Positions 1 through 54,201 of a DNA stretch of 54,201 nucleotides are shown here, in pieces; the first letter of the stretch is position 1, and each line of letters begins with the position of its first letter. The notes under the pieces were generated by a model. That model saw only the letters and a program-made list of their open reading frames with translations, had not been told where the DNA came from and did not search any database. The position numbers were made by a program, and so were the translations under genes. The stretch is from Actinomycetota bacterium (GTDB lineage: Bacteria > Actinomycetota > Acidimicrobiia > Acidimicrobiales > AC-14), in assembly GCA_040754375.1 (NCBI GenBank), contig JBFMCT010000021.1:1-54201 (forward strand). Reading direction: 5' to 3'.

Positions 1-1425
1 CGGGTGGTCGTGGGCCGGGTGGTCGTGGTCGTGGTCGCGGGCCGGGTAGTCGTGGGCCGGGCCGGCGTGAGCGGGGACGGGGCCGTGGCCGCCCCCGCGC
101 TCATGCGGGCGCCGGCCGCGCTCGCCCTGCACTGGCAGGGCCCCGAGCCCATCACACTCCCGGTGGCCACCTCCCACCGGGCCGCGGGCCGGGTGGTCGT
201 GGGCCGGGTGGTCGCGGGCCGGGTGGTCGTGGGCCGGGCCGGCGTGAGCGGGGACGAGGCCGTGGGCGGGGTGGTCGTGGGCCGGGTGGTCGTGGGCCGG
301 CGCGAGGGCGGGGCCGTGGGCCGCGTGAGTGGCATGGGCGTGGACCGTGTGGGCAATGTCGTGGGCGTGCTCTGCGTGGTCGTGGGAGTGGGCGGGGTGG
401 GCACGGTGGCGGGTGCGCAGCAGGTTGAGGCCGATGGCGGCCAGTAGGAGGCCGCTGGCGGCCGTGACCCAGGGGTAGACCCGTTCGGGGACGATGGAGC
501 TCGACGCCGAAACGGCCAGGGCCAGGACCAGTACGCCGGCGGTGTGGGTGACGGTGACGCTGATCCCCATATAGGCGGCCTGGCGCCAGCTGCCCCGCCG
601 GCCGACCACGTAGGCGGCCATCACCGTCTTGCCATGACCGGGAGCGAGGGCGTGGAGCGCACCCAGCACGACCGCCGCGCCCAGGGCCAGCAGGCCGAAC
701 CCGAGGGTGAGGTCGCGACTGCCGACGAGGCTCGTGAACGACCACAGCCCACCGGGGCCCAACCCGTTGCGCCCCTCGCCGGCACCGAGGGCACCGGCCC
801 CCGGCCCACCCGCCTTGACCCGCAGTGCCGCACCCCGCTGGTCCAGCGGCGACTGCAGCAGGTCGTCGGGATAGTCGACCAGCGCGCCGCTGATGCTGGT
901 CCGGCCGACATCGGAGGACACGATCGTGGCCCCGTCGCCCACGGCGGTCACCTCCCGCCACCCCACCCGGTCGGCGTGGAGCCCGTTGGTGAACACCAGT
1001 GCCTGCTCTCCCACCAGGCCCCCGGTCGGGGCCACCAGCGAGCAGACCAGGCGAAGGGTGGGCAGGCCGCCCTCACCGGGCGGGAAAGACACCGCGGTAC
1101 CGGTGACCGCGACGGCGAGGTCACGGCCCTCCAGGACCAGCGCCACCCGGCCCGCGCTCTCGGCGCACGTCCGGTCGGCCCAGGCCCGGGGGTCGGCGGT
1201 CACCGTCCGCCCGAGCTGGAACGTCGGGATCTCGGCCATGTCAACGACGAGCTCCACGTCCACCCGGTCGGGGGACACCCGCAGCCCGCTGTGGACGTTC
1301 ACCGTGAAGTTGCCCAGGGGGTGAGCGGCGACCGGGGCGGCGGTCCCCAGTACCAGTACCACCACCAGTGCCAGCCCCGGCCCCAGGACCAGCCCCAGCC
1401 GGCCGGTCGCCCCCCGCCGGTTCAT
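1..1425 (-). CDS. NicO-family nickel/cobalt transporter with long His/Asp-rich loop (3' end beyond window)
   Basis: The reading frame is open from an ATG at 1425 to the left edge (475 codons, no stop), so the C-terminus is missing. Residues 1-34 form a signal peptide followed by AHPLGNFTVN, a start typical of long NicO fusions. After an extracytoplasmic domain of about 220 residues comes the NicO signature HALAPGHGKTV and transmembrane segments (MGISVTVTHTAGVLVLALAV). From about base 420 down to 1 the chain is dominated by PAHDHP-type units with several dozen His, a likely metal-binding loop. NicO/RcnA proteins move Ni2+ or Co2+ across the inner membrane. The start overlaps the upstream TPR gene stop by 4 bp (ATGA), indicating translational coupling. 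Nickel import would fit the [NiFe]-hydrogenase 25 kb away; direction and metal are inferred. Confidence 0.85.
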   Translation of the reverse strand, partial: MNRRGATGRLGLVLGPGLALVVVLVLGTAAPVAAHPLGNFTVNVHSGLRVSPDRVDVELVVDMAEIPTFQLGRTVTADPRAWADRTCAESAGRVALVLEGRDLAVAVTGTAVSFPPGEGGLPTLRLVCSLVAPTGGLVGEQALVFTNGLHADRVGWREVTAVGDGATIVSSDVGRTSISGALVDYPDDLLQSPLDQRGAALRVKAGGPGAGALGAGEGRNGLGPGGLWSFTSLVGSRDLTLGFGLLALGAAVVLGALHALAPGHGKTVMAAYVVGRRGSWRQAAYMGISVTVTHTAGVLVLALAVSASSSIVPERVYPWVTAASGLLLAAIGLNLLRTRHRAHPAHSHDHAEHAHDIAHTVHAHATHAAHGPALAPAHDHPAHDHPAHGLVPAHAGPAHDHPARDHPAHDHPARGPVGGGHRECDGLGALPVQGERGRRPHERGGGHGPVPAHAGPAHDYPARDHDHDHPAHDHP

Positions 1426-2795
1426 GGCCAGCCCAGTCGCCCGGCCAAGGCGGTGGCCTCCGGCAGGTCCAAGACCGTGAGATAGGGGCTCACCTCGAAG
1501 GCGCGGGCCACGTGCTGGCGGGCGTCGTCGACCAGGCCGAGGTCGGCTTCGATGGCCGCCAGGTGGTACCAGAGGACACCGTCGACGGTCCCCAGGCGGA
1601 CGGCGTCGCGGGCGTGGGCCAGGGCCTCGGCGGGACGCCCGGCCTGGCGCAGCGCCCACGCCAGCGCGTCGGAGGCGTAGACCGTGGGCCGCTTGGCCAG
1701 GGCCGACCGGGCCAGGACCACGGCCTTCTCCGCGTCCCCCCGGTCAGCTTCGAATCGGGCCAGCTCGAGGTCGACGTCCATCCCCGACAACCGGTTGAGC
1801 TCTTCGATCCGCCGCACCAGCTCGTACTGGGCGCGGGCCTCCTGGGACCGGCCGGCGGCGCCATGTAGGTCGCCCAGCAGCGCGGCCCAGGCCGAACCAG
1901 GAAGGCGGGTGACCAGGCGGTCCAGCCGGTCGACGGCGGCCGCGACATCGCCCCGGGCCGCCTCGATCCGGGCCAGGCCGACCTCGGACGGGCCGTTCCC
2001 GGGGACCAGCTCGAGAGCGCGCTGGTAGGCGGCCTCGGCCGTGACCAGGTCACCGCCCCCCAGGTGGAGGTCGCCGAGGAGAACCTCGGTCCCGGCCATG
2101 TCGGCCCCCACGCCCGAGCCCGCGGCCACCGCCTGGGCCATGGCGGCCACCGCCCCCGGGCGGTCCCCGTGCAGCTCGCGCAGATAGGAGACGCGGGCCA
2201 GGCTGGCCAGCGAGGGCCGCAGGTTGACCATGCGCTGGGCGGCGTCCACGGCCTCCTCGTAGCGTCCCAGTTCGACGAGGGCGTCGACCACCACGGCCAT
2301 GGGGTCGGCCGATGCCGGGCGGGCGGCCGATGCGGCCAACCCCAACTCCAAGGCGGCGCCGAAGTCATGGCGGGTGAGGGCCAAGAGCCCGGCCACCGTT
2401 GTCGTCTCAGGTGAGGCCGGGTCGATCGCGCGGCTGCGGTCGACGGCCTCGGCCGCCTTGGCCGTCCAGGACGGTTCCCCCGTCTCGCGGCCCCGGGCCA
2501 GGTAAGCCGAAGCCAGGCGGGTGAGGGCTACGGGATCGTCGGGGAAGGTGCGCAACCACGCCTGAAGGCTGTTGACCTCGGCCTCGGTGCCCCGGGCCAC
2601 CGGAGCGGGGGCCCCGGTGCCCTCGACCCCCGAGCGCCCGGTGAAGGCGAACCGGCCGAGCAAGAGCCCGACCACCGCGGCCATGACGGCCGTCGCCACC
2701 AGGGAGCGACGCCGGGACGGCCGGGCAGGTACCGGAGGAGGCCCCGGCGACGGGACCGGGGCCTCCTCCAGACCGATGGTGCTGCTACCTGCCAA
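1422..2795 (-). CDS. Membrane-anchored TPR protein
   Basis: 457 residues. An N-terminal Pro-rich cytoplasmic stretch precedes one transmembrane segment near residues 31-48 (SLVATAVMAAVVGLLLGRFA); the rest is a chain of tetratricopeptide-like helices with recurring A-x-x-Y/L and P spacing (for example LGRYEEAVDAAQRMVNLRP and AGRPAEALAHARDAVRLG). TPR repeats are scaffolds for protein contacts, so no enzymatic role is suggested. The start is a TTG immediately after the stop of the DUF4331 gene and the stop overlaps the NicO gene, so the three probably form one operon. The partner is unknown; it may act with the secreted DUF4331 protein or the metal transporter. Confidence 0.82.
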   Translation of the reverse strand: MAGSSTIGLEEAPVPSPGPPPVPARPSRRRSLVATAVMAAVVGLLLGRFAFTGRSGVEGTGAPAPVARGTEAEVNSLQAWLRTFPDDPVALTRLASAYLARGRETGEPSWTAKAAEAVDRSRAIDPASPETTTVAGLLALTRHDFGAALELGLAASAARPASADPMAVVVDALVELGRYEEAVDAAQRMVNLRPSLASLARVSYLRELHGDRPGAVAAMAQAVAAGSGVGADMAGTEVLLGDLHLGGGDLVTAEAAYQRALELVPGNGPSEVGLARIEAARGDVAAAVDRLDRLVTRLPGSAWAALLGDLHGAAGRSQEARAQYELVRRIEELNRLSGMDVDLELARFEADRGDAEKAVVLARSALAKRPTVYASDALAWALRQAGRPAEALAHARDAVRLGTVDGVLWYHLAAIEADLGLVDDARQHVARAFEVSPYLTVLDLPEATALAGRLGWP

Positions 2796-4184
2796 CTACT
2801 TCTGCTCGTAACCCTGGTGGGGCGAGGGCAGGTAGGGGAAGTTGGGCAGGAGCGGCTTGTCGTTGGCCGTCACGCCGTCGGATAGCACGTTGTTGGGCGA
2901 GACGTTGAACGACGGGGTGAACGGGGTGGCACCGGCGAGTGCCCGCAGGGAGATGTCGACGGTGTCGTCCTCCAGACGGCGCCCGTTGGGGAAGCCGGCG
3001 TTGTCGCCCGCGAGGATCCCCAGGCGGTTGCCCTGGCCCACCGGGGCGGTGGGGGCGATGTCGGTGTTGAGCCTGATCATCTCGGCCGGCTTGACGTTGG
3101 GCGGTTGGTTCAGCCCGGGGATGCCGGTGAGGAAGATGGCGGCCAGGTCGTTGCGAGGGGCCGGCGGCACCTGCACGCCCGGGTAGAGGACGGGGATCAG
3201 CCGGGCCAGCTCAGGGTCGAGCACGTACTGGCCGAACTGGGCGTCGTTGCGGGGATCGGAGTTGTTGAACCGGTCCTTCATGCCCAGCGGGATCACGACC
3301 TCGTTGACCAGCGGCATGCCCAGCCGGGACACGTTCACCCAGCGGCCCTGCTGGCGGGGAGGCGTACCCGGTAGGCCGGCCTCCAGCACCCGCACCTGGA
3401 AGCGCTTGGTCTGCGCCCAGACCCCGATGATGGGGTTGGCCCCGTTGTTGGTGAGCGACGCCTTGGGCACCTGGATGGCGATGGTGTGGGTGTTGAACCC
3501 AGCCACCCCGTCCACCCCGGCCTCAGCCGGCCTCGGGATCACGTGGGCGGCGTTGAACGGGCGCAGGCCGCCGAGGTCGAACACCGAACCCAGGTCGACG
3601 TAGAAGGCGTCGTCGCGCTGGCCCGCGAACAGCTTGGTGTCGCCCACCGTGCGGATGGCGGCGTTGGCCAGGGCGTCGTAGTTGGGCGTGGAGCGGGGGC
3701 CGATGTTCACCGGCGGGGTCGGCACCCCGGTGGCGATGACCGACCTGGCCCCGTTCTTCACCATCGACACCGTGTAGGTCTGGCGGACGTTGAAGTTGGG
3801 GTCGGTGAGCGACGAGATGGGCCCGGTGTTGTAGAGGAACGTGTCGCTGTTCTGGACCTGGGTCGTGAACCGCCACTCGTAGGTGATGTCGGGCTCGGCG
3901 TCGCCGTTGTTGTCCACGTGGACCTGGTAGAGCACGTCGTCGCCGAACTTGTGGAAGTTGGGCCCGGCGGCCGGTTGCTGGAGCGGCACCCAGTTGGCGA
4001 TGAGCGTCACCTTGTCGGGAGCGTCGGGGCTCACGAAGGCATAGGTGTCGGTGTTGTCGGCTACCGGGTCCTCGCTGATCAGCGGGGCCTCCCGGTGGCT
4101 GGATGCGTTCGTCGGCAGGACGGTGGCCAGCATGATGGCCGCCCCCAGTACCGGGACGAACCTCAAGGTTCGTTTCAGCTGCAA
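2796..4184 (-). CDS. Secreted DUF4331 protein
   Basis: 462 residues from a TTG at 4184 that is preceded by GGGAG at 7-nt spacing; the frame is open further upstream but without such a site. The start gives a clear signal peptide (MQLKRTLRFVPVLGAAIML... ending near NASS), then the family hallmark SHREAPLI followed by DNTDTYAFVSPD. The rest matches the DUF4331 family: NFHKFGDDVLYQVHVDNN, repeated DIGPR/PNYDALA-type loops and the C-terminal DGVTANDKPLLPNFPYL. Family members are exported proteins of unknown function, often beside TPR proteins and transporters. It is first in a tight run with the TPR and NicO genes. Confidence 0.9.
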   Translation of the reverse strand: MQLKRTLRFVPVLGAAIMLATVLPTNASSHREAPLISEDPVADNTDTYAFVSPDAPDKVTLIANWVPLQQPAAGPNFHKFGDDVLYQVHVDNNGDAEPDITYEWRFTTQVQNSDTFLYNTGPISSLTDPNFNVRQTYTVSMVKNGARSVIATGVPTPPVNIGPRSTPNYDALANAAIRTVGDTKLFAGQRDDAFYVDLGSVFDLGGLRPFNAAHVIPRPAEAGVDGVAGFNTHTIAIQVPKASLTNNGANPIIGVWAQTKRFQVRVLEAGLPGTPPRQQGRWVNVSRLGMPLVNEVVIPLGMKDRFNNSDPRNDAQFGQYVLDPELARLIPVLYPGVQVPPAPRNDLAAIFLTGIPGLNQPPNVKPAEMIRLNTDIAPTAPVGQGNRLGILAGDNAGFPNGRRLEDDTVDISLRALAGATPFTPSFNVSPNNVLSDGVTANDKPLLPNFPYLPSPHQGYEQK

Positions 4185-4237
4185 GTACGTGCTCCCTCTG
4201 TGGTCGTGTCGGATGTCGGGTGGAGAACTGAGGTGCG

Positions 4238-5188
4238 TCACGGCCGCCCACCGGCGACGCCGATGACCTGCCAGCGGTCGCCCACGGGGGCCAGGACCAC
4301 GAAGAAACCCGGTGCGGGCCCCGTGGCCGGCACCGCCCGCGCCCACAGGGCAGCGTCGGGACCGAAGGCGGCCACGAACGGGCCGGCGTCGGCCACCTGG
4401 TCGAGGCCCACGGGGCTACCGGCGACCCACGGCCCCGGTGCCTGGCACGGCCGGGCCGCGAGGTCGGCGGGGCCGAGGAGAAGGTCGAGGACCTCGTCGG
4501 AACGAGCCTGGTCGGGGGCGCAGGCGGCCGAGGCCACCAGCCAACGGGCCGCGGCGGGGGCCGCGCCCTCGGCCGATGGGTGGAGGGGCAAAGCCAGGGG
4601 CTCGGCCGACACCCGCCACCGGCCGCCTTCGGGCGTGGCCCGCCACGTCTGGCGGCTCCGGGCCGGGACCAGCCCGGCGAAGAAGTCGAGCGAGGGTTCG
4701 TGGAACGCGAGGACTTCCACGTCGACGGCCCCGATGGCCTCGCCCTCGGCCGGCCGGGAGCCGACGAGCTCGAAGGCCGACGGCCGTACCTGGAGGGGAC
4801 GCGAAGTGGACCAGGCGGCCACGGTCGGGAAGCGGCGCCGGCTGGCCTCGTCGAGCAGGGCGTAAGCGTCGTCAGGTCGCTCGTCGACCTGGGCGGCCAG
4901 GAAGGCCGATACCGCCGCGGGCCCGTCGACCGGCTCGGCGGCCGGAACCGGTCCGCCGCCAGGCCCGGTGTCGAGGACCAGGGCTGGTGCCTCGGCGGCT
5001 CCTGCGGGCAGGAAGCCGAAGTGCTCGACCGAGGGAGTAGCGGGTACGGCCTGGTCCGGCGCCCCGGCCGGCCCGGTCAGCAGGTATGCACCACCGAACC
5101 CAGCGGCAAGGCCACAAGCAGCCAGGGCGGCGACGAGCAGGGCGCGTCTACGCCGCCGGCTCGTTGTCTCTACCCGCGCACCGCCCAT
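4238..5188 (-). CDS. Membrane-anchored extracytoplasmic protein of unknown function
   Basis: 316 residues from an ATG at 5188 with GGAG 8 nt upstream. An Arg-rich N-terminus (TTSRRRRRALL) and one hydrophobic segment (residues about 16-38) suggest a type II membrane anchor. The exported part contains a region like small mycobacterial Mce-associated/NTF2-like folds (AVSAFLAAQVDERPDDAYALLDEASRRRF) and a C-terminal stretch ending WQVIGVAGGRP. I do not recognise a named family. It lies 53 bp upstream of the DUF4331 gene on the same strand and 64 bp downstream of the PHP hydrolase, so it may belong to the same transcript. Confidence 0.75.
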   Translation of the reverse strand: MGGARVETTSRRRRRALLVAALAACGLAAGFGGAYLLTGPAGAPDQAVPATPSVEHFGFLPAGAAEAPALVLDTGPGGGPVPAAEPVDGPAAVSAFLAAQVDERPDDAYALLDEASRRRFPTVAAWSTSRPLQVRPSAFELVGSRPAEGEAIGAVDVEVLAFHEPSLDFFAGLVPARSRQTWRATPEGGRWRVSAEPLALPLHPSAEGAAPAAARWLVASAACAPDQARSDEVLDLLLGPADLAARPCQAPGPWVAGSPVGLDQVADAGPFVAAFGPDAALWARAVPATGPAPGFFVVLAPVGDRWQVIGVAGGRP

Positions 5189-5252
5189 CGCCCGGTCTCC
5201 GTAGCCGGCCCCTGTCCCGGATGAGCCCGACGGCCGCAGCGGGTCAAGCGGT

Positions 5253-6992
5253 TTACGGCGGCGGTGCCTGGAGGAAGACGGGGTTGGCGATGGTCGTCGG
5301 TCCTTGGCCGTCGAAGGTCTCGACTCGCCACCACGTGCCCAGCGGGCCCTCGGTCGGCACCCGGCCGGCCGCGAACACGTGGTCGAACGGGTCCGAGGTG
5401 ACCGACACCGTGGCCGTCTCCCGCCCGTTGCGCACGATCCGCAGGCCCTGGCCCTGGCCGCCCCGGACGGTGACCCGTACCTCGGCCTGCTGGCCCCCGT
5501 CGAGGTAGAGCACCGATCCGAACGTGCCTGTGGCCTGACCGGGCGCGCCCGCCTCCAGCTCGAGGGCGGGGCTGGCGGCCACCCCCCGGGTGCGGACGTA
5601 GGCCCGGCCCTGGCCGATGGCCTCGATGAGGGCTGGCCTCGACAGCTCGGTGGCGTACACCGCGGTGGCGCACGTGCCCAGCTTCGGGCCCAGCTTGTCG
5701 TCCGAACCCGAGACGGCGCAGATGCGGTGGCCCCGGTTGAGCAGGCTCTCCCACAAGGCCACGGCCGAGCCCGAGAACGGGTTGGGCACCCGTACGCCCA
5801 CGTCGGGCAACTGGTACTCGCGGGGGTCGACCAGGGCCTCACCAGTCAGGACCTCGAGGGTGTCGACCTCGTCCCAGTCGATATCGTCCCCCAGCTCGAA
5901 CTCGCACCCCCGGCACAGGTTGCGGAACAGCGGCCCGGGAAAGGTGGTGGGGTGGTTGACCCCGAACAGGGCGCCGGCCGACTTCACCGCCCGCTGGATG
6001 TCGCGGATGTGGACGTCCTCGAAGCCGTGGCGGAACTCGACGAACCCGGGCGTCTCCCCCAGGGACTGGACGTGGCCCCGGTAGGTCACGATCTCCCGGC
6101 CCGGCCAGATGACCAGGTCGGGGTGTTCGCGCTGGACCTGGCCGTACTGGTCCCAGTGGTGGCCGACCACGTACTCGGTGACCGGCAGGAAGTCGAGGCC
6201 CGCGGCCCGGGCGAAAGCCACGAACTGCTCGGGGGCGGGGCCGGCCCGGTGGGAATGCCAGGCGTGCATGTGGAAGTCGCCGTGGTACCAGCCGGGCCGG
6301 GCGCGGGCCACGTGCGCCCGGTCGACCGGGCCGGTGGGGACCGGCCCGGCCGGCACGGCTGCCACCTTGGGGTGGGCCAGGGCCCGCACGGTCACCGTCC
6401 ACTCGGCCCCCGTGGGCCCCACGGCCGCGATGCCCAGGTCGACGTGCCACACGCCAGGGCCCAGGGGACCGGGGCGGTAGGCCCGTTCGGCGGCCGACTC
6501 CTCGACGTAGACCTCCTTGTGGCGGCTGCCCGACCAGCCCCGGAAGCCGTCGGCCGAGCGGTAGCCGTGCTCGTCCCACAGGCCCAGGTCGAACACGGTC
6601 TGGGTCAGGGGGTTGTCGGGCACGGCCGGGGGCAGCGGGGCCCAGTCGTAGGACACCTCCAGGCGTCTCGTGCCGGGCCGTAGCTCGAAGGCGAGCATGA
6701 GGTACTGGCGCTCGTCGCCCGGGAAGGCGGTACCCGTGATCACCACCGGTGCGCCGCCGGGCTCGCACACCGGGGGTGGGCCGTGACCCGCCCGGCGCCG
6801 GAGCGCCACCAGCGCGGCCTGGGCCCACTCGCCCAACGAGACGAGGACCGAGAGCGACCAGCGCACGGGCGCGGCCACGGCCCGTTCGCGGTAGGCCTGG
6901 GGGGGCCGGGCCACGGCCTCGGCCCGGGCCCGGGCCGCCGCCGAGCTCAGCGCGCCGGCCACCCGGGAGCGGCGTTCGGGAGCGGTGCCCAC
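5253..6992 (-). CDS. CehA/McbA-type PHP-domain metallohydrolase
   Basis: About 579 residues if the GTG at 6992 is used; the start is uncertain because the frame stays open upstream, but anything further upstream would have to be translated through the perfect 24-bp palindrome at 7016-7066. An N-terminal beta-rich domain leads to the PHP metal motif GDFHMHAWHS (HxH) near the centre, then VTEYVVGHHWD, GVNHPTTFP and CAVSGSDDK, which supply the remaining metal ligands. PHP hydrolases cleave phosphate or related esters with a metal cluster; CehA/McbA relatives act on carbamate-like esters. The substrate cannot be predicted. No signal peptide is evident with this start. Confidence 0.83.
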   Translation of the reverse strand: MGTAPERRSRVAGALSSAAARARAEAVARPPQAYRERAVAAPVRWSLSVLVSLGEWAQAALVALRRRAGHGPPPVCEPGGAPVVITGTAFPGDERQYLMLAFELRPGTRRLEVSYDWAPLPPAVPDNPLTQTVFDLGLWDEHGYRSADGFRGWSGSRHKEVYVEESAAERAYRPGPLGPGVWHVDLGIAAVGPTGAEWTVTVRALAHPKVAAVPAGPVPTGPVDRAHVARARPGWYHGDFHMHAWHSHRAGPAPEQFVAFARAAGLDFLPVTEYVVGHHWDQYGQVQREHPDLVIWPGREIVTYRGHVQSLGETPGFVEFRHGFEDVHIRDIQRAVKSAGALFGVNHPTTFPGPLFRNLCRGCEFELGDDIDWDEVDTLEVLTGEALVDPREYQLPDVGVRVPNPFSGSAVALWESLLNRGHRICAVSGSDDKLGPKLGTCATAVYATELSRPALIEAIGQGRAYVRTRGVAASPALELEAGAPGQATGTFGSVLYLDGGQQAEVRVTVRGGQGQGLRIVRNGRETATVSVTSDPFDHVFAAGRVPTEGPLGTWWRVETFDGQGPTTIANPVFLQAPPP

Positions 6993-7015
6993 CAGCCCGG
7001 CAGCGTACCCAACGC

Positions 7016-7066
7016 AAACCTGCGCGGGAATCGTGGGCGAAACGCCCACGATTCCCGCGCAGGTTT
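7016..7066. repeat. Perfect 24-bp inverted repeat, dispersed copy A
   Basis: Left arm 7016-7039 and right arm 7043-7066 are perfectly complementary and separated by the loop AAA. A second element of the same sequence lies at 41973-42029. The inner pair next to GGGAA is T-A here and A-T in the other copy, so the change is compensated. It sits between two divergent genes. It could be a REP-like dispersed palindrome or a structured RNA element; there is no T-tract. Confidence 0.8.
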
Positions 7067-7142
7067 CGCGGGGGTTGGCGGTTAGCCGGTCGGCGGCGAC
7101 GGGAACGTAGGGAGGAGCGACAACTGACCGGAGGTGGTCGTT

Positions 7143-7523
7143 ATGCCCGCGGACAAAGAGCTCCCCTCCACGCTGAAGCGCAGCCCGGCCAAGGCCCGCC
7201 GTACGTGGTCCAAGACCCACGACAGCGCCGTCGAGTCCTATGGCGAGGGGGAGCGGGCCCACCGCACGGCCTACGCCTCGCTCAAGCACTCGTTCGAGAA
7301 GGTGGGCGACCACTGGGAGCCCAAGGACGAGAAGGGCCCCTCCGACCCCGAGCCGCGAGACGCGAGCACGGCCGCCCGGCGAAACAGAAAGACCTACGGC
7401 GGGGTCGACGTCGAAGGCAACTCCCGCGACGAGCTCTACCAACGGGCCCGCCGCCTGGGGGTCAAGGGGGCCTCGCGGATGAAGAAGACCGAGCTGGCCG
7501 AAGCCATCGCCCGTCGGCAGTAA
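7143..7523 (+). CDS. ChaB-like protein with C-terminal Rho-N/SAP-like domain
   Basis: 126 residues. The ATG at 7143 is preceded by GGAGG at 8-nt spacing, which makes it preferable to the upstream in-frame GTG at 7134. Residues 4-60 match ChaB (STLKRSPAKARRTWSKTHDSA, then AHRTAYASLKHSFEKVGDHW). Residues 92-126 match the Rho termination factor N-terminal domain (NSRDELYQRARRLGVKGASR, then MKKTELAEAI), a small nucleic-acid-binding helical fold. This two-domain arrangement is common in actinobacteria; a DNA/RNA-binding stress-related role is usually assumed but unproven. Confidence 0.87.
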   Translation: MPADKELPSTLKRSPAKARRTWSKTHDSAVESYGEGERAHRTAYASLKHSFEKVGDHWEPKDEKGPSDPEPRDASTAARRNRKTYGGVDVEGNSRDELYQRARRLGVKGASRMKKTELAEAIARRQ

Positions 7524-7687
7524 GGCCCTTACGACGCAAACGGGGAGCCACCCACCCCGCCCCCCTCCGGCACGCCTTCGCCCGAGGAGGTTGAGGGGCC
7601 TTCAACCCGGGGCCGGGGCCCGGACAGGCACCGCGGGCCGGCTGAGCCGGACCAGCGGCCCCCGGCCCGCTGCCGTAGCGTGTCGCC

Positions 7688-8686
7688 ATGGGACGGGGGG
7701 GTAGGCGGCAGACGGCGTGGGCCGCCGTCGCCGTTCTGGCCCTGCTCGCGCCCGTGGCCTGCGGAGGGGGTTCTTCGAGCCCCCAGTCCCAGGCCCAGGT
7801 GACGATCGGCATCCTGCGGGCCGTGCGGTCGATGGAGCCCCAGAACGTCGAGACGTTCCTGGCTGAGCTGGCGTCCGGCGGCTACGCCCAGGGCCGCAAC
7901 CTCCGCGTGCATGGTGCCGACCCCGGGGAGGTCCACCCCGATCCGCAGGACGCCGAGGCCGTCGTGCGAACGTGGGCCGAGGGTGGGCTCGACCTGGTGC
8001 TGGCCCTCTCCAGTTCGGGAGCCATGGCCGCCGCCCGGGCCGCCCCGGGAGTGAAGGTCCTGTTCCTCTCCAACGACCCCATGGCCGTTGGCCTGGTGAC
8101 CGACGAGCGCCGGCCCGAGGCCAACCTGACGGGGGCGACGTTTCGCGTCCCTGCCGACCGGACCGTCGACGTGGCCCGCCGGCTGCTGCCGGGTATCACC
8201 AAGGCGGGCCTGGTCTACCCGACCTCGGACCCGGCGGCTGCGCCGGTGCGCGACGCCACCGTGCGGGCCGGGGCCGCCCTCAACCTCCAGATGGCGACGG
8301 CCGGATTCGCCACCGCCGACGAGGTAGGAGCGGCCATCGAGAAGCTACGGGCCGAGGGAGCCGAGGTCCTCCTGTTGGCCAACGCCCCCACGACCGTGCG
8401 CAACTACCCGGCCATCACCGCCGCCTTGGCCGGCACCCCCATGCCCGTGATCGCCAACACCACGACGGACTTCGCCCTCGCCATCTTGGAGCCGGACACC
8501 ACCGAGCTCTACCGCCAAATGGGGCGCCAGGCCGTGCGCCTGCTCCAGGGCAGCCCGGTGTCAGATGTGCCTGTCGAGGACCCCGCTCGCTTCCGCCTCA
8601 CCGTCAACCTCAAGGTGGCTGCCGCCCTGGGGATCGAGGTGCCCGCCGACGTCGTCCGTACCGCCGACCACGTCGTCCGGCCTTGA
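7688..8686 (+). CDS. ABC-transporter substrate-binding lipoprotein (TrpX-like family)
   Basis: 332 residues. A lipoprotein signal ends in the lipobox LAPVAC followed by GGGSSS, so the mature protein should be lipid-anchored outside the membrane. The body fits the ABC substrate-binding family with the pattern VTIGILRAVRSMEPQNVETF, DLVLALSSSGAMAAARA, GLVYPTSDPAA and NLKVAAALGIEVP. In this family ligands include amino acids and similar small molecules; the ligand is not predictable here and no permease or ATPase gene is adjacent. The last 126 bp overlap tail-to-tail with the phosphatase gene on the other strand. Confidence 0.9.
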   Translation: MGRGGRRQTAWAAVAVLALLAPVACGGGSSSPQSQAQVTIGILRAVRSMEPQNVETFLAELASGGYAQGRNLRVHGADPGEVHPDPQDAEAVVRTWAEGGLDLVLALSSSGAMAAARAAPGVKVLFLSNDPMAVGLVTDERRPEANLTGATFRVPADRTVDVARRLLPGITKAGLVYPTSDPAAAPVRDATVRAGAALNLQMATAGFATADEVGAAIEKLRAEGAEVLLLANAPTTVRNYPAITAALAGTPMPVIANTTTDFALAILEPDTTELYRQMGRQAVRLLQGSPVSDVPVEDPARFRLTVNLKVAAALGIEVPADVVRTADHVVRP

Positions 8687-10204
8687 TCCACGCCCAACGA
8701 CCACGAGGGTTATGTCGTCGCGCCGCTGACCACCGCTGAGGCCGTTCACCTCGGCGAAGCACAGGTCGGCGAGCACGTCGGGGTCGCAGCCGTCGCGGCC
8801 GTGGGGCATACCCCCCAGCAGATCCGTCAGCCGTTCGACCCCGAACTCGGAACCGTCGGGGCCCTTGGCCTCCACCAACCCGTCGCTGTAGATGGCCAGC
8901 GTGGCCGCCGGGGCCAGCTCGGCCTCGGCGTCTGACCAGTCGGCCTCCAAGGGCCCGAGCAAGGGCCCGGTGGGGCCCAAGGTGGTGACCACGCCTCGGT
9001 CGCAAACCAGCATAGGAGGGTGGCCGGCACTGGCGTAGCGGAGCCGGCCCGAGCACGGGCTGATCTCGACTACGACCCCGGTAAGGAAGCTCTCGCCCGT
9101 GTCGCCCAGCTGGCCGGACAGCCAGCGCAGGGACGCGGCCGGGCTGAGCCCGTTGCGCAGGGCGCCGATCAGCAGGTACTTCGTCTTGAGGGCGAACACG
9201 CCCGCGCCCGCCCCATGGCCGGAGATATCGATCAGGGCCACTGCGAAGCGCCCCTCGCCCAGGTCCACGACGTCGAACCAGTCCCCGGCGACCACGCCCT
9301 CGGCCGGTTGGAACCGTGACGCGATGCGCAGCCGCTGGTCGACGTCGAGGGGCCCGGGCGCCAGCTCGTCGCGAAGGGCCAGCACCACCATGCCCCGCTG
9401 GGTGAGGGCCGCCCGAGCGGCATGGGCCTCCTCGATCTCGGTTACCAGTCGCTGGCGCATGGCCTCGACGTCCCGGCCGAGCTCGGCGAAATCGGGGGGA
9501 CCGGTGGCCGGGATCGGGGTGGCCAGGTGACCGCCGGCCACCTTGCGCACCGCCATCCCGAGCCCCGTCACGGGCCGGGTCACCCAACGCGACAGGAGCC
9601 ACCCGGCCAGCCAGAGGAGGGCGAGGCCGGCGAAGGCGCTGGCCACCCGTACCTCGGTCAGCCGGTCGCCCAGATCGTCGAGCTGAGCCTCGTTGGCCGA
9701 CAGCTCAAGGTCGACGGCCGTCTGCAGGTCGGCGATCTCTTGGCGGGCACGACCCAAGAGCTCGGTGCCCGTCCCGGTGGCCACCAGGGCGGCCGCCTCG
9801 GAGCCCCGTCCCGCCCGTTTGGCCTCGATCTCGAACTCGGCCCCCAACCTTCGCCAGGCACTGACCCTGCCCGCCACCCGCTCGACAGCCGCCATAAGGT
9901 CAGGGTCGTGCGCCAGCAGGTCCCGCAACTGAAGAACGCGGGAGTCGACCCGGGCCTCGCCGTCCCGGTAGGGCTGCAGGAACCGGTCCTCCCCGGTGAT
10001 CAGGTAGCCACGGCCGCCCGTCTCCTGGTCGACCAGACCGGCCTGGAGGTCGACGAGCGCCAGGCGGGCCGGCCGGAGCCGCTCGTCGGCCTCGGCACGC
10101 ACGATGTCCCGGCGGTGAGCCACGTAGCTGTCGAGGGCGACGTGCACGACGAGGAGCACGAGCAGGGGGACGAACAGGAGCTGCAACCGGCGGCGGGCAC
10201 GCAC
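8561..10204 (-). CDS. Membrane CHASE3-HAMP-SpoIIE (PP2C-type) phosphatase
   Basis: 547 residues. An N-terminal transmembrane segment (LLFVPLLVLLVVHVAL) is followed by a CHASE3-like sensory domain (residues about 30-190, with DQETGGRGYLITGEDRFLQPY), a second membrane segment (ASAFAGLALLWLAGWLLSRW), a HAMP linker beginning VTRPVTGLG and a SpoIIE/RsbU phosphatase domain with GDWFDV, DISGHGAGAG, YASAGHPPML, YSDGLVEA and DDITLVVVG. Such enzymes dephosphorylate anti-anti-sigma factors in partner-switching control of stress sigma factors. It is divergent from an RsbW-like ATPase gene. The catalytic part ends before the 41 C-terminal residues encoded antisense to the lipoprotein gene. Confidence 0.9.
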   Translation of the reverse strand: MRARRRLQLLFVPLLVLLVVHVALDSYVAHRRDIVRAEADERLRPARLALVDLQAGLVDQETGGRGYLITGEDRFLQPYRDGEARVDSRVLQLRDLLAHDPDLMAAVERVAGRVSAWRRLGAEFEIEAKRAGRGSEAAALVATGTGTELLGRARQEIADLQTAVDLELSANEAQLDDLGDRLTEVRVASAFAGLALLWLAGWLLSRWVTRPVTGLGMAVRKVAGGHLATPIPATGPPDFAELGRDVEAMRQRLVTEIEEAHAARAALTQRGMVVLALRDELAPGPLDVDQRLRIASRFQPAEGVVAGDWFDVVDLGEGRFAVALIDISGHGAGAGVFALKTKYLLIGALRNGLSPAASLRWLSGQLGDTGESFLTGVVVEISPCSGRLRYASAGHPPMLVCDRGVVTTLGPTGPLLGPLEADWSDAEAELAPAATLAIYSDGLVEAKGPDGSEFGVERLTDLLGGMPHGRDGCDPDVLADLCFAEVNGLSGGQRRDDITLVVVGRGSRPDDVVGGTDDVGGHLDPQGGSHLEVDGEAEASGVLDRHI

Positions 10205-10579
10205 CGGCTACACCCTCGGTCCGGCGTCAACCGGGCCGGAGCCTCGACGGCAAGGCGCGATCGGCCCTGCGACGGTGGCTATCCTCTGATCAGGAAGGCG
10301 GGATCGACCCACAACCAGGCGGATTACGGCCCAACCTGGGGGACCCACGGTGACCGGTGCGAAGCGGTTGAAACGGCAGCGAGAACACGAGGCGGCGTTG
10401 CCCACCGTTAGCCGTGCCCTCGGAGCCGGCGGCCCGGTAACGGCGCCGGTCAGGACGTGCCTGCGACGATGGGAGGCTCCTAACACCAGGTCCTTTACTC
10501 GCCCTCCCCTGCTCCGGTCCTTCGCCCGGGAGTCTACCTGCCGGCCCTCAGCGGCACGGGGCGCCCCGGCGAGAGCCAA
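10205..10579. other. Divergent intergenic region, no clear gene
   Basis: 375 bp between the phosphatase and ATPase genes. It should contain both promoters. A GTG-started 77-codon frame at 10350-10583 overlaps the ATPase start by GTGA, but its product is Arg-rich, low-complexity and like nothing I know, so I do not call it. No convincing riboswitch or tRNA was seen. Confidence 0.4.
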
Positions 10580-11221
10580 GTGACCACGGCCGGCCACCCT
10601 GCTGTGTCCGTCCGGCTGACGGCCGAACCGGCCAGCGCCCGAGCGGCACGCCGGTTCGTGGCCGGGACGCTCGAAGAATGGGGCTGCGAGGGTCTGTCCG
10701 ACGTGGCCACGCTGCTGGTCAGCGAGCTGGTGAGCAATGTCGTGCTCCACGCCCGCACCGAACTGGCGGTGACTGTCCGGAGGCTGCCCACAGCAGTCAG
10801 GGTCGAGGTGCACGATGGCGCCAGCGCGCCGCCCGCCCGCCGGCACTACGCGCCGGATGCGGCCACCGGCCGGGGCCTGGGGATGGTCGAGGACCTGGCC
10901 GGCCGCTGGGGAACGGTCCCCTCGGGGAGCGGCAAGACCGTCTGGTTCGAGCTCGACGAGGACTCCGCGGCGCGCTTCGACACGCCGGCCACGGTCGAGT
11001 GGGCGCCCGCCGGCGATCGCACACCGCGCGAGGGCGAGCCGGAGGCTGCGGCCGGGCAGGACGACAAACGGGGCTCGGGCCCTGGCCATGGGCTCCGGGC
11101 CTCGGCCAACCCGCCGGTGAACGCTGCTCCGGACTTCATGGCACTCCCCGCCCACCGCCCGGGGCGCCACCGGTGGTCAGGGCGCGGCGGTCGCGGGGTT
11201 ACGACAGCTCCCGCCCGCTGA
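10580..11221 (+). CDS. RsbW-like ATP-binding protein (HATPase_c_2)
   Basis: 213 residues from a GTG at 10580. Residues about 10-130 form a GHKL ATPase fold: the N-box LLVSELVSNVVLHA, the G1-like VHDGASAPP and the glycine lid GRGLGMVEDLAGRWG. This class includes anti-sigma kinases that phosphorylate STAS antagonists. The C-terminal 80 residues are low-complexity, hydrophilic and probably disordered. It is divergent from the SpoIIE phosphatase, which suggests one signalling pair; no STAS-domain partner is in the window. Confidence 0.85.
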   Translation: MTTAGHPAVSVRLTAEPASARAARRFVAGTLEEWGCEGLSDVATLLVSELVSNVVLHARTELAVTVRRLPTAVRVEVHDGASAPPARRHYAPDAATGRGLGMVEDLAGRWGTVPSGSGKTVWFELDEDSAARFDTPATVEWAPAGDRTPREGEPEAAAGQDDKRGSGPGHGLRASANPPVNAAPDFMALPAHRPGRHRWSGRGGRGVTTAPAR

Positions 11222-11284
11222 CCGGCCGCCCTCGGGCCGCCGGCACCGGGGTTCGCGGCGGGCGCGCCCGGGAAGGAACCGGGC

Positions 11285-12238
11285 ATGTACGAGCTCGGTT
11301 ACGCACTGTCCAGTGAGGAGCACCGGCCCGCGGACCTGGTGGCCAACGCCCACCGGGCCGAGGAGGCAGGCTTCGGTTTCGCCGTCATCTCCGACCATTT
11401 CCACCCGTGGACCGACCAGCAGGGCCAGAGCCCCTTCGTATGGGGGGTCCTGGGCGCCATCGCCCACGCCACCGAGCGGATAGAGGTCGGGACGGGCGTG
11501 ACGTGCCCCACGGTCCGCCTTCATCCCGCCATCGTGGCTCAGGCGGCGGCCACCACGGCCGACATGTTCGGCGGCCGCTTCTTTCTGGGGGTCGGCTCGG
11601 GGGAGAACCTCAACGAACACGTAACGGGCGCCCGGTGGCCATCGGTCGACGTGCGCCTGGAGATGCTGGAGGAAGCCGTCGAGGTCATGCGGGCGCTGTG
11701 GGAGGGCGGGCTGACCAGCCACCACGGGCGCTACTACACCGTCGAGAATGCCCGCATCTACACCCTCCCCGAGCGCCCACCGCCCGTCCACGTGGCCGCC
11801 AGCGGGCCCAAGGCGGCCCAGCTGGCGGCCCGCATCGGCGACGGGATGGTAGGCACCTCGCCCGACCGCTCGACGCTGGCCGCCTTCGAGAGCGGGGGCG
11901 GAGCGGGCAAGCCCCGCTTCGGCCAGTTGGGCGTGTGCTGGGCCGCCGACGAGGAGACGGCCCGGCGGACCGCCCTGCAGTGGTGGCCCAACATGGCCGT
12001 GCCCGGCCAGCTCAGCCAGGAGCTGCCCCTGCCCGCCCACTTCGAGCAGGCAGCCAAGCTCGTGCGCCACGAGGACATGGAGGTGATCCCCCTCGGGCCC
12101 GACCCCGAACGCCACCTGGAGGGGCTGCGCTCCTACTTCGACGCCGGTTACGACCGGGTGTACGTCCACCAGATCGGCCCCGACCAGGAGGGGTTCTTCC
12201 GGTTCTACCAGCGTGAGGTGCTACCCAAGCTCGGTTGA
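11285..12238 (+). CDS. F420-dependent LLM-class oxidoreductase (TIGR03557-like)
   Basis: 317 residues. The N-terminus MYELGYALSSEEHRP and the segments GFGFAVISDHFHPWTD, IEVGTGVTCPTVRLHP, RFFLGVGSGENLNEHV and PVHVAASGPKAAQLAARIGD are typical of the F420-dependent glucose-6-phosphate-dehydrogenase-like TIM-barrel family. The enzyme should transfer hydride to or from coenzyme F420; its substrate is unknown. F420 use supports an actinobacterial origin. The gene starts 63 bp after the ATPase gene with GGAA just upstream. Confidence 0.92.
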   Translation: MYELGYALSSEEHRPADLVANAHRAEEAGFGFAVISDHFHPWTDQQGQSPFVWGVLGAIAHATERIEVGTGVTCPTVRLHPAIVAQAAATTADMFGGRFFLGVGSGENLNEHVTGARWPSVDVRLEMLEEAVEVMRALWEGGLTSHHGRYYTVENARIYTLPERPPPVHVAASGPKAAQLAARIGDGMVGTSPDRSTLAAFESGGGAGKPRFGQLGVCWAADEETARRTALQWWPNMAVPGQLSQELPLPAHFEQAAKLVRHEDMEVIPLGPDPERHLEGLRSYFDAGYDRVYVHQIGPDQEGFFRFYQREVLPKLG

Positions 12239-12252
12239 CCGCAGGCGCGCCG

Positions 12253-12294
12253 CCGCCCGCCGGGCCACCCTGTGACGGATGGCCCGGCGGGCGG
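12253..12294. terminator. Bidirectional hairpin between convergent genes
   Basis: Arms 12253-12267 and 12280-12294 are perfectly complementary over 15 bp with a 12-nt loop. The hairpin lies between the ends of the oxidoreductase (+) and the membrane partner of the sigma factor (-). There is no T-tract, which is usual in genomes of this GC content. Confidence 0.6.
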
Positions 12295-12318
12295 GCGGGC
12301 GGGAGCTGAGACCGGCTC

Positions 12319-13716
12319 TCAGAAGGGCAGCAAGCCCTGGAGCATGCCCAGCCCGGGGATCGAGGCCAGCGAGCCGAAGGGCACGCAGCTCGACAGGTCG
12401 AGGCTGCCGGCGGTGGGCACAGTGCCCGCGCCGAGACCGGGGATGCCACCGGTGCCGACGTTGGGAAGGTTGCCGGCCATGCCCAGCAGAGAGCCCAGGC
12501 AGGCGTCGGCGCTGAAGGGCATGCACCCGTCGAGCCCGAGGCCACCCGCTCCCAAACCGGACAGGCCCGGGAGCTGGAAGCCCCCGAACAGGCCACCCAG
12601 GAAGCCACCGCCCGAGCCCGTGGCCGGCAGACCCGTGCCCAGGCCGAGGCCGCTGCCGGGCATGAAGTTCTGGAACATGCCCATCACCGAGGACATGCAG
12701 GCGGTGACGTCCACGGGCACACACGTGTTCACGTTGAGCGAACCGATGCTCGGGACAGTGCCCGGGCCCACCGAACCCATCATGGCCAGGACCGAGTCGA
12801 TGCACGTGGTCACGCTGGCCGGGATGGGGGCCCCCGAGGAGGCGATGAGCGTCTTCACGCAGTCCACGACCTGGGGCGACACCGTGCCGAGAGGCACCTT
12901 GGGCGCCCCGCTGCCGAGGTCGATCAGGTTCTTCACGCAGTCGGGCACGGGCAGGGCCCCCAGGCCGGGCAGGTTGCCGACGCCCGGGAGGTTGCCGACG
13001 CCCGGGAGGTTGCCGACGCCCGGCAGGTTGCCGAGGCCGGGGAGGTTGCCCACACCCGGGAGGGCGGCGGCGGCCGACGCCGCCGCGGTAGTGGGCGGAG
13101 CGGGGACGGTCGTGACCTGGGCCGCGGTCACCGGTGGGGCGGTGGCGGCCGGGGCACCAGCCGAGGCAGAGGCCGAGGCCGAGACGCCCCCCACGCCTGC
13201 CGTCGGGTTGGTGGAGACGGCCACCGAGGCCGCTCCTCCCCCGTCGGGCAGGTTGAGGGGCGTGACCGTGTTGACCACGTTGGCCACGGCCGTCTGGGCG
13301 GGGCCGGGGAGGGCGCCAGCGGCACCGACCGCCGTCACCCCCACGCACCCCGTGACTATGCCGGCCGCGATCTTCGAGGCCAGGCCGGAAAGCAATCCTG
13401 CAGGAATCATGCTGTGTCGTTCCCTCCACTTCGGTAGTCCGGATACCTGCGGCGCAGGCCCGCTGACGTTGCTCCCGGCCGTCGCCGGCCGGTCGCCTTT
13501 TTCGGTGGAGAAGCCCGTCGACAGCACTGTCGCGAGCGATTGATTGGGTACCGGGACAGGGCAGTCGACGAACGAGCGCAGGCCCCCCACGAGGTCGGCC
13601 ACCGGTCCGAGCCCGTCACCCGCGGCCGGACGGCCCCGGAGAACGGCCTCGATGGCCTCGTCGTCGAAAGCGTCACGCTCGGGCATCTCGTCCTGTCCAT
13701 CGCACCAGACGGTCAT
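12319..13716 (-). CDS. Putative membrane anti-sigma partner with LPGVGN repeats and Cys repeats
   Basis: 465 residues. It starts 4 bp after the ECF sigma gene ends, so it is probably the sigma partner. The acidic N-terminal 100 residues (AFDDEAIEAVLRG, VADLVGGLRSF) are cytoplasmic and resemble actinobacterial anti-sigma tails, without a zinc HxxxCxxC motif. One membrane segment lies near residues 104-135. The outer part has an Ala/Thr/Pro linker, six LPGVGN-type hexapeptides, then Cys repeats (DCVKNLI, DCVKTLIAS, TCIDSVLAMM, ACMSSVMGMF, ACLGSLLGM). The role as anti-sigma factor is inferred from gene order and topology; the outer domain is not a family I know. Confidence 0.78.
   Translation of the reverse strand: MTVWCDGQDEMPERDAFDDEAIEAVLRGRPAAGDGLGPVADLVGGLRSFVDCPVPVPNQSLATVLSTGFSTEKGDRPATAGSNVSGPAPQVSGLPKWRERHSMIPAGLLSGLASKIAAGIVTGCVGVTAVGAAGALPGPAQTAVANVVNTVTPLNLPDGGGAASVAVSTNPTAGVGGVSASASASAGAPAATAPPVTAAQVTTVPAPPTTAAASAAAALPGVGNLPGLGNLPGVGNLPGVGNLPGVGNLPGLGALPVPDCVKNLIDLGSGAPKVPLGTVSPQVVDCVKTLIASSGAPIPASVTTCIDSVLAMMGSVGPGTVPSIGSLNVNTCVPVDVTACMSSVMGMFQNFMPGSGLGLGTGLPATGSGGGFLGGLFGGFQLPGLSGLGAGGLGLDGCMPFSADACLGSLLGMAGNLPNVGTGGIPGLGAGTVPTAGSLDLSSCVPFGSLASIPGLGMLQGLLPF
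12960..13062. repeat. In-gene 18-bp tandem repeat encoding LPGVGN/LPGLGN
   Basis: About six copies of an 18-bp unit, read on the minus strand as LPGVGN with V/L exchange. Units are in frame and contiguous, which excludes a CRISPR array (no spacers). Copy number is likely to vary between strains. Confidence 0.85.
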
Positions 13717-13720
13717 GGGG

Positions 13721-14287
13721 TTACGCCCCCTGCCCCGAGGACACGGCCACCTCGGGCGCCAGCATCTGGCGCAGGGCGAGCAGGCCCCGGCGCTGGAGCT
13801 GCTTGACCGCTCCTGGTGTCCGTCCCAGGGTGTCGGCCACCTGCTCGACGGTCATGTCGGCCACCACCCGCAGCAGCAGCACGTCGCGCTGGGCAGCCAC
13901 CAGCCGGTCGCACAGCTCACGGGCGCGGGCCGTCCCCAGGCCGGCCAGCGCGTCGTCCTCGACATCGCCGCCCCGCCGCTCGGGCACGTCGCCCCAGGCC
14001 GAGCACCGAGGCCGGGCGCTGGCCCGGCGGCGCTCGTCGGTGATGCGCCGGTGGGCGATCGTGAACAGCCAGGCCCTGAACCGGTCCTCGTCGCCACTGA
14101 ACCCGCCCAGGCCCCGGAACGCACCCAGGAAGACCTCCGACGTCAGGTCGTCGGGGTCGAAGGCCCCCTGGAGGCGGAGGTAGGAGCACACCGCGGGCGA
14201 GAAGGCCCGCCACAGGCGGTCGTAGGCCCAGGGGGCATCAGCCCGGGCCGCGGCCAGCACCGCATCGAAGCCCGGCCCCAATCTCAT
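13721..14287 (-). CDS. ECF-type RNA polymerase sigma factor
   Basis: 188 residues from an ATG at 14287; upstream in-frame codons would overlap the promoter side of the divergent oxidoreductase. Region 2 is visible as YDRLWRAFSPAVCSYLRLQG, DPDDLTSEVFLGAFRGL and RAWLFTIAHRRITDERRR; region 4 as LVAAQRDVLLLRVVADMTVE followed by QVADTLGRTPGAVKQLQRRG. It directs RNA polymerase to its own promoter set, probably in response to an envelope signal sensed by the membrane protein encoded 4 bp downstream. The regulon is unknown. Confidence 0.92.
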   Translation of the reverse strand: MRLGPGFDAVLAAARADAPWAYDRLWRAFSPAVCSYLRLQGAFDPDDLTSEVFLGAFRGLGGFSGDEDRFRAWLFTIAHRRITDERRRASARPRCSAWGDVPERRGGDVEDDALAGLGTARARELCDRLVAAQRDVLLLRVVADMTVEQVADTLGRTPGAVKQLQRRGLLALRQMLAPEVAVSSGQGA

Positions 14288-14381
14288 CTGGATCCCGACC
14301 GGGCCACGAAGCCTCCATCGGCACGGCGACCGCCCACCTTGAGGGGATGGGGCCGCAAGCGCCTCCATGTAGCCTCCGGCC

Positions 14382-15836
14382 ATGGCCGATGCCACCGCAG
14401 GGCGCGAGTTCGACGTGATCGTTATCGGGGGCGGTCCGGCCGGCGAGAACGTGGCCGGCCGCTGTGCCGAGGGAGGACTGAAGACGGCCCTGGTCGAGCG
14501 CGACCTGGTCGGGGGCGAATGCTCCTACTGGGCGTGCATGCCGTCCAAGGCCCTGCTGCGCCCGGGGGAGGCGCGGGCCGCCGCCCGCCGCGTACCCGGG
14601 GCCCGAGAGGCGGTCACCGGCGAGGTCGACGCCCGCGCCGCCTTGGCGTGGCGTGACTCGGTGGTCACCGAGTGGGACGACCACTACCAGGTCAGGTGGC
14701 TGGACGAAGCCAAGGTCAAGCTGCTGCGGGGCCACGCCCGGCTCTTCGGCCCCCGCCAGGTCGAGGTCGAGACCGAGGAGGGCCGGGAGAGGCTCACGGC
14801 CCGCCGGGCGGTCGTGGTGGCCACCGGTTCGAGCGCCGCCCCCCCGGCCGTACGGGGCCTGGCCGAGACGCGTGTGTGGGACAACCGCGATGCCATGGAG
14901 GCCCAGTCGGTCCCCGAACGGCTGATCGTGCTCGGCGGGGGGCCCGTAGGGTGCGAGCTGGCCCAGGCCTTCGCCCGCCTGGGCACCCGCCGGATCGTTC
15001 TCGTGGAGGCAGCCCAGCGCCTGCTCCCCAAAGAGGAGCCCTTCGCCGGCGAACAGGTCCGAGCCGCTCTGGCGGCCGAGGGCGTGCTGGTCTACACCGG
15101 CGCGAGCGCCGTCCGGGTCTTCCGTGAAGGCCGCGGCACCAGCACCGGCGATGGGGGCGAGGCCGACGAGGGAGACGGGTTGGTGACAGCCGTGCTGGTC
15201 GACGGGCGCAGCGTGACGGCCGACGAGCTGCTGGTCGCCGTCGGCCGCAGCCCCAACACCTGGGACCTGGGAATGGAGACGGTCGGCCTGCGCCCGGGCA
15301 CCTGGGTCGAGGTCGACGACTCCTTACGGGCCACGGGCGCCGACGGGGACTGGCTCTACGCCGTGGGCGATGTCAACGGCCGCTCGCTCCTGACCCATAT
15401 GGGCAAGTACCAGGCCCGCCTGGCGGCCGACACCATCCTGGGCCGCCCGGCCGAGGCCTGGGCCGACCACCGGGCCGTGCCCCGGGTCGTGTACACCGAC
15501 CCCCAGGTGGCGGCCGTGGGCCTGACCGAGCACGAGGCCGAGCAGGCCGGCATCGAGGCCGCGGTGGTGGCCTGCCCGACCGAGTCGGTCGCCGGTGCGA
15601 CGGTGCGGGGAGAAGGCACGGCCGGCACCTGCCAGCTGATCGTCGACCGCCATCGCGGGGTCCTCATAGGCGCCACCTTCACAGGGCCGGAGGTAGCCGA
15701 ACTGTTGCACGCAGCCACGATCGCCATCGTCGGCGAGGTGCCGCTGGAGCGGCTGCGCCACGCCGTCCCCGCCTTCCCGACGGTCAGCGAGGTGTGGCTC
15801 AAGCTCGTCGAGGGGTTCCTCTCGGCCTCACGGTGA
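14382..15836 (+). CDS. FAD-dependent pyridine-nucleotide disulfide oxidoreductase
   Basis: 484 residues with the class I layout: FAD fold VIVIGGGPAGENVAGRCAEG, redox Cys pair GGECSYWACMPSK (CxxxxC), NAD(P) fold VLGGGPVGCELAQAFARLG, second FAD motif YAVGDVNGRSLLTHMGKYQA and dimer domain. The C-terminal motif reads HAVPAFPTVSEVWLKL: the catalytic His of lipoamide dehydrogenase (HPTLSE) is Phe here, so it is not a standard lipoamide dehydrogenase. It is close to the mercuric-reductase/quinone-reductase-like groups. It could serve as a low-molecular-weight or protein disulfide reductase; no link to the Grd thioredoxin can be shown from sequence. Confidence 0.9.
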   Translation: MADATAGREFDVIVIGGGPAGENVAGRCAEGGLKTALVERDLVGGECSYWACMPSKALLRPGEARAAARRVPGAREAVTGEVDARAALAWRDSVVTEWDDHYQVRWLDEAKVKLLRGHARLFGPRQVEVETEEGRERLTARRAVVVATGSSAAPPAVRGLAETRVWDNRDAMEAQSVPERLIVLGGGPVGCELAQAFARLGTRRIVLVEAAQRLLPKEEPFAGEQVRAALAAEGVLVYTGASAVRVFREGRGTSTGDGGEADEGDGLVTAVLVDGRSVTADELLVAVGRSPNTWDLGMETVGLRPGTWVEVDDSLRATGADGDWLYAVGDVNGRSLLTHMGKYQARLAADTILGRPAEAWADHRAVPRVVYTDPQVAAVGLTEHEAEQAGIEAAVVACPTESVAGATVRGEGTAGTCQLIVDRHRGVLIGATFTGPEVAELLHAATIAIVGEVPLERLRHAVPAFPTVSEVWLKLVEGFLSASR

Positions 15837-15983
15837 GCGGCCCCGGCCCGCCGCCGGCCGGTGACCGCGACCTGCCCAATACCTGTGGACGACGCCTCGA
15901 CGGGGCGTTAGCATGCGGTCGACCACGACGGCAAGTTCCAGCCCAGCCAAGCGACATCTGACGCCGCAGCCTGGAGGGCACCC

Positions 15984-16142
15984 ATGAGCGTACCCACCTT
16001 CACACCTCTCCCCCGAGAAGACAGCGAAGAGCTCCGGCGCGTGCTCGGGCGGCCTATGGACCTGGTGCGGGTGGACCCCATACCCGTGCCCACCGACGAG
16101 CAGTTCTTCGTCGAGTGGGAGGTCGCCGACAACCAGCAGTAA
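15984..16142 (+). CDS. Small acidic protein of unknown function
   Basis: 52 residues starting at an ATG with GGAGG 6 nt upstream. The product begins MSVPTFTPLPREDSEELRRV and ends FFVEWEVADNQQ. It has no membrane segment and no family I recognise. A good ribosome-binding site and normal codon use support it. A weak hairpin (CTCGTCCT...AGGACGAG, 16154-16179) follows. Confidence 0.6.
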   Translation: MSVPTFTPLPREDSEELRRVLGRPMDLVRVDPIPVPTDEQFFVEWEVADNQQ

Positions 16143-16169
16143 CGGGCGGCGGCCTCGTCCTCGACAGGT

Positions 16170-16481
16170 TCAGGACGAGCGGGGCGTGCCCCCGGCCGGG
16201 GGCCGTCGGCGGCTGGGAGCCGTCTTCTTGGCCGTCGGCCGCGAAGGAGCCGGGCCTTCGGCCGGGGGCTGAGCGCCCCGGCCCGACAGGGCCCCACCGG
16301 CGGGGGGCCGGCGGGGTGCCCGCCGGGGAGCGAAATCAGGGGCGTCGGGCATGGGCAGGACCCACGTGCGCTCGGCCTCCGAGGGCGGCTGGGCGCGCGA
16401 CATGGCCGAGTCGAGCTCCTGCTGGGCCTCCCTTTCGATCTCGGCTCGGGTCGTCTTGGGACTGAACAGCGAGAATCTCAT
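16170..16481 (-). CDS. Small Pro/Arg-rich protein of unknown function
   Basis: 103 residues from an ATG at 16481 with GAAGGG upstream. The first 45 residues look structured (MRFSLFSPKTTRAEIEREAQ, ERTWVLPMPDAPDF), the rest is a basic Pro/Ala/Arg tail, probably disordered. It is convergent with the 52-residue gene. No function can be assigned. Confidence 0.62.
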   Translation of the reverse strand: MRFSLFSPKTTRAEIEREAQQELDSAMSRAQPPSEAERTWVLPMPDAPDFAPRRAPRRPPAGGALSGRGAQPPAEGPAPSRPTAKKTAPSRRRPPAGGTPRSS

Positions 16482-16701
16482 AGCGGGTTCCCTTCAGGAC
16501 GAGGGTGGGCGGCACGCCCCCCTGAGCAGCGACGCAGTCACGGGTGGCGGCTACCGGCGGGCCCTCCAGCCCACCGCCTTGCTCTGTGGTCGGCATAGCC
16601 GTTGACCGCACGGGCCGTCTCTACGGCCGAGCCTCATCCTACCCGCGGGGGGTGCCCGCCGGCCGGTTTCTGACGCTTCCTGGCGCGCCGGGCGCGCGAG
16701 G

Positions 16702-17748
16702 ATGCGCAGCGTGCACCCTGAAGAGCCCCCGCCCGCGGCCGCCGCTCCCGCGGCCCAGGTGGCCGAACCACCGGGCCCGGTCGGCACCGGGGCCACGACA
16801 TGGGGCGCCGGTGACTGCACCCTGGCCGACATGGCGGCCGGGGAGGTGGGCGGCGGGGCCTACCTCTCGTCCACCGCCGGCCAGCCCGAGCTCGTGCTGG
16901 CCCCGACGGTGGCCGCCGAGCTGACCGGTGCGGCCCTGGCCAACGACTGGTTCACCGAGCCGTGGAAGGAGGGGGGGACGGTCGAGTTCGGCGAGGGCGG
17001 CGCCACCCTCGACGGGGCCACCTTGGGCAATTGGGGCCTCTACGGCTCGGAGCGCTCGCTGGAGTTCGTGGCCACCTTCGCCAAGCGGCCCCACCAGCAC
17101 GTGGGCTTCGGCACCGACTTCCGCAGCGTGCCGTGGGTCACCTTCAGCACCAAGTTCGGCCACGGCCTCTACGCCCGCAGCAACTTCCTCATCCCCGAGG
17201 ACGTCAGGCTGCCGACCTCGTTACTTGGCCACCCCCACCGGTTCCGCATCGACTGGAACGTGCTCGACGTCGACTTCTGGGTCGACGACCGCCTCGTGGC
17301 CCACCAGCTCGTGCCCATGGTCGGGTACATGCGGCCGCTGGCCGGCAACGGCAGCCTCGGGGGTACGCCTCTGCGAGTGGAGTGGATGCGTATGTCGCCC
17401 TACGCCCGGCTGGGCACGTTCACCTCCCGCGTGCTCGACGCCGGCCGCCCGGTCACATGGACCAGTTGTGAGATCGAGGCCGACCTGCCATCGCCGACGG
17501 CGGTCACGGCCGAGGTGCGGGCCGGGGAGTCCCCGGCGCCCGACCAGGCCTCGACGTGGTCGGCGTGGGCCCCGGTCACGGGGCCGTCGCCCGAGGGCCG
17601 TTACGCCCAGTACCGGCTGACGCTCACCACCACCAACCCGTCTCGCACACCGGTGGTGAGGTCCGTGTCGCTCCGCTATTCGTCGTCGTCGTCCTCGTCG
17701 TCGTCCTCGTCGGGCCCCAGGGTGGGCGGGGGCTCCAGCGGCACGTAG
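16702..17748 (+). CDS. LamG/jelly-roll-like protein with C-terminal Ser tract
   Basis: 348 residues from the ATG at 16702; a GTG at 16711 has better spacing to GAGG and may be the true start. There is no signal peptide. The central part looks like a concanavalin-type beta sandwich (ATLGNWGLYGSERSLEFVAT, FRIDWNVLDVDFWVDDRLVA) followed by a second beta domain (AVTAEVRAGESPAP..., RYAQYRLTLTTTNPS). The C-terminus has a run of twelve Ser encoded by the same TCG/TCC tract that encodes the acidic tail of the convergent amine-oxidase-like protein; the two genes overlap by 73 bp. A carbohydrate-binding role is possible but not shown. Confidence 0.7.
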   Translation: MRSVHPEEPPPAAAAPAAQVAEPPGPVGTGATTWGAGDCTLADMAAGEVGGGAYLSSTAGQPELVLAPTVAAELTGAALANDWFTEPWKEGGTVEFGEGGATLDGATLGNWGLYGSERSLEFVATFAKRPHQHVGFGTDFRSVPWVTFSTKFGHGLYARSNFLIPEDVRLPTSLLGHPHRFRIDWNVLDVDFWVDDRLVAHQLVPMVGYMRPLAGNGSLGGTPLRVEWMRMSPYARLGTFTSRVLDAGRPVTWTSCEIEADLPSPTAVTAEVRAGESPAPDQASTWSAWAPVTGPSPEGRYAQYRLTLTTTNPSRTPVVRSVSLRYSSSSSSSSSSSGPRVGGGSSGT

Positions 17749-19373
17749 GCCGAGCGCTCGACCCGCTTCCAGTTGAAGGGCGTGAGATCGGGGCCGGCGG
17801 CCGGGCCGCCCTCGCCCGTGCCGGGCACGTGGGCTGCGTACCAGACGACGACGTCCTCCCGCTCGACGAGCTCGGAGGTCACGAACCGGTCGAGCTGGGC
17901 CCGGGCCCGGTGGGGGTCGGTGGTCGCCCCCTGGCCGTCGTCGAGCTCGTCGGCGTGGTGGGCCAGCACCCAGAAGTCCCCGGCCCCGAACTCGTCGGCC
18001 ACCCCGTCGTGAGGGCCGGGCACGATCGTGTAGCCGTGGGGGGAGCGCACGGAGCGGACCCTCCATTCCCGTCCGTGGCCGGGGTCGCGCGGCCGGCTGA
18101 CCTCCCACCGCACCGTGTGCCAGGGGGCCAGCTGGCCGGGCAGGGTGGGCTGGTTGTGCTCTTGGACCTGGTTCACCTCGGGCGAGATGATGTCGAAGTC
18201 GAGCCGCCAGTAGGCGTGGTGGGTGTGGGGGTCGCCGGTCTGGGGGTTGCGCATGGCGGCGAACAGCAGCCGGGGCTTGATCGTGCCGTCGGCGTGCAGG
18301 CTCCACTGCGAGACATAGCGGTGCCAACCGGCCTGGAGCTCGCTGGCGATGACCACCTCGTCGCCCTCGACCCACAGGGCCACGCCCCGGAAGGCGCCGC
18401 CCCCGTGGCCGCGGTCGAGGGCCGTGCGGGCCGGGGCCGGGCACACCCGGAAGCCGGCCACGGCGTCGCTCTCTCCCTCTCCGGCGTCGGCCTCGAAGGG
18501 GGCCTCCTCGTTCAGCCAGTTCCGCGACGCCCGGCCGTCGGCGTAGGCCACGTTCACGATCGGCACATGACCCCGCTGCAGCGCCCTGACGCCCAGGTAG
18601 TCGACCTCACGTAGCTCGACGCCCGAGCCGTTGGCCCCCGAGGAAGCCGCCGGCCGCACGACGACCAGGTCCCACAGCAGTTCCTCGTCCCGGTACACCC
18701 TGACCCGGGCTTGGCCTCCGCCCGGGCCCACCGCGTGGGCATCGGCGACCGAATCGCCCGCCGCGACCGCGGCGGGACCAGCGGGCGCCAGCCCGGCCTC
18801 CCCGGCGGCGGGGGGCGAGATCGCGATGATGTCACCGTCGACGGTGCGTACCGCGACGGTGCGGTGGGTGGCCGGGCCGCCGTCCCCAGGGACCTCTCGG
18901 ATGCCGACCGTGACGGCCCGCTCAAGGGTGCCCGCCGGGTCCTGGACGTTGGCCAGGGCCGGTACCGGCCGGTACAGCTCGGCCCGTCCCTCCTCCACCC
19001 GGGCGGCCAGGTCGGCGTCGCGGAGCACGAGCTCGGCAGCCCAGGCGTGCTCCTCGTCGTTGGGCAGGCGCGACCGCGAGGTGGGCCATGCGTCCACCGC
19101 GTCCAGTTCCCACAGGCGGCCTTCGGCCTCGATCACCGCGTCCCCCGCCATGTCAGCCAGGACGGCCCGGAACGGCAGGTTCTGGTCGTCGCCCTCGGCC
19201 CGGCCCTTGTCCGGGAAGTCGAGCGACACCAGCCACAGGTCGGCCCCCGGGAAGTGCGAGCGCACGACCGGGTGCGACAGCAGGGCCGAACGCAGTTCGG
19301 GGCCCACCTCGGCAGGAAGGGGCTCGGCCTCGATCTCGACACGCAGCGGAGTGGGTTCGGGAGAAGTGGGCAT
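17676..19373 (-). CDS. Copper-amine-oxidase-like protein lacking the topaquinone tyrosine
   Basis: 565 residues. The C-terminal half follows the copper amine oxidase pattern: VAYADGRASRNWLN, SQWSLHADGTIKPRL, then HTHHAYWRLDFDI (copper ligands H383 and H385), and H515 in VVWYAAHVPG as the likely third ligand. In true enzymes an N-Y-D/E motif lies 11-12 residues before the DGTI element and its Tyr becomes topaquinone; here that place reads AGWHRY (W350-H351), so the cofactor Tyr is absent. The protein may be a non-catalytic relative or use other chemistry. The C-terminus is an Asp/Glu run. It starts just upstream of a methyltransferase gene that ends at 19386. Confidence 0.75.
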   Translation of the reverse strand: MPTSPEPTPLRVEIEAEPLPAEVGPELRSALLSHPVVRSHFPGADLWLVSLDFPDKGRAEGDDQNLPFRAVLADMAGDAVIEAEGRLWELDAVDAWPTSRSRLPNDEEHAWAAELVLRDADLAARVEEGRAELYRPVPALANVQDPAGTLERAVTVGIREVPGDGGPATHRTVAVRTVDGDIIAISPPAAGEAGLAPAGPAAVAAGDSVADAHAVGPGGGQARVRVYRDEELLWDLVVVRPAASSGANGSGVELREVDYLGVRALQRGHVPIVNVAYADGRASRNWLNEEAPFEADAGEGESDAVAGFRVCPAPARTALDRGHGGGAFRGVALWVEGDEVVIASELQAGWHRYVSQWSLHADGTIKPRLLFAAMRNPQTGDPHTHHAYWRLDFDIISPEVNQVQEHNQPTLPGQLAPWHTVRWEVSRPRDPGHGREWRVRSVRSPHGYTIVPGPHDGVADEFGAGDFWVLAHHADELDDGQGATTDPHRARAQLDRFVTSELVEREDVVVWYAAHVPGTGEGGPAAGPDLTPFNWKRVERSAYVPLEPPPTLGPDEDDDEDDDDE

Positions 19374-19385
19374 CGCCGCCGTAGG

Positions 19386-20267
19386 TTAGGGGACGCTCAG
19401 CCGGCCGGGGGCCCAGGAGATGATGGCCGCCGGCTGGGTGCGCAACGGTGCGGCCAAGCCGCCGTCGCGCCGCTGGAGCCATGGCTCGAGGAGGGCGGCC
19501 ACCGCCCGGCGGGACTCCGCTGTGGGCGCCAGCACGAGCGTGTCGAGGTAGGTCTCGACGGCGTCGGCCAGGGTCTCGTGGCGGGACCACGCCCTGACCT
19601 CGACCACGGAGACCTCCGCCTGAGCCCCCATCTCGTCGAGCACGGCCAGGGCGTCGACGTAGGTGGGGCCGGGCCGGCGGGGCGAACCGTGGAAATGGCG
19701 CCAGAACGGGTCGAGCAGAGCATCGACCGAGTAGGCCCCGACGTAGAGCAGCACCCGGTGGCGGGCGTGGGCGTCGAGCTTGGCCAGAAAGGCCGGGGCG
19801 TCGGCCACCAGCGTGAGGACGTGGGAGCACAACACGACGTCGGCCACGGCCACGTCGACCTCCTGCCAGCGCCCCGTGACCGTGCGTACGTTGGCCACCC
19901 CCAGCTCCCGGGCCCGGCGGCGCAGGATGGCCAGCATCTTCTTGGACGGGTCGACGGCCGTCACCCGCTGGGCCCGGGGGGCGATGGCCAGGCTGAACCT
20001 CCCCGGCCCCGAGCCGACGTCGAGCACGGTCGTCCCCCCGGCCCGGCCCCGGCCGCCGTCCGAGCCCCGACCAGCAGCCTTCACGGCCCGGCGCAGGTGG
20101 CCGAGCATGGGGTCTCGCTCGGCACTGGACATGGGCCCGCGTGAGAACCGCCGGGCCCGCTGGTCCCAGAACTCCCCACCCAGGGTGCCCCGGCCCGCCT
20201 GGAGGGCCTCCATCTCGGCCAGGCGGCCCTCGACCAGGTCCCGCCATCGCTCTGCCGCCCCTCCCAT
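19386..20267 (-). CDS. SAM-dependent methyltransferase (class I)
   Basis: 293 residues from an ATG at 20267. Motif I is TTVLDVGSGPGRFSLAIA, followed by VTAVDPSKKMLAIL, TVTGRWQEVDVAVADVVLCS and VLLYVGAYSVDALL. The N-terminus (EFWDQRARRFSRGP) resembles methyltransferase 11-type enzymes. The substrate is unknown. It is divergent from the grdEB fusion with only 64 bp between starts, so the two may share regulation; a link such as methyl transfer to the Grd substrate is speculation. Confidence 0.88.
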   Translation of the reverse strand: MGGAAERWRDLVEGRLAEMEALQAGRGTLGGEFWDQRARRFSRGPMSSAERDPMLGHLRRAVKAAGRGSDGGRGRAGGTTVLDVGSGPGRFSLAIAPRAQRVTAVDPSKKMLAILRRRARELGVANVRTVTGRWQEVDVAVADVVLCSHVLTLVADAPAFLAKLDAHARHRVLLYVGAYSVDALLDPFWRHFHGSPRRPGPTYVDALAVLDEMGAQAEVSVVEVRAWSRHETLADAVETYLDTLVLAPTAESRRAVAALLEPWLQRRDGGLAAPLRTQPAAIISWAPGRLSVP

Positions 20268-20331
20268 GGCGCCAGTCTGCCTGCCCCGGGCCCGTGCCTG
20301 CCGGAAGGGCGGATAACGTCCGGACCAGCCC

Positions 20332-22875
20332 ATGGTTACTACGCGGCTCGTCCATCTGGTCCGTTCGGTGGGTTTCGGCGCCGAGACCCGCCTCGACGGC
20401 GACGTCCTGAGCGTCGCCGTCGACGACCTCGTCCCCCTGTTCGCCTCCCCGGCGCTCGCCGGCGTGCGCCTGAGCTGGGCCTCGCCCGGGGGCTCGGTGC
20501 GCATCGTCAAGGTGCTCGACGCCGTCGAACCCCGGTCCGGGGGCCATGTGCTGCGGCCCGTGGCGCTGGTGGCCGCCGGTCACCTGCCCAGGGCCCAGGA
20601 GGCGCTGGTCGACATGTCGGGGCCGGGCGCCCCCCTGTCGCCCCTGGGGGCCACCCACAACCTGGTCGTGGAGTTCGACCCGGCCGAAGGGGCCGACTGG
20701 GTCGAGGTCGACAAGGCGGTGCGGGCGGGCGTGCTGGCCGCCGCCTCCCGGCTCGGCCAGGCGGCCGCCGCGGCCGGGGCGGAGGCGGCCCAGGCCGAGC
20801 CGTGGCCGTCGGCTCGGGCCGGCGCCCCCGGGGGGCCGCTACCCCGGGTGGGGGCCATCACCAACCTGCAGACCCAGGGCAACTTCAAAGACGTGTTCGT
20901 CTACGGCCGCAGCTTCAGCGGGGGGCTGCCCACGGCCATCGACCCCGGCGAGGTCGACGCCGGGGCCATCGTCAGCGGCCAGTTCGGCCACCCGGCCCTC
21001 AAGAACCCGACCATCGTCCACCAGAACCACCCGGTGGTGGCCGCCCTGGGCGAGCGCGACGGCACCGACCTGACTTTCGCCGGCCTGGTGATCTCGCCCG
21101 AGCCGGTGGAGGCCGGGCACAAAGAGCAGGTCTCGGCCCACGCCGCCCGGCTGTGCGCCGCCCTGGGCTGGGACGCGGCCATCGTCACCAAGGAGGGCGG
21201 GGGCAACGCCGACGGCGACATGGCCCTCAAGATGGACGCCCTCGACGAGTTGGGCATCGCCTCGGTGGGCATCTACGCCGAGATGTCGGGCCCGGACGGC
21301 ACGGGCCCGCCCGTGGTCGTCCCCCCCACCAAAGCGACAGCCATGGTCAGCTCCGGCAACTACGACGAGCGCCTCCTGCTGCCCGCCGTGGAACGGGCAT
21401 TGGGGGGCGAGCGCCTGGCCCTGCTCGACGTGGAGGCCACCGCCGAGATGACCTTGCCGGTGGCGGTCATCTACGCCTCGTGCAGCCCGCTGGGCTGGGG
21501 CCGGCTCCAGGCCGTGCCCACCGAGGCCCCGGCCGCGGGCGCCGACGGGGGTACCACGGTGGCCTCAGCCGCCGCCGGCCGCCCCGTTCGGGTGGTGCAC
21601 TACATCAACCAGTTCTTCGCCGGCCAGGGCGGGGAGGACAGCGCGGGCGTCGGCCCCACGGCCCAGCCCGGCCCCGTAGGCCCCGGCCGCAAGCTGGCCA
21701 CCCTGCTCGGGGACGGGTTCGAGGTGGTGGCCACGGTCTCGTGCGGCGACGACTACGCAGCCGCCGGTCCCCAGGCGGCCGCCGAGGTGCTGGCCCTGGT
21801 CCAGGCGGCCGAGCCCGACCTGGTGGTGGCCGGCCCGGCCTTCACCAGCGGGCGCTACGGGTTGGCGTGCGCCCGGGTGGCGGCCGCCGCCCAGGCCGCC
21901 GGCACCGCGGCCGTGGCTTCGCTCCACCCCGACAACCCCGGCCTCGACGAAGCCGGGGCGGCCGTGGTGGTGGCCGCCGGCGAGGCGGCCCGCACCATGG
22001 CGGCCACCATGGCGACACTGGCCGCCGCGGTCCGCAAGGTGGCGGCCGGCGAGGCCCTGGGGCCCGACGACGGCCGCATCGGCAAGGTCCCCCGCCGCAA
22101 CCAGATGAGCGAGCGGACCGCGGCCCAGCGGGCCGTCGACCTGGTGCTGGCCAGGCTGGCCGGGGACCGGGAGGCGACCGAGATCCCCCTGCCCCGCTTC
22201 GACCACGTGACCCCGGCCGCCCCCGTGGCCGACCTGTCGACGGTCACCGTGGCCCTCGTCACCGAAGGTGCCCTCGTGCCCGACGGCAACCCCGACGGCC
22301 TGGAGTCGGCCCGGGCCACCAAGTGGCTCCGCTACCGGCTGGAGGGCCAGGAGGCGCTGCCCGCCGGCACGTGGATGTCGGTGCACGGCGGTTTCTCCAC
22401 CCAGTGGGCCAACGCCGACCCCCACCGCATCCTGCCCCTGGACGTGGCCCGTGACCTCGAGCGAGAAGGGCGCATAGGTGCGCTGGCGGGTGCCTACCTG
22501 GTGACGGCCGGCAACGGCACTTCTGTGGGCAACGCCCGCCGCTTCGGGGTGGAGTGGGCCGCCGACCTCCACCACAGCGAGGCCCGGGCCGCCATCCTCA
22601 CCGCCACCTGAGGGACAGGGACGCGTTGCGGGGCAACGCTGGCCAAGGAACTGGAGCGGGCGGGCATCCCCACCGCTCTCCTGTGCAACCTCACGTCGAT
22701 AGCCCAGCGGGTCGGCGCGCCGCGCATCGTCCCCACCCGGGGCATCCCCTACCCCACCGGCGACCCGTCCCTCGGCCCCGAAGGCGAACGGGCCTGGCGC
22801 CGCCGCCTCCTCGACACCGCCCTGACGGCCCTACAAACCCCCGTCCACGGGCCCACCATCTTCGAGGTGCCCTAG
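20332..22875 (+). CDS. grdEB: GrdE-GrdB fusion selenoprotein (glycine/sarcosine/betaine reductase protein B-like)
   Basis: 847 residues when the in-frame UGA at codon 760 is read as selenocysteine. Residues 1-416 resemble GrdE (IVKVLDAVEPR, ALVDMSGPGAPLSPLGATHN, NLQTQGNFKDVFVYGR, KNPTIVHQNHPVV). Residues 417-847 resemble GrdB (RPVRVVHYINQFFAGQGGED, TVALVTEGALVPDGNPD, VTAGNGTSVGNARRFGVEWA), then ILTAT-U-GTGTRCGATLAKELERAG and a further conserved tail to TAG at 22873. The position of U matches Sec in GrdB (about residue 344 of the GrdB part). The GrdE part has SGQFGHPALKNPT where, from memory, GrdE has SGNCVSACDKN; the Cys that yields pyruvoyl is missing (F218). GrdE/GrdB bind the amine substrate and pass it to GrdA as a carboxymethyl-selenide. 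Fusion and Cys loss suggest an unprocessed, altered protein B with unknown substrate. Confidence 0.92.
22609..22611 (+). other. Recoded UGA (selenocysteine) codon of grdEB
   Basis: The TGA is in frame between ILTAT and GTGTRCGAT, exactly where GrdB selenoproteins carry Sec. Eighty-seven further sense codons encode the typical GrdB C-terminus (RIVPTRGIPYPTGDPSLGPE) before TAG. Of the CxxC usually found after Sec (UGTCTRC, from memory) only the second Cys (C766) remains; the first is Gly. Confidence 0.9.
22623..22639 (+). promoter_or_regulatory. Candidate bacterial SECIS hairpin downstream of the grdEB UGA
   Basis: GCGTTGC (22623-22629) pairs perfectly with GCAACGC (22633-22639) around the loop GGG. 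The loop begins 18 nt after the UGA and has G in the first position, which fits the usual bacterial SECIS distance and loop rules. SelB binding is inferred. Confidence 0.55.
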
Positions 22876-22899
22876 CCCTACTCCCTCTTGGGTCGGGAC

Positions 22900-23409
22900 C
22901 TAGCGGCCGAGGCGGGCGCGGGCGGCGGCAACGGCCGCGCCCATGGAGCTGGGGGCCGTCGAGGCGCTCACGGTGACGGGCTCGTCGTCGTCCTCGTACT
23001 CCTCGTACTCGCCTTCCTCGTCGTACTCGTCCTCCTCGTCGTACTCGTCCTGCTCGACGACGGGGGTGGGGGCGGCGCTGCGGGGGAGGCGGGGCTCGGC
23101 CCGGCGGGCGCTGGCCACCGCCTCCTTCATGGACGGGGAGGTCTGGGCGGGCGGCGCGCCGAGGGCCTGGCCCACGGCCGCCAGCACGCCTTGGAGGTCG
23201 CTCTCGATGCCACTGACATCGGTGAGGATGCCGGTCAGGACCGGGTTGACGGGCGTGGTCTGGGCCTTGATGGCCCGCAGCCCGACGAGGATGGTGCCCA
23301 GGGTGAAGCTCAGGCGCTTCAATCCCAGGGCGATCATGAACACGTAGAGCGCCAGCGCCAGCACGATGACGGCCGTGACGACCAGGGTTGCGACAGTTTC
23401 AGGGCCCAT
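22900..23409 (-). CDS. Single-pass membrane protein with acidic Tyr/Glu/Asp tail, last gene of hydrogenase operon
   Basis: 169 residues from an ATG with GGAGG 5 nt upstream. A membrane helix (residues 5-30) is followed by amphipathic helices (LKRLSFTLGTILVGLRAIKA), then a tail rich in D, E and Y. The helical pattern resembles that of the 84-residue protein at 33090-33344 on the other side of the hydrogenase genes. It is convergent with grdEB (24 bp between stops). Function unknown; a membrane tether or electron-transfer scaffold for the hydrogenase is possible. Confidence 0.75.
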   Translation of the reverse strand: MGPETVATLVVTAVIVLALALYVFMIALGLKRLSFTLGTILVGLRAIKAQTTPVNPVLTGILTDVSGIESDLQGVLAAVGQALGAPPAQTSPSMKEAVASARRAEPRLPRSAAPTPVVEQDEYDEEDEYDEEGEYEEYEDDDEPVTVSASTAPSSMGAAVAAARARLGR

Positions 23410-23425
23410 TGGATCCTCCTGTTAC

Positions 23426-23686
23426 CTATGAACCGGACTTGACCATGGACAGCACACCCGCGCCGTAACGGCCGACCAGGCCCCGGGCGGCGGTGGTGAG
23501 CTGCTGGGTGCGCAGCAGCTTGGGCAGGCCGTCGAGCTGGCCCGACAGGGCCACGCCGTGCTCGAGCGTGCTGTCGGCCAGCCGGTTGAGCCTCGTCACC
23601 TGCTTGAGCAGGCCCGTGAGCAGGGCGACGCACACCGGGGCCACCACCAGCAGCAGGACGGCATTGCCGATCCACCACAGGGTCAT
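23426..23686 (-). CDS. Small single-pass membrane protein of the hydrogenase operon
   Basis: 86 residues: a membrane helix (MTLWWIGNAVLLLVVAPVCV) followed by an amphipathic stretch (LLKQVTRLNRLADSTLEHGV). Its ATG overlaps the stop of the PD-(D/E)XK-like gene (ATGA), so translation is coupled. I recognise no family. Topology matches the other small membrane proteins around this hydrogenase. Confidence 0.75.
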   Translation of the reverse strand: MTLWWIGNAVLLLVVAPVCVALLTGLLKQVTRLNRLADSTLEHGVALSGQLDGLPKLLRTQQLTTAARGLVGRYGAGVLSMVKSGS

Positions 23687-24771
23687 CTGTCTTCCTCCTT
23701 CTTGTCATTTCGGAACTTCGGGGGGGCCGCACCCCGGCCCATGGCCCACGTGGCTCCGCCCAGCCGGCCCTCCTCCAGGACTGGTCCCGGGCGCCGCCGG
23801 TAGGACGCGGCCAGCACGGGTTCGACGGGCTCGGCCCGGCTGGTGGCCACACACGGTTCCCGGTAGTCACACCGGCCGCAGTTGGCGGGCGTGGGGTTGG
23901 GGTAGACCCGCACGCCGTCGTCGACCATCTCCCGGGCCTCGGCCGCCAACTGGGCGTGGGACCGGGCCAGCTCGTCGGGGGCCCGCGGCACCCGCGTGCG
24001 CCTGAACAGGTCCCCGGCGTCGCGGGAGACGCCGGCCGGGGGCCGGCCCCCGGCCACGTACATGCGCCGGTGGCGGCCGGCGTCAGGGCCCGTCGGCTCC
24101 CGCGCCGCCCGCTCACCGGTCCCCCCCGCCTGGTCCGGAGGGGGACCGGGCCCGGCCCACAGTTCGTTGTACACGACGCCCGCCACCCGCATCCCCATGA
24201 AGAACAGCTCCCAGGCCCAGCACGCCGAGGTCGCCCGTTCCTCCAGGAGCAGCTCGTCGAGCTCGGCCCAGCGGTCGGTCACGACCCGGTGGTCGACGAC
24301 CCAGTAGTTGTCGTCGCGGTCGACGGCCAGCAGGTCGACCCGGTCCTGGTAGTGGACGGGCTCGCCCGCGGCCGTGGCCAGGGCCCGCCCCGGCTCCCCG
24401 GGGTCGGCGATGTTCACGTCGAAGTCGGTCTCGACCCTCACCGGGGTGAAAGCGTCGACCAGCGGGGCCCAGTCGAAGTAGCGGGTGAGCACGTCGTGGC
24501 CCCGGTCGGCCAACGCCTCCTCGTCGGGCGCGCCCCGGCCCCGCACCGAGCGATCCAGGCGGTCGTGGGCCAGGGGCCGCACGATGGCCCGGTCCCACTC
24601 CCACATACCGGGGAAGTAGTACACGGCCAAGGCGTCGCGCACGGCCCGCCCCAGGTCGGGGGGCGGCCCAGGCCGCACCGGTTCGAGGCCGCAGCGCCGC
24701 AGGGAACCGAAGTCCCACTCCCGGCGGCACCGCTTGAAGGCGGCCCGGTCGGCGGGCCCGACGGCGTACAT
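23683..24771 (-). CDS. PD-(D/E)XK/RecB-Cas4-like protein with four-Cys Fe-S signature
   Basis: 362 residues. The fold is indicated by AFKRCRREWDF near the N-terminus, QDRVDLLAV (D146), YWVVDHRVV (D160-H161-R162), and a C-terminal cysteine set CGRCDYREPC (C298, C301, C307), which with C15 matches the 4Fe-4S arrangement of Cas4/AddB-type nucleases. The catalytic Lys of the D/E-x-K triad is Arg here, so nuclease activity is doubtful. It is embedded in the hydrogenase operon, which suggests a role in Fe-S or electron transfer, or maturation, rather than DNA repair. That role is inferred from location only. Confidence 0.75.
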   Translation of the reverse strand: MYAVGPADRAAFKRCRREWDFGSLRRCGLEPVRPGPPPDLGRAVRDALAVYYFPGMWEWDRAIVRPLAHDRLDRSVRGRGAPDEEALADRGHDVLTRYFDWAPLVDAFTPVRVETDFDVNIADPGEPGRALATAAGEPVHYQDRVDLLAVDRDDNYWVVDHRVVTDRWAELDELLLEERATSACWAWELFFMGMRVAGVVYNELWAGPGPPPDQAGGTGERAAREPTGPDAGRHRRMYVAGGRPPAGVSRDAGDLFRRTRVPRAPDELARSHAQLAAEAREMVDDGVRVYPNPTPANCGRCDYREPCVATSRAEPVEPVLAASYRRRPGPVLEEGRLGGATWAMGRGAAPPKFRNDKKEEDR

Positions 24772-24799
24772 CGTCCCCGGTGGGCCGCGGTCCCGCCCG

Positions 24800-25012
24800 T
24801 CAGGCGACCTGGCGGAGCTGCCCGCCAGCCCCGATGGCCTTGGTCCCCGACTTGAGGACCTCCTGGAATATCCCCATACCGCCGGCCACGAGGTCCTTGA
24901 ACTCGCCCGAACCGACGATCTGGGTGACCGTCGTCTTCAGCTCCTCGAACGCGTTCTCGCCCGCCCGGGTACCCATCACGTACCCGACCACGAACCCGAT
25001 CATGACGCCCAT
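24800..25012 (-). CDS. Small YtxH-like glycine-zipper protein
   Basis: 70 residues from ATG at 25012 (a second ATG at 25003 is an alternative), overlapping the end of hypC. MGVMIGFVVGYVMGTRAGEN is a Gly-zipper membrane or membrane-associated helix as in YtxH proteins; the rest is amphipathic (FEELKTTVTQIVGSGEFKDL). Strongly coupled to hypC, so it belongs to the hydrogenase operon. Function unknown. Confidence 0.72.
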   Translation of the reverse strand: MGVMIGFVVGYVMGTRAGENAFEELKTTVTQIVGSGEFKDLVAGGMGIFQEVLKSGTKAIGAGGQLRQVA

Positions 25013-25335
25013 CTCCCGGTTCCCTCCTTCTCCTGTTGCTCTGTCTGTGCTCTGCTTGCTTCCCGCTGGGCCAGTTCGGCCTCCAGGGTCGAGGCGGACG
25101 CCTCGTCCGGCCCGGCCCCCAGCAGGTCGAGCGAGGCCCGGGCCATGGCCAGCCCGTGCTCGTCGAGCTTTTCGAGGGCAAACCCGACGTGGAGGAGGAC
25201 CCAGTCGCCCACCTCCACGCCGTCGTCGATCAAGCCGACGTTGATGGAGCGCCGGGCCCCGAACACGTCGGCAATGGCGAGGTGCGGGTTGTCGTCGCGC
25301 AACTCGACGATCTGGCCCGGTATGCCGAGGCACAT
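25000..25335 (-). CDS. hypC: Hydrogenase maturation chaperone HypC
   Basis: 111 residues starting MCLGIPGQIVEL, the invariant HypC N-terminus whose Cys2 holds the Fe(CN)2CO intermediate with HypD. It continues NVGLIDDGVEVGDWVLLHVG and FALEKLDEHGLAMARASLDL as expected, with a hydrophilic extension of about 30 residues at the C-terminus. It should serve the large subunit encoded in the same operon. hypA, B, D, E and F are not in the window. Confidence 0.93.
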   Translation of the reverse strand: MCLGIPGQIVELRDDNPHLAIADVFGARRSINVGLIDDGVEVGDWVLLHVGFALEKLDEHGLAMARASLDLLGAGPDEASASTLEAELAQREASRAQTEQQEKEGTGRWAS

Positions 25336-25341
25336 CCCCGG

Positions 25342-25461
25342 TCACATCCTCCTCAGCCGCAGGTACCGCGCCAGGTCGGGGATGGAGCGAAGCAGGAGCG
25401 CGAGGAAGAGAAGGACGAAGAGCACGAACAGGACCGAGGCCGCGATACCGACGCTCCTCAC
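25342..25461 (-). CDS. Micro-protein with membrane helix and PDLARYL motif (DUF6893-like)
   Basis: 39 residues from a GTG at 25461. A hydrophobic helix (SVLFVLFVLLFLALLL) precedes RSIPDLARYLRLRRM. The end is nearly the same as that of the micro-protein encoded just upstream, so the two are tandem paralogues. From memory such proteins (DUF6893) occur in actinobacterial group 1h hydrogenase clusters. It lies between the protease and hypC genes. Confidence 0.72.
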   Translation of the reverse strand: MRSVGIAASVLFVLFVLLFLALLLRSIPDLARYLRLRRM

Positions 25462-25468
25462 GGCCGGC

Positions 25469-25573
25469 TCACATCTCCCGCATCTTGAGGTACCGGGCGA
25501 GGTCCGGTAACGACTTGACTACGACCCCCGCCACTGCGGCGAGCATCAACGACGTGACAAGACGGCGGATCAA
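25469..25573 (-). CDS. Micro-protein with membrane helix and PDLARYL motif, second copy
   Basis: 34 residues: MIRRLVTSLMLAAVAGVVVK then SLPDLARYLKMREM. The TTG start at 25573 has AAAGGAG at 7-nt spacing and follows the protease stop directly. The short helix and conserved tail suggest a membrane peptide that contacts another hydrogenase-operon product through its C-terminus. Function not known. Confidence 0.72.
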   Translation of the reverse strand: MIRRLVTSLMLAAVAGVVVKSLPDLARYLKMREM

Positions 25574-25574
25574 T

Positions 25575-26060
25575 TCAACGCTCCTTTCCGGCATATGCCG
25601 CTATCTCTTCTCGGACCAGGTCTTCGACCACCCGCACGGCCTCGGGCACGGCCGCATCGACCGGCCCGGACAAGCCGATGCCCTCCTCGACCGTGGCTGC
25701 CTCGCAGCCCACGACCAGCACCCGGTCGAGGCGGCCGCCGAAGTCGGCCAGCAGGTCGAGGACGTTCTGGGGGCCCATGTCGTGGGCGTCGGGGATGCCG
25801 CCGCCTTCGGACGCGGCCTCGACCTCGAGCACGGTGATGGTCCCCGGCGGGTCACCGCGTTCGACGGTGTCGACCAGGACCAGCGTGGCGTAGCCCTCGA
25901 GCAGCTCGAAGGCGAGGTGCAGGCCGCGGATGCCGAAGTCCACCACCTTGGCCCCCGGGGGCGGGGAGGCCGCCAGCCGGCGGGCCACCTCGCAGCCGAA
26001 GCCGTCGTCGCCTAGGAAGATGTTGCCCACGCCCGCCACCAGTACCCCGGGCCCGCTCAC
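25575..26060 (-). CDS. Hydrogenase maturation endopeptidase (HyaD/HybD family)
   Basis: 161 residues. VAGVGNIFLGDDGFGCEVAR is the family start with the acidic nickel ligand, VDTVERGDPPGTI gives the second and AHDMGPQNVLDLL the His. These proteases remove the C-terminal peptide of the large subunit after nickel insertion; here the expected site follows DPCLPCGVH in HhyL, which carries a 22-residue extension. The start overlaps the upstream gene stop by 4 bp. Confidence 0.93.
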   Translation of the reverse strand: MSGPGVLVAGVGNIFLGDDGFGCEVARRLAASPPPGAKVVDFGIRGLHLAFELLEGYATLVLVDTVERGDPPGTITVLEVEAASEGGGIPDAHDMGPQNVLDLLADFGGRLDRVLVVGCEAATVEEGIGLSGPVDAAVPEAVRVVEDLVREEIAAYAGKER

Positions 26061-27496
26061 GGCCGGGCCTCGGTGGGCTCGATCTCGTCGGGGAAGAAGA
26101 ACAGGTAGCGGCCGTGACCGAGCTGCACCTCGGTGCCGTCGTCGTCGAGCACGCTGACGGCCACCTGGGTGTTGCCGTCGACGTCCTGGAAGACGGCCTG
26201 CACGGTGGCCGCCATCCCGCTCAGGAACAGGTCATGGGCATCGGCCCGGCGCGACGGGCGCAACACCACCGGCGTGCCCCGGCCCACGGCCACCCCGTCG
26301 ACCCACACCCGGTCGCCGAAGGGGTCGACCTCGGCCTCGGCCTCGGGCGTCCACCACGACACTCCTGCCCCCGCCCCCTCCGGCGCGGCCGCCTCCGGCA
26401 CCGGGTCGTAGGGGGCGGCTTCGAACGGGCCGCCGCTCCTCAAGGAGCGGACGGCGCCGTGCAGGCTCTCGAACACCTCCGGGCCCATGGCGTCGACCCG
26501 GTCGATGATGGCCGCCGCCCGGGGGTCGGTGCTACGGGCCTCCCGCTTCTCCTGGTCAGTCAAGGTGAGGACGCGCAGGGCGAGGATCTCGTCGATCTCG
26601 GTGGCGTCGAACATGTCACCGGGGCTCTCGGGGGCGATCTCGGGGTAGTCCGAGAGGATGACCGGCGATGACAGCACCACGGCCCGCTGGCCCTCGGCGC
26701 CGATAAGGACGGGCCAGGTGTGCCGGTTGGTGCAGGCGGCGGCCGCCGGCCCGGCCCACTCGGGCGGGTCGGCCAGGGAGACGAAGGCGCCGCCCCGGAC
26801 GGCCAAGAGGGTGTGGACGGCGGCCATCGACTGCCGGCACACGTCGTCCCGGCTTACCGGCGTGGCCCGTGGCTCCCAGGGGGTGTGGTTCTCGACCCGG
26901 GCCTGGAGGCGTACGACGGGGTGGTCGCCGGGCACGGCCTGGGCCGACAGCCGCAGCACGGCCGACAGCGGCCGGCGGCGGCGTACGACTCGTCCCGCCA
27001 GCTCGCCGGCATCGTCGCGCAGGTCCTCGGTCTCCTCTCCCCCGTCCCGGTCTATGGCCAGCTCCCGCTCGCCCATCAGCAGGGAGGCCAGATCGACCTG
27101 GACGAGGTTGACCTCGTCCTCGACGGCCTCGTCCCACGCCGTGTACAGCCGCCCTCCGACTTCGAGCTCGGCCACGGGCCGGCCTTCAGCGTCGGTCACC
27201 TCGCGCTGGCAGACTCCCAGGAAGCGCACGCGCACGTCGAGCCGTGCGTCGGTACCGGCTTCGACCAGGGTCTCGGTCTGGCTCACCCAGTCCTCGCCCG
27301 GGTCGGTCTCGGCGTAGGCCCGGGGGGCCACCACGCCGAACTGCCAGCGCACCTGGTTCTTGCGCGACGAGGCCCGGTAGGGGTAGAGCACGTAACCCTC
27401 GTAGAGCACGGCGTCGGCCACTTTCCGGGCATCGGCGAAGGGATCGGCGAAGGGATCGGCGAAGGGATCGGCGAGGGCATCGGCCCGACTACTCAC
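26057..27496 (-). CDS. Conserved hydrogenase-operon protein of unknown function
   Basis: 479 residues from a GTG at 27496 that overlaps the DUF6084 gene stop as GTGA. After a short repeat (ADPF units) the body begins DAVLYEGYVLYPYRASSRKN, with QVRWQFGVVAPRAYAETDP, then many beta-type segments and the C-terminal GHGRYLFFFPDEIEP. No catalytic motif or membrane segment is evident. It is always a question whether such a protein is a scaffold or an assembly factor; position in a fully overlapping operon supports a dedicated hydrogenase role. Confidence 0.8.
   Translation of the reverse strand: MSSRADALADPFADPFADPFADARKVADAVLYEGYVLYPYRASSRKNQVRWQFGVVAPRAYAETDPGEDWVSQTETLVEAGTDARLDVRVRFLGVCQREVTDAEGRPVAELEVGGRLYTAWDEAVEDEVNLVQVDLASLLMGERELAIDRDGGEETEDLRDDAGELAGRVVRRRRPLSAVLRLSAQAVPGDHPVVRLQARVENHTPWEPRATPVSRDDVCRQSMAAVHTLLAVRGGAFVSLADPPEWAGPAAAACTNRHTWPVLIGAEGQRAVVLSSPVILSDYPEIAPESPGDMFDATEIDEILALRVLTLTDQEKREARSTDPRAAAIIDRVDAMGPEVFESLHGAVRSLRSGGPFEAAPYDPVPEAAAPEGAGAGVSWWTPEAEAEVDPFGDRVWVDGVAVGRGTPVVLRPSRRADAHDLFLSGMAATVQAVFQDVDGNTQVAVSVLDDDGTEVQLGHGRYLFFFPDEIEPTEARP
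27431..27478. repeat. Four 12-bp tandem units encoding ADPF repeats
   Basis: Three perfect copies and one variant copy of ATCGGCGAAGGG, in frame at the N-terminus of the 479-residue protein. Adds ADPFADPF to the protein; likely a slippage-prone, dispensable linker. Confidence 0.85.
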
Positions 27497-28152
27497 GCCC
27501 CGGCCTCCTTGAGCAGCCGTTCGATGGTCTGCTCCCACGTGGGCAGGCCCTCGACCGTGCGGTAGCGCTCGAGGGCATCGAGGGTTTGGCGGGGCACCCG
27601 CAGCCATCCCTGGTTGGGGAAGTAGAGGTCCATCGTGTCGCGCCAGGTGGCCACCGGGAGGCGGAAGTCGCACTCCGCGTGCCACGGCACGGGGCTCACC
27701 TGCAGGCCCCCCTCGTCGGCCTGGGAGAAGACCGTGCCGCTGAACAGCAGCACCAGGGGGATCTCTCCCCCTTCGAGCGAGTGCATGTACTTGGCCCCGG
27801 CCACCTCGAAGTCGTAGCTGCAGGCGATCGGAAGCTCGATCTCGGTCTCGCCCGTGAAGCCGGCCACCATGGCGCTGGCGTGGGCCCACAGGAAGGGGCG
27901 CAGGGTGTCACCCCAGCGCGGGGTCTCACCGAACAGAGCGAGCAGGCGCTCCTCCTCGGCGGCCGTGTAACGCCGCTTCTGGGGCTCGATGCGCAACTGG
28001 CAGCGCAGAGCCATGGTGTGCACGGGGGTGGCCGTGGGCTCGGTGACCCTCAGCCGCAGCACGAGCAGCGGTGAGGCCGCGTAGCGGTCGGGTTCCGCCC
28101 CCAGCACCTCGAACCCCAGCTCGGTCACAGACTGCCGTTCGGGGGGGCCCAT
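27493..28152 (-). CDS. DUF6084-like hydrogenase-operon protein
   Basis: 219 residues. FEVLGAEPDRYAASPLLVLR, LRCQLRIEPQKRRYTAAEEE, SYDFEVAGAKYMHSLEGGEI and MDLYFPNQGWLRV are, from memory, typical of DUF6084, found beside actinobacterial group 1h hydrogenases. The predicted fold is beta-rich, cytoplasmic. It overlaps the DUF5947 gene by 28 bp and the next gene by 4 bp. Biochemical role unknown. Confidence 0.82.
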   Translation of the reverse strand: MGPPERQSVTELGFEVLGAEPDRYAASPLLVLRLRVTEPTATPVHTMALRCQLRIEPQKRRYTAAEEERLLALFGETPRWGDTLRPFLWAHASAMVAGFTGETEIELPIACSYDFEVAGAKYMHSLEGGEIPLVLLFSGTVFSQADEGGLQVSPVPWHAECDFRLPVATWRDTMDLYFPNQGWLRVPRQTLDALERYRTVEGLPTWEQTIERLLKEAGA

Positions 28153-28805
28153 GGGGGGGCGCCGTGGCGTACCGGCGAGGATGCCTTGGCGACCACCCCG
28201 GCGAAGAAGTCATCGATGGCCTGGTGAGCTTCGCCGCCGCCGTCGAAGCCCTTCCAGTACATGCGCAGGTAACCGACGAGCTCGTAGCAGGCGTCGATGG
28301 GCACGATGTAACTGGCCGGGTCGCCCTCGCGCTCGGCCCGCACGAGCAGGGCCTCGACGTCGGCCTCGATGGAGGCCACCAGGGGCTCGGCCGCCCTCAG
28401 CCGCTCCCACATGTCGAGGGGCAGCAGCGACTCGGTGGCCCCGGCGGGGCCGGGGTAGAAGCAGTGGACCTCCCCGGTGGTCGACGAGAAGAAGAAGAAG
28501 GCGATGCCCACCGGCACCTGCAGGCTCTCCCAGTCGCCCCGGGTGAGGGTCGCCTCTGGTAGCTCGACGCACCGGTCGGGCACCGACTTGTACCGTCCCC
28601 CGGCCGCACCCCCGGGCAGGAACAGGAGGTAGCAGGGCCGGCAGGCGCACATGAGGCCGCGTGACTCGAGGTTGACGACGTGGCTGTGCTCGGTGCCGAT
28701 CTCGGTGGCGCACATCTCGCACTGCTCCCCGGGCCGGGGACGCGGCTTGCGGAACCGCTCGAGTATGTCGAGCGGGCCCGGTCCGGAGGAGCCCGGGGGG
28801 CTCAT
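28125..28805 (-). CDS. DUF5947-like Cys-rich hydrogenase-operon protein
   Basis: 226 residues from an ATG at 28805 overlapping the NifU stop (ATGA). The N-terminal third has two Cys pairs, GEQCEMCATEIGTEHSHVV and GLMCACRPCYLLF, suggesting a zinc or Fe-S site; the C-terminal part is mixed alpha/beta (SYIVPIDACYELVGYLRMYW). It matches, from memory, DUF5947 of group 1h hydrogenase clusters. A role in Fe-S delivery or electron transfer is plausible because it is next to a NifU-type gene, but unproven. Confidence 0.82.
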   Translation of the reverse strand: MSPPGSSGPGPLDILERFRKPRPRPGEQCEMCATEIGTEHSHVVNLESRGLMCACRPCYLLFLPGGAAGGRYKSVPDRCVELPEATLTRGDWESLQVPVGIAFFFFSSTTGEVHCFYPGPAGATESLLPLDMWERLRAAEPLVASIEADVEALLVRAEREGDPASYIVPIDACYELVGYLRMYWKGFDGGGEAHQAIDDFFAGVVAKASSPVRHGAPPWAPPNGSL

Positions 28806-29359
28806 GTGACTGCGACGGGCTTGCGCCCGATGGCCACCGGCTGGTCGGGCACGGGCGGCGGCTCCGGTTCCTCCAGGCCCTCGACCTCGATGGTCACGAT
28901 CTCGGGGGCGGCCTCGGCCACCGCCTGCTCGACCGAGTGGCGCAGCGTGGCCGTCGACCCGGGGCACCCGTCACAACTGCCGAGCAGGCGAAGGCGCAGC
29001 ACGCCCGCGTCCTCGTCGAGCTCGATCACCTCCACGTCGCCGCCGTGGGAGCCCAGATAGGGGCGCACGCTCAGCAACGCCCCCTCCACCCGCTCGGACA
29101 GGTCGCGCGGGTGAAGGCCATGGAGCACGAGCAGGCTGGCCACCAGTTCGTCCTCGACCAGCCGGTCGAGCAGGACCGGGCCGGCCACCCCGTCGCTCTT
29201 GAGGGTGCGCACGGCGGCCGCCAGCCCGGCCCCGTAGAGATCGGTGACCAGGGCGAGCGCCTCTTCCACGAGGCGCCAGGTGACCGGGTCGAGGGTGCCA
29301 CGGAGCTGAGATACGAGCTCCTCGATCCGGTCACCGGTGGCGCGTAGGTTGGAGCTCAC
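28802..29359 (-). CDS. NifU C-terminal-domain protein
   Basis: 185 residues from a GTG at 29359 that overlaps the hhyL stop as GTGA. The second half is the NifU/Nfu domain (RPYLGSHGGDVEVIELDED, LRLLGSCDGCPGSTATLRHS) with its CxxC for transient Fe-S clusters. The first half (about 90 residues) is helical. It probably supplies clusters to the hydrogenase small subunit or to an electron-transfer partner. Genes of this kind are regularly found with group 1h enzymes. Confidence 0.9.
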   Translation of the reverse strand: MSSNLRATGDRIEELVSQLRGTLDPVTWRLVEEALALVTDLYGAGLAAAVRTLKSDGVAGPVLLDRLVEDELVASLLVLHGLHPRDLSERVEGALLSVRPYLGSHGGDVEVIELDEDAGVLRLRLLGSCDGCPGSTATLRHSVEQAVAEAAPEIVTIEVEGLEEPEPPPVPDQPVAIGRKPVAVT

Positions 29360-31146
29360 TCCCCGGTGTTGACCTGGGTCGGGCTGTGGAGCTTGCGCAG
29401 CACCTTGCCCTTGCCCAGGTACATGTGCACCCCGCAGGGCAGGCACGGGTCGAAGCTACGGACGGCCCGCATGATGTCGATGCCCTTGAAGTTCTCCCGG
29501 TCGTTCTCCTCGAAGATGGGAGTGTTCTGGACGGCGTCCTCGTAGGGACCGGGGGTGCCGTAGACGTCCCGGGGGTTGGCGTTCCAGGGCGTGGGCGGGT
29601 AGGGGTGGTAGTTGGCGATCTTGCCGCCCCGGATGACCATGTGGTGGCTGAGCACCCCCCGCACAGCCTCGGTGAACCCGCAGCCGATGGCCTCGTCGGG
29701 CACGGTGAACGGCTCCCACGTCTTGGTGCGGCCCGCCTTGACCTCCTTGAGGGCGTCCTCGATGAAGTCCAGGGCGGCGGCCGCCGCGTAGGCCTGGAAG
29801 TAGGTCCGGGCCCGGTCGCGCTCGATGGCGTTGGACCACTTGGGCGTCTTCCACTCGAAGTTGGCCTCGGGCTTGAGGGCGGTGCGGGGCAGGTGGATCT
29901 GCACGCTCTTGCCCGTCGCCTTGAGGTGTTCGGTGTTGACCAGGCCCGACAGGGCGGTGGACCACAGGCGGGCGATGGGGCCGCCGCCGGTGTCGAGGGC
30001 GAGGTGGTCCTTGCCGTCGAACCAGCGGGGCGACATGACCCACGAGTAGTTGCCGTCGAAGTCGCGCTTTTGGGGCTGGGGGATGGTGTGCTGGTTCCAC
30101 GGGTGGCGGCGGTCGACCGGGTTGCCCAGGGGGTCGCGGTCGACGAACATCGGCTGGTCCTCCCAGTCCTCGTAGAACGAGTGGCCGAGCAGGATGCGGA
30201 TGCCGAGGTTGATCTGCACGAGGTCGTTGGTGACCAGCTTGCCGTCGACGACGATGCCCGGGGTGACGCCCATGGCTCGGCCCCACTCGGTCATGTCGCG
30301 GTAGTTGAAGTTGCACACCTCGGGGTCCTGGAAGGCGCCCCAGCAGTTGAGCAGGATGCGCCGGCGGCCGACCTCCTCGTAGCCGGGCATGGCCTCGTAG
30401 ATGAAGTCGAAGAGGTCGTCGTGGAGGGGCACGACCTTCTTCATGAACTCCACGTAGCGCATGAGCCGGGCGTAGTAGTCGGTGAAGAGCTGGATGGTGG
30501 CCGTCGTGCCCACCCCGCCCGGGTACAGCGTGGAGGGGTGGACGTGGCGCCCCTCCATCAGGCAGAACATCTCCCGGGTGTAACGGCTGACCTGGAGGGC
30601 CTCGCGGTAGAACTCGCCCGAGAACGGGTTTAGCGACCGCATGATGTCGGCGATGGTGGCGTAGCCGTGGTCGGCCGCGTGGGGGGCCTCGGTCTGCTCG
30701 GCCAGGTCGAGCACCCCGGGGTTGGTCTCGGCGATCATCTTCTCGCAGAAGTCGACCCCCACCAGGTTCTCCTGGAAGATGTTGTGGTCGAACATGTACT
30801 CGGCCGCCTCACCGAGGTTGACGATCTGCTCGCCCAGGTGGGGCGGGCGCACGCCGTAGGCCATCTGCTGGGCGTAGACCGAGCACGTGCAGTGGTTGTC
30901 CCCGCAGATGCCGCAGATCCGGCTGGTGATGAAGTGGGCGTCGCGCGGGTCCTTGCCCTTCATGAAGATGCTGTAGCCCCGGAAGATCGAAGAAGTGGAG
31001 TGGCACTCCTCGACCCGGCCGGTGCCGAAGTTGATCTTGGTGTAGATGCCCAGGCTGCCCACGATCCGGGTGATCGGGTCCCACGCCATCTCCACGACGT
31101 CGCTGTTGGTCCCGGTCCGGCTCGACCTCGCTGTCCTCGTTGCCAC
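29356..31146 (-). CDS. hhyL: Group 1h [NiFe]-hydrogenase large subunit
   Basis: 596 residues from a GTG at 31146 with GGGGGAG at 7-nt spacing. The nickel-site motifs are RICGICGDNHC (C78, C81) and DPCLPCGVH (C568, C571), followed by a 22-residue C-terminal peptide for removal by the protease encoded downstream. Segments such as NIFQENLVGVDFCEKMIAET and the lack of an export signal fit the actinobacterial high-affinity, oxygen-tolerant enzymes that oxidise atmospheric H2. Group placement rests on the operon composition and motif context. It is 70 bp downstream of hhyS. Confidence 0.95.
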   Translation of the reverse strand: MATRTARSSRTGTNSDVVEMAWDPITRIVGSLGIYTKINFGTGRVEECHSTSSIFRGYSIFMKGKDPRDAHFITSRICGICGDNHCTCSVYAQQMAYGVRPPHLGEQIVNLGEAAEYMFDHNIFQENLVGVDFCEKMIAETNPGVLDLAEQTEAPHAADHGYATIADIMRSLNPFSGEFYREALQVSRYTREMFCLMEGRHVHPSTLYPGGVGTTATIQLFTDYYARLMRYVEFMKKVVPLHDDLFDFIYEAMPGYEEVGRRRILLNCWGAFQDPEVCNFNYRDMTEWGRAMGVTPGIVVDGKLVTNDLVQINLGIRILLGHSFYEDWEDQPMFVDRDPLGNPVDRRHPWNQHTIPQPQKRDFDGNYSWVMSPRWFDGKDHLALDTGGGPIARLWSTALSGLVNTEHLKATGKSVQIHLPRTALKPEANFEWKTPKWSNAIERDRARTYFQAYAAAAALDFIEDALKEVKAGRTKTWEPFTVPDEAIGCGFTEAVRGVLSHHMVIRGGKIANYHPYPPTPWNANPRDVYGTPGPYEDAVQNTPIFEENDRENFKGIDIMRAVRSFDPCLPCGVHMYLGKGKVLRKLHSPTQVNTGE

Positions 31147-31216
31147 GAAACTGCTCCCCCTTCGAATTGGTGCGTGCTGGATGAGTTGGTGCGGCGGCTA
31201 GCAGTGAGCCGGCGGA

Positions 31217-32269
31217 CTAGCGCCAGTCGGCCTTGTAGCCGGTGAGGAGGCGCTGGCCCTTGGTGCGCCACTTGGGCTCGGTGTCGACCGTCTTGGCCGT
31301 GATCTCCCGCAAGCCGCGGATGACCGACCCGTACAGCCCGGAGGCGGCCGTCGAGACCTTGCCGCCCGGGGGCTCGTCCATGAACGGCATGAACTTGTCG
31401 GGGAAGCCGGGCATGGTGCAGCCGATGCAGATGCCGCCCACGTTGGGGCAGCCACCCACGCCGTTGATCCACCCTCGTTTGGGCACGTTGCACTTGACCA
31501 CCGGGCCCCAGCAGCCCAGCTTGACTATGCACTTGGGCGAGCCGTACTCGGTGGCGAAGTCGCCCTGCTCGTAATAACCGGCCCGGTCGCAACCCTCGTG
31601 CACCGTCTGGCCGAACAGCCAGGTGGGCCGCAGGGCGTCGTCGAGGGGGATCATGGGGGCCTGGCCGGTGGCCATGTAAAGCAGGTAGAGGATCGTCTCG
31701 GACAGGTTGTCGGGGTGGATCGGGCAGCCGGGGACGTTGACGATGGGGATGCCCGCCTTGGACTTCCAGTTCCAGCCCAGGTAGTCGGCCAGGCCCATGG
31801 CCCCGGTGGGGTTGCCGGCCATGGCGTGGATGCCGCCGTAGGTCGCGCACGTGCCCACGGCCAGCATGGCGGTGGCCTTGGGGGCCAAGCGGTCGAGCCA
31901 CTCCGAGAGGGTCATGGGCTGGTCGGTGGCCGGGTTGTTGCCGAACCCCGTCCAGTAGCCCTCGCTCTTGATGGACTCGTTCGCGATCGAGCCTTCGACC
32001 ACCAGGACGAAGGGCTCCAGCTCGCCACGCTCGGCCTTGAAGAACCACTCGATGAAGTCGTCGGCCCCGCCGACCGGGCCGCATTCGTAGTCGATGAGCG
32101 GCCAGTGCACGGCTATCTTCGGTAGGCCGGGGAGCGCCTGGAGCGCGATCTCCTCGATGCTCGGCTGGGTGGCGGCGGTGAGGGCGACGGAATCACCGTC
32201 ACAACTCAGCCCCGCATTGATCCAGAGGATGTGGATGACTGGTTCCGCTGCTGCCTTCGCTGGAGCCAC
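31217..32269 (-). CDS. hhyS: Group 1h [NiFe]-hydrogenase small subunit
   Basis: 350 residues from a GTG at 32269 with GGGGGGA at 8-nt spacing; the frame is open upstream but has no comparable site. There is no twin-arginine signal, so the enzyme should face the cytoplasm. The proximal cluster motif reads GLSCDGDS (C23-x-x-D26), with Asp where most hydrogenases have Cys, as described for the actinobacterial-type enzyme of Cupriavidus. Other ligands lie in AVGTCATYGG, NVPGCPIHP, HEGCDRAGYY, PKCIVKLGCWGPVVKC and CPNVGGICIGC. Electron acceptor unknown. Confidence 0.95.
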   Translation of the reverse strand: MAPAKAAAEPVIHILWINAGLSCDGDSVALTAATQPSIEEIALQALPGLPKIAVHWPLIDYECGPVGGADDFIEWFFKAERGELEPFVLVVEGSIANESIKSEGYWTGFGNNPATDQPMTLSEWLDRLAPKATAMLAVGTCATYGGIHAMAGNPTGAMGLADYLGWNWKSKAGIPIVNVPGCPIHPDNLSETILYLLYMATGQAPMIPLDDALRPTWLFGQTVHEGCDRAGYYEQGDFATEYGSPKCIVKLGCWGPVVKCNVPKRGWINGVGGCPNVGGICIGCTMPGFPDKFMPFMDEPPGGKVSTAASGLYGSVIRGLREITAKTVDTEPKWRTKGQRLLTGYKADWR

Positions 32270-32541
32270 GAGCCGGGTCCCCCCTTGAGCGTGCGTGAGC
32301 CGAGGCCGCGCCGACGACGCGGACAACCCCCGCTCTTTTCGCTGGTAGGTCCCACTCTGACCGGTTTCGCGGGCCGTGTCAGTAGCGATCCTCTGCAAGT
32401 AGCTGAGGGGTTCAACCTAGGCACCCATCACTCTATGACGGGCGCATTTAGAGAAAATCCGGCGAACTGTGGCGCGCCAGTAGCGGGGAGAGCGATGCTG
32501 TCGACCGAGCCGTCTTCGCACCATAGGGGGGTCGAACGACC
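32270..32541. promoter_or_regulatory. Divergent promoter region between hhyS and the small membrane protein operon
   Basis: 272 bp without a gene. It must hold the hydrogenase promoter and the divergent promoter. The stretch around 32400-32465 is less GC-rich (with CTCTATGACG and TTTAGAGAAAAT), a reasonable place for promoter elements, but I cannot define -35/-10 boxes or an operator with confidence. Confidence 0.5.
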
Positions 32542-32793
32542 GTGAACCTCAACGGCTGGTACGCCGGCTATGCGGTTGCTTCAGTCGTCATCGTGCTGGT
32601 CGTGGTCCTGGTCGGGTGGATCCTCTCGCTCGCTTCCCGGATCAACAGCCAGGTGTCCGACATCGTCACCGAGATCGCCGAGATCAAGGGAACCACGGCG
32701 GCCGTTCCCGCCGTCGGCAAGGTCAACGAGTCCCTCGGCGGCATCGTCAACCACGCCGTCGCGGCCCGCAAGGCCCTGGTCGGAGAGGAATAG
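32542..32793 (+). CDS. Small single-pass membrane protein, first gene of divergent operon
   Basis: 83 residues from a GTG with AGGGGGG upstream. Membrane helix AGYAVASVVIVLVVVLVGWI, then an amphipathic coiled-coil-like stretch (LASRINSQVSDIVTEIAEIK) and a short tail. Divergent from hhyS and followed by two more small membrane proteins. Likely acts with the hydrogenase at the membrane; unrecognised family. Confidence 0.75.
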   Translation: MNLNGWYAGYAVASVVIVLVVVLVGWILSLASRINSQVSDIVTEIAEIKGTTAAVPAVGKVNESLGGIVNHAVAARKALVGEE

Positions 32794-32802
32794 GAGGCCG
32801 TC

Positions 32803-33093
32803 TTGCTCGCTGACGTTTCGTCCGACCACCAGACCATGTGGTGGATAACGCTGGGGCTGGGGGTCGTGGTCGTGTCGGCCGTGATCCTGCTGCTCGGGTT
32901 CCTCTCGGTGGTCGTCAAGGACATCGAGGAGGGGGTCGAGGAGGCGTGGGCCGAGGCCGGGGCGCTGGCCACCCAGACGGCCACCACGTGGATGCTCAAC
33001 GACACCCTGGCCCTGGCCGGCGAGCTCAAGGCCGAGACCCAGCGCCACGCCGACGTGCTGTCGTCGGCCGCCGCCGGGGTGGGCCGGCCATGA
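32803..33093 (+). CDS. Small single-pass membrane protein, second gene
   Basis: 96 residues. TMWWITLGLGVVVVSAVILL is the membrane helix; the rest is helical and acidic (VVKDIEEGVEEAWAEAGALA). Starts 9 bp after the previous gene, and its stop overlaps the next start as ATGA. The start codon is TTG with GGAGG upstream. No family known. Confidence 0.75.
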   Translation: MLADVSSDHQTMWWITLGLGVVVVSAVILLLGFLSVVVKDIEEGVEEAWAEAGALATQTATTWMLNDTLALAGELKAETQRHADVLSSAAAGVGRP

Positions 33094-33344
33094 CGCTGCG
33101 GGTCGTGCTGACGGTGGTCGAGATCGCCCTGCTGGTGGCCGTGCTCGCCTACTTCCTGCGCCGCCTGACCGCCCAGTTGCGGCGCACGGGCGACACCCTG
33201 GCCAAGATCGCCGACGGCGTGAAGGCCATCGAGGGCCACTGCACGATCATCGGCCCCGGGGCCGACGCCCTCAACGGCCTGCTGGCCGAGTCGGCCGGCA
33301 ACCTGGAACGGGCCGCCGAGGCCGCCGAGGCCCTCAGCCGCTGA
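33090..33344 (+). CDS. Small single-pass membrane protein, third gene
   Basis: 84 residues: helix RVVLTVVEIALLVAVLAYFL, then LRRTGDTLAKIADGVKAIEG and a helical tail. The TM-plus-amphipathic layout, with a GxxAI motif, resembles the protein encoded at 22900-23409 at the far end of the hydrogenase operon. Translationally coupled to the previous gene. Confidence 0.75.
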   Translation: MTLRVVLTVVEIALLVAVLAYFLRRLTAQLRRTGDTLAKIADGVKAIEGHCTIIGPGADALNGLLAESAGNLERAAEAAEALSR

Positions 33345-33366
33345 CCCCCCCCAAGCCCACCGGGGG

Positions 33367-35787
33367 TCAGCCGGATGCGGCGGTTCGCTGGCCGGCGGCT
33401 GACCGGGCACGCCACCACTCGACCACCTGCCAGCTGATCTCCATCAGGGCCACGGCCACGGCCGCGATCCCGATGGCCGCGAAGGTGACGACCGGGGGCG
33501 GGAGGCGGAGGTCGAAGAACTCCCTGACGCCGGGGACGGCCAGGGTGACGACGAAGGCGGCTGCCATGGCGCCCACGAGCGCCCGCCGGCCGGCGTTCAG
33601 GGGCCGGGCCAGGATGGCCAGGACCCACATGGCCACCAGGAACAGGACGATCACCGCCGTCGTGCGCTCCTCGACCAGGGTGATGCCCGGCTCCTGGCCG
33701 GCGATGGCGTAGCCCACGAAGGTGGCCGCGGCCGCCACCGTGCCCGCGGGGACGGCGAAGCGGGCCACCCGGCCCACGAACCCGGGCCGGGCGCGGCGGG
33801 CGTTGGGGGCCAGGGCCAGGAAGAAGGCGGGGATGCCGATCGTGAGGCTGGAGATGATCGTGAGGTGGCGGGGGAAGAACGGGAAGGGCAACTGGGTGAA
33901 CCCGACGGCCACGGCCAGCAGGGCGGCGTAGACCGACTTGGTGACGAACAGGCTGGCCACCCGTTCGATGTTGGCCAGCACGCGCCGCCCTTCGGCCACC
34001 ACCGAGGGCAGCGACGCGAAGCGGTCGTCGAGCAGCACGAGCTGGGCCACACCCCGAGAGGCGTCGCTCCCCGAGCCCATGGCCACGCCCATGTCGGCGT
34101 CCTTGAGGGCCAGCACGTCGTTCACGCCGTCACCGGTCATGGCCACCACATGGCCCCGCCGCTGCAGGGCGCGCACCATGGCCCGCTTCTGGTGGGGCTG
34201 GACGCGGCCGAACACCGACGACGCCTCCATGACCTCGGCCAGCTCGTCGACGTCCTCGGGCAGCGACCGCCCGTCGACCGGGGCGGTCGCCCCCGGGAGG
34301 CCCAGGTGGCGGGCCACGGCCCCCACGGCCGAGGGATGGTCCCCGGAGATGACCTTCACGGCCACCCCCTGCTGCTGGAAGTAGGCCAGGGTGGCGGCCG
34401 CGTCGGCCCGGACCATCTCCTCCAGGCATACGAATGCGGCCGGGGCCACCATCGGCGGCAACTTGTCCTGGAGGCGCTCGGAGGTCCGGCCCAAGAGCAC
34501 GACCCGGGCGCCGCCGGCGGCCAGTTCCTCGACCCGGGGATAGAGGGGATGGTCCCCGGCCAGCAGCACGTCGGGAGCACCCAGCACCCACGAGCCTCGC
34601 CCCGCGAAGGTGACGCCGCTCCACTTGCGGGCCGACGAGAAGGCCACGGTGTGCGAGACCGTCCAGTGGGGGTCGCGGCCCACGTCGGCGATGGCCCGCA
34701 GGGTCGGGTTGGGGCGCTCCTCGGCAGCCGCCAGCGCGCCCAGGGCGCCCAGTACCTCGGCCTCGACGGCCGCCCGGGGCGGACCACCGTCGGCCTCGGC
34801 CCGCACCCCCACGACCTCGACCGACTTGACCCGCAGGCTGCGCTCGGTGAGCGTGCCCGTCTTGTCGACGCACACCACGTCGACCCGGGCCAGCACCTCG
34901 ACGGCCGCCAGTTCCTGCACGAGGGCCTGGCGCCGGCCCAGGCGGACGACACCCACGGCGAAGGCCACGCTGGTCAGCAGGACCAGCCCCTCGGGGATGA
35001 TGGCGCCCACGCCCGCCACCGATCCCCTCAGCGCCTCGCCGACCGAGTTGGCGCTGCGGAGCTGGCTGACCACCAGCAGGGCGCCCACAGGCACGATCAC
35101 CTTGGTGGCGGCCCGCAGGATGAGGTCGGTCCCCTCCCGCAGCTCGCTGCGAACGGTGGCGAAGCGCTTGGCCTCGCGGGCCAGCTGGCGGGCGAAGGCG
35201 GCGTCGCCCACCGCGGTGGCGACGAACCGGGCCGTGCCCGCCACCACGAAGCTGCCCGACAGCACCCGGTCGCCCGGCCGCTTGCGCACGGGGTCGCTCT
35301 CGCCCGTGAGCAGGGACTCGTCGACCTCCAGGTTGCTCGAGGCCAGCACCTGACCGTCGACCACGACCACGTCTCCCGTCGAGACCTCGACCACGTCGTC
35401 GAGAACGACGTCCTCCACGGCCGTCTCGGTCACCCGGCCCTCGCGCACGACCCGGGCCCGGGGGGCGCTGACCACGGCCAGGCGGTCGAGGGTGACCTTG
35501 GCCCTCGTCTCCTGCACGATGCCGACCAGGGCGTTGATGACCAGGACGATGCCGAACAGGGCGTCGCGGTACTCACCGGTGGCCAGCACGATCAGCAGCA
35601 GGGTGCCCAAGATGGCGTTGAACCGGGTGAGCACGTTGGCCCGGACGATGTCGGCGAACGTGCGGCGGGTGTCGTCGGTGACGACGTTGGCCAGGCCCTG
35701 GGCCTTGCGCTCAGCCACCTCGTGGGCCGACAGGCCCCAGTCGTGACCGGGCCCGGCCCGCCCAGCCGCTGCGGTTTCGCTCGCCAC
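33367..35787 (-). CDS. CtpE-like P-type cation ATPase
   Basis: 806 residues. Phosphorylation motif DKTGTLT (D308), actuator TGES (161-164), membrane motif IIPEGLVLLTSVAFAVGVVR (PEGL 265-268), hinge TGDGVNDVLALKDADMGVAM and about ten membrane segments. The PEGL motif and the VQELAAVEVLARVDVVCVDK context match the actinobacterial CtpE group, implicated in calcium uptake; heavy-metal motifs (CPC, N-terminal CxxC) are absent, so nickel is unlikely to be its substrate. The start is a GTG or upstream ATG-free choice; the N-terminus is not sharply defined. Confidence 0.9.
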   Translation of the reverse strand: MASETAAAGRAGPGHDWGLSAHEVAERKAQGLANVVTDDTRRTFADIVRANVLTRFNAILGTLLLIVLATGEYRDALFGIVLVINALVGIVQETRAKVTLDRLAVVSAPRARVVREGRVTETAVEDVVLDDVVEVSTGDVVVVDGQVLASSNLEVDESLLTGESDPVRKRPGDRVLSGSFVVAGTARFVATAVGDAAFARQLAREAKRFATVRSELREGTDLILRAATKVIVPVGALLVVSQLRSANSVGEALRGSVAGVGAIIPEGLVLLTSVAFAVGVVRLGRRQALVQELAAVEVLARVDVVCVDKTGTLTERSLRVKSVEVVGVRAEADGGPPRAAVEAEVLGALGALAAAEERPNPTLRAIADVGRDPHWTVSHTVAFSSARKWSGVTFAGRGSWVLGAPDVLLAGDHPLYPRVEELAAGGARVVLLGRTSERLQDKLPPMVAPAAFVCLEEMVRADAAATLAYFQQQGVAVKVISGDHPSAVGAVARHLGLPGATAPVDGRSLPEDVDELAEVMEASSVFGRVQPHQKRAMVRALQRRGHVVAMTGDGVNDVLALKDADMGVAMGSGSDASRGVAQLVLLDDRFASLPSVVAEGRRVLANIERVASLFVTKSVYAALLAVAVGFTQLPFPFFPRHLTIISSLTIGIPAFFLALAPNARRARPGFVGRVARFAVPAGTVAAAATFVGYAIAGQEPGITLVEERTTAVIVLFLVAMWVLAILARPLNAGRRALVGAMAAAFVVTLAVPGVREFFDLRLPPPVVTFAAIGIAAVAVALMEISWQVVEWWRARSAAGQRTAASG

Positions 35788-35902
35788 GCCCTGAGCCTGG
35801 CACCTGGGCGCCCCGGGCGCAGGTCTGGCTCCGCGGGCCGACTACTGTCGGGCCCCGAGCCCCAGGACCGAAGGCACCCCCCACGATGGAGGCCCCTGCC
35901 CG

Positions 35903-36352
35903 ATGGACCAGCCCAACCCAGCTTCGGTGTCAGCCGCCCGGGCCCGGGCGATCGTCTCGTCAGGCCTGGCGGTGACGGCCGTGCTGTTCGCCATCGCCCT
36001 GAGCTCCACCGAGAGCCTTACCGCCCCCGCCGCCCTGCTCGTGACCGGCGCCGGTGTGGCCTTGGGGGCGTCGTGGTTCCTCCCGGCCAGGGGCGACCCG
36101 TGCCCGCCCGCTGCCACCGGCGCCCAGATGGCGCTGTGGGCCGGGCTGGCGGCCGCCTTCTGCGGGTGGGAGGTGGCGGCCCTGCGGCTGGGCGACAACT
36201 ACGAGTTCCCCACCTTCAGCAAGCTGGCCGACCCGGTGCTGGCCCATCCTGGGCCCCGGGCCGTGGCCGCCCTGGCCTGGGTGGCGTGGGGCTGGCGCCT
36301 CAGCCTGATCGCCCGGGAGGCGACCGAAGCCGAGAACCGGGCACGGGCGTGA
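35903..36352 (+). CDS. Membrane protein of unknown function
   Basis: 149 residues with four likely membrane segments (SSGLAVTAVLFAIAL, AALLVTGAGVALGASWFL, GAQMALWAGLAAAFCGWEV, VAALAWVAWGWRLSLI). The loop LGDNYEFPTFSKLADPVL is polar and could hold a functional site. Coupled (GTGA) with the small membrane gene that follows. Not recognised. Confidence 0.75.
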   Translation: MDQPNPASVSAARARAIVSSGLAVTAVLFAIALSSTESLTAPAALLVTGAGVALGASWFLPARGDPCPPAATGAQMALWAGLAAAFCGWEVAALRLGDNYEFPTFSKLADPVLAHPGPRAVAALAWVAWGWRLSLIAREATEAENRARA

Positions 36353-36549
36353 GCACCCGCTGGCTGTTCGTCGCCGGCTACTGCTCGGTGCTCGTGGCCG
36401 GGCTGGCCCTCGAACTGGCAGCCCGGCGAGGCCGGGCCGGGCTGGCCACGTCGGACGCCGTGTTCACCCGCATCCAACGCCACCGGGCCGGCCGGGCCGC
36501 GGCCTTCGCCCTCTGGTTCTGGACGGGCTTCCACTTCCTGGCCCGCTGA
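36349..36549 (+). CDS. Small membrane protein (DUF6186-like)
   Basis: 66 residues from a GTG overlapping the previous stop. Two hydrophobic segments (WLFVAGYCSVLVAGLALELA and AAAFALWFWTGFHFLAR) with the C-terminal GFHFLAR. From memory this pattern matches DUF6186, small actinobacterial membrane proteins of unknown function. Confidence 0.68.
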   Translation: MSTRWLFVAGYCSVLVAGLALELAARRGRAGLATSDAVFTRIQRHRAGRAAAFALWFWTGFHFLAR

Positions 36550-36582
36550 GCCGCGCGCCGGGGTGCCGCCGTGGGTGGGGCG

Positions 36583-37053
36583 TCAGCCGCCCTGGTCGCC
36601 CGTGAACGTGTTGGGCATCTGGGGGTCGGCCTTGGGACGGGGGTCGACACCGGTCGAGTCCCGCTCGTCGGACGTGCCGTGGGGGCGCTGGCTCTGGCCT
36701 TTGGTGCCCTCGTCGGTGCGCCCGGGCTCGCTGCCTTCCTGCTTCTTCACGTCCTCGCCCCTACGGGTCATGCTCTGGCCCACGCCCTGGGCGGAGGTGG
36801 CGTAGGGGTCGGTGGCGGTGGCCTGGCCCGCCCCCCGGGAACCATGGGAGACCTCGCCGGCCCCCACCGGGCGCTCGTCGGCTGGCGAGGAGGTGGCCCC
36901 GGGCCGGCCCGGGCCATCGGTCTCGGCCAGCTGGCGCTCGACCGTCTCCCTGAGGTCACGGCTGCTCTGGCTGCTGCCCGTGCCTCGGCTGCGGTCGTCG
37001 TAGGGAGGGATGAGGCGGTCGGGGTCGTTCGGAGGTGCTGTGTCTGGTGCCAT
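36583..37053 (-). CDS. Hydrophilic, probably disordered protein
   Basis: 156 residues, begins MAPDTAPPNDPDRLIPPYDD, rich in G, S, T, D, R; no hydrophobic core. The ribosome-binding site AAGGAG 6 nt before the ATG is strong, which supports translation. Similar low-complexity proteins are common in dry-tolerant actinobacteria; no function can be stated. Confidence 0.65.
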   Translation of the reverse strand: MAPDTAPPNDPDRLIPPYDDRSRGTGSSQSSRDLRETVERQLAETDGPGRPGATSSPADERPVGAGEVSHGSRGAGQATATDPYATSAQGVGQSMTRRGEDVKKQEGSEPGRTDEGTKGQSQRPHGTSDERDSTGVDPRPKADPQMPNTFTGDQGG

Positions 37054-37118
37054 GAGGTGCTCCTTGTGTGGGTTCCACCGTCAGACGCGGTCCCTACCCC
37101 CCTGATCGGGACCAAAAC

Positions 37119-37135
37119 AGATGTGTTTCACATCT
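37119..37135. promoter_or_regulatory. Perfect inverted repeat upstream of grdC, candidate operator
   Basis: AGATGTG-TTT-CACATCT, 7 bp per arm, in an AT-rich patch 47 bp before the grdC start. Symmetry and place fit a dimeric regulator site; the regulator is unknown. Confidence 0.5.
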
Positions 37136-37181
37136 ATATGCATCCAGTGACTAGTGGCGGCTGGGCCCATACTTGGGGGCG

Positions 37182-38624
37182 ATGAACCAACTGACCTCGC
37201 CCGCTGCGGTGGTCACTGCCGCCGGCCAGGTCCTGGCCCACGTGCCGTCCATGGCCCGCCACGGGTCGAAGCCGTCCCGGGAGCTGCCCAAGAACAAGGC
37301 CGTGGAGGAGAAGTTCCTGGCCTCCCTGCGCTCGTTCGACGAGGCCGTGGCCTACCCGGCTCACCGGGCCTACCTGGGGGCCGTCCATCCTCGTGACCTG
37401 CCCGAGCGCCCGTGGACCGGAGCGACCGGAGGCCAACGCCTGGCCCCCTACGGCGAGATCGTGCCCGAGGTGGAGTTCCTGGGGCTGCTGGCCGCGGCCG
37501 ACGAGTTCGAGCTGGTCACCCTGGGGCCGGAGCTGGCCGGGCGGGCGGCGGCCGCCCTGGCGGCCCACCCCCTGGCCAAGCACCTTTCGCTGGAACGCAT
37601 CGACAAGGCCACCGGCGACGTCGGGGCGGCGGTGGCCGAGCCCGGGGCGCTGCCTCTCTATGTCAACGGGACCGAGATGGGGGGCGCGATCCGCTGCGGG
37701 CAGGCCGACGACCAGTCCCTGGCCGCCCACGTCCTGCTGGAGAACCTCTCGTCCAAGGTCACGGCCAGCCTGGCCCTGCTCCACCTGCTCGACCGCCAGG
37801 GCATCGACCCGGCGTCGATCGACTACGTCATCGGCTGTGGCGAGGAGGCCATCGGCGACCGCTACCAGCGGGGCGGGGGCAACTTCGCCAAGGCGGTGGC
37901 CGGTTACTGCGGGCTCAGCGAGGCCTCGGGCGCCGACATCAAGAACTTCTGCGCGGCCGCCATCCCCGCCCTGGTCACGGCCTCGAGCCTGGTGACGGCC
38001 GGGGTGTTCGACCGGGTGGCGGTGGTCGCCGGCGGTTCGCTGGCCAAGCTGGGCATGAAGTTCCAGGGCCACCTCAGCCACGACATGCCCGTCCTGGAGG
38101 ACGTGCTGGGCGGGGCGGCCGCCATCGTCCAGCGCGACGACGGGCGCTCCCCGCTCGTGCGCCTCGACTCGGTGGGCCGCCACCGGGTGGGGGCCGGCGG
38201 CTCCGCCCCCCAGATCATGGAGGCCCTGGCCCTCGAACCCCTGTCCCGGCTGGGCATGTCGACCACCGATGTCGACGACTTCGCCACCGAGTTGCACAAC
38301 CCCGAGGTGACCGAGCCCCAGGGGTCGGGCAACGTCCCCGAACGCAACTACAAGACCATCGCCGCCCTGGCCGCCCGCCGGGGTGACATCGGCCGTGACG
38401 GCATCGCCGAGTTCGTGGCCACCCGGGGTATGCCTGGCTACGCCCCGACCCAGGGCCACCTGGCATCGGCCCTCTGTTACCTGCCCCACGCCGTAGAGCG
38501 GCTTACCTCCGGCGACGCCGGTAGGGTGATGCTGCTGGCCAAGGGGAGCCTGTTCCTGGGGCGCCTGTGCCAGCTCTCCGACGGCATGAGCGTCCTGCTC
38601 GAGCGCAACCCCCGGAGGGTGTGA
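37182..38624 (+). CDS. grdC: GrdC-like component C subunit (glycine/sarcosine/betaine reductase)
   Basis: 480 residues from the ATG at 37182 (an upstream TTG at 37173 is possible). The sequence AAGQVLAHVPSMARHGSKPS, SLRSFDEAVAYPAHRAYLG, PLYVNGTEMGGAIRCGQADD and NFCAAAIPALVTAS follows GrdC, a FabH-like thiolase-fold subunit that carries the acetyl/carboxymethyl group as thioester; the Cys in KNFCAAA is the likely active residue. In known systems GrdC works with GrdD to make acetyl phosphate; no GrdD gene is in the window. It is the first gene of a grdC-trx-grdA operon. Confidence 0.9.
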   Translation: MNQLTSPAAVVTAAGQVLAHVPSMARHGSKPSRELPKNKAVEEKFLASLRSFDEAVAYPAHRAYLGAVHPRDLPERPWTGATGGQRLAPYGEIVPEVEFLGLLAAADEFELVTLGPELAGRAAAALAAHPLAKHLSLERIDKATGDVGAAVAEPGALPLYVNGTEMGGAIRCGQADDQSLAAHVLLENLSSKVTASLALLHLLDRQGIDPASIDYVIGCGEEAIGDRYQRGGGNFAKAVAGYCGLSEASGADIKNFCAAAIPALVTASSLVTAGVFDRVAVVAGGSLAKLGMKFQGHLSHDMPVLEDVLGGAAAIVQRDDGRSPLVRLDSVGRHRVGAGGSAPQIMEALALEPLSRLGMSTTDVDDFATELHNPEVTEPQGSGNVPERNYKTIAALAARRGDIGRDGIAEFVATRGMPGYAPTQGHLASALCYLPHAVERLTSGDAGRVMLLAKGSLFLGRLCQLSDGMSVLLERNPRRV

Positions 38625-38626
38625 AG

Positions 38627-38974
38627 GTGCTGGAAGTGACGAAGGAGAACTTCGACGAGGTCGTGGCCGAGGGCGTGACCCTCGTCGACGTCTGGGGCCC
38701 CCAGTGCATGCCCTGCCTGGCCATGATGCCCGACGTCGAGCGCCTGGCCGAGGACCGGGCTGCAGACCTCAAGGTCGTCAAGCTGGAGGCCCCCAAGAAC
38801 CGGCGCCTGTGCATGCAGTACAAGGTGATGGGGCTGCCCGCGTTCTTGATGTTCCGAGACGGCGAGGAGGTCGGCCGCCTCGACGGGGCCGACGTCACCG
38901 CCGCCGAACTGCGCGACTGGGTCGACCGTACGCTGGAAGACCTGGCCGGCACCGCCACCGCAGGGGGGAGGTGA
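38627..38974 (+). CDS. Grd-type thioredoxin
   Basis: 115 residues from a GTG at 38627, 8 nt after GGAGG; it starts 2 bp after the grdC stop. Begins MLEVTKENFDEVVAEGVTLV, and the active site is WGPQCMPC (CxxC) rather than WCGPC. This start and the WGPxCxPC motif are those of thioredoxins encoded in clostridial glycine reductase operons, which reduce the selenenyl-sulfide of GrdA. The cis-Pro loop is seen in VMGLPAFLMF. No thioredoxin reductase is adjacent. Confidence 0.9.
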   Translation: MLEVTKENFDEVVAEGVTLVDVWGPQCMPCLAMMPDVERLAEDRAADLKVVKLEAPKNRRLCMQYKVMGLPAFLMFRDGEEVGRLDGADVTAAELRDWVDRTLEDLAGTATAGGR

Positions 38975-38980
38975 TTCCCA

Positions 38981-39439
38981 TTGTTCGCCGGTAAGAAGGT
39001 GATCGCCCTGGGCGAGCGGGACGGGATCTCCGGTCCCGCCATCGCCGCCTGCGTGGCTGCCGCCGGGGGCGAGGTGGCGTTCGTCGCCACCGAGTGCTTC
39101 GTCTGAACGGCGTCAGGCGCCATGGACCTGCAGAGCCAGGAGGCGATCTCCCGGCTGGCCAAGTCCCACGGCCCCGCTGAGCTCTTGGTGCTGCTCGGTG
39201 CCCCCGACCCGGAGGCCGCCGAGATCGCAGCCGAGACAGTGGTGGTCGGGGACCCGGCCTACGCAGGTGCCCTGACGGAGGCCCAGTTGGGCCTCGACGT
39301 GTACCACGTTCTGGAAGAGGCAGTGCGGGCGACCGTGCCCGACGACGTCTGGGAGGAGCAGGTCGGCGTCATGGCCGACATCCTCGACGCCGACGCCCTC
39401 GGGGCGGCCGTGGCCGCCATGCGGGCCCAGCGCCCGTAG
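38981..39439 (+). CDS. grdA: GrdA selenoprotein A, read through in-frame UGA
   Basis: 152 residues including Sec42. The TTG at 38981 has GGAGGTGA 6 nt upstream and starts 6 bp after the thioredoxin stop. The first part, [20 protein letters not shown] and [10 protein letters not shown], ends at TGA, then [40 protein letters not shown] and [20 protein letters not shown] continue to TAG at 39437. This is the full GrdA pattern (CFVU-TA-GAMDL) and near the usual 155-158 residues. GrdA carries the carboxymethyl-Se intermediate between protein B and protein C and is reduced by thioredoxin. Confidence 0.94.
39104..39106 (+). other. Recoded UGA (selenocysteine) codon of grdA
   Basis: In frame after TECFV and before TASGAMDL; the motif C39-F-V-U42 is the redox CxxU of GrdA. 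Taken as a stop it would leave two unrelated fragments of 41 and 110 codons, while together they give a complete GrdA. Confidence 0.93.
39135..39159 (+). promoter_or_regulatory. Candidate SECIS hairpin of grdA
   Basis: GCCAG-GAG (39135-39142) can pair with CTC (39148-39150) and, beyond a CCGG bulge, CTGGC (39155-39159), around the loop GCGAT. The loop begins 36 nt after UGA, at the upper limit for bacterial SECIS. A closer 4-bp alternative is CAGG/CCTG around 39114-39130. Neither is certain. Confidence 0.35.
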
Positions 39440-39457
39440 GCCGGGAGGCCTCTCGGC
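39440..39457. terminator. Weak hairpin after grdA
   Basis: GCCGGGAG and CTCTCGGC can pair with one G-T wobble and almost no loop. It lies between the convergent ends of grdA and the hemerythrin gene. Low confidence. Confidence 0.3.
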
Positions 39458-39463
39458 GCTGGT

Positions 39464-39967
39464 TCAGCGCGCCGTGAAGGCGTCGGCGCCCGCCTTGGCG
39501 GCCACCACCGTCGACGGCATGCCGGTCTCGCGGGCCTGGGCCACCTGGTCGCGCAGGACCTGGCGACGCTGGACGACCTCCTCGCCCATCTGCTCGACGA
39601 TGCCGGGGACGGCGTCGTTCATCTTGGGGAACAGCTCGCTCTCTTCCTCCTCGACGTGGTGGCGGACCGACTCCTCGAGCTGGTGGACCAGGTCGCTCAC
39701 GTCTTTGCCACCGGTCACGCCCGACTCGATCTGGGCCACGAGCCCCTTGGCCTCGTCGTGTTCCTCACGGGCCTCTTGGACCAGGCCCTGGTAGCCGCCC
39801 TTGGCCGAGGCCACGGGGTATACGAGCTCCTCTTCGATCATGGCGTGCACGGTCAGCTCGTCACAGATCTCCAGGGCCACGGCCGCGTCCCCCGAGGCTC
39901 GGAACTGCTCGAACAACCGCTCCACCTGGCGGTGGTCGCCGGTCAGGATCTCAATCACGTCGGGCAT
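39464..39967 (-). CDS. Hemerythrin-domain protein
   Basis: 167 residues. The di-iron ligands of the four-helix bundle are visible: LTGDHRQVERLFEQF, TVHAMIEEELVYPVA, EAREEHDEAKGLV and RHHVEEEESELFP. Such proteins bind O2 or sense iron/oxygen; the C-terminal 40 residues are a helical extension. It is convergent with grdA. An oxygen-protective role near selenoproteins is possible but not shown. Confidence 0.9.
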   Translation of the reverse strand: MPDVIEILTGDHRQVERLFEQFRASGDAAVALEICDELTVHAMIEEELVYPVASAKGGYQGLVQEAREEHDEAKGLVAQIESGVTGGKDVSDLVHQLEESVRHHVEEEESELFPKMNDAVPGIVEQMGEEVVQRRQVLRDQVAQARETGMPSTVVAAKAGADAFTAR

Positions 39968-40101
39968 GGTGTGACCTCCTGGAAGTCTCTGACCCCCCGG
40001 ACCTACCCCGGAGCAATCCCTCCGAACCGGTTGCCCCGTAGACTTCTCACCGGCCGGGCGCGGGGCCCGGTTCCCGGGTTCCCAACTTGGAGGTACCTAC
40101 C

Positions 40102-40545
40102 TTGCGCCGTCTAGCCATGTTCGCTCTCGTGGGTCTCGTGTCCGTATTCGGAAGTGCCCTGCCCGCCCACGCCGACACCGGCACCGTCTCGGTGTCCTAC
40201 GCCACCCTCACCGGGGCCGCCGAGGTACCCGGACCAGGTGACCCCGACGGCTCGGGCTGGGCCGAGGTCGTCACCGTGCCCGACCTGGGCCTCGTCTGCT
40301 ACGTGATCGTGGTCTCGGGGATCGAGACGGCGACCGCAGCCCACATCCACGTCGGCGGCCCGACGGTGGCCGGCCCGGTCGTCGTCCACCTCAAGGCCCC
40401 CAACCGGGCCGGGGTCTCGGCCGGCTGCGTCCGCGACGTCGACCCCGAGCTGGCGGCCAACATCGCCCACAACCCGGGCGCCTACTACGTGAACGTGCAC
40501 AACACGCCGTTCCCGGGCGGGGCTGTGCGCGGCCAGCTCGCCTGA
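40102..40545 (+). CDS. Secreted CHRD-domain protein
   Basis: 147 residues from a TTG at 40102, 8 nt after GGAGG. Signal peptide MRRLAMFALVGLVSVFGSAL ending at AHA. Then CHRD features: LTGAAEVPGPGDPDGSGWAE, AAHIHVGGPTVAGPVVVHL, and YYVNVHNTPFPGGAVRGQL. CHRD (chordin-like) domains are exported beta-sandwich modules of unclear role in bacteria. A hairpin terminator follows. Confidence 0.9.
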   Translation: MRRLAMFALVGLVSVFGSALPAHADTGTVSVSYATLTGAAEVPGPGDPDGSGWAEVVTVPDLGLVCYVIVVSGIETATAAHIHVGGPTVAGPVVVHLKAPNRAGVSAGCVRDVDPELAANIAHNPGAYYVNVHNTPFPGGAVRGQLA

Positions 40546-40557
40546 CACCGATCTAGT

Positions 40558-40585
40558 GGGGGAGGCCCCTGCGGGGGCCTCCCCC
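40558..40585 (+). terminator. Hairpin terminator after the CHRD gene
   Basis: Arms 40558-40569 and 40574-40585 pair over 12 bp (GGGGGAGGCCCC) with loop TGCG, 13 bp after the CHRD stop. No T-tract follows. Confidence 0.7.
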
Positions 40586-40640
40586 GTCACTTCACAGCTA
40601 GCCTGGGAAGGGCTCACAGCAAGCTCTCAGGGGGCCGGCG

Positions 40641-41948
40641 TTGACTGAGGACATGCAGACCGAAGTCACAGATCTTGGTTCGCCGGCCTCGCCGGCCGGC
40701 CCCGCCGGAGACCCGACGCGACCGATCTTCCTCGATCCCCTCCCAGGCCAGACCAGCCTTCCCCCGGGGCCGCCCCAGTGGGGCACCGCGACGTCCACTC
40801 AGCTCCCGCCGCCTCCCCCGGCCCCGGCCCCGTCCCGCCGGGCCGGTCGCGGCACCGCTCTGATGGTGGCCGCTGCCCTCGTCGGGGGGGCCATCTCGGG
40901 GGGCATCGTCTCCGCGGTCCGCTCCGACAGCGGCTCGGACGGCACTTCGGCCCGTACGACCAACACGGCGGCTGTGGGCGGGGCCAACTCCAGCGTCATC
41001 GCCACGCCCCAGGACATCCAGGGGATCCTGGCCAAGGTCGAGCCCGGTGTGGTGTCCATCCGCACCCAGGCCGTGCGCCAGGGCCGGTTCTTCCCGACCC
41101 AGGGTGCGGGGACGGGCGTGGTCCTGACCCCTGACGGCGAGGTGCTCACCAACGCCCACGTCGTCCAGGGCGCCACCACCATCGAAGTGCGCCTGGCCGG
41201 CGAGCAGAACTTCCGCCCCGCCGACCTCGTGGGCGCCAACAGCGGGGAGGACCTCGCCCTGCTCAAGATCCGCAACGCCAGCGGGCTGGAGACAGTCGAG
41301 CTGGGCAGTTCGTCGGCCCTCAAGGTGGGCGACGGCGTCATCGCCATCGGCAACGCCCTCGACCTCCAGGGCGGCCTGACCGTCACCCAGGGGATCGTCT
41401 CGGCCCTGAACCGTTCGATCTCGGACTCCAGCGACCGCCTGACGGGCCTGATCCAGACCGACGCGGCCATCAACCCCGGCAACTCGGGCGGGCCCCTGGT
41501 GAACGCCGCCGGCCAGGTCGTGGGCATCAACACGGCGGTGGCCGGCGACGCCCAGAACATCGGGTTCGCCATCGCCATCGACACGGCCAAGCCCATCCTC
41601 GAACGGCTGCGGGGCGGGCCGGGCGCGACCGGCCCGCAGGGCCAGGCGTCGTCGTCGCAGGCCTACCTAGGCATCTCCAGCCAGACGATCGACGCGGCGT
41701 CAGCCGCCGCCTTGGGCCTGACCCAGACCTCGGGGGCCTACATCGCCCAGGTCTTCCCGGGGACGGCCGCCGAGGCTGCTGGCTTGCGGGTGGGCGACGT
41801 GATCACCTCGATCGGCGGGACGACCGTCACGGCCGCCGAGGACGTGTCGGCCGCCCTGACAAGCCGCAGCCCGGGGGACACGGTCGACATCTCGTGGGTA
41901 CGGGGCCGACAGCGCCTCTCCGCCCAGGTCACCCTCGGCTCGCGGTAA
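40641..41948 (+). CDS. HtrA/DegP-like membrane serine protease with PDZ domain
   Basis: 435 residues from a TTG at 40641. A Pro-rich cytoplasmic part of 70 residues, one membrane segment (TALMVAAALVGGAISGGIVS), then a trypsin-like domain with H173 (LTNAHVV), D204 (SGEDLALLKI) and S282 (NPGNSGGP), and a C-terminal PDZ domain (YLGISSQTIDAASAAALGLT, GLRVGDVITSIGG). This layout is that of actinobacterial HtrA/PepD envelope proteases, which degrade misfolded exported proteins. Confidence 0.93.
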   Translation: MTEDMQTEVTDLGSPASPAGPAGDPTRPIFLDPLPGQTSLPPGPPQWGTATSTQLPPPPPAPAPSRRAGRGTALMVAAALVGGAISGGIVSAVRSDSGSDGTSARTTNTAAVGGANSSVIATPQDIQGILAKVEPGVVSIRTQAVRQGRFFPTQGAGTGVVLTPDGEVLTNAHVVQGATTIEVRLAGEQNFRPADLVGANSGEDLALLKIRNASGLETVELGSSSALKVGDGVIAIGNALDLQGGLTVTQGIVSALNRSISDSSDRLTGLIQTDAAINPGNSGGPLVNAAGQVVGINTAVAGDAQNIGFAIAIDTAKPILERLRGGPGATGPQGQASSSQAYLGISSQTIDAASAAALGLTQTSGAYIAQVFPGTAAEAAGLRVGDVITSIGGTTVTAAEDVSAALTSRSPGDTVDISWVRGRQRLSAQVTLGSR

Positions 41949-41972
41949 GGGCCGCACCGGGGCCCGGACCCC

Positions 41973-42029
41973 GCGAAACCTGCGCGGGAAACGTGGGCGT
42001 TTCGCCCACGTTTCCCGCGCGGGTTTCGC
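41973..42029. repeat. 27-bp inverted repeat, dispersed copy B
   Basis: Arms 41973-41999 and 42003-42029, loop TTT, with a single G-T wobble. Same family as 7016-7066: the core GAAACCTGCGCGGGAA is shared and the A-T pair that differs is compensated. It lies 24 bp after the protease stop, so it could act as terminator there, but copy A is in a divergent region. Confidence 0.8.
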
Positions 42030-42127
42030 TAGGGCTGTGCCGGGACGGGGTGGCCGGGGGTAGACCGGGGTAGGGGCGCGGCCCTTTGGGGTAGGAGGTC
42101 AGCGAGCCTTACAGCCAAGGAGGCACG

Positions 42128-42373
42128 ATGACCGACGAGCAGACCCCTGAGCACAAGGGCGTGGTGCCCAAGAGCGGCGAGTACGTGAGCGGGCCCGGTG
42201 GCCCGACCATGACCCAGGGCGGGATCATGCCGGGCGGCCCGGAGATGGAGGGCTGGAAGCGGCCCGTGAAAGACAGCCTGACGACCGAACCCGAGGGGAC
42301 GATCGAGGAGCAGGCTGAGAACGTCCGCCGCCTGGCCGACGAGAGCCGCAGGCGCGACGACGGCGTGTCCTGA
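42128..42373 (+). CDS. Small hydrophilic protein of unknown function
   Basis: 81 residues from an ATG with AAGGAGG 5 nt upstream. It begins MTDEQTPEHKGVVPKSGEYV; Gly/Pro-rich middle (GGPTMTQGGIMPGGPEMEGW) and acidic helical end. No membrane segment or known family. The strong ribosome-binding site supports it. A 16-bp hairpin terminates it. Confidence 0.72.
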   Translation: MTDEQTPEHKGVVPKSGEYVSGPGGPTMTQGGIMPGGPEMEGWKRPVKDSLTTEPEGTIEEQAENVRRLADESRRRDDGVS

Positions 42374-42390
42374 CCCCACGACGGACGCGG

Positions 42391-42426
42391 AACGTGCCGG
42401 CCCCGGAGCCCCGGGGCCGGCACGTT
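42391..42426. terminator. 16-bp bidirectional terminator hairpin
   Basis: Arms 42391-42406 and 42411-42426 are perfectly complementary with loop AGCC, between the convergent ends of the small protein gene and ftsH. Confidence 0.75.
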
Positions 42427-42442
42427 CTCGCGTAGAGCCTGA

Positions 42443-44353
42443 TCAGGCGTGGGCGACGGCGGTGTCCATCTCTCCCGCCTCGGTCACGGTCATCAGCAGT
42501 TGGTCGAGGGCGTCGTCTTCGAGGGTCTCGGCCTCGATGAGCGTCTGGGCCAGCCGTTCGAAGGCGGCCTTGTTGGCCACCAGGGCGGCCATGGCCCGCT
42601 CCTCGGCCCGGTGGAGGATGGCCTGGATCTCCTCGTCGATCTCGGCCGCGATGCGCTCGGAGTAGCCCACGCCGATCTGGCCCTGGAAGCCGTCGGTGAA
42701 CGGCTTGACGATGTAGGGCCCCAGGTTCTGGGACATGCCGAAGTCGGCGATCATCTTGTGGGCCAACTGGACGGCGTGCTCGAGGTCGGCGGTCGCCCCC
42801 GAGGAGACCTCGCCGGTGGCCAGCCGTTCGGCCGCCCGGCCGCCCAGCAGGGCGGCGATACGGTCGAGCAACTGGGCCCGGGTCACCGTGACCTGGTCGC
42901 CCTCGGGCACCATCCACGTGAAGCCCCCGGCATGGCCCCGAGCCACGATCGACACCTTGCCCACCCGGTCGGTGCCGGGCAGGGCGGTCGAGACGATGGC
43001 GTGGCCCGACTCGTGGTAGGCGATGCGGGACCGGTCCTGGGGCGAGAGGATGCGGTTCTTCTTCTCGGGCCCGGCGACGGCCCGCTCGATGGCCTCCATG
43101 AGAAGGCGCGAGGTGATCTGGTTCTGGCCCCGGCGGGCGGCCAGCAGGGCGGCTTCGTTGACCACGTTGGCCAGGTCGGCGCCGCTGAAGCCAACCGTGC
43201 GCTTGGCCACGGCCGACAGGTCGACGTCCTCGGCCATGGGCTTGCCCCGGGAGTGGATCTTGAGGATGGCCTCACGGCCTCGCACGTCGGCCCGGTCGAC
43301 GCCCACCCGGCGGTCGAAGCGACCGGGACGCAGGAGGGCCGAGTCCAAGATGTCGGGGCGGTTGGTGGCGGCCAGCACGACGACCCCGCTGCCGGGGTCG
43401 AAGCCGTCCATCTCCACCAGGAGCTGGTTCAGGGTGGCCTCGCGCTCGTCCTGGCCACCCACGGCCATGGCCGTGCGGCTGCGGCCCACGGCGTCGAGCT
43501 CGTCGATGAACACGATGCAGGGGGACGCTTCTTTGGCCACCGCGAAGAAGTCGCGGATACGGGCGGCGCCGACGCCGACGAAGATCTCGACGAAGTCCGA
43601 ACCGGAGATGGAGAAGAACGGCACGTTGGCCTCGCCCGCCAGCGCCCGGGCCAGCAGCGTCTTGCCACAGCCCGGGGGGCCGGTCAGCAGGATGCCCTTG
43701 GGGACCGAGGCCCCCATGGCCAGGAACTTGTCCGGGCTGCCCAGGTAGTCGCGCACCTCGGCCAGTTCCTCGATGGCCTCGTCGACGCCGGCCACGTCCG
43801 AGAACGTGATCTTCGACTCTCCGACGGCCACACGTTTTGCCTTCGATTTACCGAAGCCCATCGTCTGTCCGCCTTGGCCCGGTCTGACTATCAAGAAGAC
43901 GATGAACAGACCGTTGAGGATGATCAGGGCGGGCAGGATCATCGACGCCGGCATGATGAGGTTCTTGAGGGGCTGCTGCTGGACCTTGTAGGCCACCCCG
44001 GCGTCCTCCATGGCCGAGGTCATGCGGCTGAACACGGTCTCCCGGCTCCCGACCGCCAGCCAGTAGTCGCCCCGGTCGTAGGTGCCGATGATGCGGGCGT
44101 CGGTCTCCAAGATGGTGGCCGTGGCGATGCGGCCCTGGCGCAGGAGGGTGATGAACTGGTCGATCCGCAGCTGGGTGCCGTCGGTACGCGGGTTGGACCA
44201 GTAGAGCAGCGTGCCGTAGAACAGGCCCAGCACCGGCAGAGCAGCGATGGCCAGGATCAGGGCCCGGCGCCGGGTCTTGGCCCGGTCGTCGATGTCGGGG
44301 GCCGGCGTGGGCTTCGGTCCGCCGGCCTTGCCACTCTTGTCTTTGCGGGCCAT
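42443..44353 (-). CDS. ftsH: ATP-dependent zinc metalloprotease FtsH
   Basis: 636 residues from ATG at 44353 (GGAG 5 nt upstream; a GTG one codon earlier is possible). Two membrane segments flank a periplasmic domain (residues about 31-155), then AAA+ ATPase with Walker A GPPGCGKT (about 225-232), Walker [15 protein letters not shown] arginines in [10 protein letters not shown], and the zinc motif HESGH near residue 440. It degrades membrane and regulatory proteins. The C-terminus is short ([15 protein letters not shown]...). Confidence 0.96.
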
Positions 44354-44499
44354 CACGTCTCCTTGGGAGTGTTCATGCCGGCCGGGGGCACACTGCCCCA
44401 GCCATCAACCATCGTCGGTGCCAGCTGCCCGGCTGGGCAATCGGGGATCACCCTGAGCGACCCTGAGACGGCCCTGACACCTAATAGAGCTACGACCGC

Positions 44500-45648
44500 C
44501 TACGGGGACGGCATCACGGTAGCGGTCGCGGCTCCTCCAGGGACGTACCGCCGGCCCCGGACGGGCGAACCCGGGGCGGCCAGGGCCACCGCGCAGCCTC
44601 CGAAGCCGGCGCCCGTGAGCCGGGCCCCGTAGACGCCGGGGGTGCTCGCCAGCTCGCGCACCAGCGCGTCGAGGGCGGGGGTGGACACCTCGAAGTCGTC
44701 GCGCAGGCTGGCGTGGCTCTCGTTCATCAACCGGCCGGCGGCGACCAGGTCCCCAGCAGCCAGGGCCTCGGCGAAACGGGCCACCCGCTCGTTCTCGGTG
44801 ATCACGTGGCGGGCCCGGCGCCCTGTGGTCGCCCACTCGTCCTGGCCCGCGGCCGGTCCCGCGAGCCCGGTCAGCGCGGCCAGGTCGTCGACCGAAGCCT
44901 GGCGCAGGGGCCCGATCACGGCCTCGGCGGCCTCGCACTGGCGGCGGCGCTCGGCATAGGCCGAGCCCGCCAGGCTGCGCTGGCCGGCCGGGCCAGCGAC
45001 CACCACGACGGCTCCGTCGGGCAGGGCCACGGGGCGCACCTCGCCGCGGGCGCAGTCGATCACCAACACGTGGCCTTCGACGGCGGCCACGGCCGTCAAC
45101 TGGTCGAGCAGACCGCACGGCACACCCGTGGCCCACTGCTCGGCCCGTTGGCAGGCGCGAGCCAACTCGACGCCCTCCAACACCTCGGGACGGTCGTTTG
45201 ATGGAGCGCCGGTGGCACGAACGAGAGCGAGGGCGAGGGCGACCTCGAACGCCGCGCTGGAGGCAAGACCGGCCCCCACGGGTAGCTCGGTGCGGACCGA
45301 GCCGGCCCCGCCCACGGTGGCCCCGACCGCCACGGCCACGGCCGCCACCAGCCGGGACCAGGGAGGCTCGAGGGCGGCCAGGCCGGGCCCCGCCCAGGAG
45401 CGCGGCAGTTCGATGCCGGGCCCGGGGCGGACGTGGGAGAGGTCGACGGTGGCCGGCCGGGGGTCGACGTCCGAGGACAGTCGGAGCACGTGGCCCCCGG
45501 GGCGGAGCTCGACGCTCGTGCCCACGGGCAGAGCCATCGGGCAGGCGAGGCCGCCCGTGTAGTCGGTGTGGTCGCCGATCAGGTTGACCCGCCCCGGGGC
45601 CCACGCCACCACCGTCACCGGGCCGTCCACGGGGCGAGGCTGCCACAC
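44500..45648 (-). CDS. galK: Galactokinase
   Basis: About 382 residues. GHMP motifs are clear: APGRVNLIGDHTDYTGG (substrate-binding start), PVGAGLASSAAFEVALALAL (ATP loop) and GARLTGAGFGGCAVAL (motif 3). It phosphorylates galactose to galactose-1-phosphate in the Leloir pathway. The GTG at 45648 is a best guess; upstream GTG/TTG codons are in frame and the ribosome-binding site is not distinctive. No galT or galE is adjacent. The short form between motif 1 and 2 is normal for actinobacteria. Confidence 0.9.
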   Translation of the reverse strand: MWQPRPVDGPVTVVAWAPGRVNLIGDHTDYTGGLACPMALPVGTSVELRPGGHVLRLSSDVDPRPATVDLSHVRPGPGIELPRSWAGPGLAALEPPWSRLVAAVAVAVGATVGGAGSVRTELPVGAGLASSAAFEVALALALVRATGAPSNDRPEVLEGVELARACQRAEQWATGVPCGLLDQLTAVAAVEGHVLVIDCARGEVRPVALPDGAVVVVAGPAGQRSLAGSAYAERRRQCEAAEAVIGPLRQASVDDLAALTGLAGPAAGQDEWATTGRRARHVITENERVARFAEALAAGDLVAAGRLMNESHASLRDDFEVSTPALDALVRELASTPGVYGARLTGAGFGGCAVALAAPGSPVRGRRYVPGGAATATVMPSP

Positions 45649-45771
45649 CGCCGCCAAGGAATTCTCGGGCACTATCCGCCCAACGCTTTTCCAACACCGC
45701 CTTGACCTGCACCAACGCGCCGAGGCCCCCATCTCGACGGCCCTCGAAATCCTTGCCGAGGGCTGGTTGCG

Positions 45772-48700
45772 GTGGTAAACCAGAGCGAGTTCAGCCACCT
45801 GGCCGCCACTGTGGGCGGGCCGGGCCTGGCGTTCCCTCCGCAAATGACCCTCGATCAGGCGACCGCGAAGGATTCGTGCCCCCGCCGGGCGGGGTTCGCC
45901 GCGCTCGTGCTCCTGGCGCTGGCCGCCTTGGTGGTGCTGTTCGGGGGCCAGGCCGGGGCCGACACGGCCGCCCCCCTGACCGCCCCGGCACCCGTCGCCA
46001 CCAGCACCGACACCGCCGTCCTGGCGCCTCCGGCCACGGTCGCTCCCAGCCCTGCACCGGCCCCGCCCACGCTGGCCTCCGAGCCGGCCCCGGTCGCCGC
46101 TCCGGCGGCCGCCGAGCCCTCGCCCGTCACCGCTCCGGCGGCCGAGGCCGCTCCCGCCCTGGTCGCGCCCGCCCCGACGGCGGAAGCGGCACCGGCGCCC
46201 GCACCGGCCGCCCTCGCCGCTACGGCCCTGGTGGCCCCCGACGCCGCCGCCGCTCCCACGCTCTCGGCCCCCGCACCTCCGGCCCTGCTGGCCGCGCCCG
46301 GCCCCGCCGGCGGCCCGCTCGCCGGCCCGGCTCTGCCGGGTGCGGTCGCCGGCCCCGCGCCCGAAGCTGGTCCCCCGGCCCCTGACGCCGGCCCGGCTGG
46401 CTCGTCCGCTCCGGGCACCCGTCCGGTCTCCATGGCCGGGCCCACACCCGCCGCCCAGACCGCTTCCAACGCCTCGACCGGAGCCACCATCTCGGGCGGT
46501 GACGGCCAGGCGGCCGGTGACGCCGAGGCCGGTAACACGTCGGGCATCACGTTCACGCGGACGAAGAACTGCCGGGTGGTCGAAGGCTCCAACAGCGTCT
46601 ACACGCACCTCGTGATCGCCATCGGCAAGGGCTGCGCGGCCAACGGCCAGTCCGGCCCTGTGCCCGGTGGCGCGACCTCCAACCTCGCCATCGCCATCGG
46701 CGGCGCGGCCATCGGCGTGGCCCGCAGCGCGGCCGACCGCAAGGCCACCAATCTCACCGTCGCCATCCGTGGCGATGCCTACGGCGAGGCCCACGCCGGG
46801 CCTGGCGGCGACGCTCAGAACGAGACGATCGGGATCCGGGGCCGAGAGGCCAACGGGATAGCCATCGGTGGTGAAGGTCGAGCAGGCAATGGAGGCAGTG
46901 CCGAGAACCTCACCATCGGGATCGGCCCGGGTGTGGTCACCGGCACTGCCATCGGCGGTTCCACCACCAACGGCGTGACCACTTCCGAAGGCACCATCGA
47001 GCCCGGCCCGGCCGGCGGCCAGACCGCCAACCTGACCGGCTCCCCGGCTGCCACCCAGGCGCCGGGCACCAACCACACCGCCGGCGGCGGTCCTTCTTCG
47101 AGCGGCGGCTCGGCCAGCGGCGGCGACGGTGGGGCGAGCAACGTGCTCGTCGCCCCCACGGCGTCCAGCGGCTCCAGCGGCGGCACAGGCGGCTCCTCAG
47201 CTTCTTCTGGCGGCACCAACTCGGGCGACACCGGCTCGGCCACCTCGGCCGCGGGTACGGCCCCCACCGCTTCTTCGGGTAGCTCGGGCGGAACCGGCAG
47301 CACCGGCCCGGTCCTCACCGCCCCCTCGGCGACCAACACCTCGATCGGCGGGAACTCTTCTACCGGCACCGGCCCGGCCGTCTCGGGCAGCTCGGGCAAC
47401 TCGGGCAGCACCGGCCCGGCGACCGCCGTGGGCAACGCCACCAGCGAAGCCAACACCGGGGCCAGCGCCACGTCGGTGGCCACGACCGGCAGCGGGGGTT
47501 CGGCCACCAACACCGTGAACGTGGTCGCCACCGGAGGCAACGGCGGGGCCGGTGGGACGGCCGTGGCCACGACCGGAGCGGGTGGCAACGCCTCCAACTC
47601 GGTGATCGCCGTCGGCAGTTCGTCGGTCACGGCCAACGCCACCGGGGGCTCCTCGGTGGCTACCGCCGACGCCTCGGGCGGCAAGGGGGGCGACGCCACC
47701 GTGGTCATCACGCCCACGGCCGGTTCGGGCGTAGGTGGGGGTGGCAGCGGCACCGCGTCCAACTCGACCGACGTCGTAGCCGCCGGAGGCACCGGGGGCT
47801 CAGGGGGCCTAGCCGCGGCCCAGGCCGGGCCGGGCGGTTCGGCCTCCAACAACGTGGTGGCCGTCGGCACCGGGCCTGTGAACGCCACTTCCCAAGGCGG
47901 GGCGTCGCTGGCCACAGCCGACGCCTCCGGCGGCGACGGTGGCAACGTGTCGGTCACCGTGTCGCCCACCGCCAGTTCGGGCGGGGGCTCCCCGGCCCCG
48001 GCCTCGGCCCAGTCGTCGGCCACCAACACGGGCAACACGGGCGACGCCTCATCGTCGGCTTCCGCGCACCCAGTGGCCACCACCGGGAGCTCGGGCAACA
48101 CGGGGGCCACCGGGCCGGCCACCTCCTCCCCCACCGCCACCAACTCGGGCATCGGCGGGTCGGCGAACGTCGGCGGAGGCGGAGGCGTGGGCACGGGTGG
48201 TTCGGGCAACTCGGGTGACACGGGGGCGGCGGCGGCCGTGGGCAACTCGACGTCGGTGGCCAACACCGGGGCCAGCGCCATCGCCGACGCCCGCACCGGT
48301 TCCAGCGGTGACGCCGTCAACCAGACCCAGATCGTCGCCAGCGGGGGGGCGGGCGGGGCGGGCGGCGAGGCCTCGGCCACGTCCGCGCCGGGCGGGGCGG
48401 CGGCCAACAACGTGACGGCCGTCGGCTCCGGGCCGGTGACGGCCACCACCCAGGGCGGCGCATCGGTCGCGACCGTCGACACCTCGGGCGGCACCGGCGG
48501 GTCGTCGAGCGTGCAGGTGGCGCCCACGGCCACCACCGGGGGCACGGGGGCCGCTTCAGCCCAGGCATCGTCCACCAACTCGGGCGACACCGGCAATGCC
48601 ACCTCGAGCTCGTCCTCGTCACCCCAGGCCACCTCGGGGATGTCCGGGGGCACCGGGGCCACAGGGCCGGCCACCCTGACCCTCACGGCCGGCAACTCCG

Positions 48701-51534
48701 GCCTGTTCGGTTCGGCCTCGGTGGCCGGACCGGGCGGGGACGGCGGGGCCGGGGCGGCGTCGGGGGCGTCGGGCTCGACCGGGGACACGGGCGACGCCAC
48801 CGCCGTGGGCCAGGCCCCGTCGGTGGCCAACACCGGTGCCCACGCCGGGGCCGACGCCCGTTCGGGCGACACCGGTGACGCCGTGAACGAGACGCTGGTC
48901 GTGTCCGGGGGCGGGGCCGGCGGGGCGGGCGGGGCGGGCTCGTCGTCGGCCGCCGGCGGCGGCTCGGCCGTGGCCGCCACCAATGCCGTGGGCACCGGTC
49001 CCGTCACCTCCACGGTGGCCGGCGGGGCCTCGGTGGCCACCGTCGGGACCAGCGGAGGCCACGGCGGGGCGTCGTCGGTGGAGGTCACCCCCACGGCCAC
49101 CACGGGCTCGTCGGGCGACGCCTCGGCCCAGGCCTCGGCCACCAACTCGGGTGACACGGGCGACGCCTGGTCGTCCTCCTCGTCCGACCCCACGGCCACC
49201 TCCGGCAACAGCGGCGACAGCGGCTCGACGGGGGCGGCGACTCTCGGGGTCAACGTCACCAACTCGGCCATCTTCGGTTCGGCCACCGTGGGCGGGGCGG
49301 GTGGGGCGGGTGGGGCCGGGGCCACGTCGGGGACCTCAGGCCCGACCGGGGACACGGGCGACGCCACCGCCGTGAGCGAGGCCCCGTCGGTGGCCAACAC
49401 CGGTGCCCACGCCGGGGCCGACGCCCGTTCGGGCGACACCGGTGACGCCGTGAACGAGACGCTGGTCGTGTCCGGGGGCGGGGCGGGCGGGGCGGGCGGG
49501 GCGGGTGGGGCGACCAGCGGTCCGGGCGGGGCGGCGGCCGGCGCCTTGGCCGTCGTGGGTTCACCGGCCGTCACCTCCACGGTGGCCGGCGGGGCCTCGG
49601 TGGCCACCGTCGGGACCAGCGGAGGCCACGGCGGGGCGTCGTCGGTGGAGGTCACCCCCACGGCCACCACGGGCTCGTCGGGCGACGCCTCGGCCCAGGC
49701 CTCGGCCACCAACTCGGGTGACACGGGCGACGCCTGGTCGTCCTCCTCGTCCGACCCCACGGCCACCTCCGGCAACAGCGGCGGCAGCGGCTCGACGGGG
49801 GCGGCGACTCTCGGGGTCAACGTCAACAACTCGGGCCTGTTCGGTTCGGCCTCGGCCGGCGGGGCCGGCGGGGCGACCTCGGGTGCCTCGGGGGCGACCG
49901 GGCGCACGGGCGACGCCACCGCTGAGGGCGAGGCGTCCTCGACGGCCTCCACCGGGGCCACGGCCGATGCCGACGCCCGTTCGGGGGCGACCGGCGACGC
50001 CGTCAACGACACCGTCGTCGCCTCGGCGGGCGGCACCGGAGGGGCGGGCGGGCCCGGCCAGGTCGTTTCCGGGGCAGGCGGGCCGGTGGCCAGCGGCCTG
50101 GTGGCCGTGAACGCCGGGCCCGTCGCCAATGCCGTCTCGGGAGGCCCGTCGGTGGCCACGTCCTCGGCCTTCGGAGGCAACGGCGGCCCTTCGGGCGTGA
50201 CCGTCACGCCCTCGGCCGAGACGGGCACCTCGGGCGCCACCTCGGCCCAGGCGTCGGCCACCAACTCGGGGGACACGGGCGACGCCCAGTCGTCGGCCAC
50301 GGCCGGAGGCCAGGCCCGTTCCGGTGACAGCGGCCAGAGTGGGACCACGGGCCGAGCCACTTCGACCGTGACGGCCGAGAACTCCGGGATCGGCGGGAGC
50401 GCCGTGGCCGGGAGCGTGGCCGGGCCCGGTGGCTCGGCCGCCTCGGGCCCGTCGGGGCGCACGGGCCGGACCGGGGACGCCGAGGCCGAGGCCGAGGCCG
50501 GTTCGGTGGCCAACTCGGGGGCCGCCGGACTGGGCCAGGCCCGTTCGGGGGCGAGCGGGGACGCCGTGAACGGCGCCACCGGCGTCTCGGCCGGTGGCGC
50601 GGGAGGGCCCGGCGGGCCGGCGACGGCAACGTCAGGTGACGGTGGGCCGGCTGTCGGCCTGTTCGTGGCCGTCGCCGCCGTGCCCGCCCCGGTCTCGTCG
50701 GCCCTCGCCGGCGGGGCCAGCGTGGCCACGGCCACCGGTACGGGTGGCGACGGCGGGGGGTCGACGGTGAACGTCGCGCCGACGGCCTCGACCGGGGGCA
50801 CGGGCTCGTCCACGGCCCAGGCCTCGTCCACCAACAGCGGGGCCACGGGAGACGCCCGCTCGTCGGCTGGATCGGCCCCCACAGCCACCTCTGGTGCCTC
50901 CGGTCCATCGGGAGCCACCGGGGATGCCCGGTCGACCACCAAAGCCACCAACACCGCCATCTTGGGAGTGGCTGTGGCCCTGGGCGGCGCCGGGACGGTC
51001 GAGGCCACCAATACCGCTGTGCTCGGTACGGCCGAGGCTGCCGGCCTGGCCGGTCCAGCCACCACCGGGCCCTCGGGGGCGACCGGTCGCACGGGAGCGA
51101 CCGACGCCCAGGCCACGGCCGGTTCGTTCGCCAACAGCGGGGGCGACGCCCTGGCGGGCTCCCGTTCGGGCGCCACCGGGGCCGCTGGCAACGACACCAC
51201 GGCCGTCTCCGGAGGCGGGACGGGCGGGAGCGGGGGTGGGGCCCAGTCCGAGGCGGGAATGGGCGGCGTGGCCGTCCTCGTGGCCGGCAGTGGCCCTACG
51301 GCGGCCCAGCCTGGGCCCAGCGTCTCCACCGGCGACGCCGGGGGCGGGGACGGTGGCGCCAGCGGGACCACGGCCTCGCCCGAGGCCACCACGGGCTCGT
51401 CGGGGGCCAGCATGGCCCAGTCGTCCTCGACCAACTCGGGGGCCACCGGGACGGCCGAGTCCGAGGCCACCACCCACCCGGTGTCCTCGTCGGGACCTTC
51501 GGGGGCCACGGGCCCCACCGGCACGTCCGCCTGA
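45772..51534 (+). CDS. Very large secreted Gly/Ala/Thr/Ser repeat protein
   Basis: 1,920 residues from a GTG at 45772; an ATG at 45844 gives a more usual signal peptide (RRAGFAALVLLALAALVVLF). After an Ala/Pro linker (residues 65-230) comes a region with a glycine-rich parallel-beta-like character (NLTVAIRGDAYGEAHAG, ENLTIGIGPGVVTGTAIGG). The rest consists of degenerate repeats containing NSGDTGDA, TGATGP, GGAGGAGG and TATSGNSG units, reminiscent of collagen-like and PE_PGRS proteins. It has no LPXTG or membrane anchor at the C-terminus, which ends SGPSGATGPTGTSA. Likely a cell-surface or matrix protein; function unknown. The opposite strand is also open over most of this length, an effect of base composition. 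Confidence 0.82.
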   Translation: MVNQSEFSHLAATVGGPGLAFPPQMTLDQATAKDSCPRRAGFAALVLLALAALVVLFGGQAGADTAAPLTAPAPVATSTDTAVLAPPATVAPSPAPAPPTLASEPAPVAAPAAAEPSPVTAPAAEAAPALVAPAPTAEAAPAPAPAALAATALVAPDAAAAPTLSAPAPPALLAAPGPAGGPLAGPALPGAVAGPAPEAGPPAPDAGPAGSSAPGTRPVSMAGPTPAAQTASNASTGATISGGDGQAAGDAEAGNTSGITFTRTKNCRVVEGSNSVYTHLVIAIGKGCAANGQSGPVPGGATSNLAIAIGGAAIGVARSAADRKATNLTVAIRGDAYGEAHAGPGGDAQNETIGIRGREANGIAIGGEGRAGNGGSAENLTIGIGPGVVTGTAIGGSTTNGVTTSEGTIEPGPAGGQTANLTGSPAATQAPGTNHTAGGGPSSSGGSASGGDGGASNVLVAPTASSGSSGGTGGSSASSGGTNSGDTGSATSAAGTAPTASSGSSGGTGSTGPVLTAPSATNTSIGGNSSTGTGPAVSGSSGNSGSTGPATAVGNATSEANTGASATSVATTGSGGSATNTVNVVATGGNGGAGGTAVATTGAGGNASNSVIAVGSSSVTANATGGSSVATADASGGKGGDATVVITPTAGSGVGGGGSGTASNSTDVVAAGGTGGSGGLAAAQAGPGGSASNNVVAVGTGPVNATSQGGASLATADASGGDGGNVSVTVSPTASSGGGSPAPASAQSSATNTGNTGDASSSASAHPVATTGSSGNTGATGPATSSPTATNSGIGGSANVGGGGGVGTGGSGNSGDTGAAAAVGNSTSVANTGASAIADARTGSSGDAVNQTQIVASGGAGGAGGEASATSAPGGAAANNVTAVGSGPVTATTQGGASVATVDTSGGTGGSSSVQVAPTATTGGTGAASAQASSTNSGDTGNATSSSSSSPQATSGMSGGTGATGPATLTLTAGNSGLFGSASVAGPGGDGGAGAASGASGSTGDTGDATAVGQAPSVANTGAHAGADARSGDTGDAVNETLVVSGGGAGGAGGAGSSSAAGGGSAVAATNAVGTGPVTSTVAGGASVATVGTSGGHGGASSVEVTPTATTGSSGDASAQASATNSGDTGDAWSSSSSDPTATSGNSGDSGSTGAATLGVNVTNSAIFGSATVGGAGGAGGAGATSGTSGPTGDTGDATAVSEAPSVANTGAHAGADARSGDTGDAVNETLVVSGGGAGGAGGAGGATSGPGGAAAGALAVVGSPAVTSTVAGGASVATVGTSGGHGGASSVEVTPTATTGSSGDASAQASATNSGDTGDAWSSSSSDPTATSGNSGGSGSTGAATLGVNVNNSGLFGSASAGGAGGATSGASGATGRTGDATAEGEASSTASTGATADADARSGATGDAVNDTVVASAGGTGGAGGPGQVVSGAGGPVASGLVAVNAGPVANAVSGGPSVATSSAFGGNGGPSGVTVTPSAETGTSGATSAQASATNSGDTGDAQSSATAGGQARSGDSGQSGTTGRATSTVTAENSGIGGSAVAGSVAGPGGSAASGPSGRTGRTGDAEAEAEAGSVANSGAAGLGQARSGASGDAVNGATGVSAGGAGGPGGPATATSGDGGPAVGLFVAVAAVPAPVSSALAGGASVATATGTGGDGGGSTVNVAPTASTGGTGSSTAQASSTNSGATGDARSSAGSAPTATSGASGPSGATGDARSTTKATNTAILGVAVALGGAGTVEATNTAVLGTAEAAGLAGPATTGPSGATGRTGATDAQATAGSFANSGGDALAGSRSGATGAAGNDTTAVSGGGTGGSGGGAQSEAGMGGVAVLVAGSGPTAAQPGPSVSTGDAGGGDGGASGTTASPEATTGSSGASMAQSSSTNSGATGTAESEATTHPVSSSGPSGATGPTGTSA
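48814..49840 (+). repeat. 567-bp tandem duplication inside the giant repeat gene
   Basis: Sequence from 48814 (GCCCCGTCGGTGGCCAACAC) recurs at 49381, and from 49004 at 49571, each with a shift of exactly 567 bp (189 codons). The flanks are near identical, while the part between (about 48930-49000) has diverged, suggesting a duplication followed by partial homogenisation. Confidence 0.85.
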
Positions 51535-51556
51535 CCGGCGGCCCGGGCGGGCGTGG

Positions 51557-52282
51557 CTACTGAGCCTCGTCGGCCGCCCGCTCGGCCCGCTGCTCGATGA
51601 AGAAGGCCCCGATGGCGGCGGCCAGCGAGGCGAAGACGACCACCGAGTAGGCGCTCAGGAGGAGGGCCACCACTCGGCCGAGGGCCCGCCCCGGCTCGAA
51701 CAGGTAGTTGCCGCTGACCACCAGGTTGGCCGACCACCACAACGTCTCGCCCAGGCTGGCCCCCGCTTCGCGCCCACCGGCTTCGAGCAGGAAGAGCAGC
51801 TGGGCCCCGGCGATCAGGACCGCCGCCGTCGTCACGCCCAGGAACGTCAGTCGCCCGCCGAGCAGTGTGCGGGCCGTCCCGATGGTCCGGTACGACGACC
51901 CCACGACCCGGGCCGCGGGCAGCACCCGGACGGCACGGAGGGCACGGACGACCCGGACGGTACGCAGGGCTGGCAAGGCCAGGAAGAGCAGCGACGGCCA
52001 CCGCCGTCGCAGGAAGCGCAGCGGGCGTCCGGAGACGGCCAGCTTGACCAGGAACTCGGCCAGGAAGACGGCCCACAGTACGTTGCCGATCAGCCGCAGC
52101 TCGTCCAGTTGGGCGGTCGGGGCCAGGAGCTCGTAGGTCACGAGGCCGGCCCATGCCACCGCCAGTACTGCCATGGGGATGTCGAGGCGTTCCTCGATGA
52201 CGGCCGAGAGCCGTTCTCGGGGCGTGAGGTCCCCGTCGGGCCCGGCGTCGAGGGCGGGCGAGGTCTGCTCGGGTGCCGTCAT
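51557..52282 (-). CDS. Voltage-gated-channel-like membrane protein with altered selectivity filter
   Basis: 241 residues from ATG at 52282, 8 nt after AAGGA. S1-S4-like membrane segments, with the Arg-rich S4 RTVRVVRALRAVRVLPAARV, then a pore region LGETLWWSANLVVSGNYLFE and a last helix (VVALLLSAYSVVVFASLAAA). K+ channels have TVGYG where this has VVSGN, so the ion preference is unclear. The start codon overlaps that of the divergent DedA-like gene (CATG). Confidence 0.8.
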   Translation of the reverse strand: MTAPEQTSPALDAGPDGDLTPRERLSAVIEERLDIPMAVLAVAWAGLVTYELLAPTAQLDELRLIGNVLWAVFLAEFLVKLAVSGRPLRFLRRRWPSLLFLALPALRTVRVVRALRAVRVLPAARVVGSSYRTIGTARTLLGGRLTFLGVTTAAVLIAGAQLLFLLEAGGREAGASLGETLWWSANLVVSGNYLFEPGRALGRVVALLLSAYSVVVFASLAAAIGAFFIEQRAERAADEAQ

Positions 52283-53018
52283 GGACCAGTTCCTTCCCCG
52301 GAAGGGCCATGGACCGCGCCACGATGGACAGGTGGGCGAGAATGGCGAGGAGGGCGAGGAGGCGACCAAGGGACCGGGACAGGTTGGGCCCCGCCCCGCC
52401 CTCGACCGGGTAGAGCAGGTGCCCCCGGCCCTGCTGATCGTCCCCCTCGTGATCCTGGCCGTGAGCGCTCTCGTCGGGAACGCGGCGGCACCCGCGCTGG
52501 CGGCCAATCATCCGCTGCTCCTGCTCGTGCTCAACTCCACCACCCGTCATCTCGTGCTCACATCGACGACGGTCGACTTCGTCCCGTACCTGGTGGTGGG
52601 CCTCGTCCGTCGCTCACTCGAGAACCCGTTCCTCTACCTGCTCGGCCTGCGGTACGGGGACTCGGCCGTCGACTGGGTGGCCCGGCACATCGGTGGCGGT
52701 ACTGCCATCGGCTGGTTGCGCCGGAACTTCCGGCGTTACGGGTGGCCCCTGGTGGCGCTGTTCCCGGGGGGCGTCGTGTGCGTCTTGGCAGGAGCGAGCG
52801 GCATGTCCCTGGTGGTCTTCGCCCTGCTGAGCGTCGTCGGCACGGTGGCCGCCATCGTCGCCATCCGCCTCTCGGGCACGGCGCTGGCCGGCCCCGTGGA
52901 TGCCGTGATGGCCGTGGTCGTCGACAACTGGGTGTGGCTGACGGCCCTGTCGGTGATCGCCACCGTGGGTTGGGCCAGCGGTCGCCGCCGCCGCCGGAGC
53001 GGACGCTCGCCGGCCTGA
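52281..53018 (+). CDS. DedA/SNARE-associated-like membrane protein
   Basis: Up to 245 residues from ATG 52281; this overlaps the start of the divergent gene by two bases, so a later GTG (for example 52329) may be the real start. Several membrane segments: LLIVPLVILAVSALVGNAA, FVPYLVVGLVRRSLENPFLY, WPLVALFPGGVVCVLAGASG, MSLVVFALLSVVGTVAAIVA. The elements RYGDSAVDWVAR and FPGGVVCVLAGASGM resemble the DedA F/Y-R-x3-R/GxxxG region. DedA proteins are lipid scramblases or transporters. C-terminal RRRRR tail is cytoplasmic. Confidence 0.75.
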   Translation: MDQFLPRKGHGPRHDGQVGENGEEGEEATKGPGQVGPRPALDRVEQVPPALLIVPLVILAVSALVGNAAAPALAANHPLLLLVLNSTTRHLVLTSTTVDFVPYLVVGLVRRSLENPFLYLLGLRYGDSAVDWVARHIGGGTAIGWLRRNFRRYGWPLVALFPGGVVCVLAGASGMSLVVFALLSVVGTVAAIVAIRLSGTALAGPVDAVMAVVVDNWVWLTALSVIATVGWASGRRRRRSGRSPA

Positions 53019-53317
53019 ACGGGCGGGAGGGAGGCCGGGGGGGCTTGACCGTGAGGCGCCCGCAGAGGGCGGCCGCACCGGGCGCCGCACGTTGCCGGGA
53101 GGTCTCGGTACCCGTGATCGCCGGACCTGGCCTGCGCGTGCAGCCACCGGGGCCTCGCCTAATGCACGCCCTTCGCTCCAGCCTCGGTGTCGCCCCGTCT
53201 CACCCCCCGGGACCGGCCCGCGGCGGTGGCTCCCTCCGGTCGTCCCAGGGGCGCGACAGAGCCCGCCATGGCCCAGGGGCCGGCGGGCTCTGTTCGTTCA
53301 GACGGTGTCGGCGGTGC
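53019..53317. other. Intergenic region between convergent genes
   Basis: About 300 bp with no supported gene. It has a clear hairpin at 53256-53293 near its right end; the remainder shows no recognisable element. Confidence 0.6.
53256..53293. terminator. 12-bp stem terminator hairpin
   Basis: ACAGAGCCCGCC (53256-53267) and GGCGGGCTCTGT (53282-53293) pair perfectly; followed by TCGTT. Positioned to stop transcription of both the DedA-like gene and the LAxTG gene. Confidence 0.7.
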
Positions 53318-53812
53318 TCAGCCTTCGATCGGGCGCCGCCGGCCCCGGCCCACGAGCTGCAGGGCCGAACCGAGGGCGACCGACAGGCCGGCCATGGCCG
53401 CCAGCGGGGCCGTCCACGTGCCCGTCAGGGCCAGGCGGGCGGGCGTGGCCGCCGCCGGGCGCACGGTCGTGGGGGTCACGTGGGGCGGCTGGTGGGGCGG
53501 CTGGTGGGGCGGCGGGACGTGCCTGGGGCAGTCCGCGCCCGAAGCCGTCGAGCCGTCCTCGGCCCGTGAGCAGCCCGACGCCGTCGAGCCGTCGTGGGCG
53601 TGCGCCTGGCCCGAGGCGGTCGACCAGTTCTCGGCGTGGGATGCACCCGAGGCCGTCGAGCCGTTCTCGGCGTGGGCCGTGCCCGAGGCCACCGAGCCGT
53701 GCTCGGCCGTGGCCCCTCCGCTCGTCTGGGCCCCAGCAGGGCCGGCCACGAGCATCATCAGGAGGACGACGATCCCCCCCAGCATCAGGCCCGCCGTCCG
53801 TTGTGACTTCAT
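53318..53812 (-). CDS. Secreted LAxTG-anchored surface protein with GSTASG repeats
   Basis: 164 residues from ATG at 53812, with GGAGG 7 nt upstream. Signal peptide AGLMLGGIVVLLMMLVAGPA(GAQ). Then about six repeats of the form H-A-E-N-G-S-T-A-S-G (AENGSTASG, AHDGSTASG, AEDGSTASG), a Pro/His/Thr linker (PPPHQPPHQPPH) and a sorting signal: LALTG, hydrophobic stretch (WTAPLAAMAGLSVALGSALQ) and RGRRR. LAxTG is typical of class E sortase substrates in high-GC actinobacteria. Function: cell-wall surface protein, role unknown. Confidence 0.85.
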   Translation of the reverse strand: MKSQRTAGLMLGGIVVLLMMLVAGPAGAQTSGGATAEHGSVASGTAHAENGSTASGASHAENWSTASGQAHAHDGSTASGCSRAEDGSTASGADCPRHVPPPHQPPHQPPHVTPTTVRPAAATPARLALTGTWTAPLAAMAGLSVALGSALQLVGRGRRRPIEG

Positions 53813-53844
53813 TGTGCTACCTCCGTTGTGTTGACAGTCATTGC

Positions 53845-54201
53845 TCAGACGTCCTCCCCCACCGGCTCGGCTGCGAACCGGCGCCGGCCGAGGCCGAGCA
53901 GGACGGCCCCCAGGGCGGTGGCCGCAGCCGCGGCCTGGGCCATGGTGTCCACACCGCCGGTGCGGGCCAGGGCACCGCCGCCGCCGGGGCCCCCGGGGCC
54001 GCCCGGGCCACCGGGCCCGGCCGGGTGGGTGGGGGGCTTGGGGGCGGGGGCGCACTCGCCCGAGGTGGTGGAGATGTCGGTGGCGTCCGAGCAGCCCGAG
54101 GCCACCGAGCCGTTGCGGGCCGTGGACCGCCCCGAGGCGGTGGAGCCCTCCGACGCCCGGGCCTGGCCCGAGGCCGTGGAGCCCTCGGTGGCCCGGGCCG
54201 T
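53845..54201 (-). CDS. Second LAxTG surface protein with GSTASG repeats (5' end beyond window)
   Basis: 119 codons are visible, open to the right edge. The visible part has repeats TEGSTASGQARASEGSTASG and RNGSVASG, two Cys (GCSDAT, GECAPAP), a Gly/Pro linker (GPGGPGGPGGPG), LARTG, a hydrophobic stretch and RRR. The repeat and sorting signal match those of the gene 33 bp downstream on the same strand, so these are tandem paralogues. The signal peptide must lie outside the window. Confidence 0.82.
   Translation of the reverse strand, partial: TARATEGSTASGQARASEGSTASGRSTARNGSVASGCSDATDISTTSGECAPAPKPPTHPAGPGGPGGPGGPGGGGALARTGGVDTMAQAAAAATALGAVLLGLGRRRFAAEPVGEDV

Follow-up and report, generated by a model that had tools for sequence, protein, structure and literature searches.

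The stretch of DNA analysed here (the window; 54,201 nt) is the entire contig C21 of an Actinomycetota bacterium. On its forward strand lies an intact grdA gene, coding for selenoprotein A (GrdA), whose TGA codon is read as selenocysteine (Sec; Table 1). Between the TTG start codon and the terminal TAG, the frame contains a single TGA (39104–39106), so that Sec falls at residue 42 and the redox centre CxxU (C39-F-V-U42) is encoded with UGA. This agrees with a first-pass annotation of the bare sequence, which had joined two halves into a GrdA with a CxxU centre and placed its start at a TTG behind a strong ribosome-binding site; such a site, GGAGGTGA, indeed lies ahead of the TTG. The 5′ half is hidden from conventional gene calling, as had also been proposed: under translation table 11, the only open reading frame (ORF) of at least 60 aa in the grdA frame inside the gene is 39122–39439 (105 aa, from ATG 39122). 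With the GrdA equivalog model NCBIfam NF040748 (curated cut-off 130 bits), this half scored 109.6 bits and on its own therefore misses the curated GrdA threshold, whereas the recoded whole of 152 residues scored 192.8 bits, which is the result of the family search that the first-pass annotation had suggested. With Pfam GRDA (PF04723; cut-off 22 bits), recoding raised the score from 107.3 to 188.2 bits and the match extended over the full profile (1–147 of 147), which excludes a chance match. The protein shares 48% identity with the Peptoclostridium acidaminophilum GrdA and 49% with the Enterococcus gilvus one. PDB sequence searches with GrdA and with the GrdEB protein described below returned zero matches.

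Conservation of the gene was assessed in two overlapping sets of genomes, several of which are the same assemblies. Of 198 sampled genomes of the window's order, 14 carry grdA, all 14 copies contain the internal TGA, and mean column identity across the 14 aligned proteins was 78%. One genome (G021) was flagged with two TGAs, the second of them at the C-terminal end and read on a contig shared with locus L104. Scanning named genomes yielded 82 relatives, of which the best 80 loci were kept. In these best 80 of 82 named loci, the best match had TGA at the Sec position in all 80 cases and no upstream stop in the matched frame; the first 41 codons of related genes, where the first-pass annotation had advised looking for stops, are thus free of them up to the TGA. 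Of the two patterns used for the scan, one had Cys as its last residue, at the Sec position, and would therefore have favoured Cys forms of GrdA. All 80 named relatives come from metagenome assembly, where a single missing gene may be a gap, and any argument from absence therefore relies on consistency over genomes.

The division of the ORF into two parts under table 11 is what one would see if UGA were an ordinary stop and the locus a decaying pseudogene or a sequencing error. The chance of this is negligible in our judgement, as the reading is already refuted by conservation: the TGA sits at the same codon in all these best matches behind intact upstream frames, and both the protein and its synonymous sites are conserved. 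Furthermore, the genome encodes a tRNA-Sec (64.8 bits, anticodon TCA) as well as SelA (407.6 bits, cut-off 267.9) and SelB (293.4 bits, cut-off 242.25), which are neighbours on contig C9. Separately, two Desulfarculaceae metagenome-assembled genomes (MAGs) contain a Cys-type GrdA homologue with CSLC, that is, Cys at the Sec position (L110:12375-12893 and L115:2527-2973, both on the minus strand; Pfam GRDA 118.4 and 133.4 bits), on the strand opposite their own Sec-containing grdA. In the accessible text of PMC1794560 (Zhang 2006), no Cys homologues of GrdA are known, and under Actinobacteria GrdA is given for Symbiobacterium only.

Beyond the first-pass annotation, the grdA contig holds a second hidden selenoprotein, grdEB, in which GrdE (20332–21540) is fused to GrdB (21586–22608, up to the TGA). 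Past the TGA, the frame continues for 87 residues to a TAG at 22873–22875. With TIGR01918 (selenoprotein B; cut-off 65.45 bits), the score rose from 292.9 bits for the protein cut at UGA to 411.5 bits for the recoded one, covering profile positions 1–431 of 431. GrdB was present in 14 of the 18 order genomes searched, precisely the 14 with GrdA, and in none of the four same-family genomes lacking GrdA. Annotation hides such proteins: grdA and grdEB of this contig are both cut at UGA. Among the loci compared, the fusion is seen only in the window. Both genes could be measured at 22 of 28 actinobacterial loci; at 21 they differ in frame, and at the remaining one (L089) they share a frame but are separated by a stop. 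In addition, 22 aligned residues (a glycine-rich segment, KGPGGGGIFPG and on) are missing from the window GrdE; all 12 other rows covering the site have them in full or for the most part. This deletion, the fusion and the 14 kb distance from grdC make the activity of this particular copy less sure, and judging from sequence it may be altered or impaired, though its relatives are not. In one SAR202 MAG (L145), two different GrdE–GrdB sets, at 1645–4138 (minus strand) and 6898–9424 (plus strand), flank one grdC–grdA pair, as if a single carrier served two substrates.

A search of the window with Rfam at gathering thresholds gave no match and hence no match to a SECIS family. The recoding signal is clear for grdB and weaker for grdA. 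In grdB, synonymous sites are nearly fixed from codon +4 to codon +9 past the UGA (24 sequences), and the six-codon window at +4 ranks first of 371 windows for synonymous conservation (23 sequences, corrected for codon usage). The hairpin in this region folds with a z of −1.41 against shuffles, and its support thus comes from conservation more than from energy; a U-A pair is replaced by U-G in 2 of 19 aligned sequences, with pairing kept. For grdA, the six-codon window at +5 ranks 4 of 132 for synonymous conservation, and its fold is no better than shuffles (z −0.17). The highest synonymous conservation in grdA lies elsewhere, at 39278–39295 (codons +58 to +63 after the UGA). Sec was also considered in the [NiFe] hydrogenase of the window and rejected, its C-terminal motif being DPCLPC.

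In relatives, the genes are grouped as grdE-grdB-grdC-(trx)-grdA. In the window, grdEB sits 14.3 kb upstream of grdC-trx-grdA, and the genes in between include a [NiFe] hydrogenase cluster and a cation ATPase. In L081, the closest relative, the hydrogenase block lies at most 2.3 kb upstream of grdC-trx-grdA, which speaks against an assembly error in the window, although the L081 stretch analysed contains no grdE or grdB. The longest ORF of trx starts at 38567 and matches Pfam Thioredoxin with 70.9 bits. Downstream of grdA, ARAGORN called an 86-base tRNA-Glu at 42493–42578 (plus strand), within and opposite ftsH (42443–44356), which is probably a false positive.

Table 1. Genes and signals of the grd system and the intervening hydrogenase in the window.
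Feature	Position	Strand	Remarks
grdEB, fused GrdE–GrdB selenoprotein, 847 aa	20332..22875	+	Sec TGA 22609-22611; conventional ORF ends 22611
SECIS-like hairpin of grdB	22623..22639	+	GCGUUGC-GGG-GCAACGC in the window; synonymous conservation, fold; pairing kept in variants
[NiFe] hydrogenase genes	27493-32398	-	large subunit 29356-31146, small subunit 31217-32398, with DUF5947 and DUF6084 genes
grdC, component C beta subunit, Cys260	37173..38624	+	NF040746 549.9 bits, cut-off 450; predicted KAS III/thiolase fold
trx, thioredoxin (CMPC)	38621..38974	+	probable GTG start overlapping the grdC stop, inferred from sequence
grdA ribosome-binding site	38967..38974	+	read directly; overlaps the trx stop codon
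grdA, selenoprotein A, 152 aa	38981..39439	+	TTG start, TAG 39437-39439; direct reading and profile scores
candidate SECIS stretch of grdA, codons +5 to +12 past UGA	39119..39142	+	excess synonymous conservation; hairpin weak

We compared motifs of GrdE and GrdB in alignments of GrdE rows longer than 290 and GrdB rows longer than 330 residues. The pyruvoyl-forming Cys of GrdE is present as SGNC in three of four control GrdE/GrdG proteins, while all 21 rows of the window's clade have SGQ without the Cys. Outside this clade, six GrdE rows (L115, L120, L121, L144, L148 and L149) have a Cys two to three positions upstream of the aligned site, and the claim that no pyruvoyl group is formed is therefore restricted to the window's clade. 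In GrdB, the motif after recoding is UGTGTRCG (UxxGxxC) in 23 of 24 window-clade rows and UGTCTRCG in all four controls; the one row outside this count, L106, is split by a frameshift. The available part of a 2026 review (PMC13188914) gives the GrdB motif as UxxCxxC. At L106:5914-9449, both grdB and grdA are seemingly broken by frameshifts, as are grdE, grdB and grdC at L087:4752-8953; either case could be sequencing error. In a midpoint-rooted tree of 69 GrdB rows, the window falls into an actinobacterial clade of 24 rows with full support, which sits on a long branch (0.58) and is separate from the four canonical rows; under this rooting, the latter form a small clade inside the GrdD-less diversity.

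Substrate-specific models did not assign the recoded GrdEB to a known reductase, as all scores were far under their cut-offs: GrdF 426.4 bits (cut-off 800), gly_red_sel_B 375.1 (602.2), GrdH 357.7 (775) and GrdG 154.5 (780). We lean towards a substrate that does not require a Schiff base, for example betaine or a haloacetate; this reading of the sequence rests on the GrdE without a pyruvoyl-forming Cys, a feature of betaine and fluoroacetate reductases. A dehalogenase or detoxification system for haloacetates like FarEB, handing the carboxymethyl group to GrdA and GrdC, would fit one side of the motif data: according to the accessible text of PMC10838667, the two pyruvoyl-forming cysteines are missing from FarE, as from GrdI, and the CxxC residues from FarB; the window GrdE likewise has no SGNC Cys, and the first of the two GrdB cysteines is missing from its GrdB. 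The other side makes so specific an assignment rather improbable. The FarE model (cut-off 675) gave no more than 90.4 bits, less than sarcosine GrdG; the betaine protein GrdI is without the same Cys; the window GrdB keeps its second Cys; and no halide-related gene was recognised in the neighbours scanned. The scan covered 30 ORFs at nine out of 14 loci, a further 10 and 2 ORFs of relatives, and the neighbours in the window. Gene neighbourhoods were also considered as a clue to the substrate in general and rejected, since different genomes disagree: a TctA transporter, a peptide-type ABC transporter, a 2-hydroxyacid dehydrogenase and an amino acid permease each occur in different genomes.

In known glycine-reductase systems, GrdD is the subunit tied to acetyl-phosphate formation. 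Using the GrdD model with its cut-off of 350 bits, we detected no GrdD in any of 18 genomes of the window's order, including the 14 with GrdA, nor in any of the 80 named MAG genomes (0/44 and 0/36). The model performed as expected on controls: three of four plasmid records scored 549–581 bits, and 27 of 392 spirochaete-phylum genomes exceeded the cut-off. In the fourth plasmid record, the grd genes in the visible stretch are grdG, grdF and grdA only. Relatives gave weak matches of about 18–34 bits within model positions 112–238, which look like a related enzyme, possibly PlsX; such sub-cut-off matches also appeared in 7 of 14 control genomes. Phosphotransacetylase (Pta) was absent from all 14 GrdA-bearing order genomes and present in 10 of 14 control genomes. 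Acetate kinase was found in 4 of the 14 GrdA-bearing order genomes and in 9 of 14 control genomes. The window's genome is among the four, and acetyl-phosphate could therefore be used there.

These observations bear on whether the locus encodes a canonical glycine, sarcosine or betaine reductase with acetyl-phosphate as its product, its GrdD having fallen into an assembly gap or being too divergent to recognise. Such a reading would sit well with a GrdC over the equivalog cut-off, with the acetate kinase of the window's genome and three others, and with the draft state of the genomes. We nevertheless consider it unlikely, given the consistent lack of GrdD over the cut-off in both genome sets under controls that score high, the weak matches confined to part of the model, with sub-cut-off matches in control genomes as well, the missing Pta and the distance of the recoded GrdE–GrdB from every substrate-specific cut-off.

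GrdC is predicted to fold like KAS III, thiolases and their relatives (mean pLDDT 90.2, from 32 sequences). A Foldseek search with this model ranked FabH first (E 2e-10). By Z score, the predicted structure was closest to SpoVAD (22.6; 3.4 Å over 274 residues), which by its title is no CoA-using enzyme, and condensing enzymes, OleA, thiolase-like proteins and FabH followed within about 2 Z units. In enzymes of the KAS III/thiolase fold, acyl groups commonly move between CoA and an active-site Cys. Applying a rule of 90% on both sides, we found five GrdC columns that largely split GrdD-less from GrdD-bearing rows: 231 (Y/N), 257 (K/R), 296 (K/N), 331 (L/T) and 375 (H/Q). The GrdD-bearing side comprised 26 rows from 23 distinct loci, three plasmid loci being entered twice; the GrdD-less side comprised 71 rows, restricted to those of >420 residues without stops. 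Column 257 alone is exceptionless. L143 and L155, both without a GrdD over the cut-off, show the GrdD-type residue at 296 and 375 and a residue of neither type at 231, and L132, L141 and L159 deviate at 331. L111, a GrdD-less genome of the spirochaete phylum, is not among the exceptions, and the split thus does not simply follow phylum. Since the GrdD-bearing rows come from few lineages, the differences may still partly reflect ancestry. His439 had been a candidate marker of GrdD-less GrdC when three GrdD-bearing rows were available, and was dropped once 20 loci were added, as 10 of the 26 GrdD-bearing rows have His.

Taken together, GrdA very probably acts as the selenoprotein carrier in a complex with two selenoproteins, without GrdD and without a pyruvoyl group. 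The following steps are modelled on the established chemistry of the family, described in part in the accessible text of PMC13188914 and PMC10838667. The partners of GrdA would be the fused GrdE–GrdB (20332–22875), thioredoxin and GrdC. The selenol of GrdB would displace the leaving group of X-CH2-COO−, and the carboxymethyl group would then move from GrdB to Sec42 of GrdA. Cys39 and Sec42 would form a selenenylsulfide while the group passes as acetyl to Cys260 of GrdC, after which thioredoxin would re-reduce GrdA. The acetyl group on GrdC would finally be transferred to CoA and released as acetyl-CoA. For this last step, we infer from the missing GrdD that acetyl probably leaves GrdC to CoA; whether the product is acetyl-CoA and not acetyl-phosphate is, in our estimate, an even call. 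If it is acetyl-CoA, the system would feed small acids or osmolytes into central metabolism by a selenium-dependent route, in bacteria that are not regarded as Stickland fermenters.

More tentatively, and with slightly less than even confidence, we propose a second form of the glycine-reductase machinery, made of two selenoproteins, GrdC and often a thioredoxin, lacking GrdD and the pyruvoyl group and passing acetyl to CoA, which would occur in actinobacteria, Chloroflexota, Nitrospinota, Rokuibacteriota, Tectimicrobiota and others. If this holds, organisms without fermentative acetyl-phosphate metabolism would cut X-CH2-COO− reductively and bring the carbon straight to acetyl-CoA. The fermentative, acetyl-phosphate-forming version may even be the derived one, for which the midpoint-rooted GrdB tree gives just a hint. 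In any case, a broad set of uncultured environmental bacteria retains glycine-reductase parts without GrdD. GrdA selenoproteins were counted in 142 organisms in a 2016 survey (PMC5029168, available part), and in the accessible text of a 2022 study (PMC9751293) the Grd systems of Dehalococcoidia and further uncultured lineages are presented as glycine reductases. The occurrence of Grd in such lineages is therefore not new in itself; the main text of that study, as far as it is accessible, never mentions GrdC or GrdD. We found no description of a GrdD-less system in the titles and abstract openings of the open-licence papers retrieved on glycine reductase and selenoproteins.

A Sec-containing GrdA is ordinary and its setting here unusual, which is best seen in comparison with known systems. 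Like other members of its family (NF040748, PF04723), the window GrdA is full-length, has the CxxU centre and is encoded beside thioredoxin and grdC; not the protein itself but its partners are distinctive. The best-scoring specific models for the window GrdE and GrdB are those of sarcosine reductase, GrdG/GrdF of Peptoclostridium acidaminophilum (34.9% identity over the fused protein). The window system differs from that enzyme in the GrdE without the SGNC Cys, in UGTGTRCG instead of UGTCTRCG, in the fusion of E and B and in scores below the cut-offs. Betaine reductase of Enterococcus gilvus shares with the window GrdE the loss of the pyruvoyl-forming Cys (SGSFMPCSSK in GrdI); unlike in the window, GrdC and GrdD as well as a BCCT transporter adjoin, and its GrdB has UxxCxxC. 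Fluoroacetate reductase FarEB of Cloacibacillus porcorum resembles the window in having a FarE devoid of pyruvoyl cysteines and a FarB without CxxC, according to the available text of PMC10838667, but is set apart by a FarE model that the window protein matches far under the cut-off (90.4 against 675 bits).
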